A stretch of 64,000 bases of DNA. It comes from Geoalkalibacter halelectricus. Its GTDB lineage: Bacteria > Desulfobacterota > Desulfuromonadia > Desulfuromonadales > Geoalkalibacteraceae. The stretch covers positions 2,047,001-2,111,000 of the forward strand of contig NZ_CP092109.1 of NCBI RefSeq assembly GCF_025263685.1, in the 5' to 3' direction. Shown here piece by piece: positions 1 through 64,000 of the stretch; the first letter of the stretch is position 1; every line of letters begins with the position of its first letter. Position numbers and translations under genes: made by a program. The notes under the pieces were generated by a model that made no database searches, had not been told where the DNA came from, and saw only the letters and a program-made list of their open reading frames with translations.

Positions 1-42
1 CAAGTTTGCATCGAAAAGACGTTGCCTGGGATGGGAGAACAC

Positions 43-1179
43 ATGAAGCAACCGGCCGTTACAGTCGTCATTTGCAATTTCAACAAGCGTGAAGATGTCG
101 TACGAGCCGTGCAGTCGGTTCATGACAGCCACAATGTCCAATGCACAACCCTGGTCATCGACAATGCGTCCACCGACGGCTCCCAGGATCTGCTCAGGGA
201 GCGCTTCGGCGATAGGATACAGTTGGTCGAATTGCCTTGCAATATCGGCGGCGCGGGTGGCTTCGGTACAGGGATGACACGGGCACTGGCTGAACCTTCT
301 GAATTCGTGCTGCTGTTAGACAATGACGCCTTTCTGGAGCCAGATGCACTGGCGCAGATGTGCGATTTCCTAGTACAGAGGCCGGATGTAGCAGTCGTTG
401 GGCCGGCTATTTTGTTCGATCAGCAGCGGGATTTGGTGCAGGAACTTGGCGGCCGGATTAACGAGAGGTTTGTGTTCCACCCTAACTTCAGGGGCAGCGC
501 CCGCACTGAACTGCCAGCTGCACCCTATTGCTGTGACTATGTGCCAGCCTGCTGTTTGCTCACCCGCCGAGAGGTCATCGATCAGGTCGGCGTTTTTGAC
601 CCGAGCTACTTTCTTTACTGGGATGATGTCGACTGGTGCAGCCGTGTCAGGCAGCAGACGGGCATGACGATCCAGGGATTGCCGAGCGCGATTGCTTGGC
701 ACCGCGGTGGCAGTGCCACCAATCCGATCGCACGCTACTACCAGTGGCGCAACCGCTTGAAATACTTTTCGGCCCACTTGCAGCCGGCGCAGTGGCCGGC
801 CTTTGCCGTGTCCTTTGCCGAACAGGTCATGATGGCACTGGTCAATTCACGGCTGAGCGGGAAAGAAAATGTCGTTGCAGCCATCGAGGCCGCGTTGGAA
901 GATGCGACGGCTAGACGTTTCGATCGCTGCCAAAACACCGAACGTTTTATTGCCGTCAAGCCTCGACAACCCTATACCGCCAAGGCTTCGGCGGTGGTGC
1001 ACGAATGCGGACACGTTTTCGATGCCATCGGTCTGCAGGGGGTGGATTACATCCAGGACGCCTACGGTAATCGTATCGGCTCGCTGGCGGCCACAGAAGC
1101 CGCCGCGCTTGCCAAGAATTGCTGTGACTATGCGAGGCTGATCGCAGCCTCGCTTGCTACTCTGGCACCTTGTGACTGA
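43..1179 (+). CDS. GT2 family glycosyltransferase
   Basis: This 378-residue protein has a family-2 (GT-A) glycosyltransferase fold and probably adds a sugar from a nucleotide donor during surface-glycan assembly. The N-terminus (VTVVICNFNK) is the usual first beta strand. NASTDGS, LLLDNDAFL (DxD-like metal site) and FLYWDDVDWCSRVR are family landmarks, as in rhamnosyl- and galactofuranosyltransferases. The last 90 residues (AVVHECGHVFDAIG onward) are unfamiliar. TTG at 22 and ATG at 31 are in frame, but ATG 43 has GGGAG six bases upstream and begins right at the domain. The following gene starts 26 bp downstream. Family assignment is firm; substrate is unknown. Confidence 0.88.
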   Translation: MKQPAVTVVICNFNKREDVVRAVQSVHDSHNVQCTTLVIDNASTDGSQDLLRERFGDRIQLVELPCNIGGAGGFGTGMTRALAEPSEFVLLLDNDAFLEPDALAQMCDFLVQRPDVAVVGPAILFDQQRDLVQELGGRINERFVFHPNFRGSARTELPAAPYCCDYVPACCLLTRREVIDQVGVFDPSYFLYWDDVDWCSRVRQQTGMTIQGLPSAIAWHRGGSATNPIARYYQWRNRLKYFSAHLQPAQWPAFAVSFAEQVMMALVNSRLSGKENVVAAIEAALEDATARRFDRCQNTERFIAVKPRQPYTAKASAVVHECGHVFDAIGLQGVDYIQDAYGNRIGSLAATEAAALAKNCCDYARLIAASLATLAPCD

Positions 1180-1205
1180 CAGATTTGTTGCGAAGCGAGG
1201 ATTCA

Positions 1206-2375
1206 GTGCCCATCACAAACAAGATTTCCATGACGATGGTCTACGAGGTGAACCTTGCGACCAGGGGCTCCATCGGCATCAAGAAAAAGATGCTGGGCCA
1301 GGCAGAGGCTTTCAGTTTGCATTGCCGCCGAGTCGAAGTCATTTGCCTCGACCGGGCCACGATCATTGGCCTAACGTTTGTGGATGGCAAGAACATTGCG
1401 CGGCGAGAGCTATTGCACGATGTGGGTATTGACGAATTCTTCACAGCGGCTTGCCGTGTACTCAAAGATTTCCTTTCTGGCATGGATGTCTTCTATTTCC
1501 GTTTTGCACCCATGCGCAATGCTGGACTTGCAGACTGTCTTAGGCTGGTGCGGGAAAGTGGATACCCCGTTTTTTTGGAGGTGCCTACCTACCCATATAT
1601 CAAAGAGCTCAGTGAGGAGCACAAGCAGCTAGATGCCACATTCCAGCCCAACCTAAATGCTCTTGCCACGACAGTTTTCAGTCCGTCGGTGCCATCGCAC
1701 CTAGAGCGGCTGTTCGGCTCGCCTTTGGTGAGAATGCAAAACGGCATTGCCTGCAACCATCTGCCAATCCAGAAACCCAGTTGGGATCCACAATCCTTTG
1801 ACATGATTGCCATCGGGTGGCTGGCCAGATGGCACGGATTCGACCGGGTAGTGCACGGATTGCGCAATTTTGCCCGGCAAATGCCAGGGGTGCGTTCTCA
1901 TCTGCACATTGTGGGCGAGGGTCCCTTCCAAGAATCGCTCAAAGACTGTGTGCGGCAGGAGGGTTGTGGTAACCAAGTCACCTTTTGGGAAAGCACGGAG
2001 GGGGAGGAGCTTGATGCTATCTTTGCCCGTTGCCAATTGGGCATTGGCTCTCTCGGCTGGCACCGTACGGAAGTTGAGCATGCAGATACGCTTAAAAGCA
2101 GGGAGTATGTCGCCCGAGGGCTTCCGGTGGTACTGAGCTATGATGACACAATCGGCAATGCTGGACTACCCGGAATTTTTCGTGTCAGCGCAGATGATAG
2201 ACCTATCGACCTGACAGAGATATATAACCAGGTCAGAGAGTTTTTCGCTGATGGGGGTCCTCGTATCCATTGGGATTACGCAAGGACTCACTACGACTGG
2301 AGTCTGATAACCCGTCGTCAAATGGAAACCATCTTGAGTCATATTTCACAGAGTACGAATACTATTTACAGCTGA
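1206..2375 (+). CDS. GT-B (family 1/4-like) glycosyltransferase
   Basis: The 389-residue product resembles GT-B retaining glycosyltransferases. Its C-terminal half has a typical donor-binding lobe: MIAIGWLARWHGFDRVVHG, then HIVGEGPFQESLK and later EYVARGLPVVL. The usual EAMA-type loop is replaced by HADTLKSREYVARGLP. GTG 1206 is preferred because GCGAGG lies five bases upstream; TTG 1185 and ATGs near 1230 are alternatives. It follows the GT2 gene by 26 bp and is probably co-transcribed with it. Its composition is GC-richer than the genes after 2.4 kb. The acceptor is unknown; a role in flagellar or surface glycan is inferred from position. Confidence 0.8.
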   Translation: MPITNKISMTMVYEVNLATRGSIGIKKKMLGQAEAFSLHCRRVEVICLDRATIIGLTFVDGKNIARRELLHDVGIDEFFTAACRVLKDFLSGMDVFYFRFAPMRNAGLADCLRLVRESGYPVFLEVPTYPYIKELSEEHKQLDATFQPNLNALATTVFSPSVPSHLERLFGSPLVRMQNGIACNHLPIQKPSWDPQSFDMIAIGWLARWHGFDRVVHGLRNFARQMPGVRSHLHIVGEGPFQESLKDCVRQEGCGNQVTFWESTEGEELDAIFARCQLGIGSLGWHRTEVEHADTLKSREYVARGLPVVLSYDDTIGNAGLPGIFRVSADDRPIDLTEIYNQVREFFADGGPRIHWDYARTHYDWSLITRRQMETILSHISQSTNTIYS

Positions 2376-2457
2376 GGTTAATTTTCTAAAAAACTAGGTC
2401 GCTCTTTTAGGCAAAGGATAGCGACACTTTTGGATTTATTTAAAACAGGTGGTTGTT

Positions 2458-3372
2458 ATGCTGCTTGATATAGTGATCTGTACCTACAATAGGGGTAATT
2501 ACCTCTCCAAATGCTTAGAAAGTTTGTTAAATCAAGTTCAATCATTTGAAAATGTCGGGCTATTTGTTGTTGACAACAATAGTACCGACAACACAAAAAA
2601 GGTTGTTGAAGGATTTCAACAAAAGGTCACCAAAGTTCGTTATGTAAGCTGCCTTAAGCAGGGACTTGGCTTTGCTCGCAATAAAGCTATTGAAGAATGT
2701 AATGCAGAATGGCTCGCATTTATTGATGACGATGCTTATGCGGAAAAAAATTGGTTGGAAAATATTCTTCGGATAATACACGAGGGGAAATTCGACGCTT
2801 TTGGGGGAGTATATTATCCTTGGTACGCAGAGGGGAAGGTGCCTTGGTTCAAAGATTGCTACGAAACAAATGATACATGGATGCCTCCCGGTGATGAGTT
2901 TCGTTTGACGCAGGGTTATTTTTCTGGGGGGAATTCAGTGTTTAACGTTGGAAAACTCAGGGCTGCAGGAGGATTTCCAGTGGGAATTGGAATGAACGGC
3001 AACTTTGTCGGTTACGGCGAGGAAGTTGCCACCCAGCGGACCATGGCGATCAACGGTTCCCGACTCGGCTTCAGTCGCCGTTTGATTATTCACCATCTGG
3101 TACCGATGCGAAAGCAGAGGTGGCAATGGGCTTGGAAGCGCTCTTTTGCCTCGGGGAGGGATTTTTGGGCTATATATTCGAAGGAAACGACAAGAGAAAA
3201 TCTATTTTTCTATATAAAGAGTTCGCTTTTTAACACTTTTAGGGTTACAGCAATGTCGTTGAAATTATTTTTGTCAGGGAATCATAATTTTAAATGTCTT
3301 CTCTATGAATCTGGAAAGTTTGCATATATTTCTGGACTTATTTTTGGATATTGTCAGATGGAAAAATTATAA
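2458..3372 (+). CDS. GT2 family glycosyltransferase
   Basis: This is a 304-residue GT-A glycosyltransferase: LLDIVICTYNRG at the N-terminus, VDNNSTDNT nucleotide-binding loop, ARNKAIEECNAEWLAFIDDDA with the DDD metal site, then GGNSVFNV and GYGEEVATQRT in the acceptor half. ATG 2458 has AGGTGG five bases upstream, so the upstream GTG 2449 was not used. The C-terminus is basic and hydrophobic (FYIKSSLFNTFRVTAMSLKLFL), which could lie at the membrane. From here the DNA becomes clearly AT-rich compared with the first two genes, which suggests separate acquisition. Donor and acceptor cannot be deduced. Confidence 0.87.
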   Translation: MLLDIVICTYNRGNYLSKCLESLLNQVQSFENVGLFVVDNNSTDNTKKVVEGFQQKVTKVRYVSCLKQGLGFARNKAIEECNAEWLAFIDDDAYAEKNWLENILRIIHEGKFDAFGGVYYPWYAEGKVPWFKDCYETNDTWMPPGDEFRLTQGYFSGGNSVFNVGKLRAAGGFPVGIGMNGNFVGYGEEVATQRTMAINGSRLGFSRRLIIHHLVPMRKQRWQWAWKRSFASGRDFWAIYSKETTRENLFFYIKSSLFNTFRVTAMSLKLFLSGNHNFKCLLYESGKFAYISGLIFGYCQMEKL

Positions 3373-3516
3373 TTTTTCTAACAAATAAATTGTATTATCA
3401 ACGAGATGGGCGTGGGAACAACGCCACGGTTGTCCCCTTAGTGGGCTACCGGTAACGCCCCCCCCCCCCCCGAGGGCGCCGCTAAAACCCAGTCATCTGG
3501 GTAGGGTTTTTGCTCC
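3373..3516 (+). promoter_or_regulatory. Structured intergenic leader with a 14-C tract
   Basis: The 144-bp gap between two glycosyltransferase genes contains several possible hairpins: GGCGT with ACGCC around 3409-3425, and GGG-ACAA pairing with TTGTCCC around 3415-3437. An uninterrupted run of 14 C residues lies at 3458-3471. Just before the next start codon, AAAACCC (3484-3490) can pair with GGGTTTT (3504-3510), followed by further T residues. The last part could be an intrinsic terminator or attenuator. It matches no riboswitch class I recognise. Confidence 0.35.
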
Positions 3517-5052
3517 ATGAATTTCAGCATTGAAAAAAATCGTGTCGTTCTATTTGGCGCAGGAAGTCTTCTTTCCAAATATATCAGATGGATTGAAGAT
3601 ATTTACCATGTCGTATCAGTTATAGACAATGACAATAAAAAACATGGTCATAAAATTGAGGGATATCATGTTTTTGGTCATGAAAAAATAATGGAACTAA
3701 ATTTTGAAAAAATAATAATTACAAGCATGTTTTTTGAAGAAATTAGAAATCAACTTATTTCTTTTGGACTAATTAAAGAAAATATTATTTCTGTTTATGA
3801 AGACACCTATTTGCATAGCCATATAGTCAACGGATTATCCATAGAGGATCGATTTAAAGAGTCTCGAAGTTTTTTTTCATCTTTGCCGGATGCTGGTAAA
3901 CGCCAAGACGTACTCATCATTATAAATTCTCTTGGGATGGGTGGTGCAGAAAGAGCGCTGGTTGACCTTCTGGATAAACTCGACCACAAAAGATATCGTT
4001 TTGTTTTGTTGGCCTTGTCTGGGAAAGGACATTATGCAAAACATATTAACAAAAAAGTACCCATGCATGAATTGTTGACGAGTGATGAATCCATAAACTT
4101 TGCCAGTTCTGTTTTTTTCTCACTGTCCGCAAAGGATCTTTATCTTAATATCATCGGGAGAAGATTTGACACATGCGTCTCTTTTCTGGAAGGCTGGTCG
4201 ACCTATTTAGTCTCCGAAGCTGATTGCGTCAGAAAAATCGGATGGATACATACAGATTATTCAAACAACCATTGGACAAAATATATTTATTTATCCTTGA
4301 AAAATGAGGCTGAGGTTTACTCAAAATTGGATTCTGTGGTTTTTGTCTCTAAATCTGGCCTTGATGCTTTTATTGAGGTATTTCCAGACTATCGTGGCCA
4401 CAAGACGGTCATCCCAAACATTTTCAATAACTCAGCAATAACTCTTAAATCAAAGGATTTTTTTTCCTTCCCAGAGGGTATCTGTGGAAAAAAAGTCTTC
4501 GTTGCCGTTGGGCGATTGGTTGAGGTGAAAGGGTTTAAAAGGCTGATACGTGCCTTTGCCCGACTCGCTCGTGTGAAAAACGATATTCATTTGGTCATTG
4601 CGGGGGAAGGTCCACAAAGGAAGGAGTTGGAGGCCCTGGTTGATGATCTTTCAATCCAAAATCATGTAACTTTGCTTGGCAGAGTCGAGAATCCGTACCC
4701 GCTGATCAAACATGGAGATTTTTTTATTTCCTCCTCCCTCGCCGAAGGACACCCTATTTCAATAGGCGAGGCGCTGCTTCTCGAACGCCCGGTTATCGCT
4801 ACTGACTGCTCGGGGAACAGGGAGATTTTAAACCATGGCGAATTTGGCCTTCTGGTTGATAGCTCGGAAGATGGCTTATATTCCGGAATGCTATTAGCCG
4901 TTACTCAAGATGAATTTGCTGAAGAATACAGGGAAAAAGCTCTTTCCTCCCACAAAAGGTTCAATGCTGAAAACATTTTGGAAAAAGTCGACAACCTACT
5001 CCGCTTTCGAGCGAACTGTCCGCCGGCTAACAGCATATCCCACTTCGTTTGA
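3517..5052 (+). CDS. Rossmann-domain/GT4 glycosyltransferase fusion
   Basis: This 511-residue protein joins two parts. Residues about 8-95 form a Rossmann-like module (VVLFGAGSLLSKYI, VIDNDNKKHG, EKIIITS) of the kind found at the N-terminus of sugar acyltransferases and NDP-sugar enzymes. From about residue 127 it is a GT4 glycosyltransferase: IIINSLGMGGAERALVDLL, FVAVGRLVEVKGFKRLI, VIAGEGPQRKELE and SSLAEGHPISIGEALLLERPVIATDCSG with the E-x7-E pattern. The start has no strong ribosome site; an in-frame stop at 3502 rules out extension. It is AT-rich, like its neighbours. Substrates are unknown. Confidence 0.85.
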   Translation: MNFSIEKNRVVLFGAGSLLSKYIRWIEDIYHVVSVIDNDNKKHGHKIEGYHVFGHEKIMELNFEKIIITSMFFEEIRNQLISFGLIKENIISVYEDTYLHSHIVNGLSIEDRFKESRSFFSSLPDAGKRQDVLIIINSLGMGGAERALVDLLDKLDHKRYRFVLLALSGKGHYAKHINKKVPMHELLTSDESINFASSVFFSLSAKDLYLNIIGRRFDTCVSFLEGWSTYLVSEADCVRKIGWIHTDYSNNHWTKYIYLSLKNEAEVYSKLDSVVFVSKSGLDAFIEVFPDYRGHKTVIPNIFNNSAITLKSKDFFSFPEGICGKKVFVAVGRLVEVKGFKRLIRAFARLARVKNDIHLVIAGEGPQRKELEALVDDLSIQNHVTLLGRVENPYPLIKHGDFFISSSLAEGHPISIGEALLLERPVIATDCSGNREILNHGEFGLLVDSSEDGLYSGMLLAVTQDEFAEEYREKALSSHKRFNAENILEKVDNLLRFRANCPPANSISHFV

Positions 5053-5103
5053 GTATCGTCAGACCACGAAAGGCGAACTATTAAATCATAAAGGAGAAAA
5101 TCG

Positions 5104-6786
5104 TTGAACGTGAGTAGCCGTTTAGGCTTAGACATATTCTCCCCGTCCGGCCACCCCCTGGGAAAGCTCAGTCCTGCGACCCTGGTCAGCCCTAAGGATT
5201 TGGTGACCTCAAAACGCTTGGACCTTGCAGTTAAATACAACTTTGCTCGGTTTTTAAACGGAAAGGGACGACGCCACAGAGTTTCATCGCCGGACATTTT
5301 GTATTCGTCGCATATCGAATTGAGGACAGGAGGCGTCGAGCCCTATGGAATTTTCAAAAAAAGATCCATAGAAGACTACCTTTCTTATTTTAAAATTGTA
5401 AACAATCAAATTAGAGAATATGGATTCGATGAGAATGAGCCCATATATGTCTCCTCAAAAACAGGTCTCGTGCTGAATGGTGCTCACCGCCTTGCTGTTT
5501 CTATTGAGCAAGGCATTCCACTTGTTCCGGTTGTGTACGATTCCAATTCAGAGGGTCGGACCTGGGATTTTTTTTGGTTCCTCGAGGCAGGCTTTTCTCG
5601 TTCCGACCTTGCTGAAATAGCAAGCAATTATTTAGAAATTACCAGCAAAAATTACAATGCCGCGATCGTTTGGCCCTCTGACAATGTTCATTTTCATGAA
5701 GTTTTGAAAGAGATCAAAGAAAGATCGGGAATAATTTACGTCGACTGCTTAGACTCTCAACACAATTTGAAAGAGTTTCTATTTGATGTTTACAGTTACG
5801 ACAAAGGAATTGATGTTGGGAGAACAAACGATAATATCCTACAAAAATTTGGACGTCTTTCGGAAAAGTCCATTAAGGACATAGGCCTTATTATTTTTGA
5901 AACCGAAACATTTGAAGACTCAATCGAATTAAGAAATGATGTTAGATCAATATTTAAAAATAGAATTAACGGCCCAGATTTTGACATAATACACTCGGGC
6001 TGCAGTCCTGATGAGCGCGACCATATCGCTAATATCATATTAAGTATTGCAACCCTTGACAGCTACAAAATTCGCCCTGAACTTTCGCAAAATCTTATAG
6101 AAAAAATTCATGTTTTGAGAAATTGGGCCAAGGAGAATTCTTTCTCCATTGACAACCTTGCAGTAGTTGGCGGTGCAGCGCTTGATCTGTACGGGCAAAA
6201 AAAATGTGATGACATTGATATTATAATGCGCTACCGCGATCGAAGGGAAAGATGGAATGACGGTTCCGCACAATTGTCATTCGGTCTTGACTTAGCAGGT
6301 TTTGGGTACGCCAACCACTTTAAGCGGGAGAGCCCACCGACGGATGATGAGATCATTTCTTGCCGTGACATGCACGTCATGGCAAGGGGTGTCAAATTTG
6401 CTACCCTTGACACGGTATTGGCGCGGAAACGATACTCTCATCAAAAAGCCAAAAATCGTGAAGACATTAGAAACTATGCTCTTTCAAGACTCAAGATTCC
6501 TATAAACCTCGAATCTGACGAGGCGGAAGCACTCTACATTGGCAAGGCGGCTTTTGAGCAGCTCAAAAAACTTGCCGAGAAGTATCATGCTGAAGGCAAG
6601 CTTCATATTGCGTCTTCTTACTATCGAAAAATAACAGAAGAGTGGCCTAAATCTGATTATGGGTGGCTTGGTCTTGGCATCTGTGCTGTTCAAAGAGGTG
6701 ACATGTCCTATGCAAGAGACTACCTGGAAAAAGCAGCAGGCCTCGGAACAAGCAAAGTGGCTAGAAGTCTTCTCTCTGGAATTTAA
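5104..6786 (+). CDS. ParB-like / nucleotidyltransferase / TPR multidomain protein
   Basis: This 560-residue protein appears to be a mosaic. Residues about 60-146 look like a ParB/sulfiredoxin-type fold (SSPDILYSSHIELR, then NGAHRLAV at 125-132). Residues about 185-310 are unassigned. Residues about 350-460 look like a minimal nucleotidyltransferase: GGAALDLYG at 356-364, DDIDI at 369-373 and a basic KAKNREDIRNY stretch. The last 80 residues look like a TPR pair (YYRKITEEWPKSDYGWLGLG, ARDYLEKAAGLG). The start is TTG 5104, with AAGGAG seven bases upstream. It lies inside a glycosyltransferase cluster, so sugar or glycan-carrier modification is a guess. No single family name fits. Confidence 0.6.
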   Translation: MNVSSRLGLDIFSPSGHPLGKLSPATLVSPKDLVTSKRLDLAVKYNFARFLNGKGRRHRVSSPDILYSSHIELRTGGVEPYGIFKKRSIEDYLSYFKIVNNQIREYGFDENEPIYVSSKTGLVLNGAHRLAVSIEQGIPLVPVVYDSNSEGRTWDFFWFLEAGFSRSDLAEIASNYLEITSKNYNAAIVWPSDNVHFHEVLKEIKERSGIIYVDCLDSQHNLKEFLFDVYSYDKGIDVGRTNDNILQKFGRLSEKSIKDIGLIIFETETFEDSIELRNDVRSIFKNRINGPDFDIIHSGCSPDERDHIANIILSIATLDSYKIRPELSQNLIEKIHVLRNWAKENSFSIDNLAVVGGAALDLYGQKKCDDIDIIMRYRDRRERWNDGSAQLSFGLDLAGFGYANHFKRESPPTDDEIISCRDMHVMARGVKFATLDTVLARKRYSHQKAKNREDIRNYALSRLKIPINLESDEAEALYIGKAAFEQLKKLAEKYHAEGKLHIASSYYRKITEEWPKSDYGWLGLGICAVQRGDMSYARDYLEKAAGLGTSKVARSLLSGI

Positions 6787-6794
6787 GAGGCAAC

Positions 6795-7808
6795 ATGCTT
6801 GAGGAACTAGAAAGGTTCGTTTTGTGCACTACACCGGCCGAGTTAAGGAAAAAGCATTTATCCGGACTGGTTACTCATCACCTTCAAAGATATAGAATTG
6901 CTAAATTTCAGCAGATCGTTGCCGAATTCAACAATAATGAGAAACACAAGCCTTTATTAACCCTTGAAGGCATGTTGCCTGAAAAAAAAAATAAAATAGG
7001 CCACATAGGCAGCATTTCTGAAAATTATTTCTATGGTCATGGCCTTGCTTTAAGAGAGTATTGTGGGTCCAGAAGATCCATTACATCCTGCATTGAGCAT
7101 GCTGTTTATCTAGACAACAACCTCCCCCAGCGCGATTGTCGGTGGCCCGTGCTATGCTTCTCTCCCCGCAGGGAATCCTTTCTCAGAACCCGTGGATTCG
7201 AAGCCACTGCCATCGGGTTACCCATTGTGTACACAAAAGGCTTATTGCCTGCTGGGCAGATCGAACGTTTGAAGACTCGCCTTGGGAAAACTCTTATTTT
7301 TTTCCCTTTTCATTCTATTGAAAATGCTTATTGCCGATATTCGATCACCGAGGCAATAAGAGCCTTATCGGAGTATCAAAAAGAATATAAAACCATTATA
7401 GTTTGCATCTACTTTCATGATATAAAAAGTGAATCACTTATCAAACGCTACAAAGATGCTGGCTTCTATTGCGTTACAGCAGGACATCGGGAAGATCCTC
7501 TTTTTTTAAAAAGACTGAGAAGTTTTTTCGACATTTCGGATGCCACTGCGACAAATATGGTTGGAACAAGTTCGGCATACAGCCTAGGATTAAACATAAA
7601 GCATTACATTATTGATCAAGATGTAAAAAAAATACCTATAAATCTAAACGAGCCCGTTATAAATAAAAAGAATCAAATCAGGGAAAAGGCTATGGAAATT
7701 TTAAAAGAACAAAAAAACATAAACAATGAGAATGATTTCTTTTCCTACAACTTTGGCACGAATATTAAATTGTCTTGCAAAGCAATAAAAGAACTTTTAC
7801 ATATTTAG
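6795..7808 (+). CDS. Uncharacterised protein of the glycan cluster
   Basis: The 337-residue product begins eight bases after the preceding stop, with GAGG just upstream of ATG 6795. I do not recognise the family. The central part alternates strands and helices in a way that resembles GT-B or capsule-biosynthesis enzymes: LIFFPFHSIENAYCRYSI, then TIIVCIYFHDIK, GFYCVTAGHREDP and a NMVGTSSAYSLGL segment before the C-terminus. That last pattern recalls the donor lobe of CDP-glycerol or polysialyl-type transferases, but this is weak. No signal peptide or membrane segment is evident. It is AT-rich and probably co-transcribed with its neighbours. Confidence 0.55.
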   Translation: MLEELERFVLCTTPAELRKKHLSGLVTHHLQRYRIAKFQQIVAEFNNNEKHKPLLTLEGMLPEKKNKIGHIGSISENYFYGHGLALREYCGSRRSITSCIEHAVYLDNNLPQRDCRWPVLCFSPRRESFLRTRGFEATAIGLPIVYTKGLLPAGQIERLKTRLGKTLIFFPFHSIENAYCRYSITEAIRALSEYQKEYKTIIVCIYFHDIKSESLIKRYKDAGFYCVTAGHREDPLFLKRLRSFFDISDATATNMVGTSSAYSLGLNIKHYIIDQDVKKIPINLNEPVINKKNQIREKAMEILKEQKNINNENDFFSYNFGTNIKLSCKAIKELLHI

Positions 7809-7820
7809 ATTTTTTAAAAA

Positions 7821-8222
7821 ATGAAAATAAATAGTAAATCAAAAAAATTGATAATTTTTGGAATTGGAAAAGGCGGCCAACACGGCTTTAAATTTTTCAA
7901 AAAAAACTACAATATAATTGCATTCTGCGATAACAACTCAAAAATGTATGGAGAATATTTTTTTAATATTCCTGTTATTGGTCCTTACGATATTGAAAGA
8001 TACGATTTTGATGAAATTGCAATCTGCAGCAGCTATAAAAATGAAATATATGAGCAGCTTGTTTCCGAACTCGGTTTTTCCCCTAATAAAATCAATATAT
8101 TAGACAATGATATTTTGATTTTTGGCCCAGGAAAACCATTTTTGTTTTATGGATTGAGTTTTTTAATTTTTCTTGGGCTGACTTCTATTTTGGCATTGTT
8201 GATTTTCAATCTTTTTTTATGA
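7821..8222 (+). CDS. Small Rossmann-like protein with C-terminal membrane helix
   Basis: This 133-residue protein has a nucleotide-binding-like N-terminus (LIIFGIGKGGQHG, glycines at 14-19), a DNN motif after the second strand and FDEIAICSS after the third. Residues about 110-132 are one hydrophobic helix. The first 95 residues align by eye, end to end, with the N-terminal domain of the fusion glycosyltransferase at 3517. It may therefore act as a detached version of that module held at the membrane. It starts 12 bp after the previous gene, with only a weak ribosome site. The biochemical role is unknown. Confidence 0.6.
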   Translation: MKINSKSKKLIIFGIGKGGQHGFKFFKKNYNIIAFCDNNSKMYGEYFFNIPVIGPYDIERYDFDEIAICSSYKNEIYEQLVSELGFSPNKINILDNDILIFGPGKPFLFYGLSFLIFLGLTSILALLIFNLFL

Positions 8223-8330
8223 CAGATCAAGACATCCTTTCATTTCGCGCCGCTTTGCCACGCCAACCCCACCCCAAAAGCAAACCGCAGGAACCAACAT
8301 CCAAAAATTGAAAAAAATTTATTTTCCCCC

Positions 8331-8358
8331 TAAACCTTTTCTCATTCCCTGCCGATAA
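8331..8358 (+). promoter_or_regulatory. Sigma-28 (FliA) type promoter of the flagellin gene
   Basis: TAAA at 8331-8334 and GCCGATAA at 8351-8358 match the FliA consensus boxes. The 16-base gap is one longer than the enteric norm. Transcription would begin near 8366 and leave a leader of about 140 nt. Confidence 0.8.
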
Positions 8359-8365
8359 GCCTCTC

Positions 8366-8507
8366 GAGAGCCGGAAAAATCCCCAATAAAGGAGGTGAGG
8401 TTCCCCAGGTTCCAAATGCTTTAGCTCCCGGGCTCTCAAAACATAGTTAAACAAAACAACCCCAAGGGCAAGGATGCCCGCAACCCAACTTCACGGAGGA
8501 TTTTACC
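8366..8507 (+). promoter_or_regulatory. Flagellin mRNA leader with CsrA-like sites
   Basis: Two features suggest post-transcriptional control. GGGCA (8466-8470) and TGCCC (8475-8479) form a hairpin presenting AGGA in its four-base loop, the classical CsrA-binding arrangement. A second GGA-rich stretch, ACGGAGGA, covers the Shine-Dalgarno (GGAGGA, 8495-8500) seven bases before the start. Upstream, GAGAGCCGG (8366-8374) can pair with CCGGGCTCTC (8429-8438) across a GGAGGTGAGG segment. The layout resembles the Bacillus hag leader controlled by CsrA and FliW; the analogy is inference. Confidence 0.5.
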
Positions 8508-9341
8508 ATGGCACTTACCATCAATACTAACGTCGCTTCTCTTAACGCTCAACGCAACCTTTCCGGATCGCAAAGCGCCCTCGGTACCGCCATGCAGCGC
8601 CTGTCTTCAGGTCTTCGCATCAACAGCGCCAAGGACGACTCGGCCGGATTGGCCATTTCTGACCGCATGACCTCGCAGATTCGTGGCCTCAACCAGGCCG
8701 TTCGTAACGCCAACGACGGTATCTCCGTTGCTCAGACCGCCGAAGGCGCCATGGGCGAGATCACCAACATTCTGCAACGCATGCGCGAACTGGCTGTTCA
8801 GTCGGCTAACGACAGCAACAGTGAGTCTGACCGTAAGTCCCTGCAGGCCGAGGTAAGTCAGCTGATCAATGAAATCGATCGTATCGCTCAGACGACCGAG
8901 TTCAATGAGACCAAACTTCTTGACGGTTCCGGGTCAACCCTGAACTTCCAGGTCGGCGCCCGTGGTACCACCAGTGATCAGATCGGCATTAAAATCGAAG
9001 ACCTCGATATGACGACTGATACACTTGGTGTCGATGGTGTGGATTTGGAGGCCAGCGATTTTGATATCGATGCAACCTTGAAGTCCATCGATGATGCAAT
9101 CGGCACTGTCTCCTCTGCCCGTGGTGACCTCGGTGCGATTCAAAATCGCTTTGAATCAACCATCGCCAACCTGAGCAACATCTCCGAGAACGTATCTGCA
9201 GCTCGCAGCCGGATCATGGACGCCGACATCGCTCAGGAAACCTCGAACATGACCAAGTTCAACATCCTGCAGCAGGCCGGTGTTTCGATCCTCGCCCAGG
9301 CCAACCAGGCGCCGCAGCTGGCCCTGTCGCTGCTCGGCTAA
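8508..9341 (+). CDS. fliC: Flagellin
   Basis: The 277-residue protein is the flagellar filament subunit. It has the full conserved N-terminal D0/D1 segment (MALTINTNVASLNAQRNL, LSSGLRINSAKDDSAGLAIS) and C-terminal segment (ARSRIMDADIAQETSNMTK, ILAQANQAPQLALSLLG). The variable middle is very short, about residues 140-200, so it is a small flagellin with little surface-exposed domain. GGAGGA sits seven bases before ATG. It has its own sigma-28 promoter and a strong terminator. The neighbouring glycosyltransferases suggest a glycosylated filament, which is an inference. Confidence 0.97.
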   Translation: MALTINTNVASLNAQRNLSGSQSALGTAMQRLSSGLRINSAKDDSAGLAISDRMTSQIRGLNQAVRNANDGISVAQTAEGAMGEITNILQRMRELAVQSANDSNSESDRKSLQAEVSQLINEIDRIAQTTEFNETKLLDGSGSTLNFQVGARGTTSDQIGIKIEDLDMTTDTLGVDGVDLEASDFDIDATLKSIDDAIGTVSSARGDLGAIQNRFESTIANLSNISENVSAARSRIMDADIAQETSNMTKFNILQQAGVSILAQANQAPQLALSLLG

Positions 9342-9362
9342 AGAGAAGCACGTTAGGCTCTT

Positions 9363-9389
9363 CGGGGGACCTTCGGGTCCCCCGTTTTT
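9363..9389 (+). terminator. Intrinsic terminator after flagellin
   Basis: A perfect nine-base stem, CGGGGGACC (9363-9371) with GGTCCCCCG (9376-9384), has a TTCG tetraloop and is followed by five T residues. Confidence 0.93.
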
Positions 9390-9419
9390 CCCTTTACGCC
9401 AGGAAAACGGGGGTGGGTC

Positions 9420-9779
9420 ATGAAAGTTGAGGCAGTTGCCGCGCAACAATTATTTCCTCAGGGGCCGGGCCAGGCGGGGTTCGATCAAGCCGGCGAGAGT
9501 CGACGCGCCGATGCAGCCGTAGTCGAGGCAAAGCCCGTGGAGAAGGTCGTCGAACCGCAGGTGGACTCCGTCGAATTGCTCAATCGCATCAAGGAACTGA
9601 CGGACAACGGTGCCTACAGCGTGCGCTTTGAGAAAAACCAGGACATCAATGATGTGGTGGTGAAGCTGGTCGACTCTAAAACCGGCGATATCATCCGTCA
9701 GATCCCCGCCGAGGAGTTGCTGGGGCTCAATAAGCAGCTCAAGGATCTGCGCGCGGTGATGATCAGCAAGCAGGGGTAG
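9420..9779 (+). CDS. flaG: FlaG-family flagellar protein
   Basis: This 119-residue protein matches the FlaG family. It has a variable polar N-terminus and a conserved C-terminal half: YSVRFEKNQDINDVVVKLVDSKTG, then DIIRQIPAEELLGL and a final helix. FlaG proteins commonly lie between flagellin and fliD and influence filament length. Here it follows the flagellin terminator, but no fliD or fliS comes next; the flagellar locus ends and a toxin-antitoxin block starts. Readthrough or its own promoter must drive it. The ribosome site is only GGGGGTGGG just before ATG. Confidence 0.88.
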   Translation: MKVEAVAAQQLFPQGPGQAGFDQAGESRRADAAVVEAKPVEKVVEPQVDSVELLNRIKELTDNGAYSVRFEKNQDINDVVVKLVDSKTGDIIRQIPAEELLGLNKQLKDLRAVMISKQG

Positions 9780-10001
9780 AAACCTGGGGTTGCGGGACGT
9801 GGGACGTGGGACGCGTCTGAGCCCTGGTGGCACAATCCAACCTAAAACGCGGGTGAACGCGGATTTGGCGGGATGGAAGTGAACGATCCTTGATGAGGGC
9901 GGTCGCTGCTGTTGCGCTATTCGTGCGTCCGCTTTCCTTCAGCCTTTTCCCCTCCTGAAAAATCGAAAAACCCCATTAGGATTCGGCGGGTCATGTTTCG
10001 T
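9780..10001. other. Intergenic junction between flagellar and toxin-antitoxin blocks
   Basis: No gene is evident here. A short tandem run of GGGACGT units (about 9793-9812) is present. The region marks an abrupt change from flagellar genes to the minus-strand toxin-antitoxin array. Confidence 0.4.
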
Positions 10002-10337
10002 CTAACCCACAATCTCGTTCAACCCTTCGATAACCTCGGCCAGGTCTTCCGGGCTGGCTTGGGCGAGCTTCTTACCGATTCGTTCGACAGAGAGCGTGCG
10101 CACCTGGCTGATCTTGACCCAGGATTTTTTCGGCAGGCCGGTAGCGGGGAGTTCCAGCGTCAGGGGGAAGCCGGCACGCTGTGGCCGGCTGGTGATCGCC
10201 ATGGCGATGACCGTGCCGGAGCGTTCGTTGAAAACATCCGCGCTGATGATGAGTACGGGGCGCAGCCCCGCTTGCTCGTTGCCGCGCGTGGGGTTCAGGT
10301 CGGCCCAGCGGATATCACCTCTCAGTATTCCGGCCAT
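10002..10337 (-). CDS. MazF/PemK-family mRNA interferase toxin
   Basis: The 111-residue product has the PemK/MazF barrel pattern: ILRGDIRWADLNPTRGNEQAGLRPVLIIS at the N-terminus, GTVIAMAITSRP in the middle and KISQVRTLSVERI later. Such toxins cleave mRNA at short sequence motifs and are neutralised by a co-encoded antitoxin. Its start overlaps the end of the upstream antitoxin gene by 16 bp, typical of type II modules. The RP and S/T residues near the catalytic pocket are intact, so the toxin is probably functional. Confidence 0.9.
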   Translation of the reverse strand: MAGILRGDIRWADLNPTRGNEQAGLRPVLIISADVFNERSGTVIAMAITSRPQRAGFPLTLELPATGLPKKSWVKISQVRTLSVERIGKKLAQASPEDLAEVIEGLNEIVG

Positions 10338-10564
10338 TCGGCAAGCTCCTCCCCCAACCCTTCCTCGGCCAGACTTTTTTCAAACCTTGGGTCGAGTTTG
10401 GTGCATTCCTGTGCCAGTCGATTGCGCGCCATCCGCGCCAATTTTTCGCGGACCGCGTCCTCGATGATGCGGCTGCGACTTGGAAAGGCCCGTCGGCTGA
10501 CCAGTTGATCGACTTCGTTCACGATTTTTTCGTCAAGAGTGACGGCGATTTTCGTTTTAGCCAT
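10322..10564 (-). CDS. Ribbon-helix-helix antitoxin
   Basis: The 80-residue protein starts with a ribbon-helix-helix DNA-binding segment (KIAVTLDEKIVNEVDQLV, then SRSRIIEDAVREKLA) and ends with an acidic tail (GLGEELAEWPEY) suited to blocking the MazF-like toxin encoded next. The AAGGAGG-like ribosome site lies upstream of the start. An imperfect inverted repeat, TATGACATATCATCA, just upstream (about 10593-10607) could be its operator. It is the first gene of a two-gene autoregulated module. Confidence 0.85.
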   Translation of the reverse strand: MAKTKIAVTLDEKIVNEVDQLVSRRAFPSRSRIIEDAVREKLARMARNRLAQECTKLDPRFEKSLAEEGLGEELAEWPEY

Positions 10565-10653
10565 ATTGGCCTCCTTGGCGGCGACATGGTGTGATGATAT
10601 GTCATACCTTCTGGCCGGTCAAGGAGGCTGACAACAGGAATCAAAGAATTTTT

Positions 10654-10980
10654 CTACCCGGCAATCCCCACCCACAGGGCCAACAACTGCGTCACTTCCT
10701 GCATCTGCTGTTTGGTCAGGCGGCCGATAACCTGACCCAGCTTGGCGCGTGGCAGGGTCATGAGTTTATCAACCTGAATCTGCGATACCGTTGTCAGGCC
10801 GTTTTCAGGGTTGGGTTCAATGGTGTGGCGGAACAGGGGCGTGGGTTGCGGATGGCTGGTGAGCAGACAAATGGTGACGCTGGGGTGGGCGGCAAATAGA
10901 TCGGACTGAACGATAAGAGCGGGACGCGGTTTTCCGAAAGCGCCGGGCAGGGCCACCTGGACGAGATCGCCGCGTTTCAT
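10654..10980 (-). CDS. Second MazF/PemK-family toxin
   Basis: This 108-residue protein is another PemK/MazF-type interferase: MKRGDLVQVALPGAFGKPRPALIVQSD, VTICLLTSH and GLTTVSQIQVDKLMTLPRAKLG. It is not closely similar to the toxin at 10002, so it was not made by a recent local duplication. Its ATG overlaps the antitoxin stop as ATGA, giving tight translational coupling. Its partner is a DUF3018-type antitoxin rather than a ribbon-helix-helix protein of the first kind. Confidence 0.9.
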   Translation of the reverse strand: MKRGDLVQVALPGAFGKPRPALIVQSDLFAAHPSVTICLLTSHPQPTPLFRHTIEPNPENGLTTVSQIQVDKLMTLPRAKLGQVIGRLTKQQMQEVTQLLALWVGIAG

Positions 10981-11195
10981 TCCTCGGACCAGTCGGCGAC
11001 TTCAATCAACTGCTCAAGATCCTGAGCGTCGCTGCGATCCTGGCGGATGATCAGGGATTGCCTGCGGCATTCTTCGGCAAATCCGGGTGCATTGGGGTCC
11101 GGTACCCACACCTGTATCGATTTGAAGCCTGCACTCCGCATACGCCGTCGGTGATCCCGCACACGGTCTCTCGATGATTTTGTCTTGGGCTGCAT
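10977..11195 (-). CDS. MazE-type (DUF3018) antitoxin
   Basis: The 72-residue product has the DUF3018 signature: SSRDRVRDHRRRMRSAGFK, IQVWVPDPNAPGFAEECRRQS, and an acidic end (LEQLIEVADWSEE). Members pair with PemK toxins. An open frame begins at 11255, but ATG 11195 has AGGGAGG six bases upstream and starts at the conserved domain. An 18-bp perfect palindrome lies about 20 bp upstream and is the likely operator. Its stop overlaps the toxin start. Confidence 0.87.
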   Translation of the reverse strand: MQPKTKSSRDRVRDHRRRMRSAGFKSIQVWVPDPNAPGFAEECRRQSLIIRQDRSDAQDLEQLIEVADWSEE

Positions 11196-11213
11196 CTGAA
11201 ACCTCCCTCGCAC

Positions 11214-11231
11214 AATGTTACATGTAACATT
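11214..11231. promoter_or_regulatory. 18-bp perfect palindrome, probable antitoxin operator
   Basis: AATGTTACATGTAACATT reads the same on both strands. It lies just upstream of the antitoxin start at 11195, where autoregulators of type II modules bind. Confidence 0.6.
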
Positions 11232-11385
11232 ATCACCTCGAACGCCGTGATGCAATCTTCTCGGAGGGCATCGCGCTTCCTTGGCAATATCTGGCTTCTT
11301 GGCGGGATGTGGTGGGATAATGAGCCGTATTTTCTAATCGGCCAAGGAATCTGCCAAAAGGTGCAGGCGGGCCAAGTTCGGCGGG

Positions 11386-11424
11386 TCGCGTTGCGCCGGA
11401 GGCCTTCATTTTGGTGGGTGCCAA
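11386..11424. repeat. Module-border repeat, copy A
   Basis: A 39-bp sequence containing CCGGAGGCCTTCATTTTGG is repeated nearly exactly at 12141 and in diverged form at 12790. Copy A lies upstream of the DUF3018/MazF module. On the minus strand it can be read LAPTKMKASGATR, but no gene continues from it. Confidence 0.7.
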
Positions 11425-11441
11425 AACGAAGCAAAAGCGCC

Positions 11442-11610
11442 TTAGGAGGCTGTCGAACTATCCGGGCCGAAGCGAAAATCTGGATGTTTCAGTCCGGATT
11501 TTGGCTCCTTTGAGAGTGCATAGCCATAGCTACGTGCCGAAAAGGATCCGGAATCCGGGCCAAACAGCCGGATTTGCAGCCGGCTCCTGGATAGTCCGAC
11601 AGCCTCCTAG
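11442..11610. mobile_element. 169-bp palindromic MITE-like element, copy 1
   Basis: The element has inverted ends related to CTAGGAGGCTGTCGGACT and an internal 18-bp inverted repeat. It matches the copies at 22902 and 61898 over the full 169 bp, with about eight differences from copy 2. The left end reads TTAG instead of CTAG. It contains no gene and is too short to encode a transposase. It sits between two toxin-antitoxin modules. Confidence 0.85.
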
Positions 11611-11728
11611 GGTTCCGCTGCGCGCAGGGCGATTTCTGTCGCGGGGATTCGTTATTGAGGGTCTTCCGAAAGGCCTTCTGCCTTTAGTGCTTCTCTGATG
11701 ATCTTCCGTGTTTGCTCAGCGATTGCAA

Positions 11729-12046
11729 TCAGTGGCGGGCATAAAGGACGACCCCTTCCTTCCAGGCAGGTCGAGCGACGGTTCCGGGGATGTCGCGGTC
11801 ACGTTCGAATTCGTCGGGGGTAAGAATGATGATGTCGCGGGCGAAGCCGCTGCCGCGTAGTTCACGGTCCATGGCAACCATCATCGCGCGACGGCTGCCG
11901 CGAATCGGCGTTATGACCAGAAGATCGACGTCGCTGCGCTCATCGGCTTCTCCGCGTGCCTGAGAACCGAAGAGAATGATGCGCTCCGGTGAAAACTTTG
12001 CCGCGAGTTTTCGTGCGGCGGCTTGAAGTGTCTCGGTGTCGACCAT
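11729..12046 (-). CDS. MNT-type minimal nucleotidyltransferase
   Basis: The 105-residue protein belongs to the MNT/DNA polymerase beta-like superfamily. RIILFGSQARGEADERSDVD contains the GS motif (27-28) and two catalytic aspartates (39 and 41). Proteins of this type act as AMP-adding antitoxins for HEPN toxins. ATG 12046 is chosen over an open frame reaching 12109 because the domain begins there. No HEPN gene is adjacent: downstream there is only about 80 bp without a start codon, then the MITE. It may be an orphan or the remnant of a HEPN/MNT pair. Confidence 0.85.
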   Translation of the reverse strand: MVDTETLQAAARKLAAKFSPERIILFGSQARGEADERSDVDLLVITPIRGSRRAMMVAMDRELRGSGFARDIIILTPDEFERDRDIPGTVARPAWKEGVVLYARH

Positions 12047-12140
12047 GGTTGCCTGTTCCTTGTATCGAAGTCGTTGTAAAACTATAGCGAAATCCGAGTC
12101 TTCGGGCAAACGGAAACCGGTTCTGGTGGGGGTAATGGCT

Positions 12141-12179
12141 TCGCGTCGCGCCGGAGGCCTTCATTTTGGTGGGCGCCAA
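12141..12179. repeat. Module-border repeat, copy B
   Basis: This 39-bp segment differs from copy A at only two positions. It lies between the ParE-type toxin and the MNT gene, twelve bases beyond the ParE stop. Confidence 0.7.
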
Positions 12180-12190
12180 GGTGGTCAAAC

Positions 12191-12487
12191 CTATGGCTGA
12201 AGGTGGCGATGAAAATCCATTTTCTGGTGCAATATTCGCGCTATGTCGATCGCGTCATCTGATATTTGGAAGAAGATGACGTGAGAGCCGACTCTGGATT
12301 TTCGGTATCCGGCTCTTACGTCGTCAATATCGGTGCATTTTTTGGGGTTTGCGGCGGCGTCTTCCATGGCGGACCAGAGTTCCCGCACATAATTTTCGGC
12401 TTGCTCGACGCCCCATTGCAAAAGGGTGTAATCCCAAATTTCACTCAAATCCAACTTGGCCCGCGGCGATAAAAGGATTTTCCTCAT
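12191..12487 (-). CDS. ParE/RelE-superfamily toxin
   Basis: The 98-residue product has ParE features: MRKILLSPRAKLDLSEIWDYT, WGVEQAENYVRELW, YRKSRVGSHVIFFQ and DDAIDIARILHQKMDF. ParE proteins generally block DNA gyrase, but target choice cannot be read from sequence. A longer open frame reaches 12664, but ATG 12487 starts exactly at the domain and overlaps the antitoxin stop as ATGA. The conserved C-terminal basic residues are intact. Confidence 0.92.
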   Translation of the reverse strand: MRKILLSPRAKLDLSEIWDYTLLQWGVEQAENYVRELWSAMEDAAANPKKCTDIDDVRAGYRKSRVGSHVIFFQISDDAIDIARILHQKMDFHRHLQP

Positions 12488-12717
12488 AGCGCGAGAGAGG
12501 TCTTTTTCTTCGCGATGAAGTCCTCGATGTCCATGCCGGTGGAAGGGCCGGAATTTTCTCCCTGGATCAACGCCTGCCGCAATGTCTCCAGCTTCATATG
12601 ATCCTGCCGGATGAGATCGCGAACATAGTCGGATGCGTTGGCGTATCGTCCGGATTTTACGCATTCTTCGACCCAGGATTTCATCTGGTCGGGCAAAGAA
12701 ATATTCATTGTCGCCAT
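12484..12717 (-). CDS. ParD-type antitoxin
   Basis: This 77-residue protein is a ParD-like ribbon-helix-helix antitoxin: MNISLPDQMKSWVEECVKSGRYANASDYVRDLIRQD is characteristic. The C-terminus (GMDIEDFIAKKKTSLAL) would wrap the toxin. ATG 12717 has GAGAGG five bases upstream; an in-frame ATG nine bases downstream is an alternative. It overlaps and precedes the ParE gene. Confidence 0.93.
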   Translation of the reverse strand: MATMNISLPDQMKSWVEECVKSGRYANASDYVRDLIRQDHMKLETLRQALIQGENSGPSTGMDIEDFIAKKKTSLAL

Positions 12718-12789
12718 AGGAGCCTCTCTGTGGGAGATTTTATTTCACAAGCATATGGCAATCTTTGCCAAGGGTCAAGTTTAGCCGGT

Positions 12790-12829
12790 GATCGCGTCCC
12801 GCCGGATGCCTTCGCTGTGGTGGGCGCCA
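12790..12829. repeat. Module-border repeat, copy C (diverged)
   Basis: This segment keeps the length and core (GCCGGATGCCTTCG, GGTGGGCGCC) of copies A and B with several substitutions. It ends directly against the stop codon of the SEC-C gene and lies upstream of the ParD/ParE module. Confidence 0.55.
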
Positions 12830-14911
12830 TTAAGCCCTGACGCCCTTGAGTTTCATGATTTTTTTCAGCCAATCCAGTGCTCCGGGAGTTTCCTGCCAGG
12901 CATCGCGCATCTCTTCACGGTAGAGCCAGGCTTGATCCTCGCCGCCGACGCTGATGCCGTAACCGGAGGTTTTGGGCTTTTTCGCCCGGGCGCGCACCAG
13001 GAAACGGGCGACCAGCGGGAGTTTTTCGACCGCCTGTTCGGCGACGTCCTGGGCGCTGTGCAGCCGTCCCAAACGGTAGAGGGCGAGGAGCATCCCGTAA
13101 CGGGTCTCGGCAAAGAGGTCGTCGGGATAGCATCGGGCGAGTTCCAGGGCTTTTTCGTTTTCGCCTCGGCGCAGCAGATCGTTCATCAATTCACTGCGCA
13201 AGCCGTGATTGTCGTGGGGATTGAGACGAATCATCTCCAGGGCCAGGCGTTCGGCCTCCTTGAGGTTCTCACGCCCGTGGCGCTCCAGGACATAAAGCCG
13301 ACAGAGGCTACGCAGGGCCGGGCGGTTTTCTGTGCGGTTCCAGCGCAGAAGCGGCTGCTCAAGTCCGGCCGTGCTCTGTTCGACGATGGCGGCGGCGCGC
13401 CCAAGAAGGGGCGTAACGCCCTCAAAAATCATGGCGGCGATGGGCCATGCGGGATGCAGGAACAGGGCGCTTAACAGATCATCGATGATCTCCAGGCTGT
13501 CGATCGCCTCGGGGTGCTTTTCGAGAAATGTCAGCCAAGCCTCCACTTTGCCGGGCTCCCAGCCGTCCCAGTCTTCGTCGGAAATCTCCTGAGTGCCGAA
13601 AGGCTTGCCCAGGTCGAAGATCCGCTGCCATTGCGTCTCAACATCTTCCAGCGCCGGCGGTGGAGCGAGAATCAGGCTGAAATCCTCCTCGTCGGGCTCC
13701 TCGGACAGGTCATCCTCCTCGAGCAGTTGCTCTTTTTGCTCTTCGAGCATGGCCAGGGCTTCGGCAATGTCTTTGTCGCCGAGGCCCATGCCGCGTAACC
13801 TTCTCTTGAGTTGTTGCTCGTCATCGGCGCCGTCTTCTTCCTCCATCGCGCGATAGGCGGGCAGGGGGCGACGCTCGCCCTTGGCGATCCAGTCGAGCAG
13901 GCGCACGCAGAATTCATCGAGATCTTCTCGGGCGGCGAAATCCTCGTAGGACTCTTCCAGCATTTCACGCACGCCCTGTGGATTTTCAACCGCCTCCTCC
14001 AGCAGATTGACGAGGGACTCCACCGCCTCGGGGTCGTAGCCGGGGCGATTAAGTTTGCGCAGCCAGAATTGCGCCCGCGCTTTGATCAAGGCCCAGTTCT
14101 CCTGTCTGGCCAGCAATTGCAGTTCGATGATGGCGCTGCTGGGTTCGTCGGGATCGTCGCGCATGGCGTTCTCCAAGGCTTGCGCGGCGTCGGTGAGGTT
14201 GTCCTCGTCGATGCGGATGACGGCCAGGCGCTGCCAGGCTCCGGCGCGCAGGGGGGATCTGGGGCTCTCCCGGGTGACGCGTTCAAGCAGAGCAAGCTTG
14301 TCGTCGCGCAGATCCAGCGCGTCGAAGGCGTCGCACAGAATCTGAAGGGCCATGTCATCCATGGGGCGCGATTTTTTCGGCAGTTGCTGGAAATGCGGGC
14401 GCAAGATTTCGATGGCCTCTCGGGCGCGGTCCTCGTCCATCATGTGCATGGCGACCAGGGTAAGGCCCTCCAGGGGAATCTGCCCCTGGGCGGCCGCTTG
14501 CAGAATTCGGGCTTCGGGCAGATTTTGCAGGACCAGCGGCCAGAAAAGCATGGTGTCGAGGGAAGGAACCGGGGGCGCGCCGCTGCAACATTTCTTGTAT
14601 TTCAATCCCGAGCCGCATGGACAAGGATCGTTGCGTTCGGGCTTGTCCAGGGGCTGGGGCCGAAATTCGTTGCCGGGCAGAGGCAGGGCGTTCCAGATCA
14701 TGAAGCTCAGCGACACGGCCATGGCCCGAAACATCTCGGCGGGTGCGCTCTTTAGCATTTCACCGGCATAATCGTGCAGGTTGGCGGCCAGCCAGGTGCG
14801 GAATCCGACCGGATCCTCGTCCTTGAGAATCCGCGCGACGGCGGCGGGCAGCAGGCGCTCAAGATCGATGGGGTCGTCGCTGCGGCCATCGTAGTTTCCA
14901 AAATTCGACAT
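12830..14911 (-). CDS. SEC-C motif, TPR-like repeat protein
   Basis: The 693-residue protein has a SEC-C zinc motif near the N-terminus (RNDPCPCGSGLKYKKCC, residues 93-109, cysteines 97, 99, 108 and 109), as in the SecA tail. Most of the rest is helical and TPR-like, for example ALLERVTRESPRSPLRAGAWQRLAVIRIDEDNLTDAAQAL. Residues about 370-420 are very acidic, and the end contains ARFLVRARAKKPKTSGYG. No signal peptide or membrane helix is seen. The function of such large SEC-C/TPR proteins is unknown; metal-dependent protein or ribosome contact is possible. It is transcribed away from the sigma-28 gene at 15124. Confidence 0.8.
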   Translation of the reverse strand: MSNFGNYDGRSDDPIDLERLLPAAVARILKDEDPVGFRTWLAANLHDYAGEMLKSAPAEMFRAMAVSLSFMIWNALPLPGNEFRPQPLDKPERNDPCPCGSGLKYKKCCSGAPPVPSLDTMLFWPLVLQNLPEARILQAAAQGQIPLEGLTLVAMHMMDEDRAREAIEILRPHFQQLPKKSRPMDDMALQILCDAFDALDLRDDKLALLERVTRESPRSPLRAGAWQRLAVIRIDEDNLTDAAQALENAMRDDPDEPSSAIIELQLLARQENWALIKARAQFWLRKLNRPGYDPEAVESLVNLLEEAVENPQGVREMLEESYEDFAAREDLDEFCVRLLDWIAKGERRPLPAYRAMEEEDGADDEQQLKRRLRGMGLGDKDIAEALAMLEEQKEQLLEEDDLSEEPDEEDFSLILAPPPALEDVETQWQRIFDLGKPFGTQEISDEDWDGWEPGKVEAWLTFLEKHPEAIDSLEIIDDLLSALFLHPAWPIAAMIFEGVTPLLGRAAAIVEQSTAGLEQPLLRWNRTENRPALRSLCRLYVLERHGRENLKEAERLALEMIRLNPHDNHGLRSELMNDLLRRGENEKALELARCYPDDLFAETRYGMLLALYRLGRLHSAQDVAEQAVEKLPLVARFLVRARAKKPKTSGYGISVGGEDQAWLYREEMRDAWQETPGALDWLKKIMKLKGVRA

Positions 14912-15006
14912 GGAATGCCTCCCTTAAAGTGGAGAGTTGTTTTGACGCGCCGTGCACTATAGCAAAAATTTATTTTCCCTTCTGCCTTCTATCCGTTGCT
15001 TAGGGC

Positions 15007-15034
15007 TAAAGATGTTCAGAGTCCTTGCCGAAAA
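15007..15034 (+). promoter_or_regulatory. Sigma-28 type promoter upstream of the 15124 gene
   Basis: TAAA at 15007-15010 and GCCGAAAA at 15027-15034 are separated by 16 bases, exactly as in the flagellin promoter at 8331. The -10 box differs from that promoter at one position. Confidence 0.65.
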
Positions 15035-15123
15035 GATGATGAGAGGTAGTTTTTTTCGACGGAGCCGATGGGGTTTTGCAGCTTCGCCTCCCGGTTCCCA
15101 TTTAACCTTCGCGGAGGTTTATC

Positions 15124-15699
15124 ATGGTCAAGGGCATTGAAGGCGGATCTTTTGCCGGCGTGAAACACGGCGCCGGGCGGGCCGATGACAGTGGGCGCGA
15201 GAAGCTCGACAAGCTCAAGGAGCAGGCGCGGGCGGGAGTTTCAGTCGGTGACGCCGACAAGGTGTCCCTGGCCGGCGAGACCAAGGCCGAGGGGGTCTAC
15301 AAGGCGCAGGGCGTGCGCGCCGAGCTTTCGCCGCAGTTCGAACTGCTGCGCCAACTGGTGGCGAAAACCCTGGGCGAGCAGGGTGCGGCGTTCAGCGTCT
15401 CCATTAACGGCGAGGACAAGGGCATCTCCGATCTGACTCCCGAGGACGCTCAGAAACTGATCGCCGAGGACGGCTATTTCGGTGTCGATCAGACCTCGCA
15501 GCGCATCGTCGATTTCGCCATCGGTCTGGCGGGCAACGACCCGAGCAAGCTCGATCAGATTCTGGCCGGTGTCGAGCGCGGCTTCAATGAGGCCGCCCAA
15601 GCCTTCGGCGGCAGCCTGCCGGAGATCAGCTACCAGACCCTCGATGCCATCCGCGAGAAGCTCGACGCCTGGGTGGAAGGTTTATCCCGGGCTGATTAG
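15124..15699 (+). CDS. Conserved hypothetical protein, probable FliA regulon member
   Basis: The 191-residue product is not assigned to a named function. It has a polar, glycine-rich N-terminus (about 1-70) and a compact C-terminal domain: LSPQFELLRQLVAKTLGE, LTPEDAQKLIAEDGYFGVDQTSQRIVDFA and LPEISYQTLDAIREKLDAWVE. No signal peptide is visible. GGAGG lies six bases before ATG. The sigma-28-like promoter upstream suggests expression with late flagellar or chemotaxis genes, which is its best functional clue. A strong terminator follows it. Confidence 0.75.
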   Translation: MVKGIEGGSFAGVKHGAGRADDSGREKLDKLKEQARAGVSVGDADKVSLAGETKAEGVYKAQGVRAELSPQFELLRQLVAKTLGEQGAAFSVSINGEDKGISDLTPEDAQKLIAEDGYFGVDQTSQRIVDFAIGLAGNDPSKLDQILAGVERGFNEAAQAFGGSLPEISYQTLDAIREKLDAWVEGLSRAD

Positions 15700-15730
15700 T
15701 CGGTGCCTCCATTTACATCATCGCAAACGC

Positions 15731-15770
15731 AAACAGGCACGCGGAGAAGGAAATCCGCATGCCTGTTTTT
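15731..15770. terminator. Strong intrinsic terminator
   Basis: AAACAGGCACGCGGA (15731-15745) pairs with TCCGCATGCCTGTTT (15754-15768), with one mismatch, followed by T residues on the + strand. It ends the 15124 transcript and lies just beyond the 3' end of the converging tRNA gene, so it may act in both directions. Confidence 0.88.
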
Positions 15771-15773
15771 ATT

Positions 15774-15849
15774 TGGTGGAGCTGAGCGGGATCGAACCGC
15801 CGACCTATGCGTTGCGAACGCATCGCTCTCCCAGCTGAGCTACAGCCCC
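15774..15849 (-). tRNA. tRNA-Ala (anticodon CGC)
   Basis: The 76-nt gene has a GGGGCTG/CAGCTCC acceptor stem, a D arm (AGCTCAGCTGGGAGAGC), an anticodon stem ATGCG/CGCAT with loop TTCGCAA (anticodon CGC), a GTTCGATCC T loop and an encoded CCA end. It decodes GCG codons. Confidence 0.96.
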
Positions 15850-15902
15850 GAAAAAGTGCGCTCAATGTATCCAAAAGAGCCGGGCCTTGTCAAGCAAGCT
15901 TG

Positions 15903-18188
<2,286 letters not shown>

Positions 18189-18230
18189 GGCATTTCCTCG
18201 GGGCGGCCGCTCTGGCGGCCGCGCGGTGAA

Positions 18231-18587
18231 TCAACCGATTTTTTCCTGGCGTTCCTGCTCGGTTTTGCAGTCGATGCACAGGGTTGTGACCGGGCGGGCG
18301 CGCAGGCGGGCTTCGCCGATGTCTTCCTCGCAGGCCTCGCAGACGCCGAATTCGCCGCTGTCGATGCGCTCGATGGCCTCGCGAATCTTTTTGATCAGCT
18401 TGCGCTCGCGGTCGCGAATGCGCAACTCGAAGTTGCGGTCGGACTCGACCGTGGCCAGATCGGTGATGTCGGGCAGGTTGGATTTTTCGGTGGTCATCTC
18501 CGAAACGGTCTTGCCCGCCTCGCGCAGCAGCTCGTTTAGCTGATTCTGAAGGATCTGGCGAAACTCTTCCAACTTCTGCTTTTCCAT
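18231..18587 (-). CDS. dksA: DksA/TraR-family RNA polymerase-binding protein
   Basis: This 118-residue protein has the DksA layout: an N-terminal coiled coil (LEEFRQILQNQLNELLREAG) and a C-terminal zinc finger with two cysteine pairs (CEAC and CIDC). DksA-type proteins enter the RNA polymerase secondary channel and, with ppGpp, adjust rRNA and stress transcription. It is shorter than E. coli DksA (151 residues) and similar in length to the compact forms of this lineage. The coiled-coil tip contains DITDLATVESDRN; the DxxDxA-type acidic tip is therefore present. Confidence 0.92.
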   Translation of the reverse strand: MEKQKLEEFRQILQNQLNELLREAGKTVSEMTTEKSNLPDITDLATVESDRNFELRIRDRERKLIKKIREAIERIDSGEFGVCEACEEDIGEARLRARPVTTLCIDCKTEQERQEKIG

Positions 18588-18619
18588 GGAAATGCCCTCA
18601 CAGTCTGTGTGATTAATTT

Positions 18620-18648
18620 ATCCTAAGGTTCGGCCGCCCACCTGTCAA
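18620..18648 (-). promoter_or_regulatory. Sigma-70 promoter of dksA
   Basis: Reading the minus strand, TTGACA (18648-18643) is followed after exactly 17 bases by TAGGAT (18625-18620). It lies about 35 bp before the dksA start codon. Confidence 0.7.
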
Positions 18649-18689
18649 GCATATCCGTGCGGGCGGCCGCGGCGCCGGGCCCCGGCGTG

Positions 18690-19187
18690 TTAGTTGCGGG
18701 GCTGGTGCGCTTTTTTCCGCTTTTCCTCGCGCCACATGTCGATGAGCAGCATGACGACGCCGACGGTGATGGCGGAATCGGCGACGTTGAACGCCGGCCA
18801 GTGGTACTGGTACCAATGAACATCAATGAAGTCGATGACTTCGCCGAGGCGGACGCGATCGATGAGATTGCCGACGGCGCCGGCCAGAACCAGGGCGAGC
18901 GCCAGGGGTAGCCACTTAAGCTGCGGTTCCAGGCGGGAAATATACCAGAGAATGCCGATTGTGGCTAGGGTGGCCACGGTGATAAAAAATGGAATGCGCA
19001 TGGCGCTGTCGGCCAGGATGCCGAAAGCGGCGCCGGGGTTGCGCACGTAGGTGATGCGAAAAAAGTTCTCGATCACCACCACCGACTCATATAGAGCGAA
19101 GTTGCGGTCGATGTAGATCTTGGTCAACTGGTCGAGGGGCACCACCAGGGCCAGGGTCGCCAGTAGAATACGGTATTTGATGGCCAA
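18690..19187 (-). CDS. lspA: Lipoprotein signal peptidase (signal peptidase II)
   Basis: The 165-residue inner-membrane aspartyl protease removes signal peptides from diacylglyceryl-modified prolipoproteins. It has four hydrophobic segments and the family motifs DQLTK, RNPGAAFG, GNLIDR..GEVIDF and FNVADS. The catalytic aspartates are probably 119 and 137. It follows ileS by 45 bp, the common ileS-lspA arrangement. A 9-bp inverted repeat (CGGCCGCCC at 18631-18639 with GGGCGGCCG at 18661-18669) lies downstream, without a T run. Confidence 0.97.
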   Translation of the reverse strand: MAIKYRILLATLALVVPLDQLTKIYIDRNFALYESVVVIENFFRITYVRNPGAAFGILADSAMRIPFFITVATLATIGILWYISRLEPQLKWLPLALALVLAGAVGNLIDRVRLGEVIDFIDVHWYQYHWPAFNVADSAITVGVVMLLIDMWREEKRKKAHQPRN

Positions 19188-19232
19188 AAAAATTCTCGTT
19201 TCTTGGTGCGGAGGATGTCGCTGCCTGCGATC

Positions 19233-22007
19233 TTAGGCAAGCGCCTCGCGGCAGCGGTGGCAGACGCCGGGGTGAGCGTCCCACTGGCCGACGCTGGTGG
19301 CGTAGTTCCAGCACCGTTCGCACTTCTCGCCCGCGGCGGCGGTGACCGCCACCCGCAGTCCGGGTACGTTTTCACCGCTGATGGCATCATCGAGCGCCGC
19401 GCACAGCTCCACCTGCGAGACGATGAACAGCGCCGGCAGTTCCGCGGCGTATTCCTGGAGCAAATCCTGGAAGTCCGCCGGTGCCGTCAGTTGCACGCGC
19501 GCTTCGAGGGAGCCGCCGATGCGCTTTTCGTTGCGGGCCAGTTCCAGGGCCTTGGCGACATCGGCGCGCACCTTGAGCAGCCGCTCGTAGCGCGCTTCAA
19601 GCTGGGCGTCCACCAGGCTCTGCTCGAAGCGGGGAAAGTCGGCCAGATGCACGCTCGCGGCGCGCTCGCCGGGCAGTTGCGTCCAGATTTCGTCGGCGGT
19701 GAAGGAGAGCACCGGCGCGATGAGCCGGGTCAGGGCGTCGAGGATGCGGTACATGGCGGTCTGGGCGCTGCGCCGCGCGAGGCCCTTGGGCGGGGTGATG
19801 TAGAGCCGGTCCTTGAGAACGTCGAGATAAAAGGCGCTCATGTCGACGCTGCAGAAGTTGTGCACCGCGTGGTAGAGCACGTGAAACTCGTATTCCTCGT
19901 AGGAGCGCTCGACGCGCTTGACCAACCCTTCCAGCCGTGAGAGGGCCCAGCGGTCGATTTCGAGCAAATCGCCGTCGGGCACGCTGTCGGCGACCGGGTC
20001 GAAGTCGTGCAAGTTGCCGAGAATGTAGCGCGCGGTGTTGCGGATGCGGCGATAGGCGTCGGAGAGGCGCTGCAGGATTTCCTGGCTGATGCGGATGTCG
20101 TCGCGATAATCCTGGGCGGCGACCCACAGGCGCAGAATCTCGGCGCCGAATTTCTTGATCACCTCGTCGGGGGCGATGACGTTGCCCATGGATTTGGACA
20201 TTTTCTTGCCGGCCCCGTCGACGACGAAGCCGTGGGTCAAGACCGCCTTGTAGGGAGCCTGGTCGCGGGTGCCCACCGCGCACAGCAGCGAGGAGTGGAA
20301 CCAGCCGCGATGCTGATCGCTGCCCTCGAGGTAGAGATCGGCCGGCGCGCTCAGGTAATCGCGCGCCTCGACCACGGCGGCGAAGGACACGCCCGAGTCG
20401 AACCACACATCGAGGATGTCCATCTCCTTGGTGAAGCTCTCGTTACCGCAGGCCCCGCAACGGCTGCCGGGCGGCAGAAGCTGTGCGGCGTCGCGCTCAA
20501 ACCAGATGTCGCTGCCGTGCTGCTCGAAGAGATCCGCGACGTGATGCATGGTCGGGCCGTCGGCCAGGGCCTCGCCGCATTTTTCACAATAAAAGACCGT
20601 GATCGGCACGCCCCAGCTGCGTTGCCGGCTGACGCACCAGTCGGGGCGGTTCTCGATCATGCCGTAGATGCGCTCGCGCCCCCAGCGCGGAATCCACTGA
20701 ACGTCGTTGATGTGCTCCAGGGCCTTGGCACGCAGCTCGTTTTTCTCCATGGAGATAAACCACTGCTCGGTGGCGCGGAACAAAATCGGCTTCTTGCAGC
20801 GCCAGCAGTGCGGGTAGCTGTGCGAGAGCTTGGCGGCGTGCAGCAACGCGCCGACCTCGGTGAGCTTGGCGATGACCGCCTCGTTGGCCGCTGGAACCTT
20901 GAGGCCGCCGAAGAACTCCAGATCCTCGCGATAGCGGCCGTAGTCATCGACGGGATTGTAGATGTCGAGACCGTACTTGAGACCGACGACGTAGTCGTCC
21001 TGGCCGTGGCCGGGGGCGGTGTGCACGCAGCCGGTGCCGGCCTCGAGGGTGACGTGATCGCCGAGAATCAGTAGGCTGTCGCGGTCGTGGAAGGGGTGAC
21101 GGCAGGCGCGCCCTTCAAAGGCGCGCGCGTCGAGGGCGGCGGCGACGTGGAAATCGCTGATGCCGAGATCCTTCATGACCGTTTCGAGAAGTCCCTCGGC
21201 CACCACCAGGCGCTCGGCGCCGATGTCCACGGCCACATAGGGCAGGTCGGGATTGAGGCACACCCCGAGGTTGGCGGGAATGGTCCAGGGGGTGGTGGTC
21301 CAGATGACGAAGGACAGCGGCTTGTCGGCGAGTTGCGCGTAGTCGGGCGGCAACTCCTGGCGGTAGGGGAACTTGACGTACACCGAGGGCGAGCTGTGAT
21401 CGGCGTATTCGACCTCGGCCTCCGCCAGAGCGGTCACGCAGGAAGCGCACCAGTGAATGGGCTTTTTGCCCTTGTAGAGGCTGCCGCGTTCGGCAAAGCG
21501 TGCCAGTTCGCGAGCCGTGGCCGCCTCGTAGCCGGTGTGCATGGTCAGGTAGGGGTTGTCCCACTCACCCAGTACGCCCAGGCGCTGAAACTCCTCGCCC
21601 TGGGTCGCAACCCAGGTGTCGGCGTAGGTTCGGCATTCGCGGCGAATATCGGCCTTGCTCAGCTCTTTCTTGCGCGCGCCGAGCTGCTGGTCGACCTTGA
21701 GTTCGATGGGCAGGCCGTGGCAGTCCCAGCCGGGCACGTAGGGGGCGTGGTAGCCCTGCATGCGGCGGCTTTTGATGACGATGTCCTTGAGGATCTTGTT
21801 GAGGGCGTGGCCGATGTGAATATGGCCGTTGGCGTAGGGCGGGCCATCGTGCAGGGTGAAGCGCGGGCGGCCGGCGCCGGCTTCCTCGATCTTTTCGTAG
21901 AGCTTCATGTCCTGCCAGCGCTTGAGGATTTCCGGCTCGCGCTGGGGCAGGTTGGCGCGCATGGGGAAATCGGTTTGGGGCAGATTGAGGCTCTCTTTGT
22001 AGTCCAT
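19233..22007 (-). CDS. ileS: Isoleucyl-tRNA synthetase
   Basis: The 924-residue class I synthetase charges tRNA-Ile. The HIGH motif is at residues 64-67 (within [10 protein letters not shown]) and KMSKS is in [10 protein letters not shown] near residue 600. The CP1 editing domain lies between them. The C-terminal zinc finger (CERCWNYA and CHRCREAL) is typical of the bacterial type. The sequence is uninterrupted. No T-box leader is evident upstream; the gene starts soon after the terminator of the small upstream gene. lspA follows. Confidence 0.98.
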
Positions 22008-22125
22008 GCTGTGTCATCTCCCGGCAAGGTCGAAAAAATCGAAGCCCACAAGGTAGCAAAAACCATGATTATGTCAAGGTAAAAGGGCCGTCCGGGGCGT
22101 CTGGCGGGAGGGGTTCTGGGTGGGG

Positions 22126-22171
22126 AAAAAAGCCGCGGGCCGAAGGCAAGCCGAGGGGGCTTACCCGCGGC
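22126..22171 (-). terminator. Intrinsic terminator between small RHH gene and ileS
   Basis: On the minus strand an eight-base stem (CCCGCGGC with GCCGCGGG; + positions 22132-22139 and 22164-22171) is followed by six T residues. Confidence 0.8.
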
Positions 22172-22204
22172 CCGCGCGGGGGTGAGGGTGGGGCATGGCG
22201 CTAC

Positions 22205-22375
22205 TCACGCCTGAGGGCGGTCGTGGTTTTCTTCGAGCAGATTGAGGCTGCGGCGCAGCAAGGTCGAGATGCTGGTGCCCTGGGCCTTGGCGATTTCCTG
22301 CAGGGTTTCCATTTCCTGGTCGCTGATCCGGCACGAGATGATGTAGCGCTTGGGGTTTTCAACGGATTTGCCCAT
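22205..22375 (-). CDS. Small ribbon-helix-helix protein
   Basis: This 56-residue gene begins MGKSVENPKRYIISCRISDQ and continues as EMETLQEIAKAQGTSISTLL, then RRSLNLLEEN. It is a CopG/MetJ-like ribbon-helix-helix pattern: a beta strand (YIISCRIS) followed by two helices. AAGGAGAT lies eight bases before ATG, and a terminator follows the stop. It is probably a DNA-binding regulator; no toxin partner is adjacent, so it may be a stand-alone repressor. Confidence 0.8.
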   Translation of the reverse strand: MGKSVENPKRYIISCRISDQEMETLQEIAKAQGTSISTLLRRSLNLLEENHDRPQA

Positions 22376-22901
22376 GATTTTAATCTCCTTTGCGATGAGG
22401 TTTCTGAGCGATAAGCTCTGGATGTGTCAAATTGTTACGTATACGCTTTGCAAGGGTGTTGCCAATTTTGAGAAAAAACAAAAAAAATTTATAAGTGTAG
22501 TAAAATCGGCCCTTTTTCAGAGTGTGGTGGGGCGGCAAGGTAGCCCGGAGGTCGCAGCGGATGGGACTTTTTTACACATTTGCCCGCAAAGTGAGACAAA
22601 ACGAACCAGCGCCTGTGTCAGTGGTGGCTCACTTGGTGATTTTCGGTCCGGCGACTGCCACCCCGTGGGAGTTCCTCGCGCCCGCTGCGGGCGTTGCGGC
22701 GCATCGGGCCTGGTTGGCTAGGCATTGAATTCAAGGTCATATGTTCTGGATATGTTACCCGAGGTCCCAGTCCGGTCGTGGCTGTGCCAAGTGTGGCACG
22801 AATGTGTGCGAGAATGACCACAATGGCTCCCGGTCCGCGGGGCTGGAGCTTTCTTGCCGAGCGGCGCGCCTTGCGCGGTGCCGAGGCGCTCTTTATACTC
22901 T
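22376..22901. other. Intergenic region without a recognised gene
   Basis: About 525 bp upstream of the second palindromic element hold no convincing coding frame. An inverted repeat GTGCCA-AGTG-TGGCAC is at 22784-22799. The RHH gene promoter presumably lies near 22400-22450. Confidence 0.4.
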
Positions 22902-23070
22902 CTAGGAGGCTGTCGGACTATCCGGGCCGAAGCGAAAATTTGGATGTTTGAGTCCGGATTTTGGCTCCTTTGAGAGTGCATAGCCGTAGCTACGTACCGA
23001 AAAGGAGCCGGAATCCGGGCCAAACAGCCGGATTTGCAGCCGGCTCATGGATAGTCCGACAGCCTCCTAG
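22902..23070. mobile_element. 169-bp palindromic MITE-like element, copy 2
   Basis: Both ends read CTAGGAGGCTGTCGGACT inward and are perfect inverted repeats over 22 bp. An inner stem pairs 22954-22971 with 23001-23018 (16 of 18 direct matches; the other two could be G-U in RNA). It ends 43 bp before the first Mrp-type gene, so it may influence that operon. It differs from copy 3 at about five positions. Confidence 0.9.
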
Positions 23071-23113
23071 GCGGCTTCGCGCCGCCCAGCAACGAACCAG
23101 GGACAATCCATTG

Positions 23114-23635
23114 ATGTCGACCGAACCCCAATCTCCGCCGCGCGGCGGCGTTCTGACCGCTCTGCTGCCGCGTTTGATTCTTCTGGCCCTACTGTGGTGG
23201 GTGCTGACGGGTGGCGCGCGCGACGGCTGGGGCCTGGGCCTGCTGGTCATCGTTCTGGCCGTCTGGCTGTCCCTGGTTCTGCGCGCGCCGCAGCCCTGGC
23301 GGCTGAGCTTGGCCGGTGCCCTGCGCTTTGTGCCCTATTTCTGCTGGCAGTCGGTGCGCGGCGGGTTCGATGTGACGCGGCGCGCCTTCTCGCCCGGCCT
23401 TCCCCTGGCGCCGCTGCTTCTGGAGCATCCTTTGCGGTTGCCGCCGGGCACGGCCCGGATTTTTTTGCTCAATACCGTCAGCCTGCTGCCCGGCACCCTG
23501 AGCGCGCAATTGCACGGCGATCGGCTGGTGGTGCATGGACTCGACGGCGGCCTGCCCCTGGCGCAGGATCTGCGGCGGCTGGAATCTCGGGTGGCGGGTC
23601 TCTTCGGATTGCGCCTTGGAGGAAGCGATGGCTGA
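23114..23635 (+). CDS. mrpE: Mrp-type antiporter subunit E
   Basis: The 173-residue membrane protein belongs to the MnhE/MrpE family: hydrophobic N-terminus (LLPRLILLALLWWVLTGG), VPYFCWQSVRGGFDVTRRAF, and TARIFLLNTVSLLPGTLSAQL with HGLDG near the end. It is an accessory subunit of multi-subunit cation/proton antiporters. A longer open frame starts at 22961 inside the palindromic element, but ATG 23114 is the first sensible start. The ribosome site is weak. It overlaps the next gene by eight bases and heads an eight-gene operon. Confidence 0.9.
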   Translation: MSTEPQSPPRGGVLTALLPRLILLALLWWVLTGGARDGWGLGLLVIVLAVWLSLVLRAPQPWRLSLAGALRFVPYFCWQSVRGGFDVTRRAFSPGLPLAPLLLEHPLRLPPGTARIFLLNTVSLLPGTLSAQLHGDRLVVHGLDGGLPLAQDLRRLESRVAGLFGLRLGGSDG

Positions 23636-23909
23636 ACTTTGTCTGGGCCTGGCCCTGTTGCTGCTGCTGACCATCGTTGCCGGGCTGGTGCGGGTGCTGC
23701 GCGGGCCGACGCCGGCTGACCGCATGCTGGCCGCGCAACTCTTCGGCACCACCGGCGTCGCCATTCTGCTTCTGCTGGGGCAGGCGACGGGGGTTGCGGC
23801 CCTCTGGGATGGGGCCTTGATCTTTGCTCTGCTGGCCGCGGTCGCGGCGGTCACTTTCGTGCGCTGCGCCTGGCAGCGGCAGGGCGGCGGAGACGACCAT
23901 GGAGATTAG
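23628..23909 (+). CDS. mrpF: Mrp-type antiporter subunit F
   Basis: The 93-residue product has three hydrophobic helices and the MrpF/MnhF core VLRGPTPADRMLAAQLFGTTG, followed by ALWDGALIFALLAAVAAVTFVRC. GGAGG lies upstream of ATG 23628, within the end of mrpE. The small F subunit is needed for assembly of Mrp complexes. It overlaps mrpG by 11 bases. Confidence 0.92.
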   Translation: MAELCLGLALLLLLTIVAGLVRVLRGPTPADRMLAAQLFGTTGVAILLLLGQATGVAALWDGALIFALLAAVAAVTFVRCAWQRQGGGDDHGD

Positions 23910-24201
23910 AGACGTCCTGAGCACCGTGCTGCTGCTGGCGGCGGTGCCCTTTTTTCTCGCCGGCACTCTGGGGCTGCTGCGCTTTCCCGATGTGTTCTGC
24001 CGCCTGCATGCCCTGACCAAGGCCGACAATCTGGGCCTGGGCCTGATCGTGCTCGGACTCATGCTTCAGGCGCCCTCCTGGCATGCCGCGGCCGGTCTGC
24101 TGTTGACCTGGCTGCTGGTTCTGCTGGCCGGGGCGACGGTGGCCCATCTGATCGCGCGCAAGGCCCTGGCCGACGGACAGCGACCCTGGAGCCGGTCATG
24201 A
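23899..24201 (+). CDS. mrpG: Mrp-type antiporter subunit G
   Basis: This 100-residue membrane protein has the MrpG/MnhG pattern: FFLAGTLGLLRFPDVFCRLHALTKADNLGLGLI is diagnostic. Three helices are predicted. The gene overlaps both neighbours (11 bp with mrpF, 4 bp with the next), consistent with translational coupling in one operon. Confidence 0.93.
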   Translation: MEIRDVLSTVLLLAAVPFFLAGTLGLLRFPDVFCRLHALTKADNLGLGLIVLGLMLQAPSWHAAAGLLLTWLLVLLAGATVAHLIARKALADGQRPWSRS

Positions 24202-25187
24202 GCGAGCTCGGCGTGTTGTTCGACCTGATACTGCTGGGCACCCTGGTGTGGCTGGCCTGGCGGCTTTTGGCCAGCGCCGATCTCTTCAAGGCGGTGGTGC
24301 TGTTCATCGCCTTTGGTTTGTTGCTGGCCCTGGCCTGGGCGCGGCTCGGCGCCCCGGATGTGGCCCTGGCCGAAGCCGCCATCGGCGCGGGCATCACCGG
24401 CGCGCTGCTGCTTGTCGCCCTGCGCCGGCTCGGCCCGGAAACCGAGCGGATGCGCCGCCATGCGCCGACCATCGGGCAGCGGCTGTCGGCGCGCTTGCTG
24501 GTCGGCATCGCGGGCGCAGCGGTGGCCCTGCTGGTGGCGCGCGCCCTGCTCGGGCTGCCGGCGGTGGCGCCGGGGCTGGCGCCCCGGGTGGCCGAGGATC
24601 TGGCCCAGAGCGGCGTGGCCCATCCGGTCACGGCGGTTTTGCTTAACTTTCGCGGCTTCGATACCCTTCTGGAAGTCGGCGTGCTGGTCTTGGCGGTTCT
24701 GGGCATCTGGTGCCTGAACGAGGCCCCTCAGCTGGCTCCGGCGCAGCCGGACTCTCCGGTCCTGCTTGGTCTGGTGCGCCTGCTGCTGCCCCTGCTGATG
24801 GTGGCCGGGGGCTATTTGCTGTGGTTGGGCGCCCATGCCCCGGGGGGCGCCTTTCAGGGCGGGGCCCTGCTGGCGGCGGCCGCGGTATTGGGGCTTCTGG
24901 CCGGCTTTGCCCTGCCGCGGCGTTGGAGCGGCCTGCCCTTGCGCCTGATGCTGGCCGCCGGCCTGGCGGTCTTTCTGGCCGTGGGCGCGGCGCCCCTGCT
25001 GGGCGGCGGCTGGTTTCTGGCTTATCCGCCCGGCGCGGCCAAGACCCTGATCCTGCTGATTGAAACCCTGCTCACGGGCTCCATCGCCGCGGTCCTGGCG
25101 GTGGCGGTGGTGGGGGGACGCCCGGGCGAGGCCGCCGCGAGCTATCCGCCCCTGGCCGAGCCGCCTGTCGGAAAAGAGACTTCATGA
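24198..25187 (+). CDS. Fused MbhD/MbhE/MrpB-like subunit
   Basis: The 329-residue protein joins parts that are separate in many complexes. Residues 1-75 resemble MbhD or the MrpA tail (LFKAVVLFIAFGLLLALAWARLGAPDVALAEAAIG). Residues about 140-175 resemble MbhE (NFRGFDTLLEVGVLVLAVLGIW). Residues about 190-310 are MrpB-like (LLPLLMVAGGYLLWLGAHAPGGAFQGGALLA). About nine membrane helices are expected. It carries the MrpA C-terminal portion although no full MrpA is in the operon. It overlaps mrpC by four bases. Confidence 0.85.
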   Translation: MSELGVLFDLILLGTLVWLAWRLLASADLFKAVVLFIAFGLLLALAWARLGAPDVALAEAAIGAGITGALLLVALRRLGPETERMRRHAPTIGQRLSARLLVGIAGAAVALLVARALLGLPAVAPGLAPRVAEDLAQSGVAHPVTAVLLNFRGFDTLLEVGVLVLAVLGIWCLNEAPQLAPAQPDSPVLLGLVRLLLPLLMVAGGYLLWLGAHAPGGAFQGGALLAAAAVLGLLAGFALPRRWSGLPLRLMLAAGLAVFLAVGAAPLLGGGWFLAYPPGAAKTLILLIETLLTGSIAAVLAVAVVGGRPGEAAASYPPLAEPPVGKETS

Positions 25188-25498
25188 GTGTGCCGCTGTT
25201 ATACGCCGCGGGCGGAGTGGTGCTGTTCTGCCTGGGGCTGTACGCGATTTTTCTGCGCGTTCATCTGCTGCGCAAGATTCTGGCCGCCAATGTCATGGGC
25301 AGCGGCGTGTTCATGGTGTTCATCGCCCTGGCGGCGCGCGTTCCCGGCGCCGATGCCGATCCGGTACCCCACGCCATGGTGCTGACGGGCATTGTCGTGG
25401 CGGTGTGTTTCACCGCCCTGGCGGTGGCCCTGGCGGTGCGCATCGAGGAGCTCAGCGGCCACTCGCGGCTGCCGCGCAAGGGTGAGGAGGGGGCATGA
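25184..25498 (+). CDS. mrpC: Mrp-type antiporter subunit C (NuoK-like)
   Basis: The 104-residue product resembles NuoK and MrpC: three helices, LGLYAIFLRVHLLRKILAANVMGSGVFMV and PHAMVLTGIVVAVCFTALAVALAVRI. NuoK-like subunits contribute charged residues to the proton path of complex I-type machines. ATG overlaps the previous stop, and its own stop overlaps the next start. Confidence 0.92.
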   Translation: MSVPLLYAAGGVVLFCLGLYAIFLRVHLLRKILAANVMGSGVFMVFIALAARVPGADADPVPHAMVLTGIVVAVCFTALAVALAVRIEELSGHSRLPRKGEEGA

Positions 25499-26979
25499 GC
25501 TGGCTGCTCGATCAGCCTTGGAGCCTGTGGGCCATCATTCTGCCCCTGGCCGCCGCCCTCGGCGCCTTCCTCGCGCCGCGCCAGGCGCCGCGTATCGGCA
25601 TGGCGGCGGCGCTCGCCATCTTTGCGACGGTGCTGGGCGCGATCCTGCAGGTCCATGGGCGCGGCCCGCAGTTTCACGCCTTGGGTGGCTGGGAAGCGCC
25701 CCTGGGCATCGCCCTGCGCACCGACGGCTTGTCCCTGATGCTGCTGGCGGCCACCGCCCTGGTCGGCCTGGTGGTCAGTTGGTACGCCCTGGGGTATTTC
25801 TCCGGCACCGTGCACGGGGCGGAAAAGCGCGAATATTTCTGGCCCCTGTGGCTGTTTCTCTGGGGGGCGTGCAACGCCCTGGCCGTCTCCGGCGATCTGT
25901 TCAATCTTTATGTGACCCTGGAGCTGGTCACTCTGGCCTCGGTGGCGCTCACCGCCCTGGGCGGCGGTGCTGCCGCCCTGAGCGCGGCCATGCGCTATCT
26001 GCTCAGCGGCCTGGTCGGATCCCTGTGCTATCTGCTCGGCGTGGCCCTGATTTACGGCGCCCACGGCACCGTCGATCTGGCACTCCTCGCGCAGTTGGTC
26101 AGCGACGATGGCTTGAGTCGCGCCGCCCTGGCCCTGATGGTCACCGGCCTGCTGCTCAAGACGGCGCTCTTTCCACTGCATTTCTGGTTGCCGCCGGCCC
26201 ATTCCATGGCCCCCGCTCCGGTGAGCGCGCTGCTTTCGGCCCTGGTGGTCAAGACCTCCTATCTAATTCTGCTGCGCCTGTGGTTTGAGGTCTTTCCTAC
26301 GGTGGTCACTCCGGGCATGGGGCAGTTGCTCGGCATCCTGGGCGCCGGCGCGATTCTCTGGGGCTCGTTCATGGCCCTGCGCCAGGAGCGGCTCAAGCTG
26401 CTGGTGGCCTACTCCACCGTGGCGCAGCTCGGCTATCTGTTTTTGGTGTTTCCCCTGGCCCAGGGCGAGGCCCTGACGGGGGCCTGGACCGGCGTGGTGT
26501 TCTTTGTGCTCGCCCATGCCTGCGGCAAGGCGGCCATGTTCCTGGTGGCGGGCACCATCTACCATACCGCCGGTCATGACCGCATCGCCTACCTGGCCGG
26601 TGCCGGCGGTCCCCTGGGCGTGCAGGTGGTGGTGTTCGCCCTGGCGGCGGTGACCATCATCGGATTGCCGCCGAGCGGCGGCTTCATGGCCAAGTGGCTG
26701 CTGCTCAACGCCGCCATCGCCGGCGGCCAGTGGTGGTATCTGGTGGTCATGGCCCTGGGCAGCCTGCTGGCCGGCGCCTATGTCCTGCGGGTGCTGAGCT
26801 GGGCGTTTCTCGATGTGCGGCGCACCTTTTACCCGACCCTGCCCTGGACCCTGCGCTGGCCGCCCCTGGCGCTGTCGCTGGTGGCGCTGCTGCTGGGACT
26901 GCTGGCTTTTGTGCCGGTGCATCTGGTGCTGACCGACGCGCCGGTGAGCGCGGCGGTGCGTCTGGAGGTGCGGCCGTGA
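25495..26979 (+). CDS. mrpD: Mrp-type antiporter subunit D (NuoM/N-like)
   Basis: This 494-residue protein is an ion-translocating antiporter-like subunit with about 14 helices. The TM5 glutamate is present in NLYVTLELVTLAS (Glu143), and the TM7 lysine in LLLKTALFPLHFWLPPAH. VAYSTVAQLGYLF is also typical. GTG of the next gene overlaps its stop as GTGA. It is the first of three such subunits encoded in series. Confidence 0.95.
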   Translation: MSWLLDQPWSLWAIILPLAAALGAFLAPRQAPRIGMAAALAIFATVLGAILQVHGRGPQFHALGGWEAPLGIALRTDGLSLMLLAATALVGLVVSWYALGYFSGTVHGAEKREYFWPLWLFLWGACNALAVSGDLFNLYVTLELVTLASVALTALGGGAAALSAAMRYLLSGLVGSLCYLLGVALIYGAHGTVDLALLAQLVSDDGLSRAALALMVTGLLLKTALFPLHFWLPPAHSMAPAPVSALLSALVVKTSYLILLRLWFEVFPTVVTPGMGQLLGILGAGAILWGSFMALRQERLKLLVAYSTVAQLGYLFLVFPLAQGEALTGAWTGVVFFVLAHACGKAAMFLVAGTIYHTAGHDRIAYLAGAGGPLGVQVVVFALAAVTIIGLPPSGGFMAKWLLLNAAIAGGQWWYLVVMALGSLLAGAYVLRVLSWAFLDVRRTFYPTLPWTLRWPPLALSLVALLLGLLAFVPVHLVLTDAPVSAAVRLEVRP

Positions 26980-28475
26980 ACCTCGACGCTCTGTTGCTGC
27001 TCGCCATCCTCTCCAGTTCCCTGATCCCGGGCTTGGTCATTTTCGGCTTGCCCGAGGAGCGCCACCGCTTGCGCACCTTGCTCAATCTCGCCGGAGCCTT
27101 CGTCAAACTGAGTCTGGTGGGGGTGTTGTTCCTCGGTGTTTATTCCGGCCATGAGTATGCGTTTCGCCTGCCGCTGCTGCCGGGCCTGGATCTGGTGCTG
27201 CATGCCGACGCGCTGTCCCTGCTGTTCATCGTTCTTTCGGCCTTTCTCTGGTTCGTCACCACGGTTTATGCCGTGGGCTATCTGGAGGGCGCGCCCAATC
27301 GCAGCAGGTTCTTCGGCTTCTTCAGCCTGTGCGTCAGCGCCACCACCGGCATCGCTCTGGCCGGGGATCTGGTGACCTTCGTCATTTTTTACGAGATGCT
27401 GACCATCTCCACCTTCCCCCTGGTGGTGCATCGCGGCACGCCGGAGGCCCTGCGCGCCGGACGCATCTACCTGGCCTACACCCTGAGCGGCGGGGTGGTG
27501 CTGCTGGTGGCCACCGCTTGGCTGCGCGTCCTGGCCGGACCCCTCGATTTTGTGCCGGGCGGCTTTCTCGCCGGGCTCGATGCGGCGCTCTATCCGACCC
27601 TGCAGTTCTTGTTTGGGCTGCTGATGGTCGCCCTCGGCGTGAAAAGCGCCCTGGTGCCCCTGCACTCCTGGTTGCCCACCGCCATGGTGGCGCCGGCGCC
27701 GGTCAGCGCCCTGCTGCATGCGGTGGCGGTGGTCAAGGCGGGTGCCTTCGGCATCGCGCGCGTGGTTTATGATGTCTACGGCATCGGATTTGCGCTGCAG
27801 TTGGGGGTGCTTTTGCCCCTGGCGGCGCTGGCGGCGGTCACCATAGTCTACGGGTCGGTGCGCGCTCTCTTTCAGGACGATCTCAAGCGGCGTCTGGCCT
27901 TTTCCACCGTGAGCCAGGTCGCCTACATCGTGCTTGGGGTGGCCATCGCCGGCCCCCTGGCGACCATCGGCGGCCTGGTGCACCTGGTGCATCAGGGCAT
28001 GATGAAGATCACCCTGTTTTTCTGCGCCGGCAATCTCGCCGAAACCCTCGGTATTCATAAGATCAGCGAGATGGCCGGCGTCGGGCGGCGCATGCCCTGG
28101 ACCATGGCCGCCTTCACCCTGGGTGCCCTGGGCATGATCGGGGTGCCGCCCATGGTCGGTTTTATCAGCAAATGGTATCTGGCCCTGGGCGGGCTCGAAG
28201 CCGGCCAATCCTGGGTAGTGGTACTGCTGGTGGTCAGCACCCTGCTCAACGCCGCCTATTTCCTGCCCATCCTCTACACCGCCTGGTTTGGCCACCAACA
28301 CCAGTCCTGGCCCCATGAACACTTGGGCGACGAGCATCGCGAAACCACCTGGGCGCTGCTGCTGCCGCCCCTGATCACCGCGGCGCTGGTGGTGCTGCTC
28401 GGGGTGTTTGCCAGCGCGCCCTTGAGTCCTCTGCAATGGGTGCAGCTCATCGCCGCGCGGGAGTATGGTCCATGA
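26976..28475 (+). CDS. Second MrpD-like (NuoL/M/N-like) subunit
   Basis: The 499-residue product is a second antiporter-like subunit. The key TM5 glutamate is in VTFVIFYEMLTIST (Glu140), with the TM7 lysine in GVKSALVPLHSWLPTAM and MMKITLFFCAGN further on. GTG 26976 is the start, with GGAGG seven bases upstream; an open frame extending to 26694 lies inside mrpD and is not used. Hydrophobicity predicts 13-14 helices. It is not a close duplicate of the preceding gene. Confidence 0.93.
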   Translation: MNLDALLLLAILSSSLIPGLVIFGLPEERHRLRTLLNLAGAFVKLSLVGVLFLGVYSGHEYAFRLPLLPGLDLVLHADALSLLFIVLSAFLWFVTTVYAVGYLEGAPNRSRFFGFFSLCVSATTGIALAGDLVTFVIFYEMLTISTFPLVVHRGTPEALRAGRIYLAYTLSGGVVLLVATAWLRVLAGPLDFVPGGFLAGLDAALYPTLQFLFGLLMVALGVKSALVPLHSWLPTAMVAPAPVSALLHAVAVVKAGAFGIARVVYDVYGIGFALQLGVLLPLAALAAVTIVYGSVRALFQDDLKRRLAFSTVSQVAYIVLGVAIAGPLATIGGLVHLVHQGMMKITLFFCAGNLAETLGIHKISEMAGVGRRMPWTMAAFTLGALGMIGVPPMVGFISKWYLALGGLEAGQSWVVVLLVVSTLLNAAYFLPILYTAWFGHQHQSWPHEHLGDEHRETTWALLLPPLITAALVVLLGVFASAPLSPLQWVQLIAAREYGP

Positions 28476-30220
28476 ACGCGGCGGTGGCTTTTCAGACGCT
28501 GTTGCTGCCCCTGGTGCCGCTGGTACCGCTGCTGATTCTTGGGGCGCTGCTGTTTCGCCGCCTGAGCGCCCTGGCGCTGCGTCTCGCCCCCTGGGCGCCG
28601 CTGCCGGGGCTGATCGCTTCCTTGATGCCGGAGAGCGGGGCGGTGCTGGAGCTGCCCTGGATGCTGCTGGGCGGCAGCCTCGGCCTGGACGCGACGGGGC
28701 GGGTTTTCTTGTTTCTCTTCTCCCTGCTGTGGCTGGCCGCCGGGTCTTACGCAAGCGCCTATTTGCGTGATGATCCCCGTCGGCGCCGCTTCTTCGCCTT
28801 TTTCCTCCTCGCGCTGTGCGGCAACCTGGGCTTGCCCATCGCCCGCGACATGCTCGATTTCTATCTGTTTTTCGCCCTGATGAGTTTTTCCGCCTACGGC
28901 CTGGTGGTGCACGACAGCAGTGACTTTGCCCTGCGTGCCGGCCGCATCTACCTCTACCTGGTGCTGGTGGGCGAGGTGATGCTGTTCGTGGCGCTGGCAC
29001 TCACTGCGCGTGCCGCCGGCTCCCTGGCCATGGCCGAGGCCGCCGCGGCCCTGGCCGAAGCGCCGGACCGCGGTTTGATTCTGGCCCTGCTGCTGATCGG
29101 GTTCGGCATCAAGATGGGGGTGGTGCCCTTGCATGTCTGGCTGCCCCTGGCCCATCCGGCGGCGCCCATCCCGGCCAGCGCGGTGCTCAGCGGCGCCATG
29201 ATCAAGGCGGGGTTGCTCGGGTTGCTGCGTTTCCTGCCCCTGGGTGAAACGGCTCTGCCGGGCTGGTCCCTGATTCTCATCACCCTGGGGCTGACCATGG
29301 CTTTTTATGGCGTGGTGGCGGGCCTCGCCCAGCAACAGGCCAAGGCAGTGCTGGCCTATTCGAGCATCAGCCAGATGGGCTTTCCCCTGCTCGGGCTGGG
29401 GCTGGCCCTGGCGGATCCGGAAAGCTGGCAGGTGCTGGCGCCGGTGGTGATCCTCTATGCCTTGCATCACGGCTTGGCCAAGGGCACCTTGTTCCTCGGG
29501 GTAGGGATGGCGGGCGAGTTGGCGGGCACCGCCGGGCGCCGCTACCTGGTGCTGGCCGGTCTGCTGTTGCCGGCCCTGGCCCTGGCCGGCGCGCCCCTGA
29601 CCAGCGGCGCTCTGGCCAAGGGCGCCCTCAAACCCCTGGTTTACCTGGCTCCGGGCGGCTGGGCCGCGGCGCTGCCCTGGTTGCTGTCCCTGGGGGCGGT
29701 GGGCACCACCCTGCTCATGGCGCGCTTTCTGGCCCTGCTCTGGCCCCATGCCGCCGCGCGTGAGGCTCCCCGTCCCGCCATGTGGGGGAGTTGGGGCTTG
29801 TTGATCCTGGCCGTGCTGTTCAGTCGTGGCGGCGGGTTGCCGGATCTGGTCGGTCTCAGCGGTCCCCCAGGTTTTGCCTATGGACTCTGGGACGCGCTCT
29901 GGCCGGTGGCGATCGGCGGGCTGGCGGCGGCCGCGGCCTGGCTGCGTCTGCCGCACCGCGGGCGCGAAGCGGCACCCCTGCTGCCCCCCGGTGATCTGCT
30001 GGTGCTGCTGCACAAGCTCATGGATCCCCTGGCGCGTCTGGCCCACCGCCTGCACATCGATTTATTGCCGCGCAAGCTCAGCTGGCGTCCTCCGCCGCGC
30101 TTTCATTGGCACAACCTCGCGGTGCTGCTGGCGCTGCATGAGGCCGAGCAGGCCCTGCGGCGCTTGCCCGTGGCCGGGGCGCTGTTTCTGATCGTCTTGA
30201 TTTTGCTTCTGGTGTTGTGA
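28472..30220 (+). CDS. Third, divergent MrpD/HyfB-like subunit
   Basis: This 582-residue protein shows the antiporter-like fold: GIKMGVVPLHVWLPLAHPAAPIPASAVLSG carries the TM7 lysine, and KAVLAYSSISQMGFPLLGL is typical. At the TM5 position of the usual glutamate it has alanine (FYLFFALMSFSAY, Ala135). Its C-terminus is extended by a basic, partly amphipathic region (about 500-582) ending in one hydrophobic helix, as in HyfB/NuoL-type lateral extensions. It overlaps the previous gene by four bases and ends the operon. Confidence 0.88.
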   Translation: MNAAVAFQTLLLPLVPLVPLLILGALLFRRLSALALRLAPWAPLPGLIASLMPESGAVLELPWMLLGGSLGLDATGRVFLFLFSLLWLAAGSYASAYLRDDPRRRRFFAFFLLALCGNLGLPIARDMLDFYLFFALMSFSAYGLVVHDSSDFALRAGRIYLYLVLVGEVMLFVALALTARAAGSLAMAEAAAALAEAPDRGLILALLLIGFGIKMGVVPLHVWLPLAHPAAPIPASAVLSGAMIKAGLLGLLRFLPLGETALPGWSLILITLGLTMAFYGVVAGLAQQQAKAVLAYSSISQMGFPLLGLGLALADPESWQVLAPVVILYALHHGLAKGTLFLGVGMAGELAGTAGRRYLVLAGLLLPALALAGAPLTSGALAKGALKPLVYLAPGGWAAALPWLLSLGAVGTTLLMARFLALLWPHAAAREAPRPAMWGSWGLLILAVLFSRGGGLPDLVGLSGPPGFAYGLWDALWPVAIGGLAAAAAWLRLPHRGREAAPLLPPGDLLVLLHKLMDPLARLAHRLHIDLLPRKLSWRPPPRFHWHNLAVLLALHEAEQALRRLPVAGALFLIVLILLLVL

Positions 30221-30297
30221 GAGGATGCTCACCTTTTGATGTCTCGCCAGGTTTTGCCTGCGGCATCGATTCCCCGTGAAAGGTCGGATGTACTTTT

Positions 30298-30885
30298 ATG
30301 CGCAGGTTCTTCCGGATCGGCCTGGTGGCCGTCATCCTCAGCGGTCTGCTCGCGCCCTCGACCGCGCAGGCCGCCGCCAGGGAGTATCCCTGGTCGCTGA
30401 TCGGCTACGGAGCGGTCTATACGCCCAATCGCCTCAAGGAAATTTTCGTCAACCGTCACTCCTACGAGGATTCCTACCTGGCCGCCCTGGCCCTCAACCG
30501 TGAATTCGCCCGCACCGGGTCCTGGCTCGCCTGGGAGGGCGAGGGGCAGGTAGTCAAGCATTTCGGCCGCCAGGATCACTGGGAATACAACGCCCTGGTG
30601 GTGGCGCGCTGGCTTCGCTTCCCCTGGAACCATCGCGTCGAAACCTCCTTGGCGGTGGGCGAGGGGATCTCTTTTGCGACGCGCAAGCCGAAACTCGAGG
30701 ATAAAGGGCGTGAGAACGTGTCGCAACTGCTCAACTATCTGCTCTTTGAACTGACCCTTGGCCCGCCGCAAAGCCGCTGGTACTGGAGCGGGCGCATCCA
30801 TCACCGCTCCGGCGTCTTTGGTCTCTACAACGGCGTGCGCGGCGGCTCCAACTTCGTCGGCATGGGCGCCGGCTATCGCTTCTGA
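30298..30885 (+). CDS. PagL-like outer-membrane beta-barrel protein
   Basis: The 195-residue precursor has a signal peptide (cleavage after AQA, about residue 26) and alternating aromatic strands ending GMGAGYRF, the C-terminal phenylalanine typical of outer-membrane barrels. RIHHRSG (His169-x-Ser171) matches the HxS dyad of lipid A 3-O-deacylase PagL. The acidic third residue at the expected spacing is not obvious. If active, it would remove an acyl chain from lipid A; otherwise it is a structural relative. It lies 77 bp after the Mrp operon. Confidence 0.55.
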   Translation: MRRFFRIGLVAVILSGLLAPSTAQAAAREYPWSLIGYGAVYTPNRLKEIFVNRHSYEDSYLAALALNREFARTGSWLAWEGEGQVVKHFGRQDHWEYNALVVARWLRFPWNHRVETSLAVGEGISFATRKPKLEDKGRENVSQLLNYLLFELTLGPPQSRWYWSGRIHHRSGVFGLYNGVRGGSNFVGMGAGYRF

Positions 30886-30911
30886 TTGTCCGGTTTCGGC
30901 CTGTCCCTTTC

Positions 30912-30939
30912 TTGAAGCTTCCCCCTGATTGTCTATACT
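30912..30939 (+). promoter_or_regulatory. Sigma-70 promoter of the P-type ATPase gene
   Basis: TTGAAG (30912-30917) and TATACT (30934-30939) are separated by 16 bases. The leader to the start at 31082 would be about 135 nt. Confidence 0.5.
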
Positions 30940-31081
30940 TATGATTGGCTTGGGTTCGCGCGGCTGCGCTCTTCTTTAGTCGCGTGTTCCCGGGTCGGGA
31001 ATTTTTCACTCCCCTTGCCGCGAGCGCAATGATCCGTCTCGCTGGTGCGCAGGGGGGCTGAATTGACATGCGAGGGAGGCC

Positions 31082-33796
31082 ATGAGCGAAGCAAAGACCA
31101 GCTCCAAGTCCGCCCGGGTGGATTGGCATGCCCTGAGCGATGAGGATACGCTAAAGAAGCTCTCCGCCGATCTTTCCGGCCTGAACGACTCCGAAGCCCA
31201 AAAGCGCCTGGAGGAGCACGGACCCAACCGCCTGCCGCCGCCCGCCAAGCGCAGCGCCCTGGTACGATTTTTCTCCCACTTCCACAATCTGCTCATTTAC
31301 GTTCTGCTGGCCGCGGCGCTCATCACCGCCGCGCTCGGACACTGGCTCGACTGCTGGGTGATCCTCGCGGTGGTGGTGATCAATGCCTTCATCGGCTTCG
31401 TGCAGGAGGGCAAGGCGGAAAAAGCCCTGGATTCCATTCGCGCCATGCTCTCACTACAGGCTTACGTCGAGCGCGACGGCAAGCGCCGGGAGATTTCCGC
31501 CGAAGATCTGGTGCCCGGCGATATCGTGCTGCTACAGGCTGGCGACAAGGTGCCGGCCGATCTGCGTCTGCTGCGGGTCAAGGATCTGCGCGTCGACGAG
31601 GCGATTCTCACCGGTGAATCGGAGCAGGTTTCGAAAAATACCGACGCGGTGGCCGAGGATGCCGCCGTGGGCGATCGTTTCTGCATGGCCTATTCGGGCA
31701 CGGTGGTGACCTACGGGCGGGCCACGGGGGTGGTCGTCGCCACCGGCGCGCACACCGAAATCGGGCGCATCAGCGAGATGCTCTCCACCGTCGAGGCCAT
31801 TACCACCCCCTTGCTGCGCCAGATGGACACCTTCGCCCGCTGGCTGACCGGCGCGATTCTGCTGCTCGCCGCCCTGACTTTCGCCTTTGGTTTTTTCTTC
31901 CGCGATTACTCCACCAGTGAGCTGTTTCTCGCCGCCGTCGCTCTCATGGTGGCGGCCATCCCCGAGGGTCTGCCGGCCATCATCACCATCACCCTGGCCA
32001 TCGGCGTGCAGCGCATGGCGAAACGCAACGCCATCATCCGGCGCCTGCCGGCGGTGGAAACCCTGGGCGCGGTGACCGTCATCTGCTCGGACAAGACCGG
32101 CACCCTGACGCGCAACGAGATGACGGTGCAGGCCATCGCCTCCGCCGCGGATCTCTTCGAGGTCGAAGGCACCGGCTATGATCCGCACGGCGCGGTCAAC
32201 CGCAAGGGGCAAAACGTCGAGCTCGATGAAGAACCCCTGCTGGGAGATCTGGTGCGCGCCGGCTTGCTGTGCAACGATTCGTCTCTTAACCAGCGCGACG
32301 GGCAATGGCAGGTGCAAGGCGATCCCACCGAAGGGGCCTTGCTCACTCTGGGGAACAAAGTCGGCCTGGATCTCAAGACGGAACAGGACCAGCACCCGCG
32401 CACCGATGTCATTCCCTTCGAATCCGAGCACCGCTTCATGGCCACCTTGCACCACGATCATGAAGGCCAGGCGGTCATTTACCTCAAGGGCGCGCCCGAG
32501 CGGGTGCTGGAAATGTGCGACCGGCAGCGGCGCGGCGAGGTGGATGAGGATCTCGATGTCGACTTCTGGCACCGCAAGGGCGAGGAGCTGGCCGGGCGCG
32601 GTCAGCGCTTGCTGGCCCTGGCCTGCAAGAAAGCGCGCCAAGGGCAGAATGAGCTGAACTTCAAGGATGTGGAGGAGGGCCTGACGCTGCTGGGCCTGGT
32701 GGGCATCATCGACCCGCCGCGGCCGGAAGCCGTCGCAGCGATCAAGGAATGCCGCAGCGCCGGCATCCGCGTCAAGATGATCACCGGCGATCACGCGCGC
32801 ACTGCCCTGGCCATCGGCGCCGACATGGGCATCGGCGACGGCGAGCATGCCGTGCGCGGCAAGCAGATCGAGGAGGCCTCCGAGGAGCAATTGCGCAAGT
32901 GGGTGCGCGAGGTGGATATTTTCGCGCGCTCCAGCCCCGAGCACAAACTGCGGCTGGTCAAGGCCCTGCGTCAGGAGGGGGAGGTGACGGCCATGACCGG
33001 CGACGGGGTCAACGACGCGCCGGCACTCAAGGGCGCCGACGTGGGGGTGGCCATGGGCGTCAAGGGCACGGAAGTCTCCAAGGAGGCGGCCGAAATGGTG
33101 CTGGCCGACGACAACTTCGCCTCCATCGTCCATGCCGTGGAAGAGGGCCGCACGGTCTACGACAACATCCGCAAGGCCATCACCTTCATTCTGCCCACCA
33201 ACGGCGCCCAGGCCTTCGTGCTGCTGGCGGCCATCGCCTTCGGCCAGGCCCTGGTCATCACCCCGGTGCAGATTCTGTGGGTGAACATGATCACCGCCGT
33301 GACCCTGGCCCTGGCCCTGGCCTTCGAGCCGCCCGAGGCCGATATCATGGAGCGTTCGCCGCGCCCGACACGCGAGGAGATTCTCACCCCTTTCCTGGGG
33401 TGGCGCATCTTCAACGTGTCGCTGATTCTTTTGGTCGGCACTTTCGGCATGTTTCTCTATGAAGTGAACCGGGGTGCGGAGATCGAGCTGGCCCGCACCG
33501 TGGCGGTCAACACCCTGGTCATGTTCGAGGTCTTTTATCTGTTCAACTGCCGCTATCTGCACCGCAGCGTACTCTCGGGCGAAGGCCTGCTGGGCAATCG
33601 CTATGTGCTGCTGGCCATCGGCGCGGTATTCGTCCTCCAGGCACTGTTCACCTACGCGCCGCCCATGCAGGTGTTGTTCTCCACCGCGCCCATGGATGCC
33701 GCAACCTGGCTGCGGGCGATCGCGGTGGCATTCTCGGTCTTCGTGCTGGTGGAACTCGAAAAAGTCGTCTACAACCGCCTCCGCCGCAGCGATTAG
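31082..33796 (+). CDS. P2-type cation-transporting ATPase
   Basis: The 904-residue inner-membrane pump has an N-terminal cation-ATPase domain, TGES (177-180), PEGLP in M4 (294-298), the phosphorylation site DKTGTLT (Asp337), KGAPE in the nucleotide domain, TGD and GDGVND. The PEGLP motif resembles calcium or sodium/potassium pumps. The M6 segment (WVNMITAVTLALALAFEPPE) lacks the DG pair of classical SERCA-type calcium pumps. The ion is therefore uncertain: Ca2+, Na+ or K+. GAGGGAGG lies just before ATG. Confidence 0.93.
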   Translation: MSEAKTSSKSARVDWHALSDEDTLKKLSADLSGLNDSEAQKRLEEHGPNRLPPPAKRSALVRFFSHFHNLLIYVLLAAALITAALGHWLDCWVILAVVVINAFIGFVQEGKAEKALDSIRAMLSLQAYVERDGKRREISAEDLVPGDIVLLQAGDKVPADLRLLRVKDLRVDEAILTGESEQVSKNTDAVAEDAAVGDRFCMAYSGTVVTYGRATGVVVATGAHTEIGRISEMLSTVEAITTPLLRQMDTFARWLTGAILLLAALTFAFGFFFRDYSTSELFLAAVALMVAAIPEGLPAIITITLAIGVQRMAKRNAIIRRLPAVETLGAVTVICSDKTGTLTRNEMTVQAIASAADLFEVEGTGYDPHGAVNRKGQNVELDEEPLLGDLVRAGLLCNDSSLNQRDGQWQVQGDPTEGALLTLGNKVGLDLKTEQDQHPRTDVIPFESEHRFMATLHHDHEGQAVIYLKGAPERVLEMCDRQRRGEVDEDLDVDFWHRKGEELAGRGQRLLALACKKARQGQNELNFKDVEEGLTLLGLVGIIDPPRPEAVAAIKECRSAGIRVKMITGDHARTALAIGADMGIGDGEHAVRGKQIEEASEEQLRKWVREVDIFARSSPEHKLRLVKALRQEGEVTAMTGDGVNDAPALKGADVGVAMGVKGTEVSKEAAEMVLADDNFASIVHAVEEGRTVYDNIRKAITFILPTNGAQAFVLLAAIAFGQALVITPVQILWVNMITAVTLALALAFEPPEADIMERSPRPTREEILTPFLGWRIFNVSLILLVGTFGMFLYEVNRGAEIELARTVAVNTLVMFEVFYLFNCRYLHRSVLSGEGLLGNRYVLLAIGAVFVLQALFTYAPPMQVLFSTAPMDAATWLRAIAVAFSVFVLVELEKVVYNRLRRSD

Positions 33797-33860
33797 GCTC
33801 CGCGCATCCACCAACAACGGACCACAGACCACGAACAACGAACAACGGACGATTTTCCCC

Positions 33861-35177
33861 ATGCATCAATATCTTCGCGCAACCTTTTGGATTCTGGTCT
33901 ATATGGCCCTGGTTCTGGCGCCTTTGTTCGCCCTGCTGCTGGGGCCGGTGCCCGCGGGCGGCGGCTTCTGGGTGGATCTGTCCCTGGCCCTGGGTTTTGC
34001 CGGCACCGCCATGATGGCCATCATGTTTTTGCTCACCGCCCGCTTCCAGCGCGCCACGGCGCCCTTCGGCATCGATCTCATCTACTATTTTCATCGCCTG
34101 GCCTCCATCGGCGCCTTTGCCTTCATTCTCGCCCACCCCCTGATTCTGGTGGCGCGCGATCCGGCCCTGTTCGGTGCCATGCACCCGGCGGTCATGCCCT
34201 GGCATCTGTGGGCCGGCTTCATCTCCTTCGGCGCCCTGGCGGCCCTGATGATCACCTCCCTGTGGCGCAAGCAACTGCGCATTCATTATGACGAGTGGCG
34301 GCGGGCCCACGTGCTGCTGGCCGTTCTCGCCCTGGTGCCGGGCGTGGCGCATATCGCCGGGGTCGCCCACTACAGCGCCACACCCTGGAAGACCTGGCTG
34401 TGGCTGCTCATCATGCTTTCGTGCCTGGCCACGGTGGGGTATGTGCGCCTGCTAAAGCCTATGCAGATGCTGCGTCGCCCCTGGCGCGTGGTGGAGGTCA
34501 TCGAGGAGCGCGGCAGTTCCTGGACCCTGGTGGTGCGCCCCGAGCGCCACGCGGGATTTCGGTTTCTGCCCGGTCAGTTCGCCTGGTTGACCCTGTGGAG
34601 TTCGCCCTTTGCCATGAAGGAGCATCCCTTCTCCATCTCCTCGAGCGCCGAGGCGGTGCGTGAGGTGCGTTTCACCATCAAGGAGCTGGGTGATTTCACC
34701 CGCCGCATCGGTCAGGTCAAGCCCGGCACCCCGGTGTGGCTCGATGGCCCCTACGGCACTTTCAGCATCGACATCAGCCGCGCGCCGGGCTATGTGTTCG
34801 TCGCCGGCGGCGTGGGTATCGCGCCGGTCATGAGCATGCTGCGCACCCTCGCCGATCGTGGCGACCAGCGCCCGCTGCTGCTCTTTTACGCCTACCACAC
34901 CTGGGAGCGGCTGACCTTTCGCGAGGAACTCGAACAGCTCAAGGAGCAGCTCAACCTGGAAATCGTCTACGTGCTGAGCGAGCCGCCTTCGGACTGGCAG
35001 GGGGAAACAGGCTACCTGAGCGAGGAAATTTTCGCCCGCCACCTGCCCGCCGACAAGGCCGCGCGCGAATGCTTTATCTGCGGGCCCACGCCCATGATCG
35101 CGGTGGCGGAGCGCGGCCTGGCGCGCCAGGGCATGCCGCCCACCCAAATTCATTCGGAACTCTTTGATTTGGTTTGA
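33861..35177 (+). CDS. Ferric reductase-like transmembrane flavoprotein
   Basis: The 438-residue protein has six N-terminal membrane helices with paired histidines (YYFHRLASIGAFAFILAHPL; RAHVLLAVLALVPGVAHIAG) likely to bind heme. A FAD-binding domain (EHPFSISSS) and an NAD(P)-binding domain (VAGGVGIAPVMSM, CFICGPTPM) follow. It would move electrons from NAD(P)H through FAD and heme across the membrane, as in ferric reductases and NADPH oxidases. The start ATG 33861 has little ribosome site; the 64-bp spacer before it is a run of ACAACGGAC-like units. Confidence 0.9.
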   Translation: MHQYLRATFWILVYMALVLAPLFALLLGPVPAGGGFWVDLSLALGFAGTAMMAIMFLLTARFQRATAPFGIDLIYYFHRLASIGAFAFILAHPLILVARDPALFGAMHPAVMPWHLWAGFISFGALAALMITSLWRKQLRIHYDEWRRAHVLLAVLALVPGVAHIAGVAHYSATPWKTWLWLLIMLSCLATVGYVRLLKPMQMLRRPWRVVEVIEERGSSWTLVVRPERHAGFRFLPGQFAWLTLWSSPFAMKEHPFSISSSAEAVREVRFTIKELGDFTRRIGQVKPGTPVWLDGPYGTFSIDISRAPGYVFVAGGVGIAPVMSMLRTLADRGDQRPLLLFYAYHTWERLTFREELEQLKEQLNLEIVYVLSEPPSDWQGETGYLSEEIFARHLPADKAARECFICGPTPMIAVAERGLARQGMPPTQIHSELFDLV

Positions 35178-35199
35178 TTCTTTTTTCGAGGCATCGTTT

Positions 35200-35292
35200 A
35201 TGCGTCTTCTATTTGCCAAATTGCTGGCCTGGGCCAGCACCCTTTTGATCCTTTCGCTTGCCGTTCTTTTCGCCCTGATGCAGAATCCCTAA
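35200..35292 (+). CDS. Possible 30-residue single-helix membrane peptide
   Basis: ATG 35200 opens a 30-codon frame: MRLLFAKLLAWASTLLILS then LAVLFALMQNP. It is a short basic start followed by one hydrophobic helix. CGAGG lies nine bases upstream. It fits the gap between the flavoprotein and the tamA-like gene, ending two bases before the next ATG. It may be a real small membrane protein or a chance frame; conservation would decide. Confidence 0.35.
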   Translation: MRLLFAKLLAWASTLLILSLAVLFALMQNP

Positions 35293-35294
35293 TT

Positions 35295-37115
35295 ATGGGT
35301 GAAGGTTGTTTTGTGCGCGGCACGGTGCCGAATGCCACCACCGCCGGCGGCAGTTGTGCGGTGGTCCGCTGGGTGGCCGGGCTGGTTCTGATTTTGGTGC
35401 TGTCGGCGGTCGACACCGCGCAGGCGCTGCCTTACGCCGAGGTGCGGGTGCAGATTCGCGGCGTGGAGGGGGCGGTGCTGGAGAATGTCGCGGCGGCCCT
35501 CGAACTGCCGCCGGGCCTGGTCCGCGACGGTCGGGTCAACGAGCTGTGGCTGCGGCGTTTCGAGCGCGGCATCCCGCAGCGCGCCCGGACCGCCCTGGAG
35601 CCTTTCGGCTACTACGAGCCGCGCATTCAGGTGGACCGCCTGCCCGAGAACCGGCGTCTGGTGCTACGGGTGAGCATCGAACCCGGGCCGCCGGTGCGCG
35701 TGGTGGGCCGCCGCCTGCGCATGGAGGGCGATCCGCCCCGGCGTCTGCGCGAGCGCCTTGATGAATTCCCCCTGCTCCCCGGCGATGTATTGCGCCACGA
35801 TATCTACGAAAGCGCCAAGGCCCAGCTCAAGAGCCTGGCGGTGGATCTCGGTTACCTCGACGCCGACTTCTCGGTGGCCGTCATCCGCGTCAATCGCGAG
35901 CAACGCAGCGCCGAAATCGAGCTGCTCTTCGTTCCCGGACCCCGCTACCATTTCGGTGCGGTCACTCTCAGCGGCAACCATCGCTATCCCGAGCGTTTTC
36001 TGCGCCGCCATCTGGCTTTTCGCGAAGGTGACGTGTTTTCCTTCGATCTGCTCGGGCTGACTCAGCAAAATTTCTTTGATTCCGACCGCTTTTCCGGGGT
36101 GGTGGTGAATCCGCGCATCGCGGCCGCCGAGAACCATGTGGTGCCCATCGATATCCATCTCGAACCCTCGGCGCCGCGCCGGCTGCGTCCCGGTGTTGGT
36201 TACGGCACCGATACGGGTGGGCGCTTTACGCTGAGCTACCAGGATGTCAACGTGGTGCAGACCGGCCACGAGCTGGGGTTGAGCGGCATGCTGGCCGAGC
36301 GGCAGAAGCAGGCCAATTTGCGCTACATCATTCCCAGTCACCGCAATATCCAAAGCCTCATCGCCCTGCGCGCCGGCTATCAGGAAGAAAACCTCAAGAC
36401 CTACGATACCCGCTACTACTTCGCCGAGGCCGAGCGCGTCTACGGCCTGCGCCGCAACCGTCTGGGCACCATCTATCTGCGCTACCAGCAGGAGGATTCC
36501 AACATCGGCGGCAGCGACATCAGCACGCGCCTGATCATGCCCGGCGCGCGTTTTTCCCAGATGCGCTTCAACGACCCCATTCGCCCCACGCGCGGCTATC
36601 ATTACCAGGCCGAGGTGCGCGGCACCCACGACAACCTGGGGTCGGAAGTGCGGCTGTTTCAGATGCTCGGCAATCTCAATTTCCTCATCCCCCTGCCGTT
36701 TGAAACCTTCCTGCATCTGCGCGGCCAGGGCGCCACCACCAATCAGAGCGATGATCTTGAGGAAATCCCCGCCTCGTTGCGCTTTTTCACCGGCGGCGAC
36801 CGTTCGGTGCGCGGCTATGCCTATCAGACCCTGGGGCCGACGGATGATCTGGGCAACGTGGTGGGCGGCAAGCATCTGCTGGTCGGCAGCATCGAGCTGG
36901 AAAAACGTTTCGTCGGCAGCAATTGGGCGCTGGCGGCGTTTTACGATACCGGCAACGCCTTTGACAGCTTCACCGATTTTCGCCTGGCGCGCGCCGCCGG
37001 CGGGGGGGTGCGCTACTATACGCCGGTGGGGCCCGTCAAGGTCGATGTAGCACGTCAGATTGGCGAGCCCACGCCGTCTTACCGGCTGCATATCGGGATA
37101 GGTCTGGGATGGTGA
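35295..37115 (+). CDS. tamA: TamA-like Omp85 outer-membrane assembly protein
   Basis: The 606-residue precursor has a signal-like hydrophobic stretch (VVRWVAGLVLILVLSAVDTAQA), three POTRA-type domains (about 50-270) and a C-terminal 16-strand barrel with FFTGGDRSVRGYAYQTLGP, the conserved lid-lock-type motif. TamA acts with TamB in outer-membrane protein or phospholipid transport. ATG 35295 lacks a ribosome site; GTG 35313 or GTG 35361 may be the true start. It overlaps tamB by seven bases, a common coupled pair. Confidence 0.92.
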   Translation: MGEGCFVRGTVPNATTAGGSCAVVRWVAGLVLILVLSAVDTAQALPYAEVRVQIRGVEGAVLENVAAALELPPGLVRDGRVNELWLRRFERGIPQRARTALEPFGYYEPRIQVDRLPENRRLVLRVSIEPGPPVRVVGRRLRMEGDPPRRLRERLDEFPLLPGDVLRHDIYESAKAQLKSLAVDLGYLDADFSVAVIRVNREQRSAEIELLFVPGPRYHFGAVTLSGNHRYPERFLRRHLAFREGDVFSFDLLGLTQQNFFDSDRFSGVVVNPRIAAAENHVVPIDIHLEPSAPRRLRPGVGYGTDTGGRFTLSYQDVNVVQTGHELGLSGMLAERQKQANLRYIIPSHRNIQSLIALRAGYQEENLKTYDTRYYFAEAERVYGLRRNRLGTIYLRYQQEDSNIGGSDISTRLIMPGARFSQMRFNDPIRPTRGYHYQAEVRGTHDNLGSEVRLFQMLGNLNFLIPLPFETFLHLRGQGATTNQSDDLEEIPASLRFFTGGDRSVRGYAYQTLGPTDDLGNVVGGKHLLVGSIELEKRFVGSNWALAAFYDTGNAFDSFTDFRLARAAGGGVRYYTPVGPVKVDVARQIGEPTPSYRLHIGIGLGW

Positions 37116-40100
37116 TGCGCGTTCTCAAATATGTGGTGCCGGGGGTGGTGCTTCTCGGGCTGGTGTTGCTTTTTGGAGCCGGCTACTGGCTGCTGCGCAC
37201 CCCGGAGGGCGCGCGCTGGACTCTTGCCGCGGTATCGCGCTGGACGCCGGTGACTCTGGAGGCCGAGGCTATTCGGGGGCGCCTCTGGGGGGATCTTGAG
37301 CTGGACGGTTTGCAGGTTTTCTGGCCGGGGGGCGAGGCGCGCAGCGATGCCCTGCGCCTGCGGTGGCGACCCGGTGATCTGAGGGCCCTGCGCTTGGCGG
37401 TGATGGAACTCGACCTGGGCCGTCTGGAGATCGTCTGGGACGCGGCCGAGGAGCCCCCGCCGCCTGCCGTGGAACCCGAGGAGCAACCCTTGCGCCTGGC
37501 CTGGCCGCGCCTGGAAGGACTGCCCCTGCGGGTGGTTCTGCTGGTTGAAAGGTTGCAGGCCGAACAGGTGAGTTTCGGCGCCCGCGGGACCGCGCCCCAG
37601 GTATTGGCTGATGTACGGCTGGCTCTGGGTTGGCAGGACGGGGAAGTCTCTTTGCAGGATCTCGCCCTCGCCGGTGATTTCGGCCGCATCGAGGCGCAGG
37701 CGCGTGCCCGCTTGACTGAGCCTTTCCTGAGTGCCGAGCTGCGCTGGCAGGACGAGCCGGCGGCTCTGGACATCGATGGCGTCGAGCTGTCTCTGGAGCT
37801 GCGCGAGGTTTCCGGTCTGGTGGTGGGCGGCCCCGTGACGGTGCAGCTATACGCGGCCGGTGCCCCGTTGGTGCAACTCGAGGGCCGCCTGGCGCTCCAT
37901 GAGATGGCGCTGAGCTTCGAGGAGTTGCTCCTGGCGCGATCCGGGGCCGCCGATCGCGTGCGCGGGACCGCCTCCGTCGACTGGAGCGGCCGCGATCTGC
38001 AATTCGCCGCGAATCTGAATCTCGAAAATCTCAACTTGGAACCGGAATTAGGCTGGGCCACGGATCTGTCAGGCCGCCTTGAGGTGCAGGGTGATTTGGC
38101 GGCCTATGCGGGGAGCATCGACCTGCGCAACGCCCGTCCGGGCTGGGAAGACCTCGCCCTGGCCGCTCTGGTGCGCGGCAGCGCGGAGGATCTGAGCTTG
38201 AGCGACATCCGGGCGCGGTGGCTCGACGGGAGCCTCAGCGGTGATCTGGACATGCACTGGAGCGCGGGATTTTTTCTTGACGCGCGCTTGAGCGGCGCAG
38301 GACTCGATCCCGGGGTGATCGAAGGTGCACCGGCAGGGCGTTTGAACTTTGATCTGGTATCCGCACTGCAACTGCCTCCCGGGGAAGACCTCAGCGTGAC
38401 GGCCGCTGGGCAGCTGCGCGACAGTCACCTGCTCGACCAGCCTTTTGACGCTCATTTCGACTTGCTTTGGGCCGAGGAGGACCTGCATCTGCATGCCTTG
38501 CACCTTCAGACCGAGGGCGTAGAGCTTGAGGCCCTCGGCCGCTTGAGCGAAGCGGTGCATTTCACCGCTCTCGTCGAGGATTTCGCGGTGCTGTTGCCGG
38601 ATCTGTCCGGCAGTGCCCGGGCCGAAGGCCGGGTGGTGTTGCGCGACGGTCGACCGGGTGGGGAGATCCGGGCCGAGGGCTCCGACCTGGCCATTGCGGA
38701 TCTACGTCTGGCCCGCTGGCAGCTCCAGGCCGACCTCAGGGATCTGGAGGCACCGGGGAATATCGAGGCCAGTCTCTGGGATATGCGCCACGGTGACATC
38801 CGCCTGCGCGAGGTTGAGGCGCAGTTTGCCGGATTGATCGAGGAGCATGCCATCGACCTGCGCCTTGACTGGGGCACGGGGCGCTTGCGCAGCACTGCCC
38901 GCGGGGGCTGGTACGATGAGGCCTGGCGGGGTGAGATCGCCCGCTTGCAGGGCGAGGAGCGGGCCCTGGGCGCCTGGTGGTTTGCGCAGCCCGTGCGGAT
39001 CGAGGCCGGCGCGCAGCTTGTGGAGTTGGCCGGACTGGTTCTGGAAGCTGAAACCGGTGGAGTGCTGCGCCTCGACGGCGCCTTTGCGCCCGAGGAGTTT
39101 AGCGGTGATCTGCACGGTTCCTGGCAGGCCTTCAACCTTGAACTCCTCAATCCTTGGTTGCCGGATATGCAGTTGGCGGGAGATACCAGCGGTGAGCTAG
39201 AGGTTCGCATTCATTCCGCCGAGCGTCTCGATCTGGCCGCGGAGATTGAGCTCGCGACTCAGGTCGCCCTGGAAACCGGCATCATCGAAGTGCGCGAGGC
39301 GGCGCTGACCTTGGGCTGGGACGCTCAGGGATTGGCGGCGCGGGCGCTGGTCCGGGTCGATGACGCCGGTACCTTGACCCTGGTAGTGGCGTCCGATGAT
39401 CCCGGAGCACCCCGAATCCCCGAGCGGGGAGACATCGAGGCGCACTGGAGCGGGGTTGCCTTGGAAGATCTGGCCGCGCGCTTTTATCTGCCCCTGGATC
39501 TCTGGGGTGCGCTCAGCGCCGATCTGAGCGGCAACTGGGACGCGGATCTGAATGTAGCGCTACGCGGCGCGCTGCGTATCGCCGAGGGCGGGTTGCGCTG
39601 GCGCGACGAGGACGGCGAGATCACCGCCGCTCTGCAAACCGCCCAGCTGGATTGGCAGTGGCAGGGCGCGGACCTGGTTGGTGAACTCGATGTGCTGCTG
39701 TCCGACTTCGGTGCGGTGCAGGGCAATTTTCAACTGCCCTTGCCGGCGCGTCTGCCGACCGCTTTCGACGAGGCGGCACCCCTGGCGGCACGCCTGCGCG
39801 TGCAGGTGCGTGAGCATGGCCTGCTTGCGACCTTCATGCCGGGGTTGGTCGATGAAACCGCGGGCGACTTGCGGGCCGATCTGCAGGTCGGCGGCAGTTG
39901 GGCCACGCCTGTGTTTTCCGGCGATTTTTCCCTGACCGGCGCCGGGGCGATCCTGCCCGCCACGGGGGTGGTGCTGCGGGAGTTGGAGCTGCACGGCGAA
40001 CTCGACGGTCAGCAGGTGCGCCTCAGCTCCTTCGGGGTGCGCTCCGGGCGCGGGCGGCTCGATGGCCGCGGCCTGGTGCAGCTCGACGATTGGGCCCTGC

Positions 40101-41053
40101 AATCCTACAGCTTTGAAATCGCGGGGCGCGATTTTCAGGTGGCCGATCTGCCCGAACTGGAAATTCGTATCAATCCCGATCTGCGCATCGAAGGCGCCCT
40201 TGATCGGCTGCGCGTCAGCGGCGAGGTGCGGGTTCCTCTGTTCGTGGTGACGGGCTGGCAGGCGCGTACCCCAGTTTCTCCGAGTCCTGACGTGGTGTTC
40301 GTCAACGGCGAGGAACTGGAGCCCGAGCGCGGCTTGCCCCTGGATCTGGATCTCAATCTGCGCGTGATACTCGGCGAGAGCGTCGTGATCAAACTCGCCG
40401 GCCTCGATGCACGCCTGGGCGGAGACCTGACGCTGACTATGTCCGAGCGAAACGACGTTCTCGGTACCGGCGAAATTCGCGTGATACAGGGCCACTATGC
40501 CGCTTATGGACTCCGGTTGCCCATTACCCGCGGGCGGCTGTTTTTTCCCGGCGGACCGGTGGAGCGGCCGACCCTCGACATCCTGGCTCTGCGCACCGTG
40601 GGTGAGGTGCGCGCCGGCGTGCAGGTCAGCGGCACCCCGCAGGTGCCGGTGGTACGGCTTTATTCGGAGCCCGGCATGCCCGATACCGATGTCTTGTCCT
40701 ATATCGTCCTCGGCCGGCCCATGGGCGCCGGCCAGGGCCAGGTGGATGCCCTGATGCTGGCGGCCGGGGCGTTGCTTTCCCAGGGCGAGTCGGCGGCTCT
40801 CCAGGACCGGCTGCGGCGGCGCCTGGGCATTGATGTGTTCGAGGTCCATGGCGGCGAGGGCGAGATCGAGGCGGCCATGGTGACCATCGGCAAGTATCTC
40901 ACTCCCGATCTCTACATCAGCTTCGGTCAGTCGCTGTTCGGCGAAACCAACGTGGCCCGCATGCGCTACAGCATCACCGAGCGCTGGCAAATCGAATCCC
41001 AGGTCGGAGAGGTGAGCGGCGCGGACCTGTTCTACCGCCTCGAATTTCGCTGA
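37109..41053 (+). CDS. tamB: TamB/YdbH-type intermembrane bridge protein
   Basis: This 1314-residue protein has an N-terminal membrane anchor (VLKYVVPGVVLLGLVLLFGAGYWLL), a long beta-rich central region and the conserved C-terminal DUF490 domain: RLYSEPGMPDTDVLSYIVLGRPMG, then DLYISFGQSLFGETNVARMRYSI and LFYRLEFR at the end. TamB is thought to form a hydrophobic groove spanning the periplasm. The length is normal for the family. Its last 22 bases overlap the convergent transglutaminase gene. Confidence 0.93.
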   Translation: MVMRVLKYVVPGVVLLGLVLLFGAGYWLLRTPEGARWTLAAVSRWTPVTLEAEAIRGRLWGDLELDGLQVFWPGGEARSDALRLRWRPGDLRALRLAVMELDLGRLEIVWDAAEEPPPPAVEPEEQPLRLAWPRLEGLPLRVVLLVERLQAEQVSFGARGTAPQVLADVRLALGWQDGEVSLQDLALAGDFGRIEAQARARLTEPFLSAELRWQDEPAALDIDGVELSLELREVSGLVVGGPVTVQLYAAGAPLVQLEGRLALHEMALSFEELLLARSGAADRVRGTASVDWSGRDLQFAANLNLENLNLEPELGWATDLSGRLEVQGDLAAYAGSIDLRNARPGWEDLALAALVRGSAEDLSLSDIRARWLDGSLSGDLDMHWSAGFFLDARLSGAGLDPGVIEGAPAGRLNFDLVSALQLPPGEDLSVTAAGQLRDSHLLDQPFDAHFDLLWAEEDLHLHALHLQTEGVELEALGRLSEAVHFTALVEDFAVLLPDLSGSARAEGRVVLRDGRPGGEIRAEGSDLAIADLRLARWQLQADLRDLEAPGNIEASLWDMRHGDIRLREVEAQFAGLIEEHAIDLRLDWGTGRLRSTARGGWYDEAWRGEIARLQGEERALGAWWFAQPVRIEAGAQLVELAGLVLEAETGGVLRLDGAFAPEEFSGDLHGSWQAFNLELLNPWLPDMQLAGDTSGELEVRIHSAERLDLAAEIELATQVALETGIIEVREAALTLGWDAQGLAARALVRVDDAGTLTLVVASDDPGAPRIPERGDIEAHWSGVALEDLAARFYLPLDLWGALSADLSGNWDADLNVALRGALRIAEGGLRWRDEDGEITAALQTAQLDWQWQGADLVGELDVLLSDFGAVQGNFQLPLPARLPTAFDEAAPLAARLRVQVREHGLLATFMPGLVDETAGDLRADLQVGGSWATPVFSGDFSLTGAGAILPATGVVLRELELHGELDGQQVRLSSFGVRSGRGRLDGRGLVQLDDWALQSYSFEIAGRDFQVADLPELEIRINPDLRIEGALDRLRVSGEVRVPLFVVTGWQARTPVSPSPDVVFVNGEELEPERGLPLDLDLNLRVILGESVVIKLAGLDARLGGDLTLTMSERNDVLGTGEIRVIQGHYAAYGLRLPITRGRLFFPGGPVERPTLDILALRTVGEVRAGVQVSGTPQVPVVRLYSEPGMPDTDVLSYIVLGRPMGAGQGQVDALMLAAGALLSQGESAALQDRLRRRLGIDVFEVHGGEGEIEAAMVTIGKYLTPDLYISFGQSLFGETNVARMRYSITERWQIESQVGEVSGADLFYRLEFR

Positions 41054-42966
41054 GGGGATTTTTTCATGGTCCGCAGCAGCCCTTGAAGCTCCCGGCGTTG
41101 CGCCTGGCTCAGGGGCTGCTCGCCATAGAGAGCGGCGGCGTAGACGGCGACAAAGCGGCGCGCCGCCGCGTTATCAAGTTGCGCGGCGATGTCGTAGAGG
41201 CCCCAATGCGGCGGCAGTCGGCGCAGGCCGAGGCGGCGGCGGGCCTGGCCGAGAAAGGCGCGCAGCAGGGCGTCGCCGTCCTCCCGCCGCCGGCGCCGCC
41301 ACAACAGACCCAGGCCACCTGCCACCACCAGCACCAGGGTGGCGGTCGCGCCCCAGCGCCGCGTGCGCTCCATATCCCAGGACAGATCCCGCAGAGTGCC
41401 GCGCGTCTGGCGCAGAGCCTGGATCTGGCGTTCGAGGTCGAAGGTCAGCAGGGTCACCGACCAGAAATGCTCGAGAGTATCGAGGCCCATGTGCAATGAC
41501 CGGCGCCAGCCGCCGGGCGGCGGGCCGCGCAAGGCGCTCTCATAGTTGACGGCGTAGACGGAGGGATCCAGCCGCTCCCAGCCCACCCCCTCGCGCAGCA
41601 CTTCCACCCAGACATGGGCGCGGTTCTCGCGCACGAGGTAGTAGCCCCCCATCTCATTGTAGTCGCCACCGTAATAGCCGCCCACCAGGCGCGCGGGAAT
41701 ATCGCCCAGCCGTAGCAGCACGGCAAAGGCCGAGGCGAAGAACTCGCAGTGCCCGGCGCGCTCCTCCAGCAGAAAGCGGCCGAGGGGATCGCTGCCGGTG
41801 GGTAGATCGCTGGTGGAGTAGCGAAATCCGCCCTCGGCGAAATAACGGCGCAGGCGGCTCAGGCGCTCCTCGGCGCTCGGGGCATCGGCATAGATCTCGG
41901 CGGCCAGATCCCTCAGGCGCGGCGGAAGGTCGGCGGGCAACTGCACGTAAAAATCGTGCGGTGGCCGTACCTGTGGAACCAGCACCCGGCCGAGGGTCGA
42001 TACCGCTTCATAGCTCAGGCGCTGGTGGGCGCGGCGCCGGCCGCTGAACACCCGGTCCGGGCTGCTCTCGGCGGCAAGCCCGTGGATGCTCAGGGGGGTG
42101 TCGAGGGCGAAGACGACCGGTTGCGAGGTCGGTTCGGGAAAAATGCGCTGCGTAACCTGGTTCCCGGCGGCCGGAGTCTCGACGGCTCTGCCGGGGGGCG
42201 GCCGCCGCTCCCAGGCCGAGCCGTCGAATTGGTTGAGCACCGTGCCGCGCCAGTAGAGATCCTCCGGCGCCAGGGCCTGCATTTCGGCGCGCAGCACCAG
42301 GGCGGTGCCGGTGGCGATGGCCGGCGCCGCCCCGGGCTGCACCCGCTCGGTGTAGCCGGCGGTGGCTTGGCCCTGCTGGTTGAGAACATTCCACAGCGGA
42401 ACCTGGGTGCGCGGCAGCACCAGAAATAAGGCCGCCGCCAGGGGCAGGGCCAGGCCCGGCAGCAACCAGGCGGAGCCGAGCAGCCGGCGCCACTGCGCGC
42501 GGTTCAGGTACAGGTCGGGCGCGCTGCGCACAAAGCACAGCAGCACCAGGGCCAGGGCGACGGCGAGGAATTGGGTGAACAGATACAGGGCGAAGCGCGG
42601 CGAGAGATCAAACAGGGTCGAGCCGGCCAGGGCGAAGAGCGCCAGCACATAGAGTTGCAGCAACTGGCGCGGCGATTGGTCGCCGAGCAGGCGCAGCCCG
42701 AGCAGCAAGGCGAGGATGTTGACGGCCGGCACCAGGTGGGTGGGGCTGAGCTGCGGTACATAAAGGGCGAAGGCCGCCACCCCGGCCGCATTCACCGCCC
42801 AGTTCGGCAGCAGGCGCAGGCCGCGCGCCTCGCCCAGCAGCGCCAGGACGAGCAGCAGGGGGAAGGCCAGCAGCGGCAGTGGGTCGAGGTGTGGCGCCAG
42901 GACCAGGTAGCCGAGCAGGGCGATCAGCGCGCTGAGCCCGTGTAGAACCGTTTTAACGCGCATCAT
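41032..42966 (-). CDS. TgpA-like membrane transglutaminase
   Basis: The 644-residue protein has about six N-terminal membrane helices (1-185), an extracytoplasmic region with a transglutaminase core (Cys407 in GHCEFFASA, His451 in RAHVWVEV, Asp467 in RLDPSV), another helix near 550 and a cytoplasmic DUF4129-like tail. The catalytic triad is complete. TgpA-type proteins commonly follow a MoxR ATPase and a DUF58 protein, as here, with unknown physiological substrate. It overlaps the DUF58 gene by 14 bp. Confidence 0.92.
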   Translation of the reverse strand: MMRVKTVLHGLSALIALLGYLVLAPHLDPLPLLAFPLLLVLALLGEARGLRLLPNWAVNAAGVAAFALYVPQLSPTHLVPAVNILALLLGLRLLGDQSPRQLLQLYVLALFALAGSTLFDLSPRFALYLFTQFLAVALALVLLCFVRSAPDLYLNRAQWRRLLGSAWLLPGLALPLAAALFLVLPRTQVPLWNVLNQQGQATAGYTERVQPGAAPAIATGTALVLRAEMQALAPEDLYWRGTVLNQFDGSAWERRPPPGRAVETPAAGNQVTQRIFPEPTSQPVVFALDTPLSIHGLAAESSPDRVFSGRRRAHQRLSYEAVSTLGRVLVPQVRPPHDFYVQLPADLPPRLRDLAAEIYADAPSAEERLSRLRRYFAEGGFRYSTSDLPTGSDPLGRFLLEERAGHCEFFASAFAVLLRLGDIPARLVGGYYGGDYNEMGGYYLVRENRAHVWVEVLREGVGWERLDPSVYAVNYESALRGPPPGGWRRSLHMGLDTLEHFWSVTLLTFDLERQIQALRQTRGTLRDLSWDMERTRRWGATATLVLVVAGGLGLLWRRRRREDGDALLRAFLGQARRRLGLRRLPPHWGLYDIAAQLDNAAARRFVAVYAAALYGEQPLSQAQRRELQGLLRTMKKSPQRNSRR

Positions 42967-43780
42967 ACAGGGCCAGTTCGTGCAGCAGGCGCAAACGGTG
43001 GCGGCGGCCGCGGCTCGGCGCCAGCACCCGCTCGCCGAGGCGCAGGCCCAGGGGGCGGCCGCTGCGCCATCCCAGGTTGATGAGATAGGTGGCGTTGCCG
43101 AGGCGCTCCTCGAGGGTTGTGCCGGGACATTGCGCCAGGTTGATCCACAAGGGTCGCGCGGCCGTGGCGCTGAGCTGCTTGACCTTGATGCTGTCGTGCC
43201 GGGCGCTGTGTTTCCAGTGAATCAGCTTCAGAGGCTCCTGGCCGCTGTAGTCGGCAATCCCCAGCAGGTCGCCCTCGTGGCCCGCGCGGGGGGCGTCGGC
43301 ACGGCCGCGGATCTGGCGCCCCGATCCCTCGACGGGCAAGGCGCAAGGGCGTGGGCGCGGCAGCACGATCACCTCCTGGTCCAGGGGCAGCCAACTGCCG
43401 CGTTGGAAAAAACCCACGGGAAAGGCCGATTTTAAGCGCACGCCGCCGATGCGCCGGCGGCCGCGACGGCCGAAGGTCAGGCTGAGCGGTTGATCCTCGG
43501 CGCTGCGCGCGGCGATGAGTGGAAAATGGGCCGCGCCTTCCTCCACTTCGGCCTGCAGAAGAAAACGAGCCCGCCGCTGGTGGTTTTCCACAATCAGGGA
43601 GGCTGCGGTGGGGGTGTCGGCGTAGACCTCCTCGGGAAACCTCAGGCGCACCCGCAGGCCGCCGAGATTGGCGCGTCCCAGCAAGCCGGAGACGATCAGC
43701 AGGCCGAGCAGCGCCGCCACCAGCAGATAGAGCAGATTGTTGCCGGTGTTCACCGCGGCCAGACCCAGAACCAGGGTCAC
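42953..43780 (-). CDS. DUF58 domain protein
   Basis: The 275-residue product has two adjacent N-terminal helices (VLGLAAVNTGNNLLYLLVAALLGLLIVSGLL), a beta-rich middle and the DUF58 core GHEGDLLGIADYSGQEPLKLIHWKHSARHD. It partners MoxR ATPases, possibly as a von Willebrand-like adaptor. The family N-terminus appears to start about 12 codons earlier (LKPTAAGSLYIGV), where only a CTG at 43816 overlapping the moxR stop is available. GTG 43780 is therefore the formal start, and the true one may differ. Confidence 0.85.
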   Translation of the reverse strand: MTLVLGLAAVNTGNNLLYLLVAALLGLLIVSGLLGRANLGGLRVRLRFPEEVYADTPTAASLIVENHQRRARFLLQAEVEEGAAHFPLIAARSAEDQPLSLTFGRRGRRRIGGVRLKSAFPVGFFQRGSWLPLDQEVIVLPRPRPCALPVEGSGRQIRGRADAPRAGHEGDLLGIADYSGQEPLKLIHWKHSARHDSIKVKQLSATAARPLWINLAQCPGTTLEERLGNATYLINLGWRSGRPLGLRLGERVLAPSRGRRHRLRLLHELALYDAR

Positions 43781-43812
43781 GCCGATATAGAGGCTGCCGG
43801 CGGCGGTCGGTT

Positions 43813-44751
43813 TCAGGCCCGGGGCACGGGAAGCTCGTTGAGCAACAGGCGTAATAACTCCTCCTTTGGCAGGCTTTCATGTTCCGGCCGCACAATCAGG
43901 CGGTGGGCGAGGGCGGCCGGGGCGACCTGCTTGACGTCCTCGGGGGTGACGAAGGCGCGTCCGTCGAGGTAGGCGGCGGCGCGCGCGGCTTCGCCGAGGG
44001 TGATGGCGCCGCGCGTGGAGACTCCGGCCAGTACCGCCGGGTGCTCGCGGGTGGCGAGGGTCAGGGCGTAGATGTAGTCGATGACCTTTTCGCCCAGGTG
44101 AACGTCGCGCAGGGCGGCGCGCGCGGCGAGAATCTGGTCGCGGCTCAGCAGCGCCGGCAGGCGCCCGATCTGATCGCGCACGCTGCCGCCGCCGATGATG
44201 GCCTTTTCCACGGCCGCCGGCGGGTAGCCGATGCCGGTGCACAGGCTGAAGCGATCGAGCTGGGATTCGGGCAGGGGGAAGGTGCCGATCTGCTCCACGG
44301 GGTTTTGGGTGGCGATGACCAGAAAGGGTTCGGGCAGCACGTGAGTGGTGCCCTCCACGGTCACGCGTCGCTCGCCCATGGCTTCCAGCAGGGCGCTCTG
44401 GGTTTTGGGCATGGCGCGGTTGATCTCGTCGACCAGCACCAGGTTGTTGAAAATGGGGCCGGGCAGAAACTCGAAGCGATGCTCCTCGCGTCGGTAAATG
44501 GACAGCCCGGTGATGTCGCTGGGCAGCAGGTCGCTGGTGCACTGGATGCGGCCGAAGGACAGGCCCAGGACCCGCGCCAGGGCCAGGGCCAGGGTGGTTT
44601 TGCCCAGGCCGGGGATGTCCTCGAGCAGGATGTGGCCCCCCGAGAGCAGGGCGATGATGGCCAGGCGCACGGCGCGCACCTTGCCTTGCAGGTGACGGTT
44701 GGCCAGGGTGTCGATGACAGAAACGATGTGGTCACGCTCGGCAAGCGCCAT
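43813..44751 (-). CDS. MoxR-family AAA+ ATPase
   Basis: This 312-residue cytoplasmic ATPase has Walker A GLGKT (48-52), Walker B LVLVDEINR, sensor-1 IATQNPVEQIG and sensor-2 SLPESQLDRFS-type motifs (GTFPLPESQLDRFSLC). MoxR proteins act as chaperones in maturation of other complexes. It heads a minus-strand operon with the DUF58 and transglutaminase genes, a widespread trio. Its start faces the folK gene, with a 194-bp divergent control region between them. Confidence 0.95.
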   Translation of the reverse strand: MALAERDHIVSVIDTLANRHLQGKVRAVRLAIIALLSGGHILLEDIPGLGKTTLALALARVLGLSFGRIQCTSDLLPSDITGLSIYRREEHRFEFLPGPIFNNLVLVDEINRAMPKTQSALLEAMGERRVTVEGTTHVLPEPFLVIATQNPVEQIGTFPLPESQLDRFSLCTGIGYPPAAVEKAIIGGGSVRDQIGRLPALLSRDQILAARAALRDVHLGEKVIDYIYALTLATREHPAVLAGVSTRGAITLGEAARAAAYLDGRAFVTPEDVKQVAPAALAHRLIVRPEHESLPKEELLRLLLNELPVPRA

Positions 44752-44885
44752 GATTTTGACCTCTTTTTCTCACCGGAGCGGCCTACGCCCAGGTGTCAGT
44801 ATCGGTGCGCAATTCAGGTTAGCAAGATCGGGGCCAGCGCCGTTGCCCGGAAAGGGGCGGCCGGTTTGCCCCGCGGGGGAAAGAT

Positions 44886-44915
44886 TGACTCGATTTTGCC
44901 AATTGTGCTTTAATT
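44886..44915 (+). promoter_or_regulatory. Sigma-70 promoter of folK
   Basis: TTGACT (44886-44891) and TTTAAT (44910-44915) are 18 bases apart and lie about 30 bp before the start codon. Confidence 0.5.
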
Positions 44916-44945
44916 TTCTCGTTTTTTCCCCAGGAATCAAACCTT

Positions 44946-45443
44946 ATGCAAAGTATTTTTCTGGCCTTGGGCGCCAACCTCGGTGAGCGCGAGGAACATC
45001 TGCGCCAGGCGCGCGCTCTGCTGCAACGCGCCGAGGGGGTGACGATTCTCGCCTGGTCGCCCCTCTACGAGACCGATCCGGTGGGGGGACCCGAGGGCCA
45101 GGGCCCTTACCTCAACGCGGTTTTGGCCGGCACCACCTCGCTGGCGCCCGCGGATTTGCTGCGCCTGTGCCAGGAGGTCGAGGCGGCGTGCGGGCGGGTG
45201 CGCGAGCAAGCCTGGGGGCCGCGGACCCTGGATATCGACCTTCTCATCTATGGAGACCTGGTGCTGGAGGCGCCTGATTTGATTCTTCCCCATCCCCGCC
45301 TGCATGAACGGCGCTTTGTGCTTGAGCCCCTGTGCGATCTGGCCCCCGACCTGATTCATCCCCTGCTGAAAAAAAGCATGCGTCGCCTGTTGGCCGATTT
45401 CGATCAGGCTCAGCGCGTCAGCCGCGTTCTGGAAAGCTGGTGA
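44946..45443 (+). CDS. folK: 2-amino-4-hydroxy-6-hydroxymethyldihydropteridine diphosphokinase
   Basis: The 165-residue enzyme transfers pyrophosphate from ATP to 6-hydroxymethyl-dihydropterin in folate synthesis. The sequence IFLALGANLGEREEHL, SPLYETDPVGGPEGQGPYLNAV, WGPRTLDIDLLIYGD (metal-binding DIDL) and LPHPRLHERRFVLEPL covers the family landmarks. It starts a four-gene run ending in transaldolase. The next gene begins four bases after its stop. Confidence 0.96.
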   Translation: MQSIFLALGANLGEREEHLRQARALLQRAEGVTILAWSPLYETDPVGGPEGQGPYLNAVLAGTTSLAPADLLRLCQEVEAACGRVREQAWGPRTLDIDLLIYGDLVLEAPDLILPHPRLHERRFVLEPLCDLAPDLIHPLLKKSMRRLLADFDQAQRVSRVLESW

Positions 45444-45447
45444 GGCC

Positions 45448-45717
45448 ATGACCCGGCTCCTGATTCTGACCCTGCTGCTCTGCGTCGGTTACAGTCTGTG
45501 GACCTATTTGCGCCGCGCCCTGGGGGGCCAGCGTCCGCCGCAGGCGCCGCCGCCGCGCCGTCGCGCCGGCGGTCGCCAGGGTGAGGATCTGGTGCAGGAT
45601 CCCCAGTGCGGCACCTACGTGCCGCGTAGCGAGGCGGTGGAAACCCAGGTCGGCGGCGCGCGCCTCTATTTCTGCTCGACCGAGTGTCGCGACGCCTTTC
45701 GCGCCAGGCAAGGTTAG
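45448..45717 (+). CDS. Membrane-anchored YHS/TRASH-like protein
   Basis: The 89-residue protein has one N-terminal helix (LLILTLLLCVGYSLWTYL), a proline/arginine linker and a small C-terminal cysteine domain: QDPQCGTYVPRSEAVETQ with RLYFCSTECRDAF (Cys54, Cys76 and Cys80). This resembles YHS or TRASH metal-binding domains. It could bind a metal for its downstream cytochrome neighbour; that is a guess. GAGG precedes the start. Confidence 0.75.
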   Translation: MTRLLILTLLLCVGYSLWTYLRRALGGQRPPQAPPPRRRAGGRQGEDLVQDPQCGTYVPRSEAVETQVGGARLYFCSTECRDAFRARQG

Positions 45718-45724
45718 GCGCGGG

Positions 45725-46162
45725 ATGGTCAAGGAGATCAAGCCGCTGCTGCTCGGATTGTTGATTCTGGCCCTGACGGATGCGGCGCGCCCCGCTCTGG
45801 GCGCCGATGCGGTGTCGAGCTGTGTATACTGCCACGGTGACCGGGAGCGGATGCGCGCCCTGGGCGCTGAATCCATGTATCTCGATCCGCGCCTGGTCGA
45901 CGAACAGATCGGCATGGGTGGGATACCGCGGTGCAGCGACTGTCATCTCGGCAATCCCGAGGCCTTCGACAAGGGGCGCGCCCATGCCGGAATGCTTGAG
46001 GCCGTGCTGCCCCTTTCCCTGCGGCGCGAGGTCCGCGCCCCGGGAGAGGAACCCCGCGTTGCCGATTTGCGCTGGCATGACCGCGAACTGCTACGCGAAA
46101 TCCATCGTCCCGATCTGACCACCAATACCTGTGTGCGCTGTCATCCCGCCGGTGGCAGCTGA
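45725..46162 (+). CDS. Triheme c-type cytochrome
   Basis: This 145-residue secreted protein has a hydrophobic signal ([20 protein letters not shown], cleavage near residue 27) and three heme sites: CVYCH (33-37), CSDCH (70-74) and CVRCH (136-140). The central region ([20 protein letters not shown]) contains an extra histidine that could be a distal ligand. It does not match a named cytochrome I know. It starts seven bases after the YHS protein gene. Electron transport in the periplasm is likely. Confidence 0.87.
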
Positions 46163-46188
46163 ATCCCCTCGAACCAAGGAGAACCCAC

Positions 46189-46836
46189 GTGAAATTTTTT
46201 ATTGATACCGCTGATGTCGGTGAAATTCGCAAGGCCGTTGATCTGGGGCTGGTTGACGGCGTTACCACCAATCCCTCCCTGATCGCCAAGAGCGGGCGTG
46301 ATTTTCGCGACGTCATCAACGAAATCACCGCCCTGGTCGATGGGCCGATTTCCGCCGAAGTCATCGCCACCGATGCGGCCGGCATGGTGCGCGAGGGCCA
46401 GGAGTTGGCCAAAATTCATCCGCGCAACATCGTCATCAAGGTGCCCATGACCGAGGAAGGCCTCAAAGCCACCCACATTTTCTACGCCGAGGGCATCAAG
46501 ACCAACGTCACCCTGGTGTTCAGCCCCTTGCAGGCTCTGCTTGCCGCCAAGGCCGGCGCCACCTACGTCTCGCCCTTTGTCGGCCGCCTCGACGATGTGG
46601 GTCATGACGGCATGGAGGGCATCGACGACATCCGCAGCATTTTCGACAATTACGGCTATAGCACCGAAATCATCGTCGCCTCGGTGCGCTCGCCCCTGCA
46701 TGTGCTGCGCGCCGCGCTCATTGGCGCCGACATCTGCACCATCCCCTACAACGTCATCGTGCAGCTGTGCAAGCATCCCCTGACCGATGTGGGCGTGCAG
46801 AAATTTCTCGCCGATTGGGGCAAAGCCGGAATCTAA
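46189..46836 (+). CDS. tal: Transaldolase (FSA/TalC type)
   Basis: The 215-residue protein is a short-type transaldolase: [36 protein letters not shown] is diagnostic, with the Schiff-base lysine in VIKVPMT (Lys84) and SPFVGRLDD later. It transfers a dihydroxyacetone group between sugar phosphates in the pentose phosphate pathway. Some relatives act as fructose-6-phosphate aldolases; that distinction cannot be made here. It is last in the folK run, with a strong terminator behind. Confidence 0.93.
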
Positions 46837-46868
46837 GACCTTTCGTTCAGCACCAAGGTTCATGCCTG

Positions 46869-46909
46869 CGGCCCGGATTTTCCCCACGGAGAATCCGGGC
46901 CGTTTTTTT
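46869..46909 (+). terminator. Intrinsic terminator after transaldolase
   Basis: CGGCCCGGATT (46869-46879) pairs perfectly with AATCCGGGCCG (46892-46902), followed by seven T residues. Confidence 0.93.
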
Positions 46910-46922
46910 CGGGAGACTAAAA

Positions 46923-47093
46923 ATGGTCAGGCCTCTTGACAGTCTGATTGAAAAACCGGTAATTGTGTATACGTCGTTGGTCGACTACCGCGGCATTCTC
47001 AAGGAAGTCACCGAGGAGGCAGTGGTGCTGCGTGGAGCCACCGGTTGGCATCAGATCCCCATGGATCGCATCAAGGATATTCGCCCAGGCTGA
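46923..47093 (+). CDS. Small Sm-like/SH3-barrel-like protein
   Basis: The 56-residue product begins MVRPLDSLIEKPVIVYTSLV and continues DYRGILKEVTEEAVVLRG, then ATGWHQIPMDRIKDIRPG. The alternating strands and the pattern V-x-V-x-T...YRG-x-L...V-x-L...I-P resemble an Sm-fold or small SH3 barrel. GGGAG lies about eight bases before ATG. It sits alone between a terminator and the sucC control region. Function is unknown; RNA binding is a speculation from fold resemblance. Confidence 0.65.
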   Translation: MVRPLDSLIEKPVIVYTSLVDYRGILKEVTEEAVVLRGATGWHQIPMDRIKDIRPG

Positions 47094-47210
47094 GGGCCTG
47101 CTCGATTTTCGCCACTTGCGGCGGGGACTAACCGAGCCTTGGGATGGTGATGGGGGGATGGCTGAGCGGGCAGGGTGCGCCGGTACGGCTTTGGGCGACG
47201 TATACGCGGC

Positions 47211-47226
47211 TGGCACCGCTTTTGCT
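47211..47226 (+). promoter_or_regulatory. Sigma-54 (RpoN) type promoter of sucCD
   Basis: TGGCACCGCTTTTGCT has GG (47212-47213) and GC (47224-47225) separated by exactly ten bases and matches the -24/-12 consensus. Two GTATACGCGG repeats lie around 47200 and 47231. A hairpin (CCTGGAC with GTCCAGG, 47271-47291) lies in the leader. Confidence 0.6.
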
Positions 47227-47315
47227 GTGCGTATACGCGGTTCGCTCAGATTTAGGATGTTTTCCTTCTGCCTGGACTCTCAGGGTCCAGGCTCAACCGA
47301 CAGCCGAGGATTTCT

Positions 47316-48485
47316 ATGAACATTCATGAGTACCAGGCCAAGGAGATTCTGCGCAAATTCGCGGTGCCCGTGCCCGACGGGCATGTGGTCTACAACAGCA
47401 ATTCGGCCCGCGACTGGGCCAAGCGCCTCGGCGAGGGGCCCTGGGTGGTCAAGGCCCAGATTCATGCCGGCGGCCGCGGCAAGGGCGGCGGGGTGAAGCT
47501 GGCGCGCACCCCCGATGAGGTGAAAAAGCTCGCCGTGGAGATGATCGGCATGAGGCTCATCACCCCTCAGACCGGTTCGGAAGGCAAGATCGTCAAGCGC
47601 GTGCTGGTGGAAAAAGGCTGCAACATCGAGAAGGAATATTACCTTTCGTTCCTCGTCGATCGCGGCACCTCGCGGGTGACGCTCATGGCCTCGGCGGCCG
47701 GCGGCATGGACATCGAGGAGGTGGCGGCCAAGACCCCCGAGAAAATTTTCTTCGAGTCCGTCGATCCGATCATCGGGCTGGCGCCCTTTCAGGCGCGCAA
47801 GGTGGCGTTCAAGCTCGGTCTGGGGATGGCGCAGGTCAAGCAGGCGGTGCCCCTGCTGATGAATCTCTACAAGGTGTTCGTCGAGCAGGACTGTTCGCTG
47901 CTGGAAATCAATCCCCTGGTGCTGACCAAGGAAGGCGACCTGCTGTGTATCGACGCCAAGCTCAATTTCGATGACAACGCCCTGTTTCGCCACCGGGTGA
48001 TTCGCGACATGCGCGATTACGACGAGGAAGATCCCATGGAGATCGAAGCGTCCCAGTACGATCTCTCCTACATCGCCCTCGACGGCAATATCGGCTGCCT
48101 GGTCAACGGCGCGGGCCTGGCCATGGCGACCATGGACATCATCAAGCACTTCGGCGGCGAGCCCGCCAACTTTCTCGATGTAGGCGGCGGCGCCACCATC
48201 GAGCGCGTCACCGAGGCCTTCAAGATCATCCTCTCCGACACCAAGGTCAAAGGCATCCTGGTCAACATCTTCGGCGGCATCATGAAATGCGACGTCATCG
48301 CCACGGGGGTCATCGAGGCGGCCAAGCAGGTGGGTGTCAAGGTGCCCCTGGTGGTGCGCCTGGAGGGCACCAACGTCGCCAAGGGCAAGAAAATGCTTGC
48401 CGAATCGGGCCTCAATATCCTGAGTGCCGACGGCATGACCGACGCCGCCGAGAAGATCGTCAAAGCCGTACAGGCCGTCGCCTGA
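47316..48485 (+). CDS. sucC: Succinyl-CoA synthetase beta subunit
   Basis: The 389-residue subunit has the ATP-grasp N-terminal domain ([40 protein letters not shown]) and the C-terminal ligase domain ([21 protein letters not shown]). With SucD it interconverts succinyl-CoA and succinate with phosphorylation of a nucleoside diphosphate. GAGGA precedes ATG by five bases. sucD follows after 15 bp. The upstream sequence carries a sigma-54-like promoter. Confidence 0.98.
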
Positions 48486-48500
48486 GGAGGAGACTGACAG

Positions 48501-49373
48501 ATGAGCATTCTGGTCGATAAGAACACCAAGGTCATTACCCAGGGCATTACCGGCGCCACCGGTCTGTTCCACGCCCAGCAGTGCCGCGAATACGGCACCC
48601 AGATGGTCGGCGGCACCACGCCGGGCAAGGGCGGTACCGAGATCGACGGCTTTCCGGTCTTCGATACCGTGGAGGAAGCCGTGGCCAAGACCGGTGCCAA
48701 CGCCTCGGTCATCTACGTGCCGCCCATCGGCGCGGCCGATGCCATCCTGGAAGCGATCGACGCCGGCATCGAGCTGGTGATCTGCGTCACCGAAGGGGTG
48801 CCGGTGCTCGACATGGTCAAGGTCAAGCAGTACCTGCAGGGCAAAAACACCCGCCTGGTCGGCCCCAATTGCCCCGGGGTCATCACCCCCGAGGAGTGCA
48901 AGATCGGCATCATGCCGGGCTACATCCATAAAAAAGGCAAGGTCGGCATCGTCTCGCGCTCGGGCACCCTCACCTACGAGGCGGTGTGGCAGCTCTCCAC
49001 GCGCAACCTCGGCCAATCGACCTGCGTGGGCATCGGCGGCGACCCGGTCAACGGCACCAGCCATCTCGATGTGCTGCGCATGTTCGAGGAAGATCCCGAG
49101 ACCGAGGCGGTGATCATGATCGGCGAGATCGGCGGCGACGCCGAGGAGCAGGCCGCGACCTTCGTCAAGGAGCACATGAAAAAGCCGGTGGCGGCCTTCA
49201 TCGCCGGGGCCACCGCCCCTGCCGGCAAGCGCATGGGCCATGCCGGCGCCATCATCTCCGGTGGCAAGGGCGGCGCCGCCGAGAAAAAAGAGTACCTGCG
49301 CGCCTGCGGCATCTCCGTGGCCGACAGCCCGGCGGAGATGGCCGAGGCGCTGCTCAAGATCTGGACACCTTGA
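48501..49373 (+). CDS. sucD: Succinyl-CoA synthetase alpha subunit
   Basis: The 290-residue subunit has a CoA-binding Rossmann domain ([27 protein letters not shown]) and the phosphohistidine loop [16 protein letters not shown] (His247). [10 protein letters not shown] is also diagnostic. GGAGGAG is close before the start. A terminator follows. With sucC it forms the heterodimeric TCA-cycle enzyme. Confidence 0.98.
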
Positions 49374-49398
49374 GCCCTGAGTTAATAGCGACCTGAAC

Positions 49399-49436
49399 AA
49401 AACCGCCGGGAGGATTTTCCCCCGGCGGTTTTGTTA
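49399..49436 (+). terminator. Intrinsic terminator after sucD
   Basis: AAAACCGCCGGG (49399-49410) pairs perfectly with CCCGGCGGTTTT (49421-49432), followed by GTT. Confidence 0.9.
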
Positions 49437-49531
49437 TGCGAATGCCTGCTCGGGGACGCTTTCGTTGACGCGCGGCCGCTTATTTTCTATTCTGAGGGAA
49501 AAAAGCGCCGCAAATTTCCGGAGCCTGTCTC

Positions 49532-49816
49532 ATGAGCGCTTATTTGATCGGACACATTCGCATCAAGGATCCCGACCTCTGGCGGCAGTATGTCGCCGGG
49601 GTGGCCCGATCCCTGGAGCCCTTCGCGGCCCGCATCCTGTTTCGCGGCACCAAAGCGGCGGTGCTGGCCGGCGCGCACCCCTACGATCATACCGTGGTCA
49701 TCGCCTTTACCGACCAGGACAGCCTGGGGCGCTGGTTTCATTCCGAACTCTACCAATCCCTCATCCCCCTGCGCGACCGCGCCGCCGACGTGGTGATCAT
49801 CAGCTACGACGCCTAG
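49532..49816 (+). CDS. DUF1330-family protein
   Basis: The 94-residue protein has the DUF1330 alpha/beta-barrel pattern: MSAYLIGHIRIKDPDLWRQYVAGV, RILFRGTKAAVLAG, HTVVIAFTDQDSLGRWFHSELYQSLIPLR and VVIISYDA. Members form small dimers of unknown biochemical role. Its TAG stop is also the first three bases of a palindromic element, so the element may have replaced the original end. Its length is still normal. Confidence 0.88.
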   Translation: MSAYLIGHIRIKDPDLWRQYVAGVARSLEPFAARILFRGTKAAVLAGAHPYDHTVVIAFTDQDSLGRWFHSELYQSLIPLRDRAADVVIISYDA

Positions 49817-49994
49817 CCCGGATTATTCATGAATACTTCTGCTGCAACCGTCCATTGCGCGCCATCTCAATCCGTGCTCGCTCCTTGCGCTTCGACGTAC
49901 TGCAAGTACGTCTGTAGGGCAACTCACTGCGCTTGGCTTGATCTGACACGCAATGGTCGGTTTCGCGACAAAGCCTCATGAATAATCCGGGCTA
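49814..49994. mobile_element. 181-bp palindromic MITE-like element
   Basis: Perfect 19-bp inverted ends, TAGCCCGGATTATTCATGA and its complement, frame an imperfect long palindrome. Inner arms include CCATTGCG with CGCAATGG and a GACGTACT/AGTACGTC hairpin. It is unrelated to the 169-bp element, and only one copy is seen here. It contains no coding frame of note. Confidence 0.8.
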
Positions 49995-50090
49995 ATTCCT
50001 GCCGCCCTGCGCCGCCATCCCGAAAAAACACCTACCTAACGCCATGTCGCGCTGGAACTCTGGCCGGGTGCGGGTATACTTGCTCGTATT

Positions 50091-50106
50091 CTGTGATTTT
50101 GCACAG
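50091..50106. promoter_or_regulatory. CRP/FNR-type operator candidate upstream of nrfA
   Basis: CTGTGATTTTGCACAG is an inverted repeat (CTGTG-N6-CACAG) of the kind bound by CRP/FNR-family regulators. A second short hairpin (GGTGT with ACACC) is at 50112-50128. Both lie 100-140 bp before nrfA. Confidence 0.45.
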
Positions 50107-50227
50107 TTGAGAGGTGTGCATTCGACACCGTGCAGCGGCACGAGGTAAAGGAGGTGGTCGCGAGCCCAAGGTTCATCATTAGCCCTGTTGTCGTGTAAAT
50201 CCGTTTACTTTTCCAGAGGAGAAAATC

Positions 50228-51721
50228 ATGAAGAAGATGGTGGTCTTTTTTGCCGCTGTCCTGTTTCTGCTCGCCACTCTGACGGTTGCACCGGCGGCGG
50301 CGGAGGAGGAGGATCTGGGCAATCTGCGCTTCAAGAATCTGCCTCAGTACCGGACGTATCTGAAGAACAATGACGACACCCAGATGACCGAATACGGCGG
50401 CTCGGTGCCGCACCGCAAGCATGACAACGTCAATCCTCTGCCCAAGGGCTACAAGCACGCCCAGCCCTATCTCAAGAATCTATGGCTCGGCTATCCCTTC
50501 AGCTATCAGTACGACCGCGCCCGCGGCCACACCTATGCTCTCGATGATCTCTTTCACATCGATCGCGTCAATCGCTACAGCGAGCAAGCGGGGCTGCCGG
50601 GCACCTGTCTCAATTGCAAGGTCAACAACATTCCCGAGCGCCTTGCCGAGCAGGGCGATGCCTTCTGGTCCTCGGAACTCAACCAGTACCGCCTGACCTA
50701 CAACGGCGAAAAGCACACCATCGGTTGCACCAACTGCCACGACCCGGATCAGGCCATGCGCCTGGTCATCACCAGCGTGCCCCTGGACGAGGCCTTGAAG
50801 CGCCAGGGCAAGGACTGGCGCGAGGCGACCCGCCAGGAGATGCGTTCCCTGGTGTGCGCCCAGTGCCATGTCGAGTACTACTTTGAAACCCGGGATCACG
50901 GCGTGGCGGCCAAGCCTCATTTTCCTTGGGACTACGGCATGAACCCAGCCGATATGTACAAACTCCTGGCCGACGGTCAGCCGGAGCGCGACGGCTTCAA
51001 GGGCCAGTTCGTCGACTGGACCCATGCCGTGTCCAAGACGCCCATGATCAAGGTGCAGCATCCCGAATATGAGATGTATTATGACAGCGTGCACGGCGCC
51101 GCCGGCGTATCCTGTGCCGATTGTCACATGCCGCGCGTCAAGGACGGACCGGCGACCATCACCTCACATCACTGGACCTCGCCACTTAAGAGCGAGGAGA
51201 TGATCCGCAACTCCTGCCTCGGCTGTCATGGCGACAAGTCACCGGACTTTTTGAAGAATCGCGTCATATATCACCAGGAGCGGGTTTGGGTGCAGCTTAA
51301 CATCGCTCAGGAGAAATCCGTGCGAGCCCATGAAGCGGTGCGTCAGGCCATGGAATTCGAGGGCGTGGACAAGGAGGTGCTCGCCGAGGCGCGCGAAATG
51401 GTGCGCAAGGGTCAATGGTTCTGGGATTTTGTCTCCGCTGAAAACAGCGCCGGCTTCCACAACCCGACCAAATCCCTGGAAACCCTGGCCTTCTCCCAGC
51501 AGTACAGCGACGAGGCGGTGCGCCTGGCGATTCGCTCCACCGACTACGCCATCGCCGCGAGCCTCGATACGCCCATCAAGGAACTGGTGCCCCCCATCCT
51601 GGAGCACAGCCGCAAGCTTCAACAGAGCCAGGAGCATCTCGACAGCCATGTCTGGCTGCAGTATCTGCCTAAGTTCCCCGAGGCCGAACTGATGTGGGAC
51701 GGCTATGAGCGGCTGCGCTGA
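50228..51721 (+). CDS. nrfA: Cytochrome c nitrite reductase, catalytic subunit
   Basis: The 497-residue periplasmic pentaheme enzyme reduces nitrite to ammonium. A signal peptide ends near residue 25. The catalytic heme site is CLNCK (127-131), the lysine-ligated CxxCK of NrfA; the other hemes are CTNCH (167), CAQCH (210), CADCH (296) and CLGCH (330). KVQHPE (275-280) keeps the residues of the conserved calcium-site region. AGAGGAG is close to ATG. The nrfH gene follows 76 bp later. Confidence 0.97.
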   Translation: MKKMVVFFAAVLFLLATLTVAPAAAEEEDLGNLRFKNLPQYRTYLKNNDDTQMTEYGGSVPHRKHDNVNPLPKGYKHAQPYLKNLWLGYPFSYQYDRARGHTYALDDLFHIDRVNRYSEQAGLPGTCLNCKVNNIPERLAEQGDAFWSSELNQYRLTYNGEKHTIGCTNCHDPDQAMRLVITSVPLDEALKRQGKDWREATRQEMRSLVCAQCHVEYYFETRDHGVAAKPHFPWDYGMNPADMYKLLADGQPERDGFKGQFVDWTHAVSKTPMIKVQHPEYEMYYDSVHGAAGVSCADCHMPRVKDGPATITSHHWTSPLKSEEMIRNSCLGCHGDKSPDFLKNRVIYHQERVWVQLNIAQEKSVRAHEAVRQAMEFEGVDKEVLAEAREMVRKGQWFWDFVSAENSAGFHNPTKSLETLAFSQQYSDEAVRLAIRSTDYAIAASLDTPIKELVPPILEHSRKLQQSQEHLDSHVWLQYLPKFPEAELMWDGYERLR

Positions 51722-51797
51722 TGGGGGCGTTTCTTCGCACACCGGAACCCGGCCAGGCGGGAGGGATGTTTTTTAGTCTTCCGCGAAGGGAGTGATT

Positions 51798-52271
51798 ATG
51801 GAAAGGATGAGCAGTAAACTCTGGTTGATCGGGGGCACGGCGCTGGTCGTCGTCCTGGTGATCGCCGCTTGGGGCATGGCTCGGCAGACCTCCAAGGACA
51901 ACTTCTGCGTGACCTGCCACGCCTATGAGAAGGTGTCCTGGGATCACGGCAAGCATCCCGAAGTCGGCTGCATCGCCTGCCATACCAAAGGGGTGGTGCG
52001 TGACAAGACCGCCGGCATGCGCAAGGTGTTTCTGACCTTGACCGATCAGGTGGATCCGCATCGCGACAATCTGCCCAGCTACAAGGACAAGATCAACGAC
52101 AACTGCATCGCCTGCCACTTCACCGAGGAGCGGCTGGCCCTGATGCCCTTTTTCAAAGAACGCCATGACGAGTATCGCAAGCGTGCCGAAACCTGCATGG
52201 CCTGCCATGAGGCGGGGCACGTCATCAAACTCAGGGATCTGCGTCAACCGGGCGTGCGTCTGAGAATCTGA
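51798..52271 (+). CDS. nrfH: NrfH-type tetraheme quinol dehydrogenase
   Basis: This 157-residue NapC/NirT-family protein has one N-terminal membrane helix (LWLIGGTALVVVLVIAAWGMA) and four CxxCH sites: CVTCH (37), CIACH (58), CIACH (103) and CMACH (133). It passes electrons from menaquinol to NrfA. The first heme is followed by AY rather than the usual CxxCHxM. ATG 51798 has AGGGAG five bases upstream; GTG 51792 is less likely. The gene lies after nrfA, opposite to the common nrfHA order. Confidence 0.9.
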   Translation: MERMSSKLWLIGGTALVVVLVIAAWGMARQTSKDNFCVTCHAYEKVSWDHGKHPEVGCIACHTKGVVRDKTAGMRKVFLTLTDQVDPHRDNLPSYKDKINDNCIACHFTEERLALMPFFKERHDEYRKRAETCMACHEAGHVIKLRDLRQPGVRLRI

Positions 52272-52295
52272 TCGCGCTATACCCGGCCCCTGAAC

Positions 52296-52342
52296 AAATC
52301 GCCCGGAGCACCGCGTTGCCGTGGAACTCCGGGCGATTTTTT
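52296..52342 (+). terminator. Intrinsic terminator after nrfAH
   Basis: AAATCGCCCGGAG (52296-52308) pairs with CTCCGGGCGATTT (52327-52339), followed by further T residues. Confidence 0.9.
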
Positions 52343-52447
52343 CTCTGGCGATCAAAGCATCTTTGCAATGCCGGTGGAGATGGTAGAATGCTTCTGCCGC
52401 CGCATTCCACGCCACGCGGCCATCCATCTTTTCCCGAGGATTTTTCC

Positions 52448-53929
52448 ATGACTTCCAGAATTAAAGTGCTGATCGCCGCCTCCGAGGCGGTGCCCTTTGT
52501 AAAAACCGGCGGTCTGGCCGATGTCGCCGGCGTTTTGCCCCGCCACCTGGCGCAGCTCGGCTGCGATGTGCGCCTGGTGCTGCCGCGCTATTACCGCATC
52601 GACAAGGCCAAACTCGGCCTCAAGCGCGTACCCGGCGTTTTGAGCGTGCCCATGGGAGTGATGGGCAACCAGTATGGCGCGGTCTTCGAGGGGCGCGTGC
52701 CCGGTTGTGAGGTGCCGGTCTATTTCATCGAGCATGAAGGTTATTTCGGGCGCGATGGACTCTACGAGGAAAACGGCGAGGCCTATCCCGACAACGACCT
52801 GCGTTTCACCTTTTTTTCCAAGGCCTGCCTGGAGTTGTGCCGGCTGCTCGATTTCGCCCCCGATCTGATTCATGTGCACGACTGGCACACCGCCGCCGTG
52901 CCGGTGCTGCTCAACACCGCCTATCGCCGCGATCCCCACGTGGGGCGCGCCGCCAGTCTGCTCACCGTGCACAATCTCCAGCACCAGGGCTGGGCCTTCA
53001 AGGGGCTGATGGACGTGCTCGGTATCGGCTGGAAGCATTTCAACTACCTGGAACTGGAGATGAACGACCAGGTCAATCTACTCAAGGCCGGCCTTTATCA
53101 CGCCACCCGCATCTGCACCGTGAGCGAGGGCTATGCCCGCGAGATTCAGACCCCGGAGTACGGCGAGGGGCTCGATGGTGTGCTGCGCGATTGCGCCTGG
53201 AAGCTCTCGGGCATTCTCAACGGCGTCGACTACGAGGAATGGAATCCCGAGACCGATCGCTACCTGATCGCCAACTACTCGGCGGCCGATCTTAGCGGCA
53301 AGGCTTTGTGCAAGGCCGATCTGCAACGCCTCTTCGGGCTTCCCGAGCGCGCCGGGGTGCCCTTGATCGGCCTGGTGTCGCGGCTGGTCAAGCAAAAGGG
53401 CATCGACGTTCTGGCCGCCGCCATCCACAACATTTTGTCCCTGGATGCGCAGTTTGTCCTGGTGGGCAACGGCGAGCCCTGGAGCCATTTCTATTTCGGC
53501 GACATCGCCGCCGCCTATCCCGAAAAGTTCGCCTGTTTCATCGGTTATGACGAGGCGCGCGCGCACAAGGTCGAGGCCGGGGCCGATTTCTTTCTCATGC
53601 CCTCGCGCTTCGAGCCCTGCGGACTCAATCAGATGTACAGCCTTCGCTACGGCACCCCGCCCATCGTGCGTGCCACGGGCGGCCTTGACGACAGCGTCGA
53701 CAACTTCGACCCGGTCAGCAAGCGCGGCACCGGCTTCAAATTCGGCGATCTCACCCCGGGCGCGCTGTTCGACACCGTCGGTTGGGCGGTGCACACCTAT
53801 TACAATGACCGCGAAGGCATGGCGGCGCTCATCCAGAACGGCATGGCGCAGCGCTTCAGCTGGGAGGAGGCGGCGCGCCAGTACCTGGAACTCTACCGTC
53901 GGACGGTGGGGCCGCGGGCGCCGTGGTAG
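52448..53929 (+). CDS. glgA: Glycogen (starch) synthase
   Basis: The 493-residue GT5 enzyme extends alpha-1,4-glucan from ADP-glucose. The N-terminal ADP-glucose motif KTGGLADV begins at Lys19. VHDWHTA, TVHNLQHQG and the C-terminal SRFEPCGLNQMYSLRYGTPPIVRATGGLDDSV are family hallmarks. GAGGA is seven bases before ATG 52448; a longer frame from 52316 overlaps the upstream terminator. It is monocistronic by appearance. Confidence 0.97.
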   Translation: MTSRIKVLIAASEAVPFVKTGGLADVAGVLPRHLAQLGCDVRLVLPRYYRIDKAKLGLKRVPGVLSVPMGVMGNQYGAVFEGRVPGCEVPVYFIEHEGYFGRDGLYEENGEAYPDNDLRFTFFSKACLELCRLLDFAPDLIHVHDWHTAAVPVLLNTAYRRDPHVGRAASLLTVHNLQHQGWAFKGLMDVLGIGWKHFNYLELEMNDQVNLLKAGLYHATRICTVSEGYAREIQTPEYGEGLDGVLRDCAWKLSGILNGVDYEEWNPETDRYLIANYSAADLSGKALCKADLQRLFGLPERAGVPLIGLVSRLVKQKGIDVLAAAIHNILSLDAQFVLVGNGEPWSHFYFGDIAAAYPEKFACFIGYDEARAHKVEAGADFFLMPSRFEPCGLNQMYSLRYGTPPIVRATGGLDDSVDNFDPVSKRGTGFKFGDLTPGALFDTVGWAVHTYYNDREGMAALIQNGMAQRFSWEEAARQYLELYRRTVGPRAPW

Positions 53930-54073
53930 AATGGGTGCCCTACTGAAGGGTGTATGATTTCTTTACAGGTTGTGTCGAAAAAACTTACACTTTTTGCCCC
54001 GCATGAGTTGGACTGCTCTAGAAGCACTAAAGTGATGAATTCTATGTTGCTGAATTTTAACGTGATTTTCTTT

Positions 54074-54096
54074 TGGCATTTTTTGTGCTTTATAAT
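54074..54096 (+). promoter_or_regulatory. Promoter region of the PEP-CTERM gene
   Basis: TGGCATTTTTTGTGCT (54074-54089) keeps the GG-N10-GC spacing of sigma-54 promoters. A TATAAT box directly overlaps its end (54091-54096), so a sigma-70 promoter is an alternative reading. Confidence 0.4.
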
Positions 54097-54143
54097 GGTG
54101 CCGGGATCTTCCCGAGCCACTAATTCTCTTGTGGAGACTTGCT

Positions 54144-54734
54144 ATGAGGCGATTGAAGCTGTTTTTGGGCGCGTTGGTTTTTGTTTTGGGTATGAGCGGG
54201 GCCGCATGGGGGCTCTGGATCGATGAAGTCGATTTAGAAAATGTCTCGCTTTCGGGCGAGGGTGTTTTCACTTGGAACCATGCCCTGCCCGAAGGGTTTT
54301 CCGTTCCGCCCTACACCGTGCACAGCGCATTTTTGGAGATCACCGCGATCAGGGCGGCCGATGGTAACGACGATGTTTCCTGGATTTCTGGAGATGTCAC
54401 AACCTTTCTGGCCTCTCTCAATGGTCCGACAGGGAACAGCAATAACAATAATCTGCCGGCCAATTCCTATGGCACCGACATCGACCTCCTTGACTTTGAG
54501 GTGTTTGTCTCCTGGGTGGTCGGGGATGTTCTTCAATTTTCCATCGACTATGTGCATGAGGGCTATCGCCTTCCCATGACACTTGTTTCCTCGGTTTTCA
54601 CTCTCGACTATAGTGATTTGTCCGGCGTCACCAATCCTCCGGCACCGGTGCCCGAGCCTTCGACATTGCTGCTCCTCGGCGGCGGGCTGGCGGGGCTGTT
54701 CGTGGCTCGGATGAGGAGAAAAGCAAGGAAGTAA
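54144..54734 (+). CDS. PEP-CTERM anchored exported protein
   Basis: The 196-residue precursor has an N-terminal signal peptide (LKLFLGALVFVLGMSGAAWG), a beta-rich, asparagine-containing body and a C-terminal sorting signal: VPEPSTLLLLGGGLAGLFVARMRRKARK, i.e. VPEP, a helix and a basic tail. Such proteins are processed by an exosortase and linked to exopolysaccharide or biofilm matrix. No exosortase is in this window. ATG 54144 has GGAG eight bases upstream. The body matches no named domain. Confidence 0.92.
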   Translation: MRRLKLFLGALVFVLGMSGAAWGLWIDEVDLENVSLSGEGVFTWNHALPEGFSVPPYTVHSAFLEITAIRAADGNDDVSWISGDVTTFLASLNGPTGNSNNNNLPANSYGTDIDLLDFEVFVSWVVGDVLQFSIDYVHEGYRLPMTLVSSVFTLDYSDLSGVTNPPAPVPEPSTLLLLGGGLAGLFVARMRRKARK

Positions 54735-54773
54735 CAGAAAGGCCACATCTTTCGCTGATAGGCTGAATAAAAA

Positions 54774-54812
54774 ACGGCGGCGGGGTTGCGTGAACCCGTC
54801 GCCGTTTTTTTT
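54774..54812 (+). terminator. Intrinsic terminator after PEP-CTERM gene
   Basis: ACGGCGGCGGGGTT and AACCCGTCGCCGT form a nearly perfect stem around a GCGTG loop, followed by eight T residues. Confidence 0.88.
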
Positions 54813-54870
54813 ATGCAGACCCCAGACTGTCGGAAAACTTTACATGCCCCCATAAGTGGGGATGCATAAA

Positions 54871-57867
54871 TCAAAATTCCTCGTGCAATTGGCGGTTCAG
54901 CGCATCGGTCAGTTGGTCATAGTAGATGGGCTTGGTGAGAAACTCATCCATGCCGGCAGCCAGACAGCGCTCGCGGTCCTCGTCGAAGGCGCCGGCGGTC
55001 AGGGCGATGATGGGCAGGCGCGGCCGGTTGTTTTCCTGCTCCCAGGCGCGGATGCGCGCGGTGGCCTCAAGGCCGTCCATGACGGGCATCTGGCAGTCCA
55101 TCAGCACCAGGCTGGGTGCCTGCCCGCCGCGAATGAGTTCCAAGGCCTGCGCGCCGTCATCAGCATGTATGATCTCCAAACCTAGTTTTTTCAGCATGCC
55201 CGCCAGCAGTTTGTGGTTGATCTGATTGTCGTCCACCACCAGAATTTTTTCGCCGTCAAAAGAACGCAGCGGCTGTTTCTCCTCGCCGCGCTCCGGCGCG
55301 GCGGGGTTGTGCATCCGGGCAAGGTCGCCCGCCTCGTCGGCGCGGGCGCGCACGCTGAACCAGAAGGTCGAGCCGCGCGTGGGCGAACTTTCCACGCCCA
55401 CCTCTCCGCCGAGCAGAGCGGCCAGGCTGCGCACGATGGAAAGCCCCAGCCCCGAGCCGCTGTGGCGGCGGGTATCCGAATCGTCGATCTGGCTGAAGGG
55501 CCGAAACAGCTTGTCCCGCTGGTGCTCGGCAATGCCCGGGCCGGTATCGCTGACCTCGAAGCGCAGGAAAAAGGTGTCGTCGTCTCCCGGGTGGGCGCGG
55601 CCCGCGACGCCGATGACGCCGCGCTCGGTGAACTTGACGGCGTTGCTGATCAGGTTGGAGAGCATCTGGCGCAGCCGCAGGGGATCGCTGCAAAAGACCT
55701 GGGAGTCCTGGCCATGCCAGCTTACCTCAAGTCTCAGACCCTGTTCACGGGCCGCCGGGGCGAACAAGGCCGCGGTGTCCTCAAGCAGCTGCGCGGGGCG
55801 AAACGGGAGGTCCTTTATTTCCAGCCTGCCCGCCTCGACCTTGGAGAGGTCGAGAATATCGTTGAGCAGGGCCAGCAAAATGTTACCGGAATCCAGGATG
55901 GTGCGCGCCGACTCGAGCCGCAGGCTTGGAGAAATGTCGGCGTCCATGAGCGTCTGGGCCATGCCCAGGATGCCGTTGAGGGGGGTGCGAATTTCGTGGG
56001 ACATGGTGGCCAGAAAGCGGCTTTTGGCGCGGTTGGCGGCCTCGGCGGCGGATTTGGCCTGACGTAATTCGGCTTCCTGGCGCTTGCGGGTGCTGATGTC
56101 GAGAAACAGCGTGGCGAACTGCCCGGGTTGGGGGGCGTAGGCCGTGACTTCGAAATATTTCTCCAAGGTGCCGCTGTAGCTTTCGAACAGCCGCGGCTGC
56201 CCGGTGAGCGCCACCTCACCATAGATCTGGATCCACTCCGGCTCGGTGCCGGGTAGAACCTCAAGCACCCGCCGCCCGATCAGAGCGTCGCTCCTGAGAC
56301 CGGTGATTTTTTCAAAGGCCGGGTTGACTTGCAGGAAGCGGTAATCCTGGGGCCGACCCTGATCATCGAGCAGGATTTCATGGACGGCAAAGCCCACCGT
56401 CATGTTGTCAAAGAGGTTGCGGTAATTGCGCTCGCTGGCGCGCAGCGCCTGCTCGGCGAGCTTTTGTTCGGTGATGTCCTGCACGATGCCGCGCGAGAGC
56501 AGCGGGGTGCCGTCGGCGGCGAAAAAGCTCTTGCAGCGTTCATGCACATGCTTGATACGACCGTCGGCCATGCGCAAGCGGTGGGTGATCTCGTAGGGGC
56601 GCCGCTCGGCCAGGGAGCGGGTGTAGGCCTGATGTACCAGTTCGCGATCCTCGGGATGGATGGCGTCGAGAAAGGCTTCATAGGAGGCGGAAAAACGTGT
56701 CGGGTCGATCTCGAAGATGGCGAAAATTTCCCGTGACCAGTGCAGGCGGTTGGTGCGCAGGTCGAGTTCCCAGTTGCCGAGGCGGGCAGTCTGCTGCGCT
56801 TCGGTGAGCAGCGCCTCGCTGTGGGTGAGGGCCGCCTGGGCGGCCTGCATGCGGCGTCGACTGAGGATCAGCACAATCAGCAGCAAGGTGCCGATGGTGG
56901 CGCTGACGGCCAGAAGAATTAGCACTCCACCGTGTTTTTCCCGGATGTCGTACCAGGTGAATTGGGGGGATGCGTCAAAGGGGGGCAGGCGCAAACTTTC
57001 GAGGAGATCACGCACCGGCTCGTAATTGTAGGGGATGGTGAAGCCCTGGATGCCCAGGGCCTGGGCGATCTCTCCGCCGTGGGGCAGCCCGAGCAGAGCC
57101 GCTGCGAAGCGCGCGGCCAAGGCATCATCGACATGGGGCAGGGCGGCGACGGGCCACTCGGGATAGAGCGGCGTGGACACCTGATGGGGAAAGTCGGGCA
57201 GGTCTTGCCGGTTGAGAACGCGAAGACTACCCGGTTTGACCCGGCCCTCCCTGAGCAGTGCTTCATAGAGACCGCTACGCACGAAAGCGGCATCGGCGCG
57301 CCTCTCGATTAGTACCTCGACCGCGAGGTCATGCGGCATCCCGGTTTCAATGATTCGTACCTGCTCGGGCATGCGCAAACCGGCCTGAACCAGGCTATGG
57401 GCCTGCATCTGATAGCCGCCCAGGGACAATTTGCTCGGCACGGCGATGCGCTTGCCCCGCAGATCGGCAAGGCTGCGCGGACTTTCATCCTCCGCGCGCA
57501 CGAGGATGACGCCGGCGAATCCTGTGACTGGTGTGCCTTCTACGAGGTTGATCTGGCCGACGAGTGGTGACGAAAGCTCTTCACGATGAGCGATGAGCAC
57601 GTAATGGGCGGGATTGGTGAAAACCAGATCGATCTGCCCCTGCCGCACCGCTTCATCAAGTCCTGGGTAGTCAAAAAATTTAAATCGTACTCTGACTTCA
57701 GGAAGCTGCTCGCTCAGATAATCCGCCAGCGGCTGCCAGCGAGCCTCGACCTGCTCGGCCGGGCGAAAGGCGAGAACGCCGAAGGTCAGACTCTGCACGG
57801 CCCATGCCGACGCGGTGGGGGCGAGGAGCAAGGCAAGGGCGAGCAGGGTGCGAAAGAAGGTTTTCAT
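54871..57867 (-). CDS. PhnD-domain PAS hybrid histidine kinase
   Basis: The 998-residue membrane sensor starts with a signal-like segment and a periplasmic PhnD/phosphonate-binding-protein domain (about 24-290: LTFGVLAFRPAEQVEARWQPLADYL, DLVFTNPAHYV). A membrane helix is at about 314-336. Two PAS domains (about 350-480 and 480-595), a HisKA domain (His624 in ATMSHEIRTPLNG), an ATPase domain (SNAVKFTERG, DTGPGIAEH, SGLGLSIV) and a receiver (Asp924 in VLMDCQMPVMDG) follow. ATG 57867 is used; an extension to 58005 is not supported. The ligand is unknown. Confidence 0.92.
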   Translation of the reverse strand: MKTFFRTLLALALLLAPTASAWAVQSLTFGVLAFRPAEQVEARWQPLADYLSEQLPEVRVRFKFFDYPGLDEAVRQGQIDLVFTNPAHYVLIAHREELSSPLVGQINLVEGTPVTGFAGVILVRAEDESPRSLADLRGKRIAVPSKLSLGGYQMQAHSLVQAGLRMPEQVRIIETGMPHDLAVEVLIERRADAAFVRSGLYEALLREGRVKPGSLRVLNRQDLPDFPHQVSTPLYPEWPVAALPHVDDALAARFAAALLGLPHGGEIAQALGIQGFTIPYNYEPVRDLLESLRLPPFDASPQFTWYDIREKHGGVLILLAVSATIGTLLLIVLILSRRRMQAAQAALTHSEALLTEAQQTARLGNWELDLRTNRLHWSREIFAIFEIDPTRFSASYEAFLDAIHPEDRELVHQAYTRSLAERRPYEITHRLRMADGRIKHVHERCKSFFAADGTPLLSRGIVQDITEQKLAEQALRASERNYRNLFDNMTVGFAVHEILLDDQGRPQDYRFLQVNPAFEKITGLRSDALIGRRVLEVLPGTEPEWIQIYGEVALTGQPRLFESYSGTLEKYFEVTAYAPQPGQFATLFLDISTRKRQEAELRQAKSAAEAANRAKSRFLATMSHEIRTPLNGILGMAQTLMDADISPSLRLESARTILDSGNILLALLNDILDLSKVEAGRLEIKDLPFRPAQLLEDTAALFAPAAREQGLRLEVSWHGQDSQVFCSDPLRLRQMLSNLISNAVKFTERGVIGVAGRAHPGDDDTFFLRFEVSDTGPGIAEHQRDKLFRPFSQIDDSDTRRHSGSGLGLSIVRSLAALLGGEVGVESSPTRGSTFWFSVRARADEAGDLARMHNPAAPERGEEKQPLRSFDGEKILVVDDNQINHKLLAGMLKKLGLEIIHADDGAQALELIRGGQAPSLVLMDCQMPVMDGLEATARIRAWEQENNRPRLPIIALTAGAFDEDRERCLAAGMDEFLTKPIYYDQLTDALNRQLHEEF

Positions 57868-58077
57868 AGGCCTTGATGAGCAGATGGCTTTCGTGGGTGA
57901 GGGCACCAAGGTTTTTTTGTGCAAGGATTGCGCCGCAGAGCGACTGCCTGCGCGCGGAATCACCGCTTCCTGTGCGCAGGCGGCCCGTCGACAACAAAAG
58001 GCCATCCTTTAGAAGGCGGGCGAGTCGTCGTCGGATTTTTGACTATGGGCAAAAGGGTTTTTCTTCGCCCCAGAGTC

Positions 58078-58824
58078 TCAGCCGTCCCGGCCGATGCGCG
58101 GCAGCAGGCGGATTTCCTCGCTATCCTGTTTTTGCAGTTGGGCATTTCCGGGTGCGTGCACTGGGCGGCCGTCGCGGTCGAGCACGGTGTTGTCGTCGAG
58201 GATTACCAGGCCGAGGCGCTCCATGACATCTTGGCGGTACTGTTGCTGCTGCTTGATTTTTTTCTGCCGCAGCACGAAGTTGAGGATCAGCCACGCCAGA
58301 ATGCACGCCGCCACCGTCCCCAGCAGGGTGGTGAAGGTGAGCAGGAAGTAGCGCGCGGTGGTCTCCCCGGCGCGCGCCAGGTAGAGGGCGATCAAATCCA
58401 TGTTGTAGCCGATCCAGCAGGCGGCGAGCAGCAGCAGCAGGCTCAACAAGAAAGGCATCTGCTGGATCAGGGACAGAAACCTTGCTCCCTTTCCGTCCGC
58501 GGGTGGGGCGGGTCGCTCCTCGGGTTCGGCATGCAGGGGAGCTTGCAGAAGGTAGCGGTTGAAGGTCAAAACGATGATGGCAAACACAAACGTCAAGGCC
58601 AGGGGGGCGGCGAAAGAGGCAAAAATGTAGGCTTTCCAGGGAAACTGCTTATCCGCCGAGGCCAGCCCGCTGACGAAGCAGACGAAAAAGATCAGGCCCT
58701 CGACCACCACCACGGTGATCAGGTAATTGGTGAAGAAAGTTTTGAGTTCCGCGCCCTGAAAGAGCCCGCCGAGGCCGGGGGCTCGCGGGTTGGTTTGGGA
58801 ACTGTCCTGGGAGGGGTGCTCCAT
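58078..58824 (-). CDS. Hypothetical four-helix membrane protein
   Basis: The 248-residue protein has four hydrophobic helices: ITVVVVEGLIFFVCFVSGLAS, IFASFAAPLALTFVFAIIVL, FLLSLLLLLAACWIGYNMDL and FLLTFTTLLGTVAACILAWLI. The end is cytoplasmic, polar and contains VMERLGLVILDDNTVLDRDGR, which could be a small folded unit. I do not recognise a family. It lies between the hybrid kinase and the L,D-transpeptidase on the same strand, with gaps of about 80 bp and 210 bp, so shared transcription is possible but not shown. Confidence 0.7.
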   Translation of the reverse strand: MEHPSQDSSQTNPRAPGLGGLFQGAELKTFFTNYLITVVVVEGLIFFVCFVSGLASADKQFPWKAYIFASFAAPLALTFVFAIIVLTFNRYLLQAPLHAEPEERPAPPADGKGARFLSLIQQMPFLLSLLLLLAACWIGYNMDLIALYLARAGETTARYFLLTFTTLLGTVAACILAWLILNFVLRQKKIKQQQQYRQDVMERLGLVILDDNTVLDRDGRPVHAPGNAQLQKQDSEEIRLLPRIGRDG

Positions 58825-58906
58825 GGATGTGAATTCTCCCCGCGTGAAAGGTTGCGCACCAATGTGCGCGATTCGCGGCCAATTATAGCCTGAGGGGAGA
58901 GATTTT

Positions 58907-59431
58907 TTAAGGATAAATTTCGATGGGGGTATGATCGGCGACGAGTTGCCAGATTTCTTCCATGTCCTCGTTGCGCACCGCGATGCAGCCCTCGGTCCAG
59001 TCCAGGCCCACGAAGAGTTCCGGGGCGCGACGGTACTGGTTGGGGATGCCGTGAATCATGATGTGCCCGCCGGGGGGGCGCCCCAGGTGCCGGGCCCGTT
59101 CACGGTCGCGGTCGTTGGGGTAGGAGATGTGGATGGATTTGTGAAAGCGGCTTTGGGGATTGCGCCAGTCGAGATAGTAGCGGCCTTCCGGGGTGCGGCC
59201 GTCGCCCTTGTACATTTTGTGGCCGACGGGGTTGGAGCCCAGGGAGATGTCGTAGCTGCGAAACACCTGGCCGTTGCTGACCAGATGAAGTTTGCGGTCG
59301 CCCTTTTCCACAATCACCAGATCGGCGGTGGTTATCAGGCGCGCTGCGGCGCTCTCGGGCAGGGCGAGGCAGATCAGCAGGACGAGAAGAGTCGGCCACC
59401 AGGCCGTCGCGGTCATCTTCATGGGGATCAC
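58907..59431 (-). CDS. L,D-transpeptidase (YkuD family)
   Basis: This 174-residue exported enzyme has a signal peptide (LLVLLICLALPESAAA, cleavage near 30) and a YkuD domain: ADLVIVEKGDRKLHLVSNG, TPEGRYYLDWRNPQS, HIMIHGIPN (His127) and the nucleophile in DWTEGCIAVRN (Cys149). These enzymes make 3-3 crosslinks in peptidoglycan or attach lipoproteins. The catalytic residues are intact. A shorter in-frame ATG at residue 4 is possible. Confidence 0.92.
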   Translation of the reverse strand: MIPMKMTATAWWPTLLVLLICLALPESAAARLITTADLVIVEKGDRKLHLVSNGQVFRSYDISLGSNPVGHKMYKGDGRTPEGRYYLDWRNPQSRFHKSIHISYPNDRDRERARHLGRPPGGHIMIHGIPNQYRRAPELFVGLDWTEGCIAVRNEDMEEIWQLVADHTPIEIYP

Positions 59432-59949
59432 CTGGTTGGAAACGGTTCATGATGAATCTAGCAAATCTTGTTCCACTTGCCAAGTGCCTGATAAAAAAAA
59501 TCGTAACTGGTCGGCATAGGGGCGCACCTCCCATGACAAGCGGCAATGGGTGGCTGCAACTCCACACCGGACGAATGAATCCAAAAAATCTTGGTCTCTC
59601 TAAGCCCCGACCCGGTTTGGCCAAAAAGCGCAAGCGAGTGGGCAATTAGCGCTCCAGGTCCGCTCGCGGCGGGGCGGTGTCGGCGTTCGGGCGCGCGGCG
59701 AGACAAAATCCCGACAGCATGCATTGCATCGCCGCGAGTGTTTAATGTATAACCTGAATCCGTGAGATCCAACCGGGCAAGAGCGCAAGTCATTGACCTG
59801 CCTAAGCATTCAAAAAATCACCGATGAACCTATGGGTGCACCTCAGATTTTTTGAAACACTTATTCAGGCCAAGCACTTACACTCTTTTCCCGCCCGGAC
59901 CTCACGGATCCAGGTATAAGGAAGCATTTAAAAAGAGGGAGTTTTTGCC
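59432..59949. other. Intergenic region upstream of the UbiD-family gene
   Basis: About 518 bp separate the divergent L,D-transpeptidase and UbiD-family genes. No coding frame was convincing and no repeat was found. The promoters of both genes must lie here; GTATAAC near 59748 is a possible -10 box. Confidence 0.35.
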
Positions 59950-61791
59950 ATGGGTTATCGCAATTTGCAGGAATGTGTCGCGGATCTGGAGCGCAGCCAC
60001 CAGTTGCGCCGCATCAACGTGGAGGTCGATCCCGATCAAGAAATCGGCATCATTCAACGGCGGGTTTACGCCGCCGGTGGTCCGGCGTTGCTGTTCAAGC
60101 ATCCCAAGGGGTGCCGCTTTCCCATGCTCGGCAACCTGTTCGGCACCCTCGAGCGCACCCGCTATATATTTCGCGACACCTTGGAGCAGGTGCGGCTGCT
60201 GGTCGATACCAAACGCGATCCGCGCAGCCTGCTGCAGAGCCCCGGCAATCTCTGGCGCGTTCCCCTGGCCGCGCGCCTGCTGCTGCCCAAGCGCGTCGAA
60301 CGCGGGCCGATTCTGGCGCAGCGCACCACCCTGTCGCAGTTGCCGCAGCTCAAGTCCTGGCCCCTGGACGGCGGCGCCTTCGTCACCCTGCCCCTGGTCT
60401 ACAGTGAGAGTCCGGCGCGCCCCGGGTTGCGCCACGGCAATCTCGGCATGTACCGGGTGCAGATCTCCGGCGGCAGCTATGCCCAAGATCGCGAGGCGGG
60501 GCTGCATTATCAGATTCACCGCGGCATCGGCGCCCATCACGCCGAAGCCCTGGAGCGCGGCGAGTCCCTGCGCGTCAACGTCTTCGTCGGCGGCCCACCG
60601 GCGCTCAGCGTCGCCGGGGTGATGCCCCTGCCCGAGGGGATGCCCGAACTCTCCTTCGCCGGGCTGCTCGGCGGTCGGCGTCTGGAGATGGTCAGGGCCG
60701 CCAACAACCTGCCCATGCCGGCGGAGGCCGATTTCGTCATCTCCGGTACCGTCGATCCGCGCCGTACCCTGCCCGAGGGACCGTTCGGCGATCATCTCGG
60801 CTACTACAGCCTGGAGCATGAGTTTCCCGTGCTGCGCGTCGACACCGTGCATCATCGCAACGACGCCATCTGGCCCTTCACCACCGTCGGGCGGCCGCCG
60901 CAGGAGGACACCACCTTCGGTGCGTTTATCCATGAGTTGAGCGGTCCGCTGATCCCCGAGGTGTTGCCCGGCGTGCATGCGGTGCACGCCGTGGATGCCG
61001 CGGGCGTGCATCCGCTGCTGCTGGCGGTGGGCAGCGAGCGCTATGTGCCCTACGCCGAACAGCGCCGGCCCATGGAACTGTTGACCCTGGCCAACGCGAT
61101 TCTCGGTCAGGGCCAGTTGTCCTTGGCCAAATACCTGTTCATCATCGCCCGCGAGGACGCCCCGGCGCTTGATATCCACGACATCGGCGCCTTCTTGCGG
61201 CATGTTCTTGAGCGGGTCGATTGGCGCGAGGATCTGCATTTCCACACCCGCACTACCATCGACACCCTGGATTACAGCGGTCATGGCTTCAATGCCGGCT
61301 CCAAGGTGGTGGTGGCCGCCGCCGGCCCGGCGCGGCGCACGCTGCCCGTCGAATTGGACAGCGACCTGGCGCTGCCGCCGGGATTTGGCCAGGCGCGCCT
61401 GGTGCTGCCCGGGGTGCTGGCCGTGCAGGGGCCGCCGCACCGGGGCGAGCGGGGCAGGGAGGCCGCGGATATGGCCGAGTTCTGCGCCTTTTACGATGCT
61501 CAGGCGTCCATCAATCGTTTTCCGTTGGTGGTGGTGGTCGACGACAGCGAGTTTGTCGCCCGCACCCTCAACAACTTTCTCTGGACGGTGTTCACCCGCT
61601 CCAATCCGGCCGCCGACATCCACGGCATCGGCGCCTTCGTCGCCGCCAAGCACTGGGGGTGCACCGGCAGCTTGGTGATCGACGCGCGCGCTAAGAATCA
61701 CCACCCCCCGGATTTGGAGGAAGACCCCGACGCGGTGCGCCGCGTCGAGGATCTGGCCGCCCAGGGCGGGCCGCTGCACGGCTTGTTTTAG
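59950..61791 (+). CDS. UbiD-family decarboxylase, probably MqnL-type
   Basis: The 613-residue protein belongs to the prenyl-FMN-dependent UbiD family. LPEGPFGDHLGYYSLEHEFPVL carries the E-x-P-F-G-D-H motif, and the region around it is conserved. At over 600 residues it is longer than UbiD (about 490) and matches the menaquinone decarboxylase (MqnL/SCO4490-like) group of the futalosine pathway. GAGGGAG lies upstream of ATG. No UbiX-like prenyltransferase is nearby. The menaquinone role is inferred from length and lineage. Confidence 0.8.
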   Translation: MGYRNLQECVADLERSHQLRRINVEVDPDQEIGIIQRRVYAAGGPALLFKHPKGCRFPMLGNLFGTLERTRYIFRDTLEQVRLLVDTKRDPRSLLQSPGNLWRVPLAARLLLPKRVERGPILAQRTTLSQLPQLKSWPLDGGAFVTLPLVYSESPARPGLRHGNLGMYRVQISGGSYAQDREAGLHYQIHRGIGAHHAEALERGESLRVNVFVGGPPALSVAGVMPLPEGMPELSFAGLLGGRRLEMVRAANNLPMPAEADFVISGTVDPRRTLPEGPFGDHLGYYSLEHEFPVLRVDTVHHRNDAIWPFTTVGRPPQEDTTFGAFIHELSGPLIPEVLPGVHAVHAVDAAGVHPLLLAVGSERYVPYAEQRRPMELLTLANAILGQGQLSLAKYLFIIAREDAPALDIHDIGAFLRHVLERVDWREDLHFHTRTTIDTLDYSGHGFNAGSKVVVAAAGPARRTLPVELDSDLALPPGFGQARLVLPGVLAVQGPPHRGERGREAADMAEFCAFYDAQASINRFPLVVVVDDSEFVARTLNNFLWTVFTRSNPAADIHGIGAFVAAKHWGCTGSLVIDARAKNHHPPDLEEDPDAVRRVEDLAAQGGPLHGLF

Positions 61792-61897
61792 GAAACGCTC
61801 TTTGCGGGGCGCGCGTTCATTAATTGCGCCCCTGCGCTGGGACGGTTATAATTCGACTCGGTCGTGTGCACTCTTTGGTCGGGGAGGGGACGCTCTG
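61792..61897. other. Spacer with inverted repeat after UbiD-family gene
   Basis: GGGGCGC (61806-61812) can pair with GCGCCCC (61825-61831); no T run follows, so it is a weak terminator candidate. Nothing else is evident before the palindromic element. Confidence 0.3.
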
Positions 61898-62066
61898 CTA
61901 GGAGGCTGTCGGATTATCCGGGCCGAAGCGAAAATTTGGATATTTGAGTCCGGATTTTGGCTCCTTTGAGAGTGCATAGCCGTAGCTACGTACCGAAAAG
62001 TAGCCGGAATCCGGACCAAACAGCCGGATTTGCAGCCGGCTCATGGGTAGTCCGACAGCCTCCTAG
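61898..62066. mobile_element. 169-bp palindromic MITE-like element, copy 3
   Basis: The element starts and ends with CTAG inside inverted repeats of GGAGGCTGTCGG type. It is exactly the length of the other two copies and differs from copy 2 at about five positions. It lies between the UbiD-family and DUF3024 genes in a non-coding stretch. Confidence 0.9.
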
Positions 62067-62214
62067 TTTGCTGGTAAGGGCCGCCCTGTCTGCTGCATGA
62101 TCCGCAAAGCCGAGGGCAACCCGGTTCTGCGACCCTTATCTGCGCACCACCTTGTTCCGGCCGGGTTGCCCCCGGTTTGAGCACCCCCCCGAGGCATGGA
62201 TCAGGAGAATGCCC

Positions 62215-62559
62215 ATGGAATTGCCTGAGCTTGTGCGCAAATGCGCTGAAAAAGAACTTTTTTCATATTGTGAAGGCAAGGTGCCTCCCTGCTTCCGCAA
62301 TGAGGTGCGGGTCAGCTTTTGCATCGATGGGGAAGCGGTGACCCTTTTTGAGGAGCGCATCACCCTGGCCAATCCAGCCGACTGGAGTTCGCGCCCGGTG
62401 GCGCAGTTTCGTTTCCAGCCCGAACTCAACCAATGGTCACTGCACTATCCAGTCAGTCGCGACTGCTGGCGGCTCTATCTCAACGCCGGTCCCACCCTCA
62501 ACCTGAAGAACCTGCTGCGGGCGGTGGATGAGGATCCCTTTCAATCGTTCTGGCAATAA
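62215..62559 (+). CDS. DUF3024 family protein
   Basis: The 114-residue product has the DUF3024 pattern: RNEVRVSFCIDGEAVTLFEERITLA, then PVAQFRFQPELNQWSLHYPVSRDCWRLY and a closing AVDEDPFQSFWQ. The fold is a small beta-rich domain of unknown role. ATG 62215 has AGGAG seven bases upstream; ATG 62209 is too close to it, and the frame from 62152 lacks a ribosome site. Three cysteines occur (FSYCEGKVPPCF, SFCID). Confidence 0.8.
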   Translation: MELPELVRKCAEKELFSYCEGKVPPCFRNEVRVSFCIDGEAVTLFEERITLANPADWSSRPVAQFRFQPELNQWSLHYPVSRDCWRLYLNAGPTLNLKNLLRAVDEDPFQSFWQ

Positions 62560-62677
62560 GTTGTTTTTTCGCTGTTTCGTTTTCAGCCCATGAACCGCCG
62601 GGGCGGTTAAGACGCTTTCCGCCTGCATGTTATTTAAGGGGGGGCAGCCCCGGCTTCACGTTATGTCCTGGTGTCCC

Positions 62678-64000
62678 ATGAAACGCGCCCGCCTTTTCTG
62701 GTTTTCCCTGATGTTTCTCGGCGCTCTGCTGTTGCCGGCTCAGCCCGCACCAGCGGCCGCTCTGACCATCGGCGTGGTGGTCGACGGCCCCTGGGAGGGC
62801 AACCAGCAGGTTCTGGAGCTGTTCCGGCGGGAGATCGAGGTTCTGGTGGGACGAGAATTTCCCCTGGCCTTTCCCGCGGAAAAGCTGCACATCGGCGATT
62901 GGCGCGTTTCTTCCATCCGCCGGGCCATCGACCAGTTGCTTACCGATCCCCAGGTCGACGTGGTTCTGGCCATGGGAGTGATCGCCTCCCATGAGCTCAG
63001 CACCCGCGGCCCTTTGCCCAAGCCGGCCATCGCCCCCTTCATTATCGACCAGAAAATGCAGGGGGTGGCGCGGCGCAACGATGCCAGCGGCGTGCCCAAT
63101 CTCAGCTACATCGCGGTGCCGCCTCCCACCGAGCGCGATTTGCGCGTGTTTCACGATCTGAGTCCCTTCTCCCACCTGGCGGTGCTGCACAACCGTCCCT
63201 TTGTCGAAGCCATCCCCGGCCTGGAGGCCAATTACGCCGATCTGGCCCGCGAACTGGGCGTGCGCCTGACCCTGGTGGCGGTGGACGATGATGCCGCCGA
63301 GGCCCTGCAGCGGCTGCCGGCCGGCGTCGATGCCGTCTACGTCGCTCCCCTGCTGCGCCTGGCGCCGGGCGAATTCAGCCAGTTGGTGCGCGGCCTTAAG
63401 GCGCGCGGGCTGCCGAGCTTTTCCCTGCGTGGACGCCCCGAGGTGGAGCGCGGTCTGCTGGCGGGCATCGCCATGGACGATTTTCCCCAGCGCGCGCGGC
63501 GCACCGCCCTCAATCTGCAGCGCATCCTGCTGGGTGAAAAGCCGGCCGATCTCGCCGTGGGGCTGGTGCCCGGCGAGCGCCTGGTCATCAACATGGACAC
63601 TGCCCGCGATATCGGTTTTTATCCCAGTTGGCGGTTTCTGACCGAGGCCGAGCTGCTCTTCGAGGATGGTCGTCCCAGGGGCATGCTGCAATCCCTCGCC
63701 GGGGTGGCGCGCGAGGCGCTTAAGGCCAATCTGGATCTGGCGGCGGCTTCCCAGACCCTCATCGCCGGCGAGCACCAGGTTGCTCAGGCGCGTGCGGCTC
63801 TGCTGCCGCAGGCCTGGGTGGGCGCCGAGGCCCTGATCATTGATCGCGACCGCGCCGCGAGCAGTTTCGGCAACCAGGCGCAGCGCACCCTGAGCGCGAC
63901 GGCGCGCTTGCGCCAGAGCCTCTATTCCGAGACCGCCTGGGCCGGTTTCGAGAGCGCCGAATACCTCCAGCAGGCGCGTGAGGAGGAGGTCAAGGTGGTG
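62678..64000 (+). CDS. ABC-substrate-binding/TolC-like fusion (partial)
   Basis: An uninterrupted frame runs from ATG 62678 to the window end (441 codons) and is incomplete. It starts with a signal peptide (MKRARLFWFSLMFLGALLLP). Residues about 30-320 resemble the ABC_sub_bind family (LTIGVVVDGPWEGNQQ, VDVVLAMGVIASHEL, GVDAVYVAPLLRLA, NLQRILLGEKPADLAVGLV). From about 345 the sequence becomes TolC-like: ALKANLDLAAASQTLIAGEHQV, ALLPQAWVGAEALI, ATARLRQSLYSE. The fusion suggests an outer-membrane efflux protein with a periplasmic sensing or binding domain. ATG 62663 is an alternative start. Confidence 0.8.
   Translation, partial: MKRARLFWFSLMFLGALLLPAQPAPAAALTIGVVVDGPWEGNQQVLELFRREIEVLVGREFPLAFPAEKLHIGDWRVSSIRRAIDQLLTDPQVDVVLAMGVIASHELSTRGPLPKPAIAPFIIDQKMQGVARRNDASGVPNLSYIAVPPPTERDLRVFHDLSPFSHLAVLHNRPFVEAIPGLEANYADLARELGVRLTLVAVDDDAAEALQRLPAGVDAVYVAPLLRLAPGEFSQLVRGLKARGLPSFSLRGRPEVERGLLAGIAMDDFPQRARRTALNLQRILLGEKPADLAVGLVPGERLVINMDTARDIGFYPSWRFLTEAELLFEDGRPRGMLQSLAGVAREALKANLDLAAASQTLIAGEHQVAQARAALLPQAWVGAEALIIDRDRAASSFGNQAQRTLSATARLRQSLYSETAWAGFESAEYLQQAREEEVKVV

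Follow-up and report, generated by a model that had tools for sequence, protein, structure and literature searches.

Group 1 and 2 Mrp complexes (Bacillus, Vibrio, Sinorhizobium) are encoded in the order A-B-C-D-E-F-G or A'-C-D-E-F-G and have an MrpA with a NuoL-type N-terminal domain and two antiporter-like subunits. Group 3 Mrp is defined, in passages of PMC8415708, by the absence of mrpA, with only mrpD present, sometimes in several copies. The layouts given in passages of that paper and of PMC5703873 are the stand-alone mrpEFGBB'CD of Pyrococcus furiosus, the cyanobacterial mrpCD1D2EFGAB and the mrpFGBCDDAE of Microbacterium TS-1. In Ca. Nitrospira alkalitolerans and lineage IV Nitrospira, NuoM-/NuoL-like genes adjoin mrp genes (excerpts of PMC7784846 and PMC12342949).

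Here we describe an eight-gene operon on the plus strand of Geoalkalibacter halelectricus, at positions 23114-30220 of the window (the whole stretch of 64,000 nucleotides that was analysed). Its order, determined from open reading frames (ORFs) and Pfam matches, is E-F-G-(MbhD/MbhE/MrpB fusion)-C-D1-D2-D3, and each gene overlaps the next by a few bases. The operon shares the E, F, G, B, C and D subunits and most path residues with Group 1 and 2 Mrp, but it lacks their MrpA and their gene order and encodes three antiporter-like subunits rather than two. It agrees with Group 3 Mrp: there is no mrpA, and three D-type genes stand with homologues of MrpB/MbhD, C, E, F and G. The likeness is one of gene content and order as outlined in these passages, which describe Group 3 as lacking mrpA or having an irregular order around an E-F-G-B-C-D core. 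Several D-type genes are also found in bacterial Group 3 operons, whereas the P. furiosus stand-alone Mrp has one. The Nitrospira Group 3 Mrp is probably the same arrangement, judging by passages of its published description.

Two further kinds of complex are similar in part. The P. furiosus MBH and MBS complexes have their ion-pumping subunits in common with the operon. Among solved chains, MBH subunit H is closest in sequence to each of D1, D2 and D3, and the best matches of the fusion are MBS and MBH chains. However, both complexes carry hydrogenase or sulfur-reductase modules and keep the MrpF-type Asp in their solved chains. The linked NuoB/NuoD-type subunits that mark MBH, MBS or group 4 enzymes are absent from the operon, and searches with E. 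coli Nuo and Hyf subunits gave no convincing one in the flanks of 95 loci. Rhizobial 'green' and Nitrospira 2M complex I likewise have extra antiporter-like subunits in series, but carry NADH/quinone modules. This kind of operon is already known; the new detail is the relocation of residues in D3 and in MrpF/MrpG, of which no description was found in open-access titles, abstract openings and passages.

Gene content and genomic setting

All eight genes are present as the first-pass annotation had ordered them, and its account of MrpA was borne out: the fusion aligns to 656-810 of chain A in 6z16, the C-terminal end of a solved MrpA, as well as to MbhD and MbsE, the N-terminal MrpA/NuoL part is missing from the operon, and three antiporter-like subunits are encoded instead, on which Pfam and the tree described below agree. 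The MbhE domain of the fusion (PF20501) scored 24.2 bits, under the 27-bit cut-off. As that annotation had also stated, no hydrogenase or oxidoreductase subunit is found between E and D3.

Table 1. Genes of the operon and two recurrent neighbours (positions in the window)
Feature	Position	Strand	Basis
MrpE-like subunit	23114..23635	+	PF01899 MNHE, 83.7 bits
MrpF-like subunit	23628..23909	+	PF04066 MrpF_PhaF
MrpG-like subunit	23899..24201	+	PF03334 PhaG_MnhG_YufB
MbhD-MbhE-MrpB/MnhB fusion (MrpA C-terminal part + MrpB), 329 residues	24198..25187	+	PF13244 MbhD, PF04039 MnhB, weak PF20501
MrpC/NuoK-like subunit	25184..25498	+	PF00420 Oxidored_q2
D1, antiporter-like, near MrpD/NuoN, 494 residues	25495..26979	+	PF00361 Proton_antipo_M; tree
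D2, antiporter-like, GTG start, 499 residues	26976..28475	+	PF00361 Proton_antipo_M; tree
D3, antiporter-like, C-terminal extension, 582 residues	28472..30220	+	PF00361 Proton_antipo_M
P-type ATPase, recurrent neighbour, possible functional partner	31082..33796	+	TIGR01522 690.8 bits, below 798.3 cut-off
Membrane flavoprotein, weaker recurrent neighbour	33861..35177	+	C-terminal half: FAD/NAD reductase families, all below cut-off

The 4.13-Mb genome, of which the window is part, is one contig and contains 19 Proton_antipo_M matches. A second Mrp-like operon lies near 3.65 Mb; the other clusters are two complex-I-like ones, one of them with adjacent genes read as Na+-NQR, a complex-I-like cluster with four antiporter-like subunits, and a hydrogenase-4-like cluster. 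MbhD matches above cut-off are confined to the two Mrp-like operons, as are MrpE matches, and a match of MbhD below cut-off falls in the complex-I-like cluster at 266 kb. Judging by MbhD and MrpE matches, we were unable to find a canonical MrpA in the genome.

Distribution and ancestry

Within the order, 16 of 136 genomes have an orthologue of D3 (at least 178 bits), among them each of the four same-genus genomes searched. Of 585 confirmed places that a D3 profile gave in species genomes, the best 80 were used; these lie in Pseudomonadota, Thermodesulfobacteriota, Verrucomicrobiota, Gemmatimonadota, Chloroflexota, Planctomycetota, Campylobacterota, Kiritimatiellota, Actinomycetota and, going by its title, Myxococcus. 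Together with 14 loci from the order they make up 94 loci, among which L064 and L078 represent one contig. The full order E-F-G-fusion-C-D1-D2-D3 is found in 66 of the 94 (in the order survey the fusion was scored whether in one or two pieces). Seventeen of the remaining 28 start no more than 740 bases from the end of the examined sequence and are missing their first genes; among these, D2 is missing from L114 as well, and in L076 E follows D3. In the other 11, E takes that same place in the Aeromicrobium loci L134 and L150, two D3 genes are present in each of the Chromatiaceae loci L092 and L124, three Thioalkalivibrio contigs (L126, L131, L144) have D3 without D1 or D2, L128 has D1-D2-D3 without the other genes, L149 is missing D2, and C, or E and F, went undetected in L099 and L143. 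On a Rubrobacter radiotolerans plasmid the order is E-F-G-fusion-D3-D1-D2, with no C annotated.

The first-pass annotation had presented the arrangement as unusual, granting that it would not be so if the order proved standard for a known complex. The order is standard for one: it recurs in most loci, as counted above, and fits published Group 3 Mrp. An MrpA gene expected by synteny would also have told against that annotation, and one same-genus relative has an MrpA gene nearby. An Mrp-type C-D-E set lies directly upstream of the operon in a same-genus genome (G043) and in Candidatus Anammoxibacter; in the former (L158/L058) MrpA is followed by its own C, D, E, F and G, and thus belongs to another system and supplies no missing part.

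The phylogeny of the D-type subunits, proposed with the original annotation as a check, resolved D1, D2 and D3 into one clade each (support 99, 100 and 100) in a tree of 85 rows, whose deeper branching has moderate support only. D1 lies near MrpD and NuoN. The sisters of D2 are subunits of the second operon, of one of the genome's own complex-I-like clusters and of an S. meliloti complex I that has two MrpD-like subunits and that we take to be of the green type. D3 stands by itself on a long branch. MrpA falls with NuoL and HyfD, away from the D-type subunits of the operon; none of these three, each an old clade of its own, is an MrpA.

Residue shifts in D3 and in MrpF/MrpG

Row counts in this section refer to the listed loci unless another sample is named. 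The helix-5 Glu is invariant in D1 (82/82 rows) and D2 (85/85) and occurs in 36 of 37 reference rows, the exception being the Rubrobacter D3. In D3 it is missing from 94/94 rows (Ala in 73, Thr in 12, Ser in 4, Gly in 3, Val in 2); the residue here is Ala135 (codon 28874-28876). Instead, D3 has a helix-6 Glu in 94/94 rows (Glu168 here, codon 28973-28975), in a column where D1 has Ser, Ala or Thr, D2 has Gly, Ala or Ser, and NuoL has Asp. The loci were chosen on other motifs, so selection does not explain this pattern. The helix-12 Lys is kept in all D1, D2 and D3 rows (D3 94/94), and the helix-7 Lys in all except one D1 and one D3 row (D3 93/94), both of which have Arg. An AlphaFold2 model of D3 built with 51 sequences (pLDDT 88.7, pTM 0.89, low confidence past approximately residue 530) has the fold of antiporter-like subunits, with NuoL (Z 41.6), MrpA (40.0) and MrpD (39.4) as near ties for the best match. 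Mutants at NuoL Asp178, the residue in the column of D3 Glu168, have reportedly been studied; Asp178 is not named in the papers searched for such mutants.

In the cation module, His141 of MrpE is kept in 71/71 operon rows, His37 of MrpG in 74/74, and Asn36 and Asp59 of MrpC in 78/78. MrpF Asp31 is found in 66 of 70 rows, with Glu in 3. The fusion has Glu59 in 75/75 and Arg152, Asp155 and Glu159 in 77/77 loci; we match Glu59, Asp155 and Glu159 to E69d/E706, D792 and E796 of MBH and Mrp as numbered in published passages.

MrpF departs from this conservation: Gln37 (codon 23736-23738) stands where Mrp MrpF has Asp35. That column holds Gln in 60 of 70 rows, Leu in 6, Ile in 2, Met in 1 and Phe in 1, and the acidic residue that is a cation-path trait of Groups 1 and 2 is absent (0/70). 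Aligned chains of 6z16, 6cfw, 6u8y, 7d3u and 7qru all have Asp at the site, which passages on a solved Mrp describe as invariant and as required for growth when NaCl is high. MrpG, in turn, has an Asp43 (codon 24025-24027) that is invariant (74/74 rows) and absent from four canonical references and five solved chains. The MrpG Pro is replaced by Ala or Ser in 74/74 rows; the solved Dietzia MrpG is also without Pro at the aligned place, and in B. pseudofirmus, according to an excerpt, changing this Pro to Ala abolished antiport but not the rescue of Na+ sensitivity.

The comparison was extended to the phylum. Of 75 MrpG places found in 70 of its 198 genomes searched, 70 were paired with their MrpF neighbours (two own places and three others were left out). 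In ten pairs the acidic residue is on F alone and in 60 on G alone, and no pair has it on both partners or lacks it on both; 4 of the 60 carry the Gln of the eight-gene type. The 70 pairs from operon loci are all G only, giving 140 pairs in which exactly one partner is acidic. In a tree of 81 concatenated F/G pairs the G-acid type forms one clade (100/97), so that the pattern is a single old switch. Repeated gain of the swap, or many independent compensations, was rejected, since a single change suffices on this tree. The solved chains of Mrp, MBH and MBS fall on the F side. MrpE and fusion matches both lie within 3 kb in 56 of the 70 phylum loci. These shifts show that the MrpF Asp, although it has been called invariant in Mrp, is not kept everywhere.

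Neighbours, redox search and predicted function

The commonest neighbour of the operon is a P-type cation ATPase, homologues of which occur at 17 of 95 listed loci. Among the 50 loci with genomes searched, 9 have one; the expectation is 0.23, given 82 ATPase homologues spread over 225.5 Mb and a total flank of 641 kb (Poisson P 5e-12, a value that overstates independence, the nine loci coming from approximately six lineages, with three Verrucomicrobia and two Nitrotoga). The enrichment test covered this neighbour only. The ATPase was not found in the examined flanks of L056 and L058, two of the three same-genus relatives, where the flavoprotein was found. It matches Ca2+-ATPases best, and its alignment to Listeria LMCA1 places Ala at the helix-6 Asp, a residue that we take to bind Ca2+ in ATPases of this type; a calcium reading was not adopted because of this change.

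A survey of homologous loci for adjacent oxidoreductase genes, as the first-pass annotation had proposed, yielded no convincing redox core subunit beside 95 loci when their ORFs were searched with E. coli NuoA-I and HyfA, C, E, G, H and I, queries that rang in the own-genome and S. meliloti clusters used as positive controls. The weak matches were small ferredoxin-like proteins in the vicinity of three Marinobacter loci, matches of approximately 20 bits to ferredoxin domains near L080 and L106, a 24-bit match near L087, and the operon's own MrpC. A broader search, with every ORF from four clusters of the genome itself as query, was cluttered by antisense ORFs and was set aside for this query set; it returned the flavoprotein (with an NqrF-like query), Nqr-like genes near L087 (6-9 kb away) and a few unrelated genes. 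A NuoB homologue (PF01058), which complex I requires in the host, is present in 45 of 50 operon-bearing genomes and was not found in five (Halospina, a Kiritimatiellales MAG and three Marinobacter), all with the full eight-gene order, although these are drafts that could hide one.

Taken on sequence evidence, the operon probably encodes a stand-alone Group 3-type Mrp cation/proton antiporter. This reading is favoured by the order shared among the loci, the conserved cation-path residues and helix-12 and helix-7 Lys, the want of convincing redox core subunits beside the loci, the NuoB-less hosts, the P-type ATPase neighbour, and a cyanobacterial Group 3 Mrp, which a review reports to work as a Na+/H+ antiporter. 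Since MrpF Asp35, the MrpG Pro and the D3 helix-5 Glu are all missing, antiport is not assured. Of the two functions offered by the first-pass annotation, the stand-alone antiporter is thus the likelier, and the membrane arm of an unlinked redox module is disfavoured by the 95 loci and the five NuoB-less genomes.

Most likely the complex exports a cation, driven by protons that pass through three modules arranged in series; the exchanged cation is most likely sodium or a similar ion. Protons would pass inward through the antiporter-like subunits in the putative order D3, D2, D1, coupled via helix-12 Lys and helix-5 Glu/helix-7 Lys pairs, while the cation would leave through the E/F/G/fusion/C module. 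In solved Mrp, according to passages of PMC7419157, MrpA meets the helix-12 Lys of MrpD with its helix-5 Glu/helix-7 Lys pair, and the helix-5 Glu of MrpD couples this subunit to the cation site. D1, which is MrpD-like and adjoins C in the operon, would take the place of MrpD; D2 and D3 would extend the row outward, D3 being the end subunit with its carboxylate moved from helix 5 to helix 6. Three proton modules coupled to one cation site may give a higher proton:cation ratio than in two-module Mrp, and extra complex I subunits have been read likewise (excerpts of PMC9040806). A broader proposal, which we offer tentatively and hold to be rather doubtful, is that Mrp has a separate, widespread half with the carboxylate moved from MrpF to MrpG, in which the eight-gene type, with its relocated D3 Glu and three proton modules (probably four in some Chromatiaceae), would be a high-gear antiporter of higher proton:cation ratio than ordinary Mrp.

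Other readings were weighed against the stand-alone antiporter. D3 could be a non-conducting structural end piece, leaving two proton modules as in ordinary Mrp; its missing helix-5 Glu, its long branch and the Thioalkalivibrio contigs in which it stands alone agree with this, but its ionisable residues are so strictly kept (helix-12 Lys, helix-6 Glu and, with one Arg, helix-7 Lys) that an inert cap is hardly expected, and we consider this unlikely. That the operon is the membrane arm of a complex-I-like quinone, hydrogenase or sulfur module encoded elsewhere appears highly unlikely, given the redox search and NuoB counts above, even though its E-F-G-D/E/B-C-D order is like that of MBH, MBH and MBS subunits are among the closest solved chains, complex-I-like and hydrogenase-4-like clusters exist in the same genome, and a subunit of an S. 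meliloti complex I belongs to the clade that is sister to D2.

A redox-linked transporter whose partner is the membrane flavoprotein strikes us as about equally improbable. This gene lies 3.6 kb downstream of D3, with the P-type ATPase gene in between in the window, and we read the N-terminal part of its putative product as a membrane region. Homologues occur near 8 of 95 loci, mostly of one lineage and two being the same contig: three same-genus relatives (in L056 and L058 without the ATPase), one member of the family, the Desulfuromonadales contig L064 (= L078; 558 bits), and, more weakly, L101 (Marinobacter, 121 bits) and L091 (Accumulibacter, 46 bits). When the flank ORFs were clustered, 9 loci were joined by this family.

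What merits pursuit here is the set of residue relocations and the series in subunit number. Both bear on the stoichiometry of Mrp: natural relatives with one antiporter-like subunit (P. furiosus), two (Mrp), three (eight-gene type) and, probably, four (Lamprobacter, Halochromatium), all lacking a linked redox module, would allow a direct test of the idea that one proton is moved per subunit. Other flank ORF families also recur, including an ABC-transporter ATPase (9 loci), a receptor-like protein (8 loci) and smaller ones, a recurrence that may reflect related genomes.

Antiporter-like subunits elsewhere in the genome

The table gives two further regions of the 4.13-Mb genome that encode sets of antiporter-like subunits. 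In the complex-I-like cluster, two of the four such subunits group with the MrpD-like pair of an S. meliloti complex I. The final two D subunits of the second Mrp-like operon cluster with those of this S. meliloti complex and of a complex-I-like cluster in the same genome; the same pair is therefore common to both kinds of machine. This second operon has the Asp of MrpG and a Thr at the MrpF site, which is Asp35 in canonical Mrp.

Coordinates of repeats, clusters and operons
Feature	Region	Position in region	Genome position
Near-perfect palindrome, 169 bp, copy 1	window	11442-11610	
Near-perfect palindrome, 169 bp, copy 2	window	22902-23070	
Near-perfect palindrome, 169 bp, copy 3	window	61898-62066	
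Complex-I-like cluster, four antiporter-like subunits	L021		314-334 kb
Second Mrp-like operon, E-F-G-MbhD-..-C-D-D-small-D	L023	8575-16141	about 3644.6-3652 kb
Chromatiaceae operon, tandem pair of D3 genes	L092	7862-11698	
Chromatiaceae operon, tandem pair of D3 genes	L124	8037-11581	

Operon variants in relatives

The set of D genes varies among relatives of the eight-gene operon. Both Chromatiaceae operons carry two D3 genes and thus encode four antiporter-like subunits, D3 directly follows D1 in L149 and L114, with D2 absent, and three Thioalkalivibrio contigs (L126, L131 and L144) have a D3 gene with neither D1 nor D2 adjoining. In the same-genus genome G043 (L058 and L158), the DNA directly upstream of the eight-gene operon encodes the MrpA, C, D, E, F and G subunits of another, distinct Mrp.

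Repeats and base composition of the window

The MrpE start codon is located 43 bp past the end of one of the three palindrome copies within the window. This repeat is probably a MITE. Among the matches listed in a genome search, in which 40 of 90 candidates were scored, 40 places are nearly full-length (96-100% identity); the genome contains at least 41 copies, as the one at 11442 is missing from these places. Positions 2001-8000 of the window have a G+C content of 40-42%, compared to 52-71% elsewhere in the window (2-kb blocks), and this stretch is a possible island.
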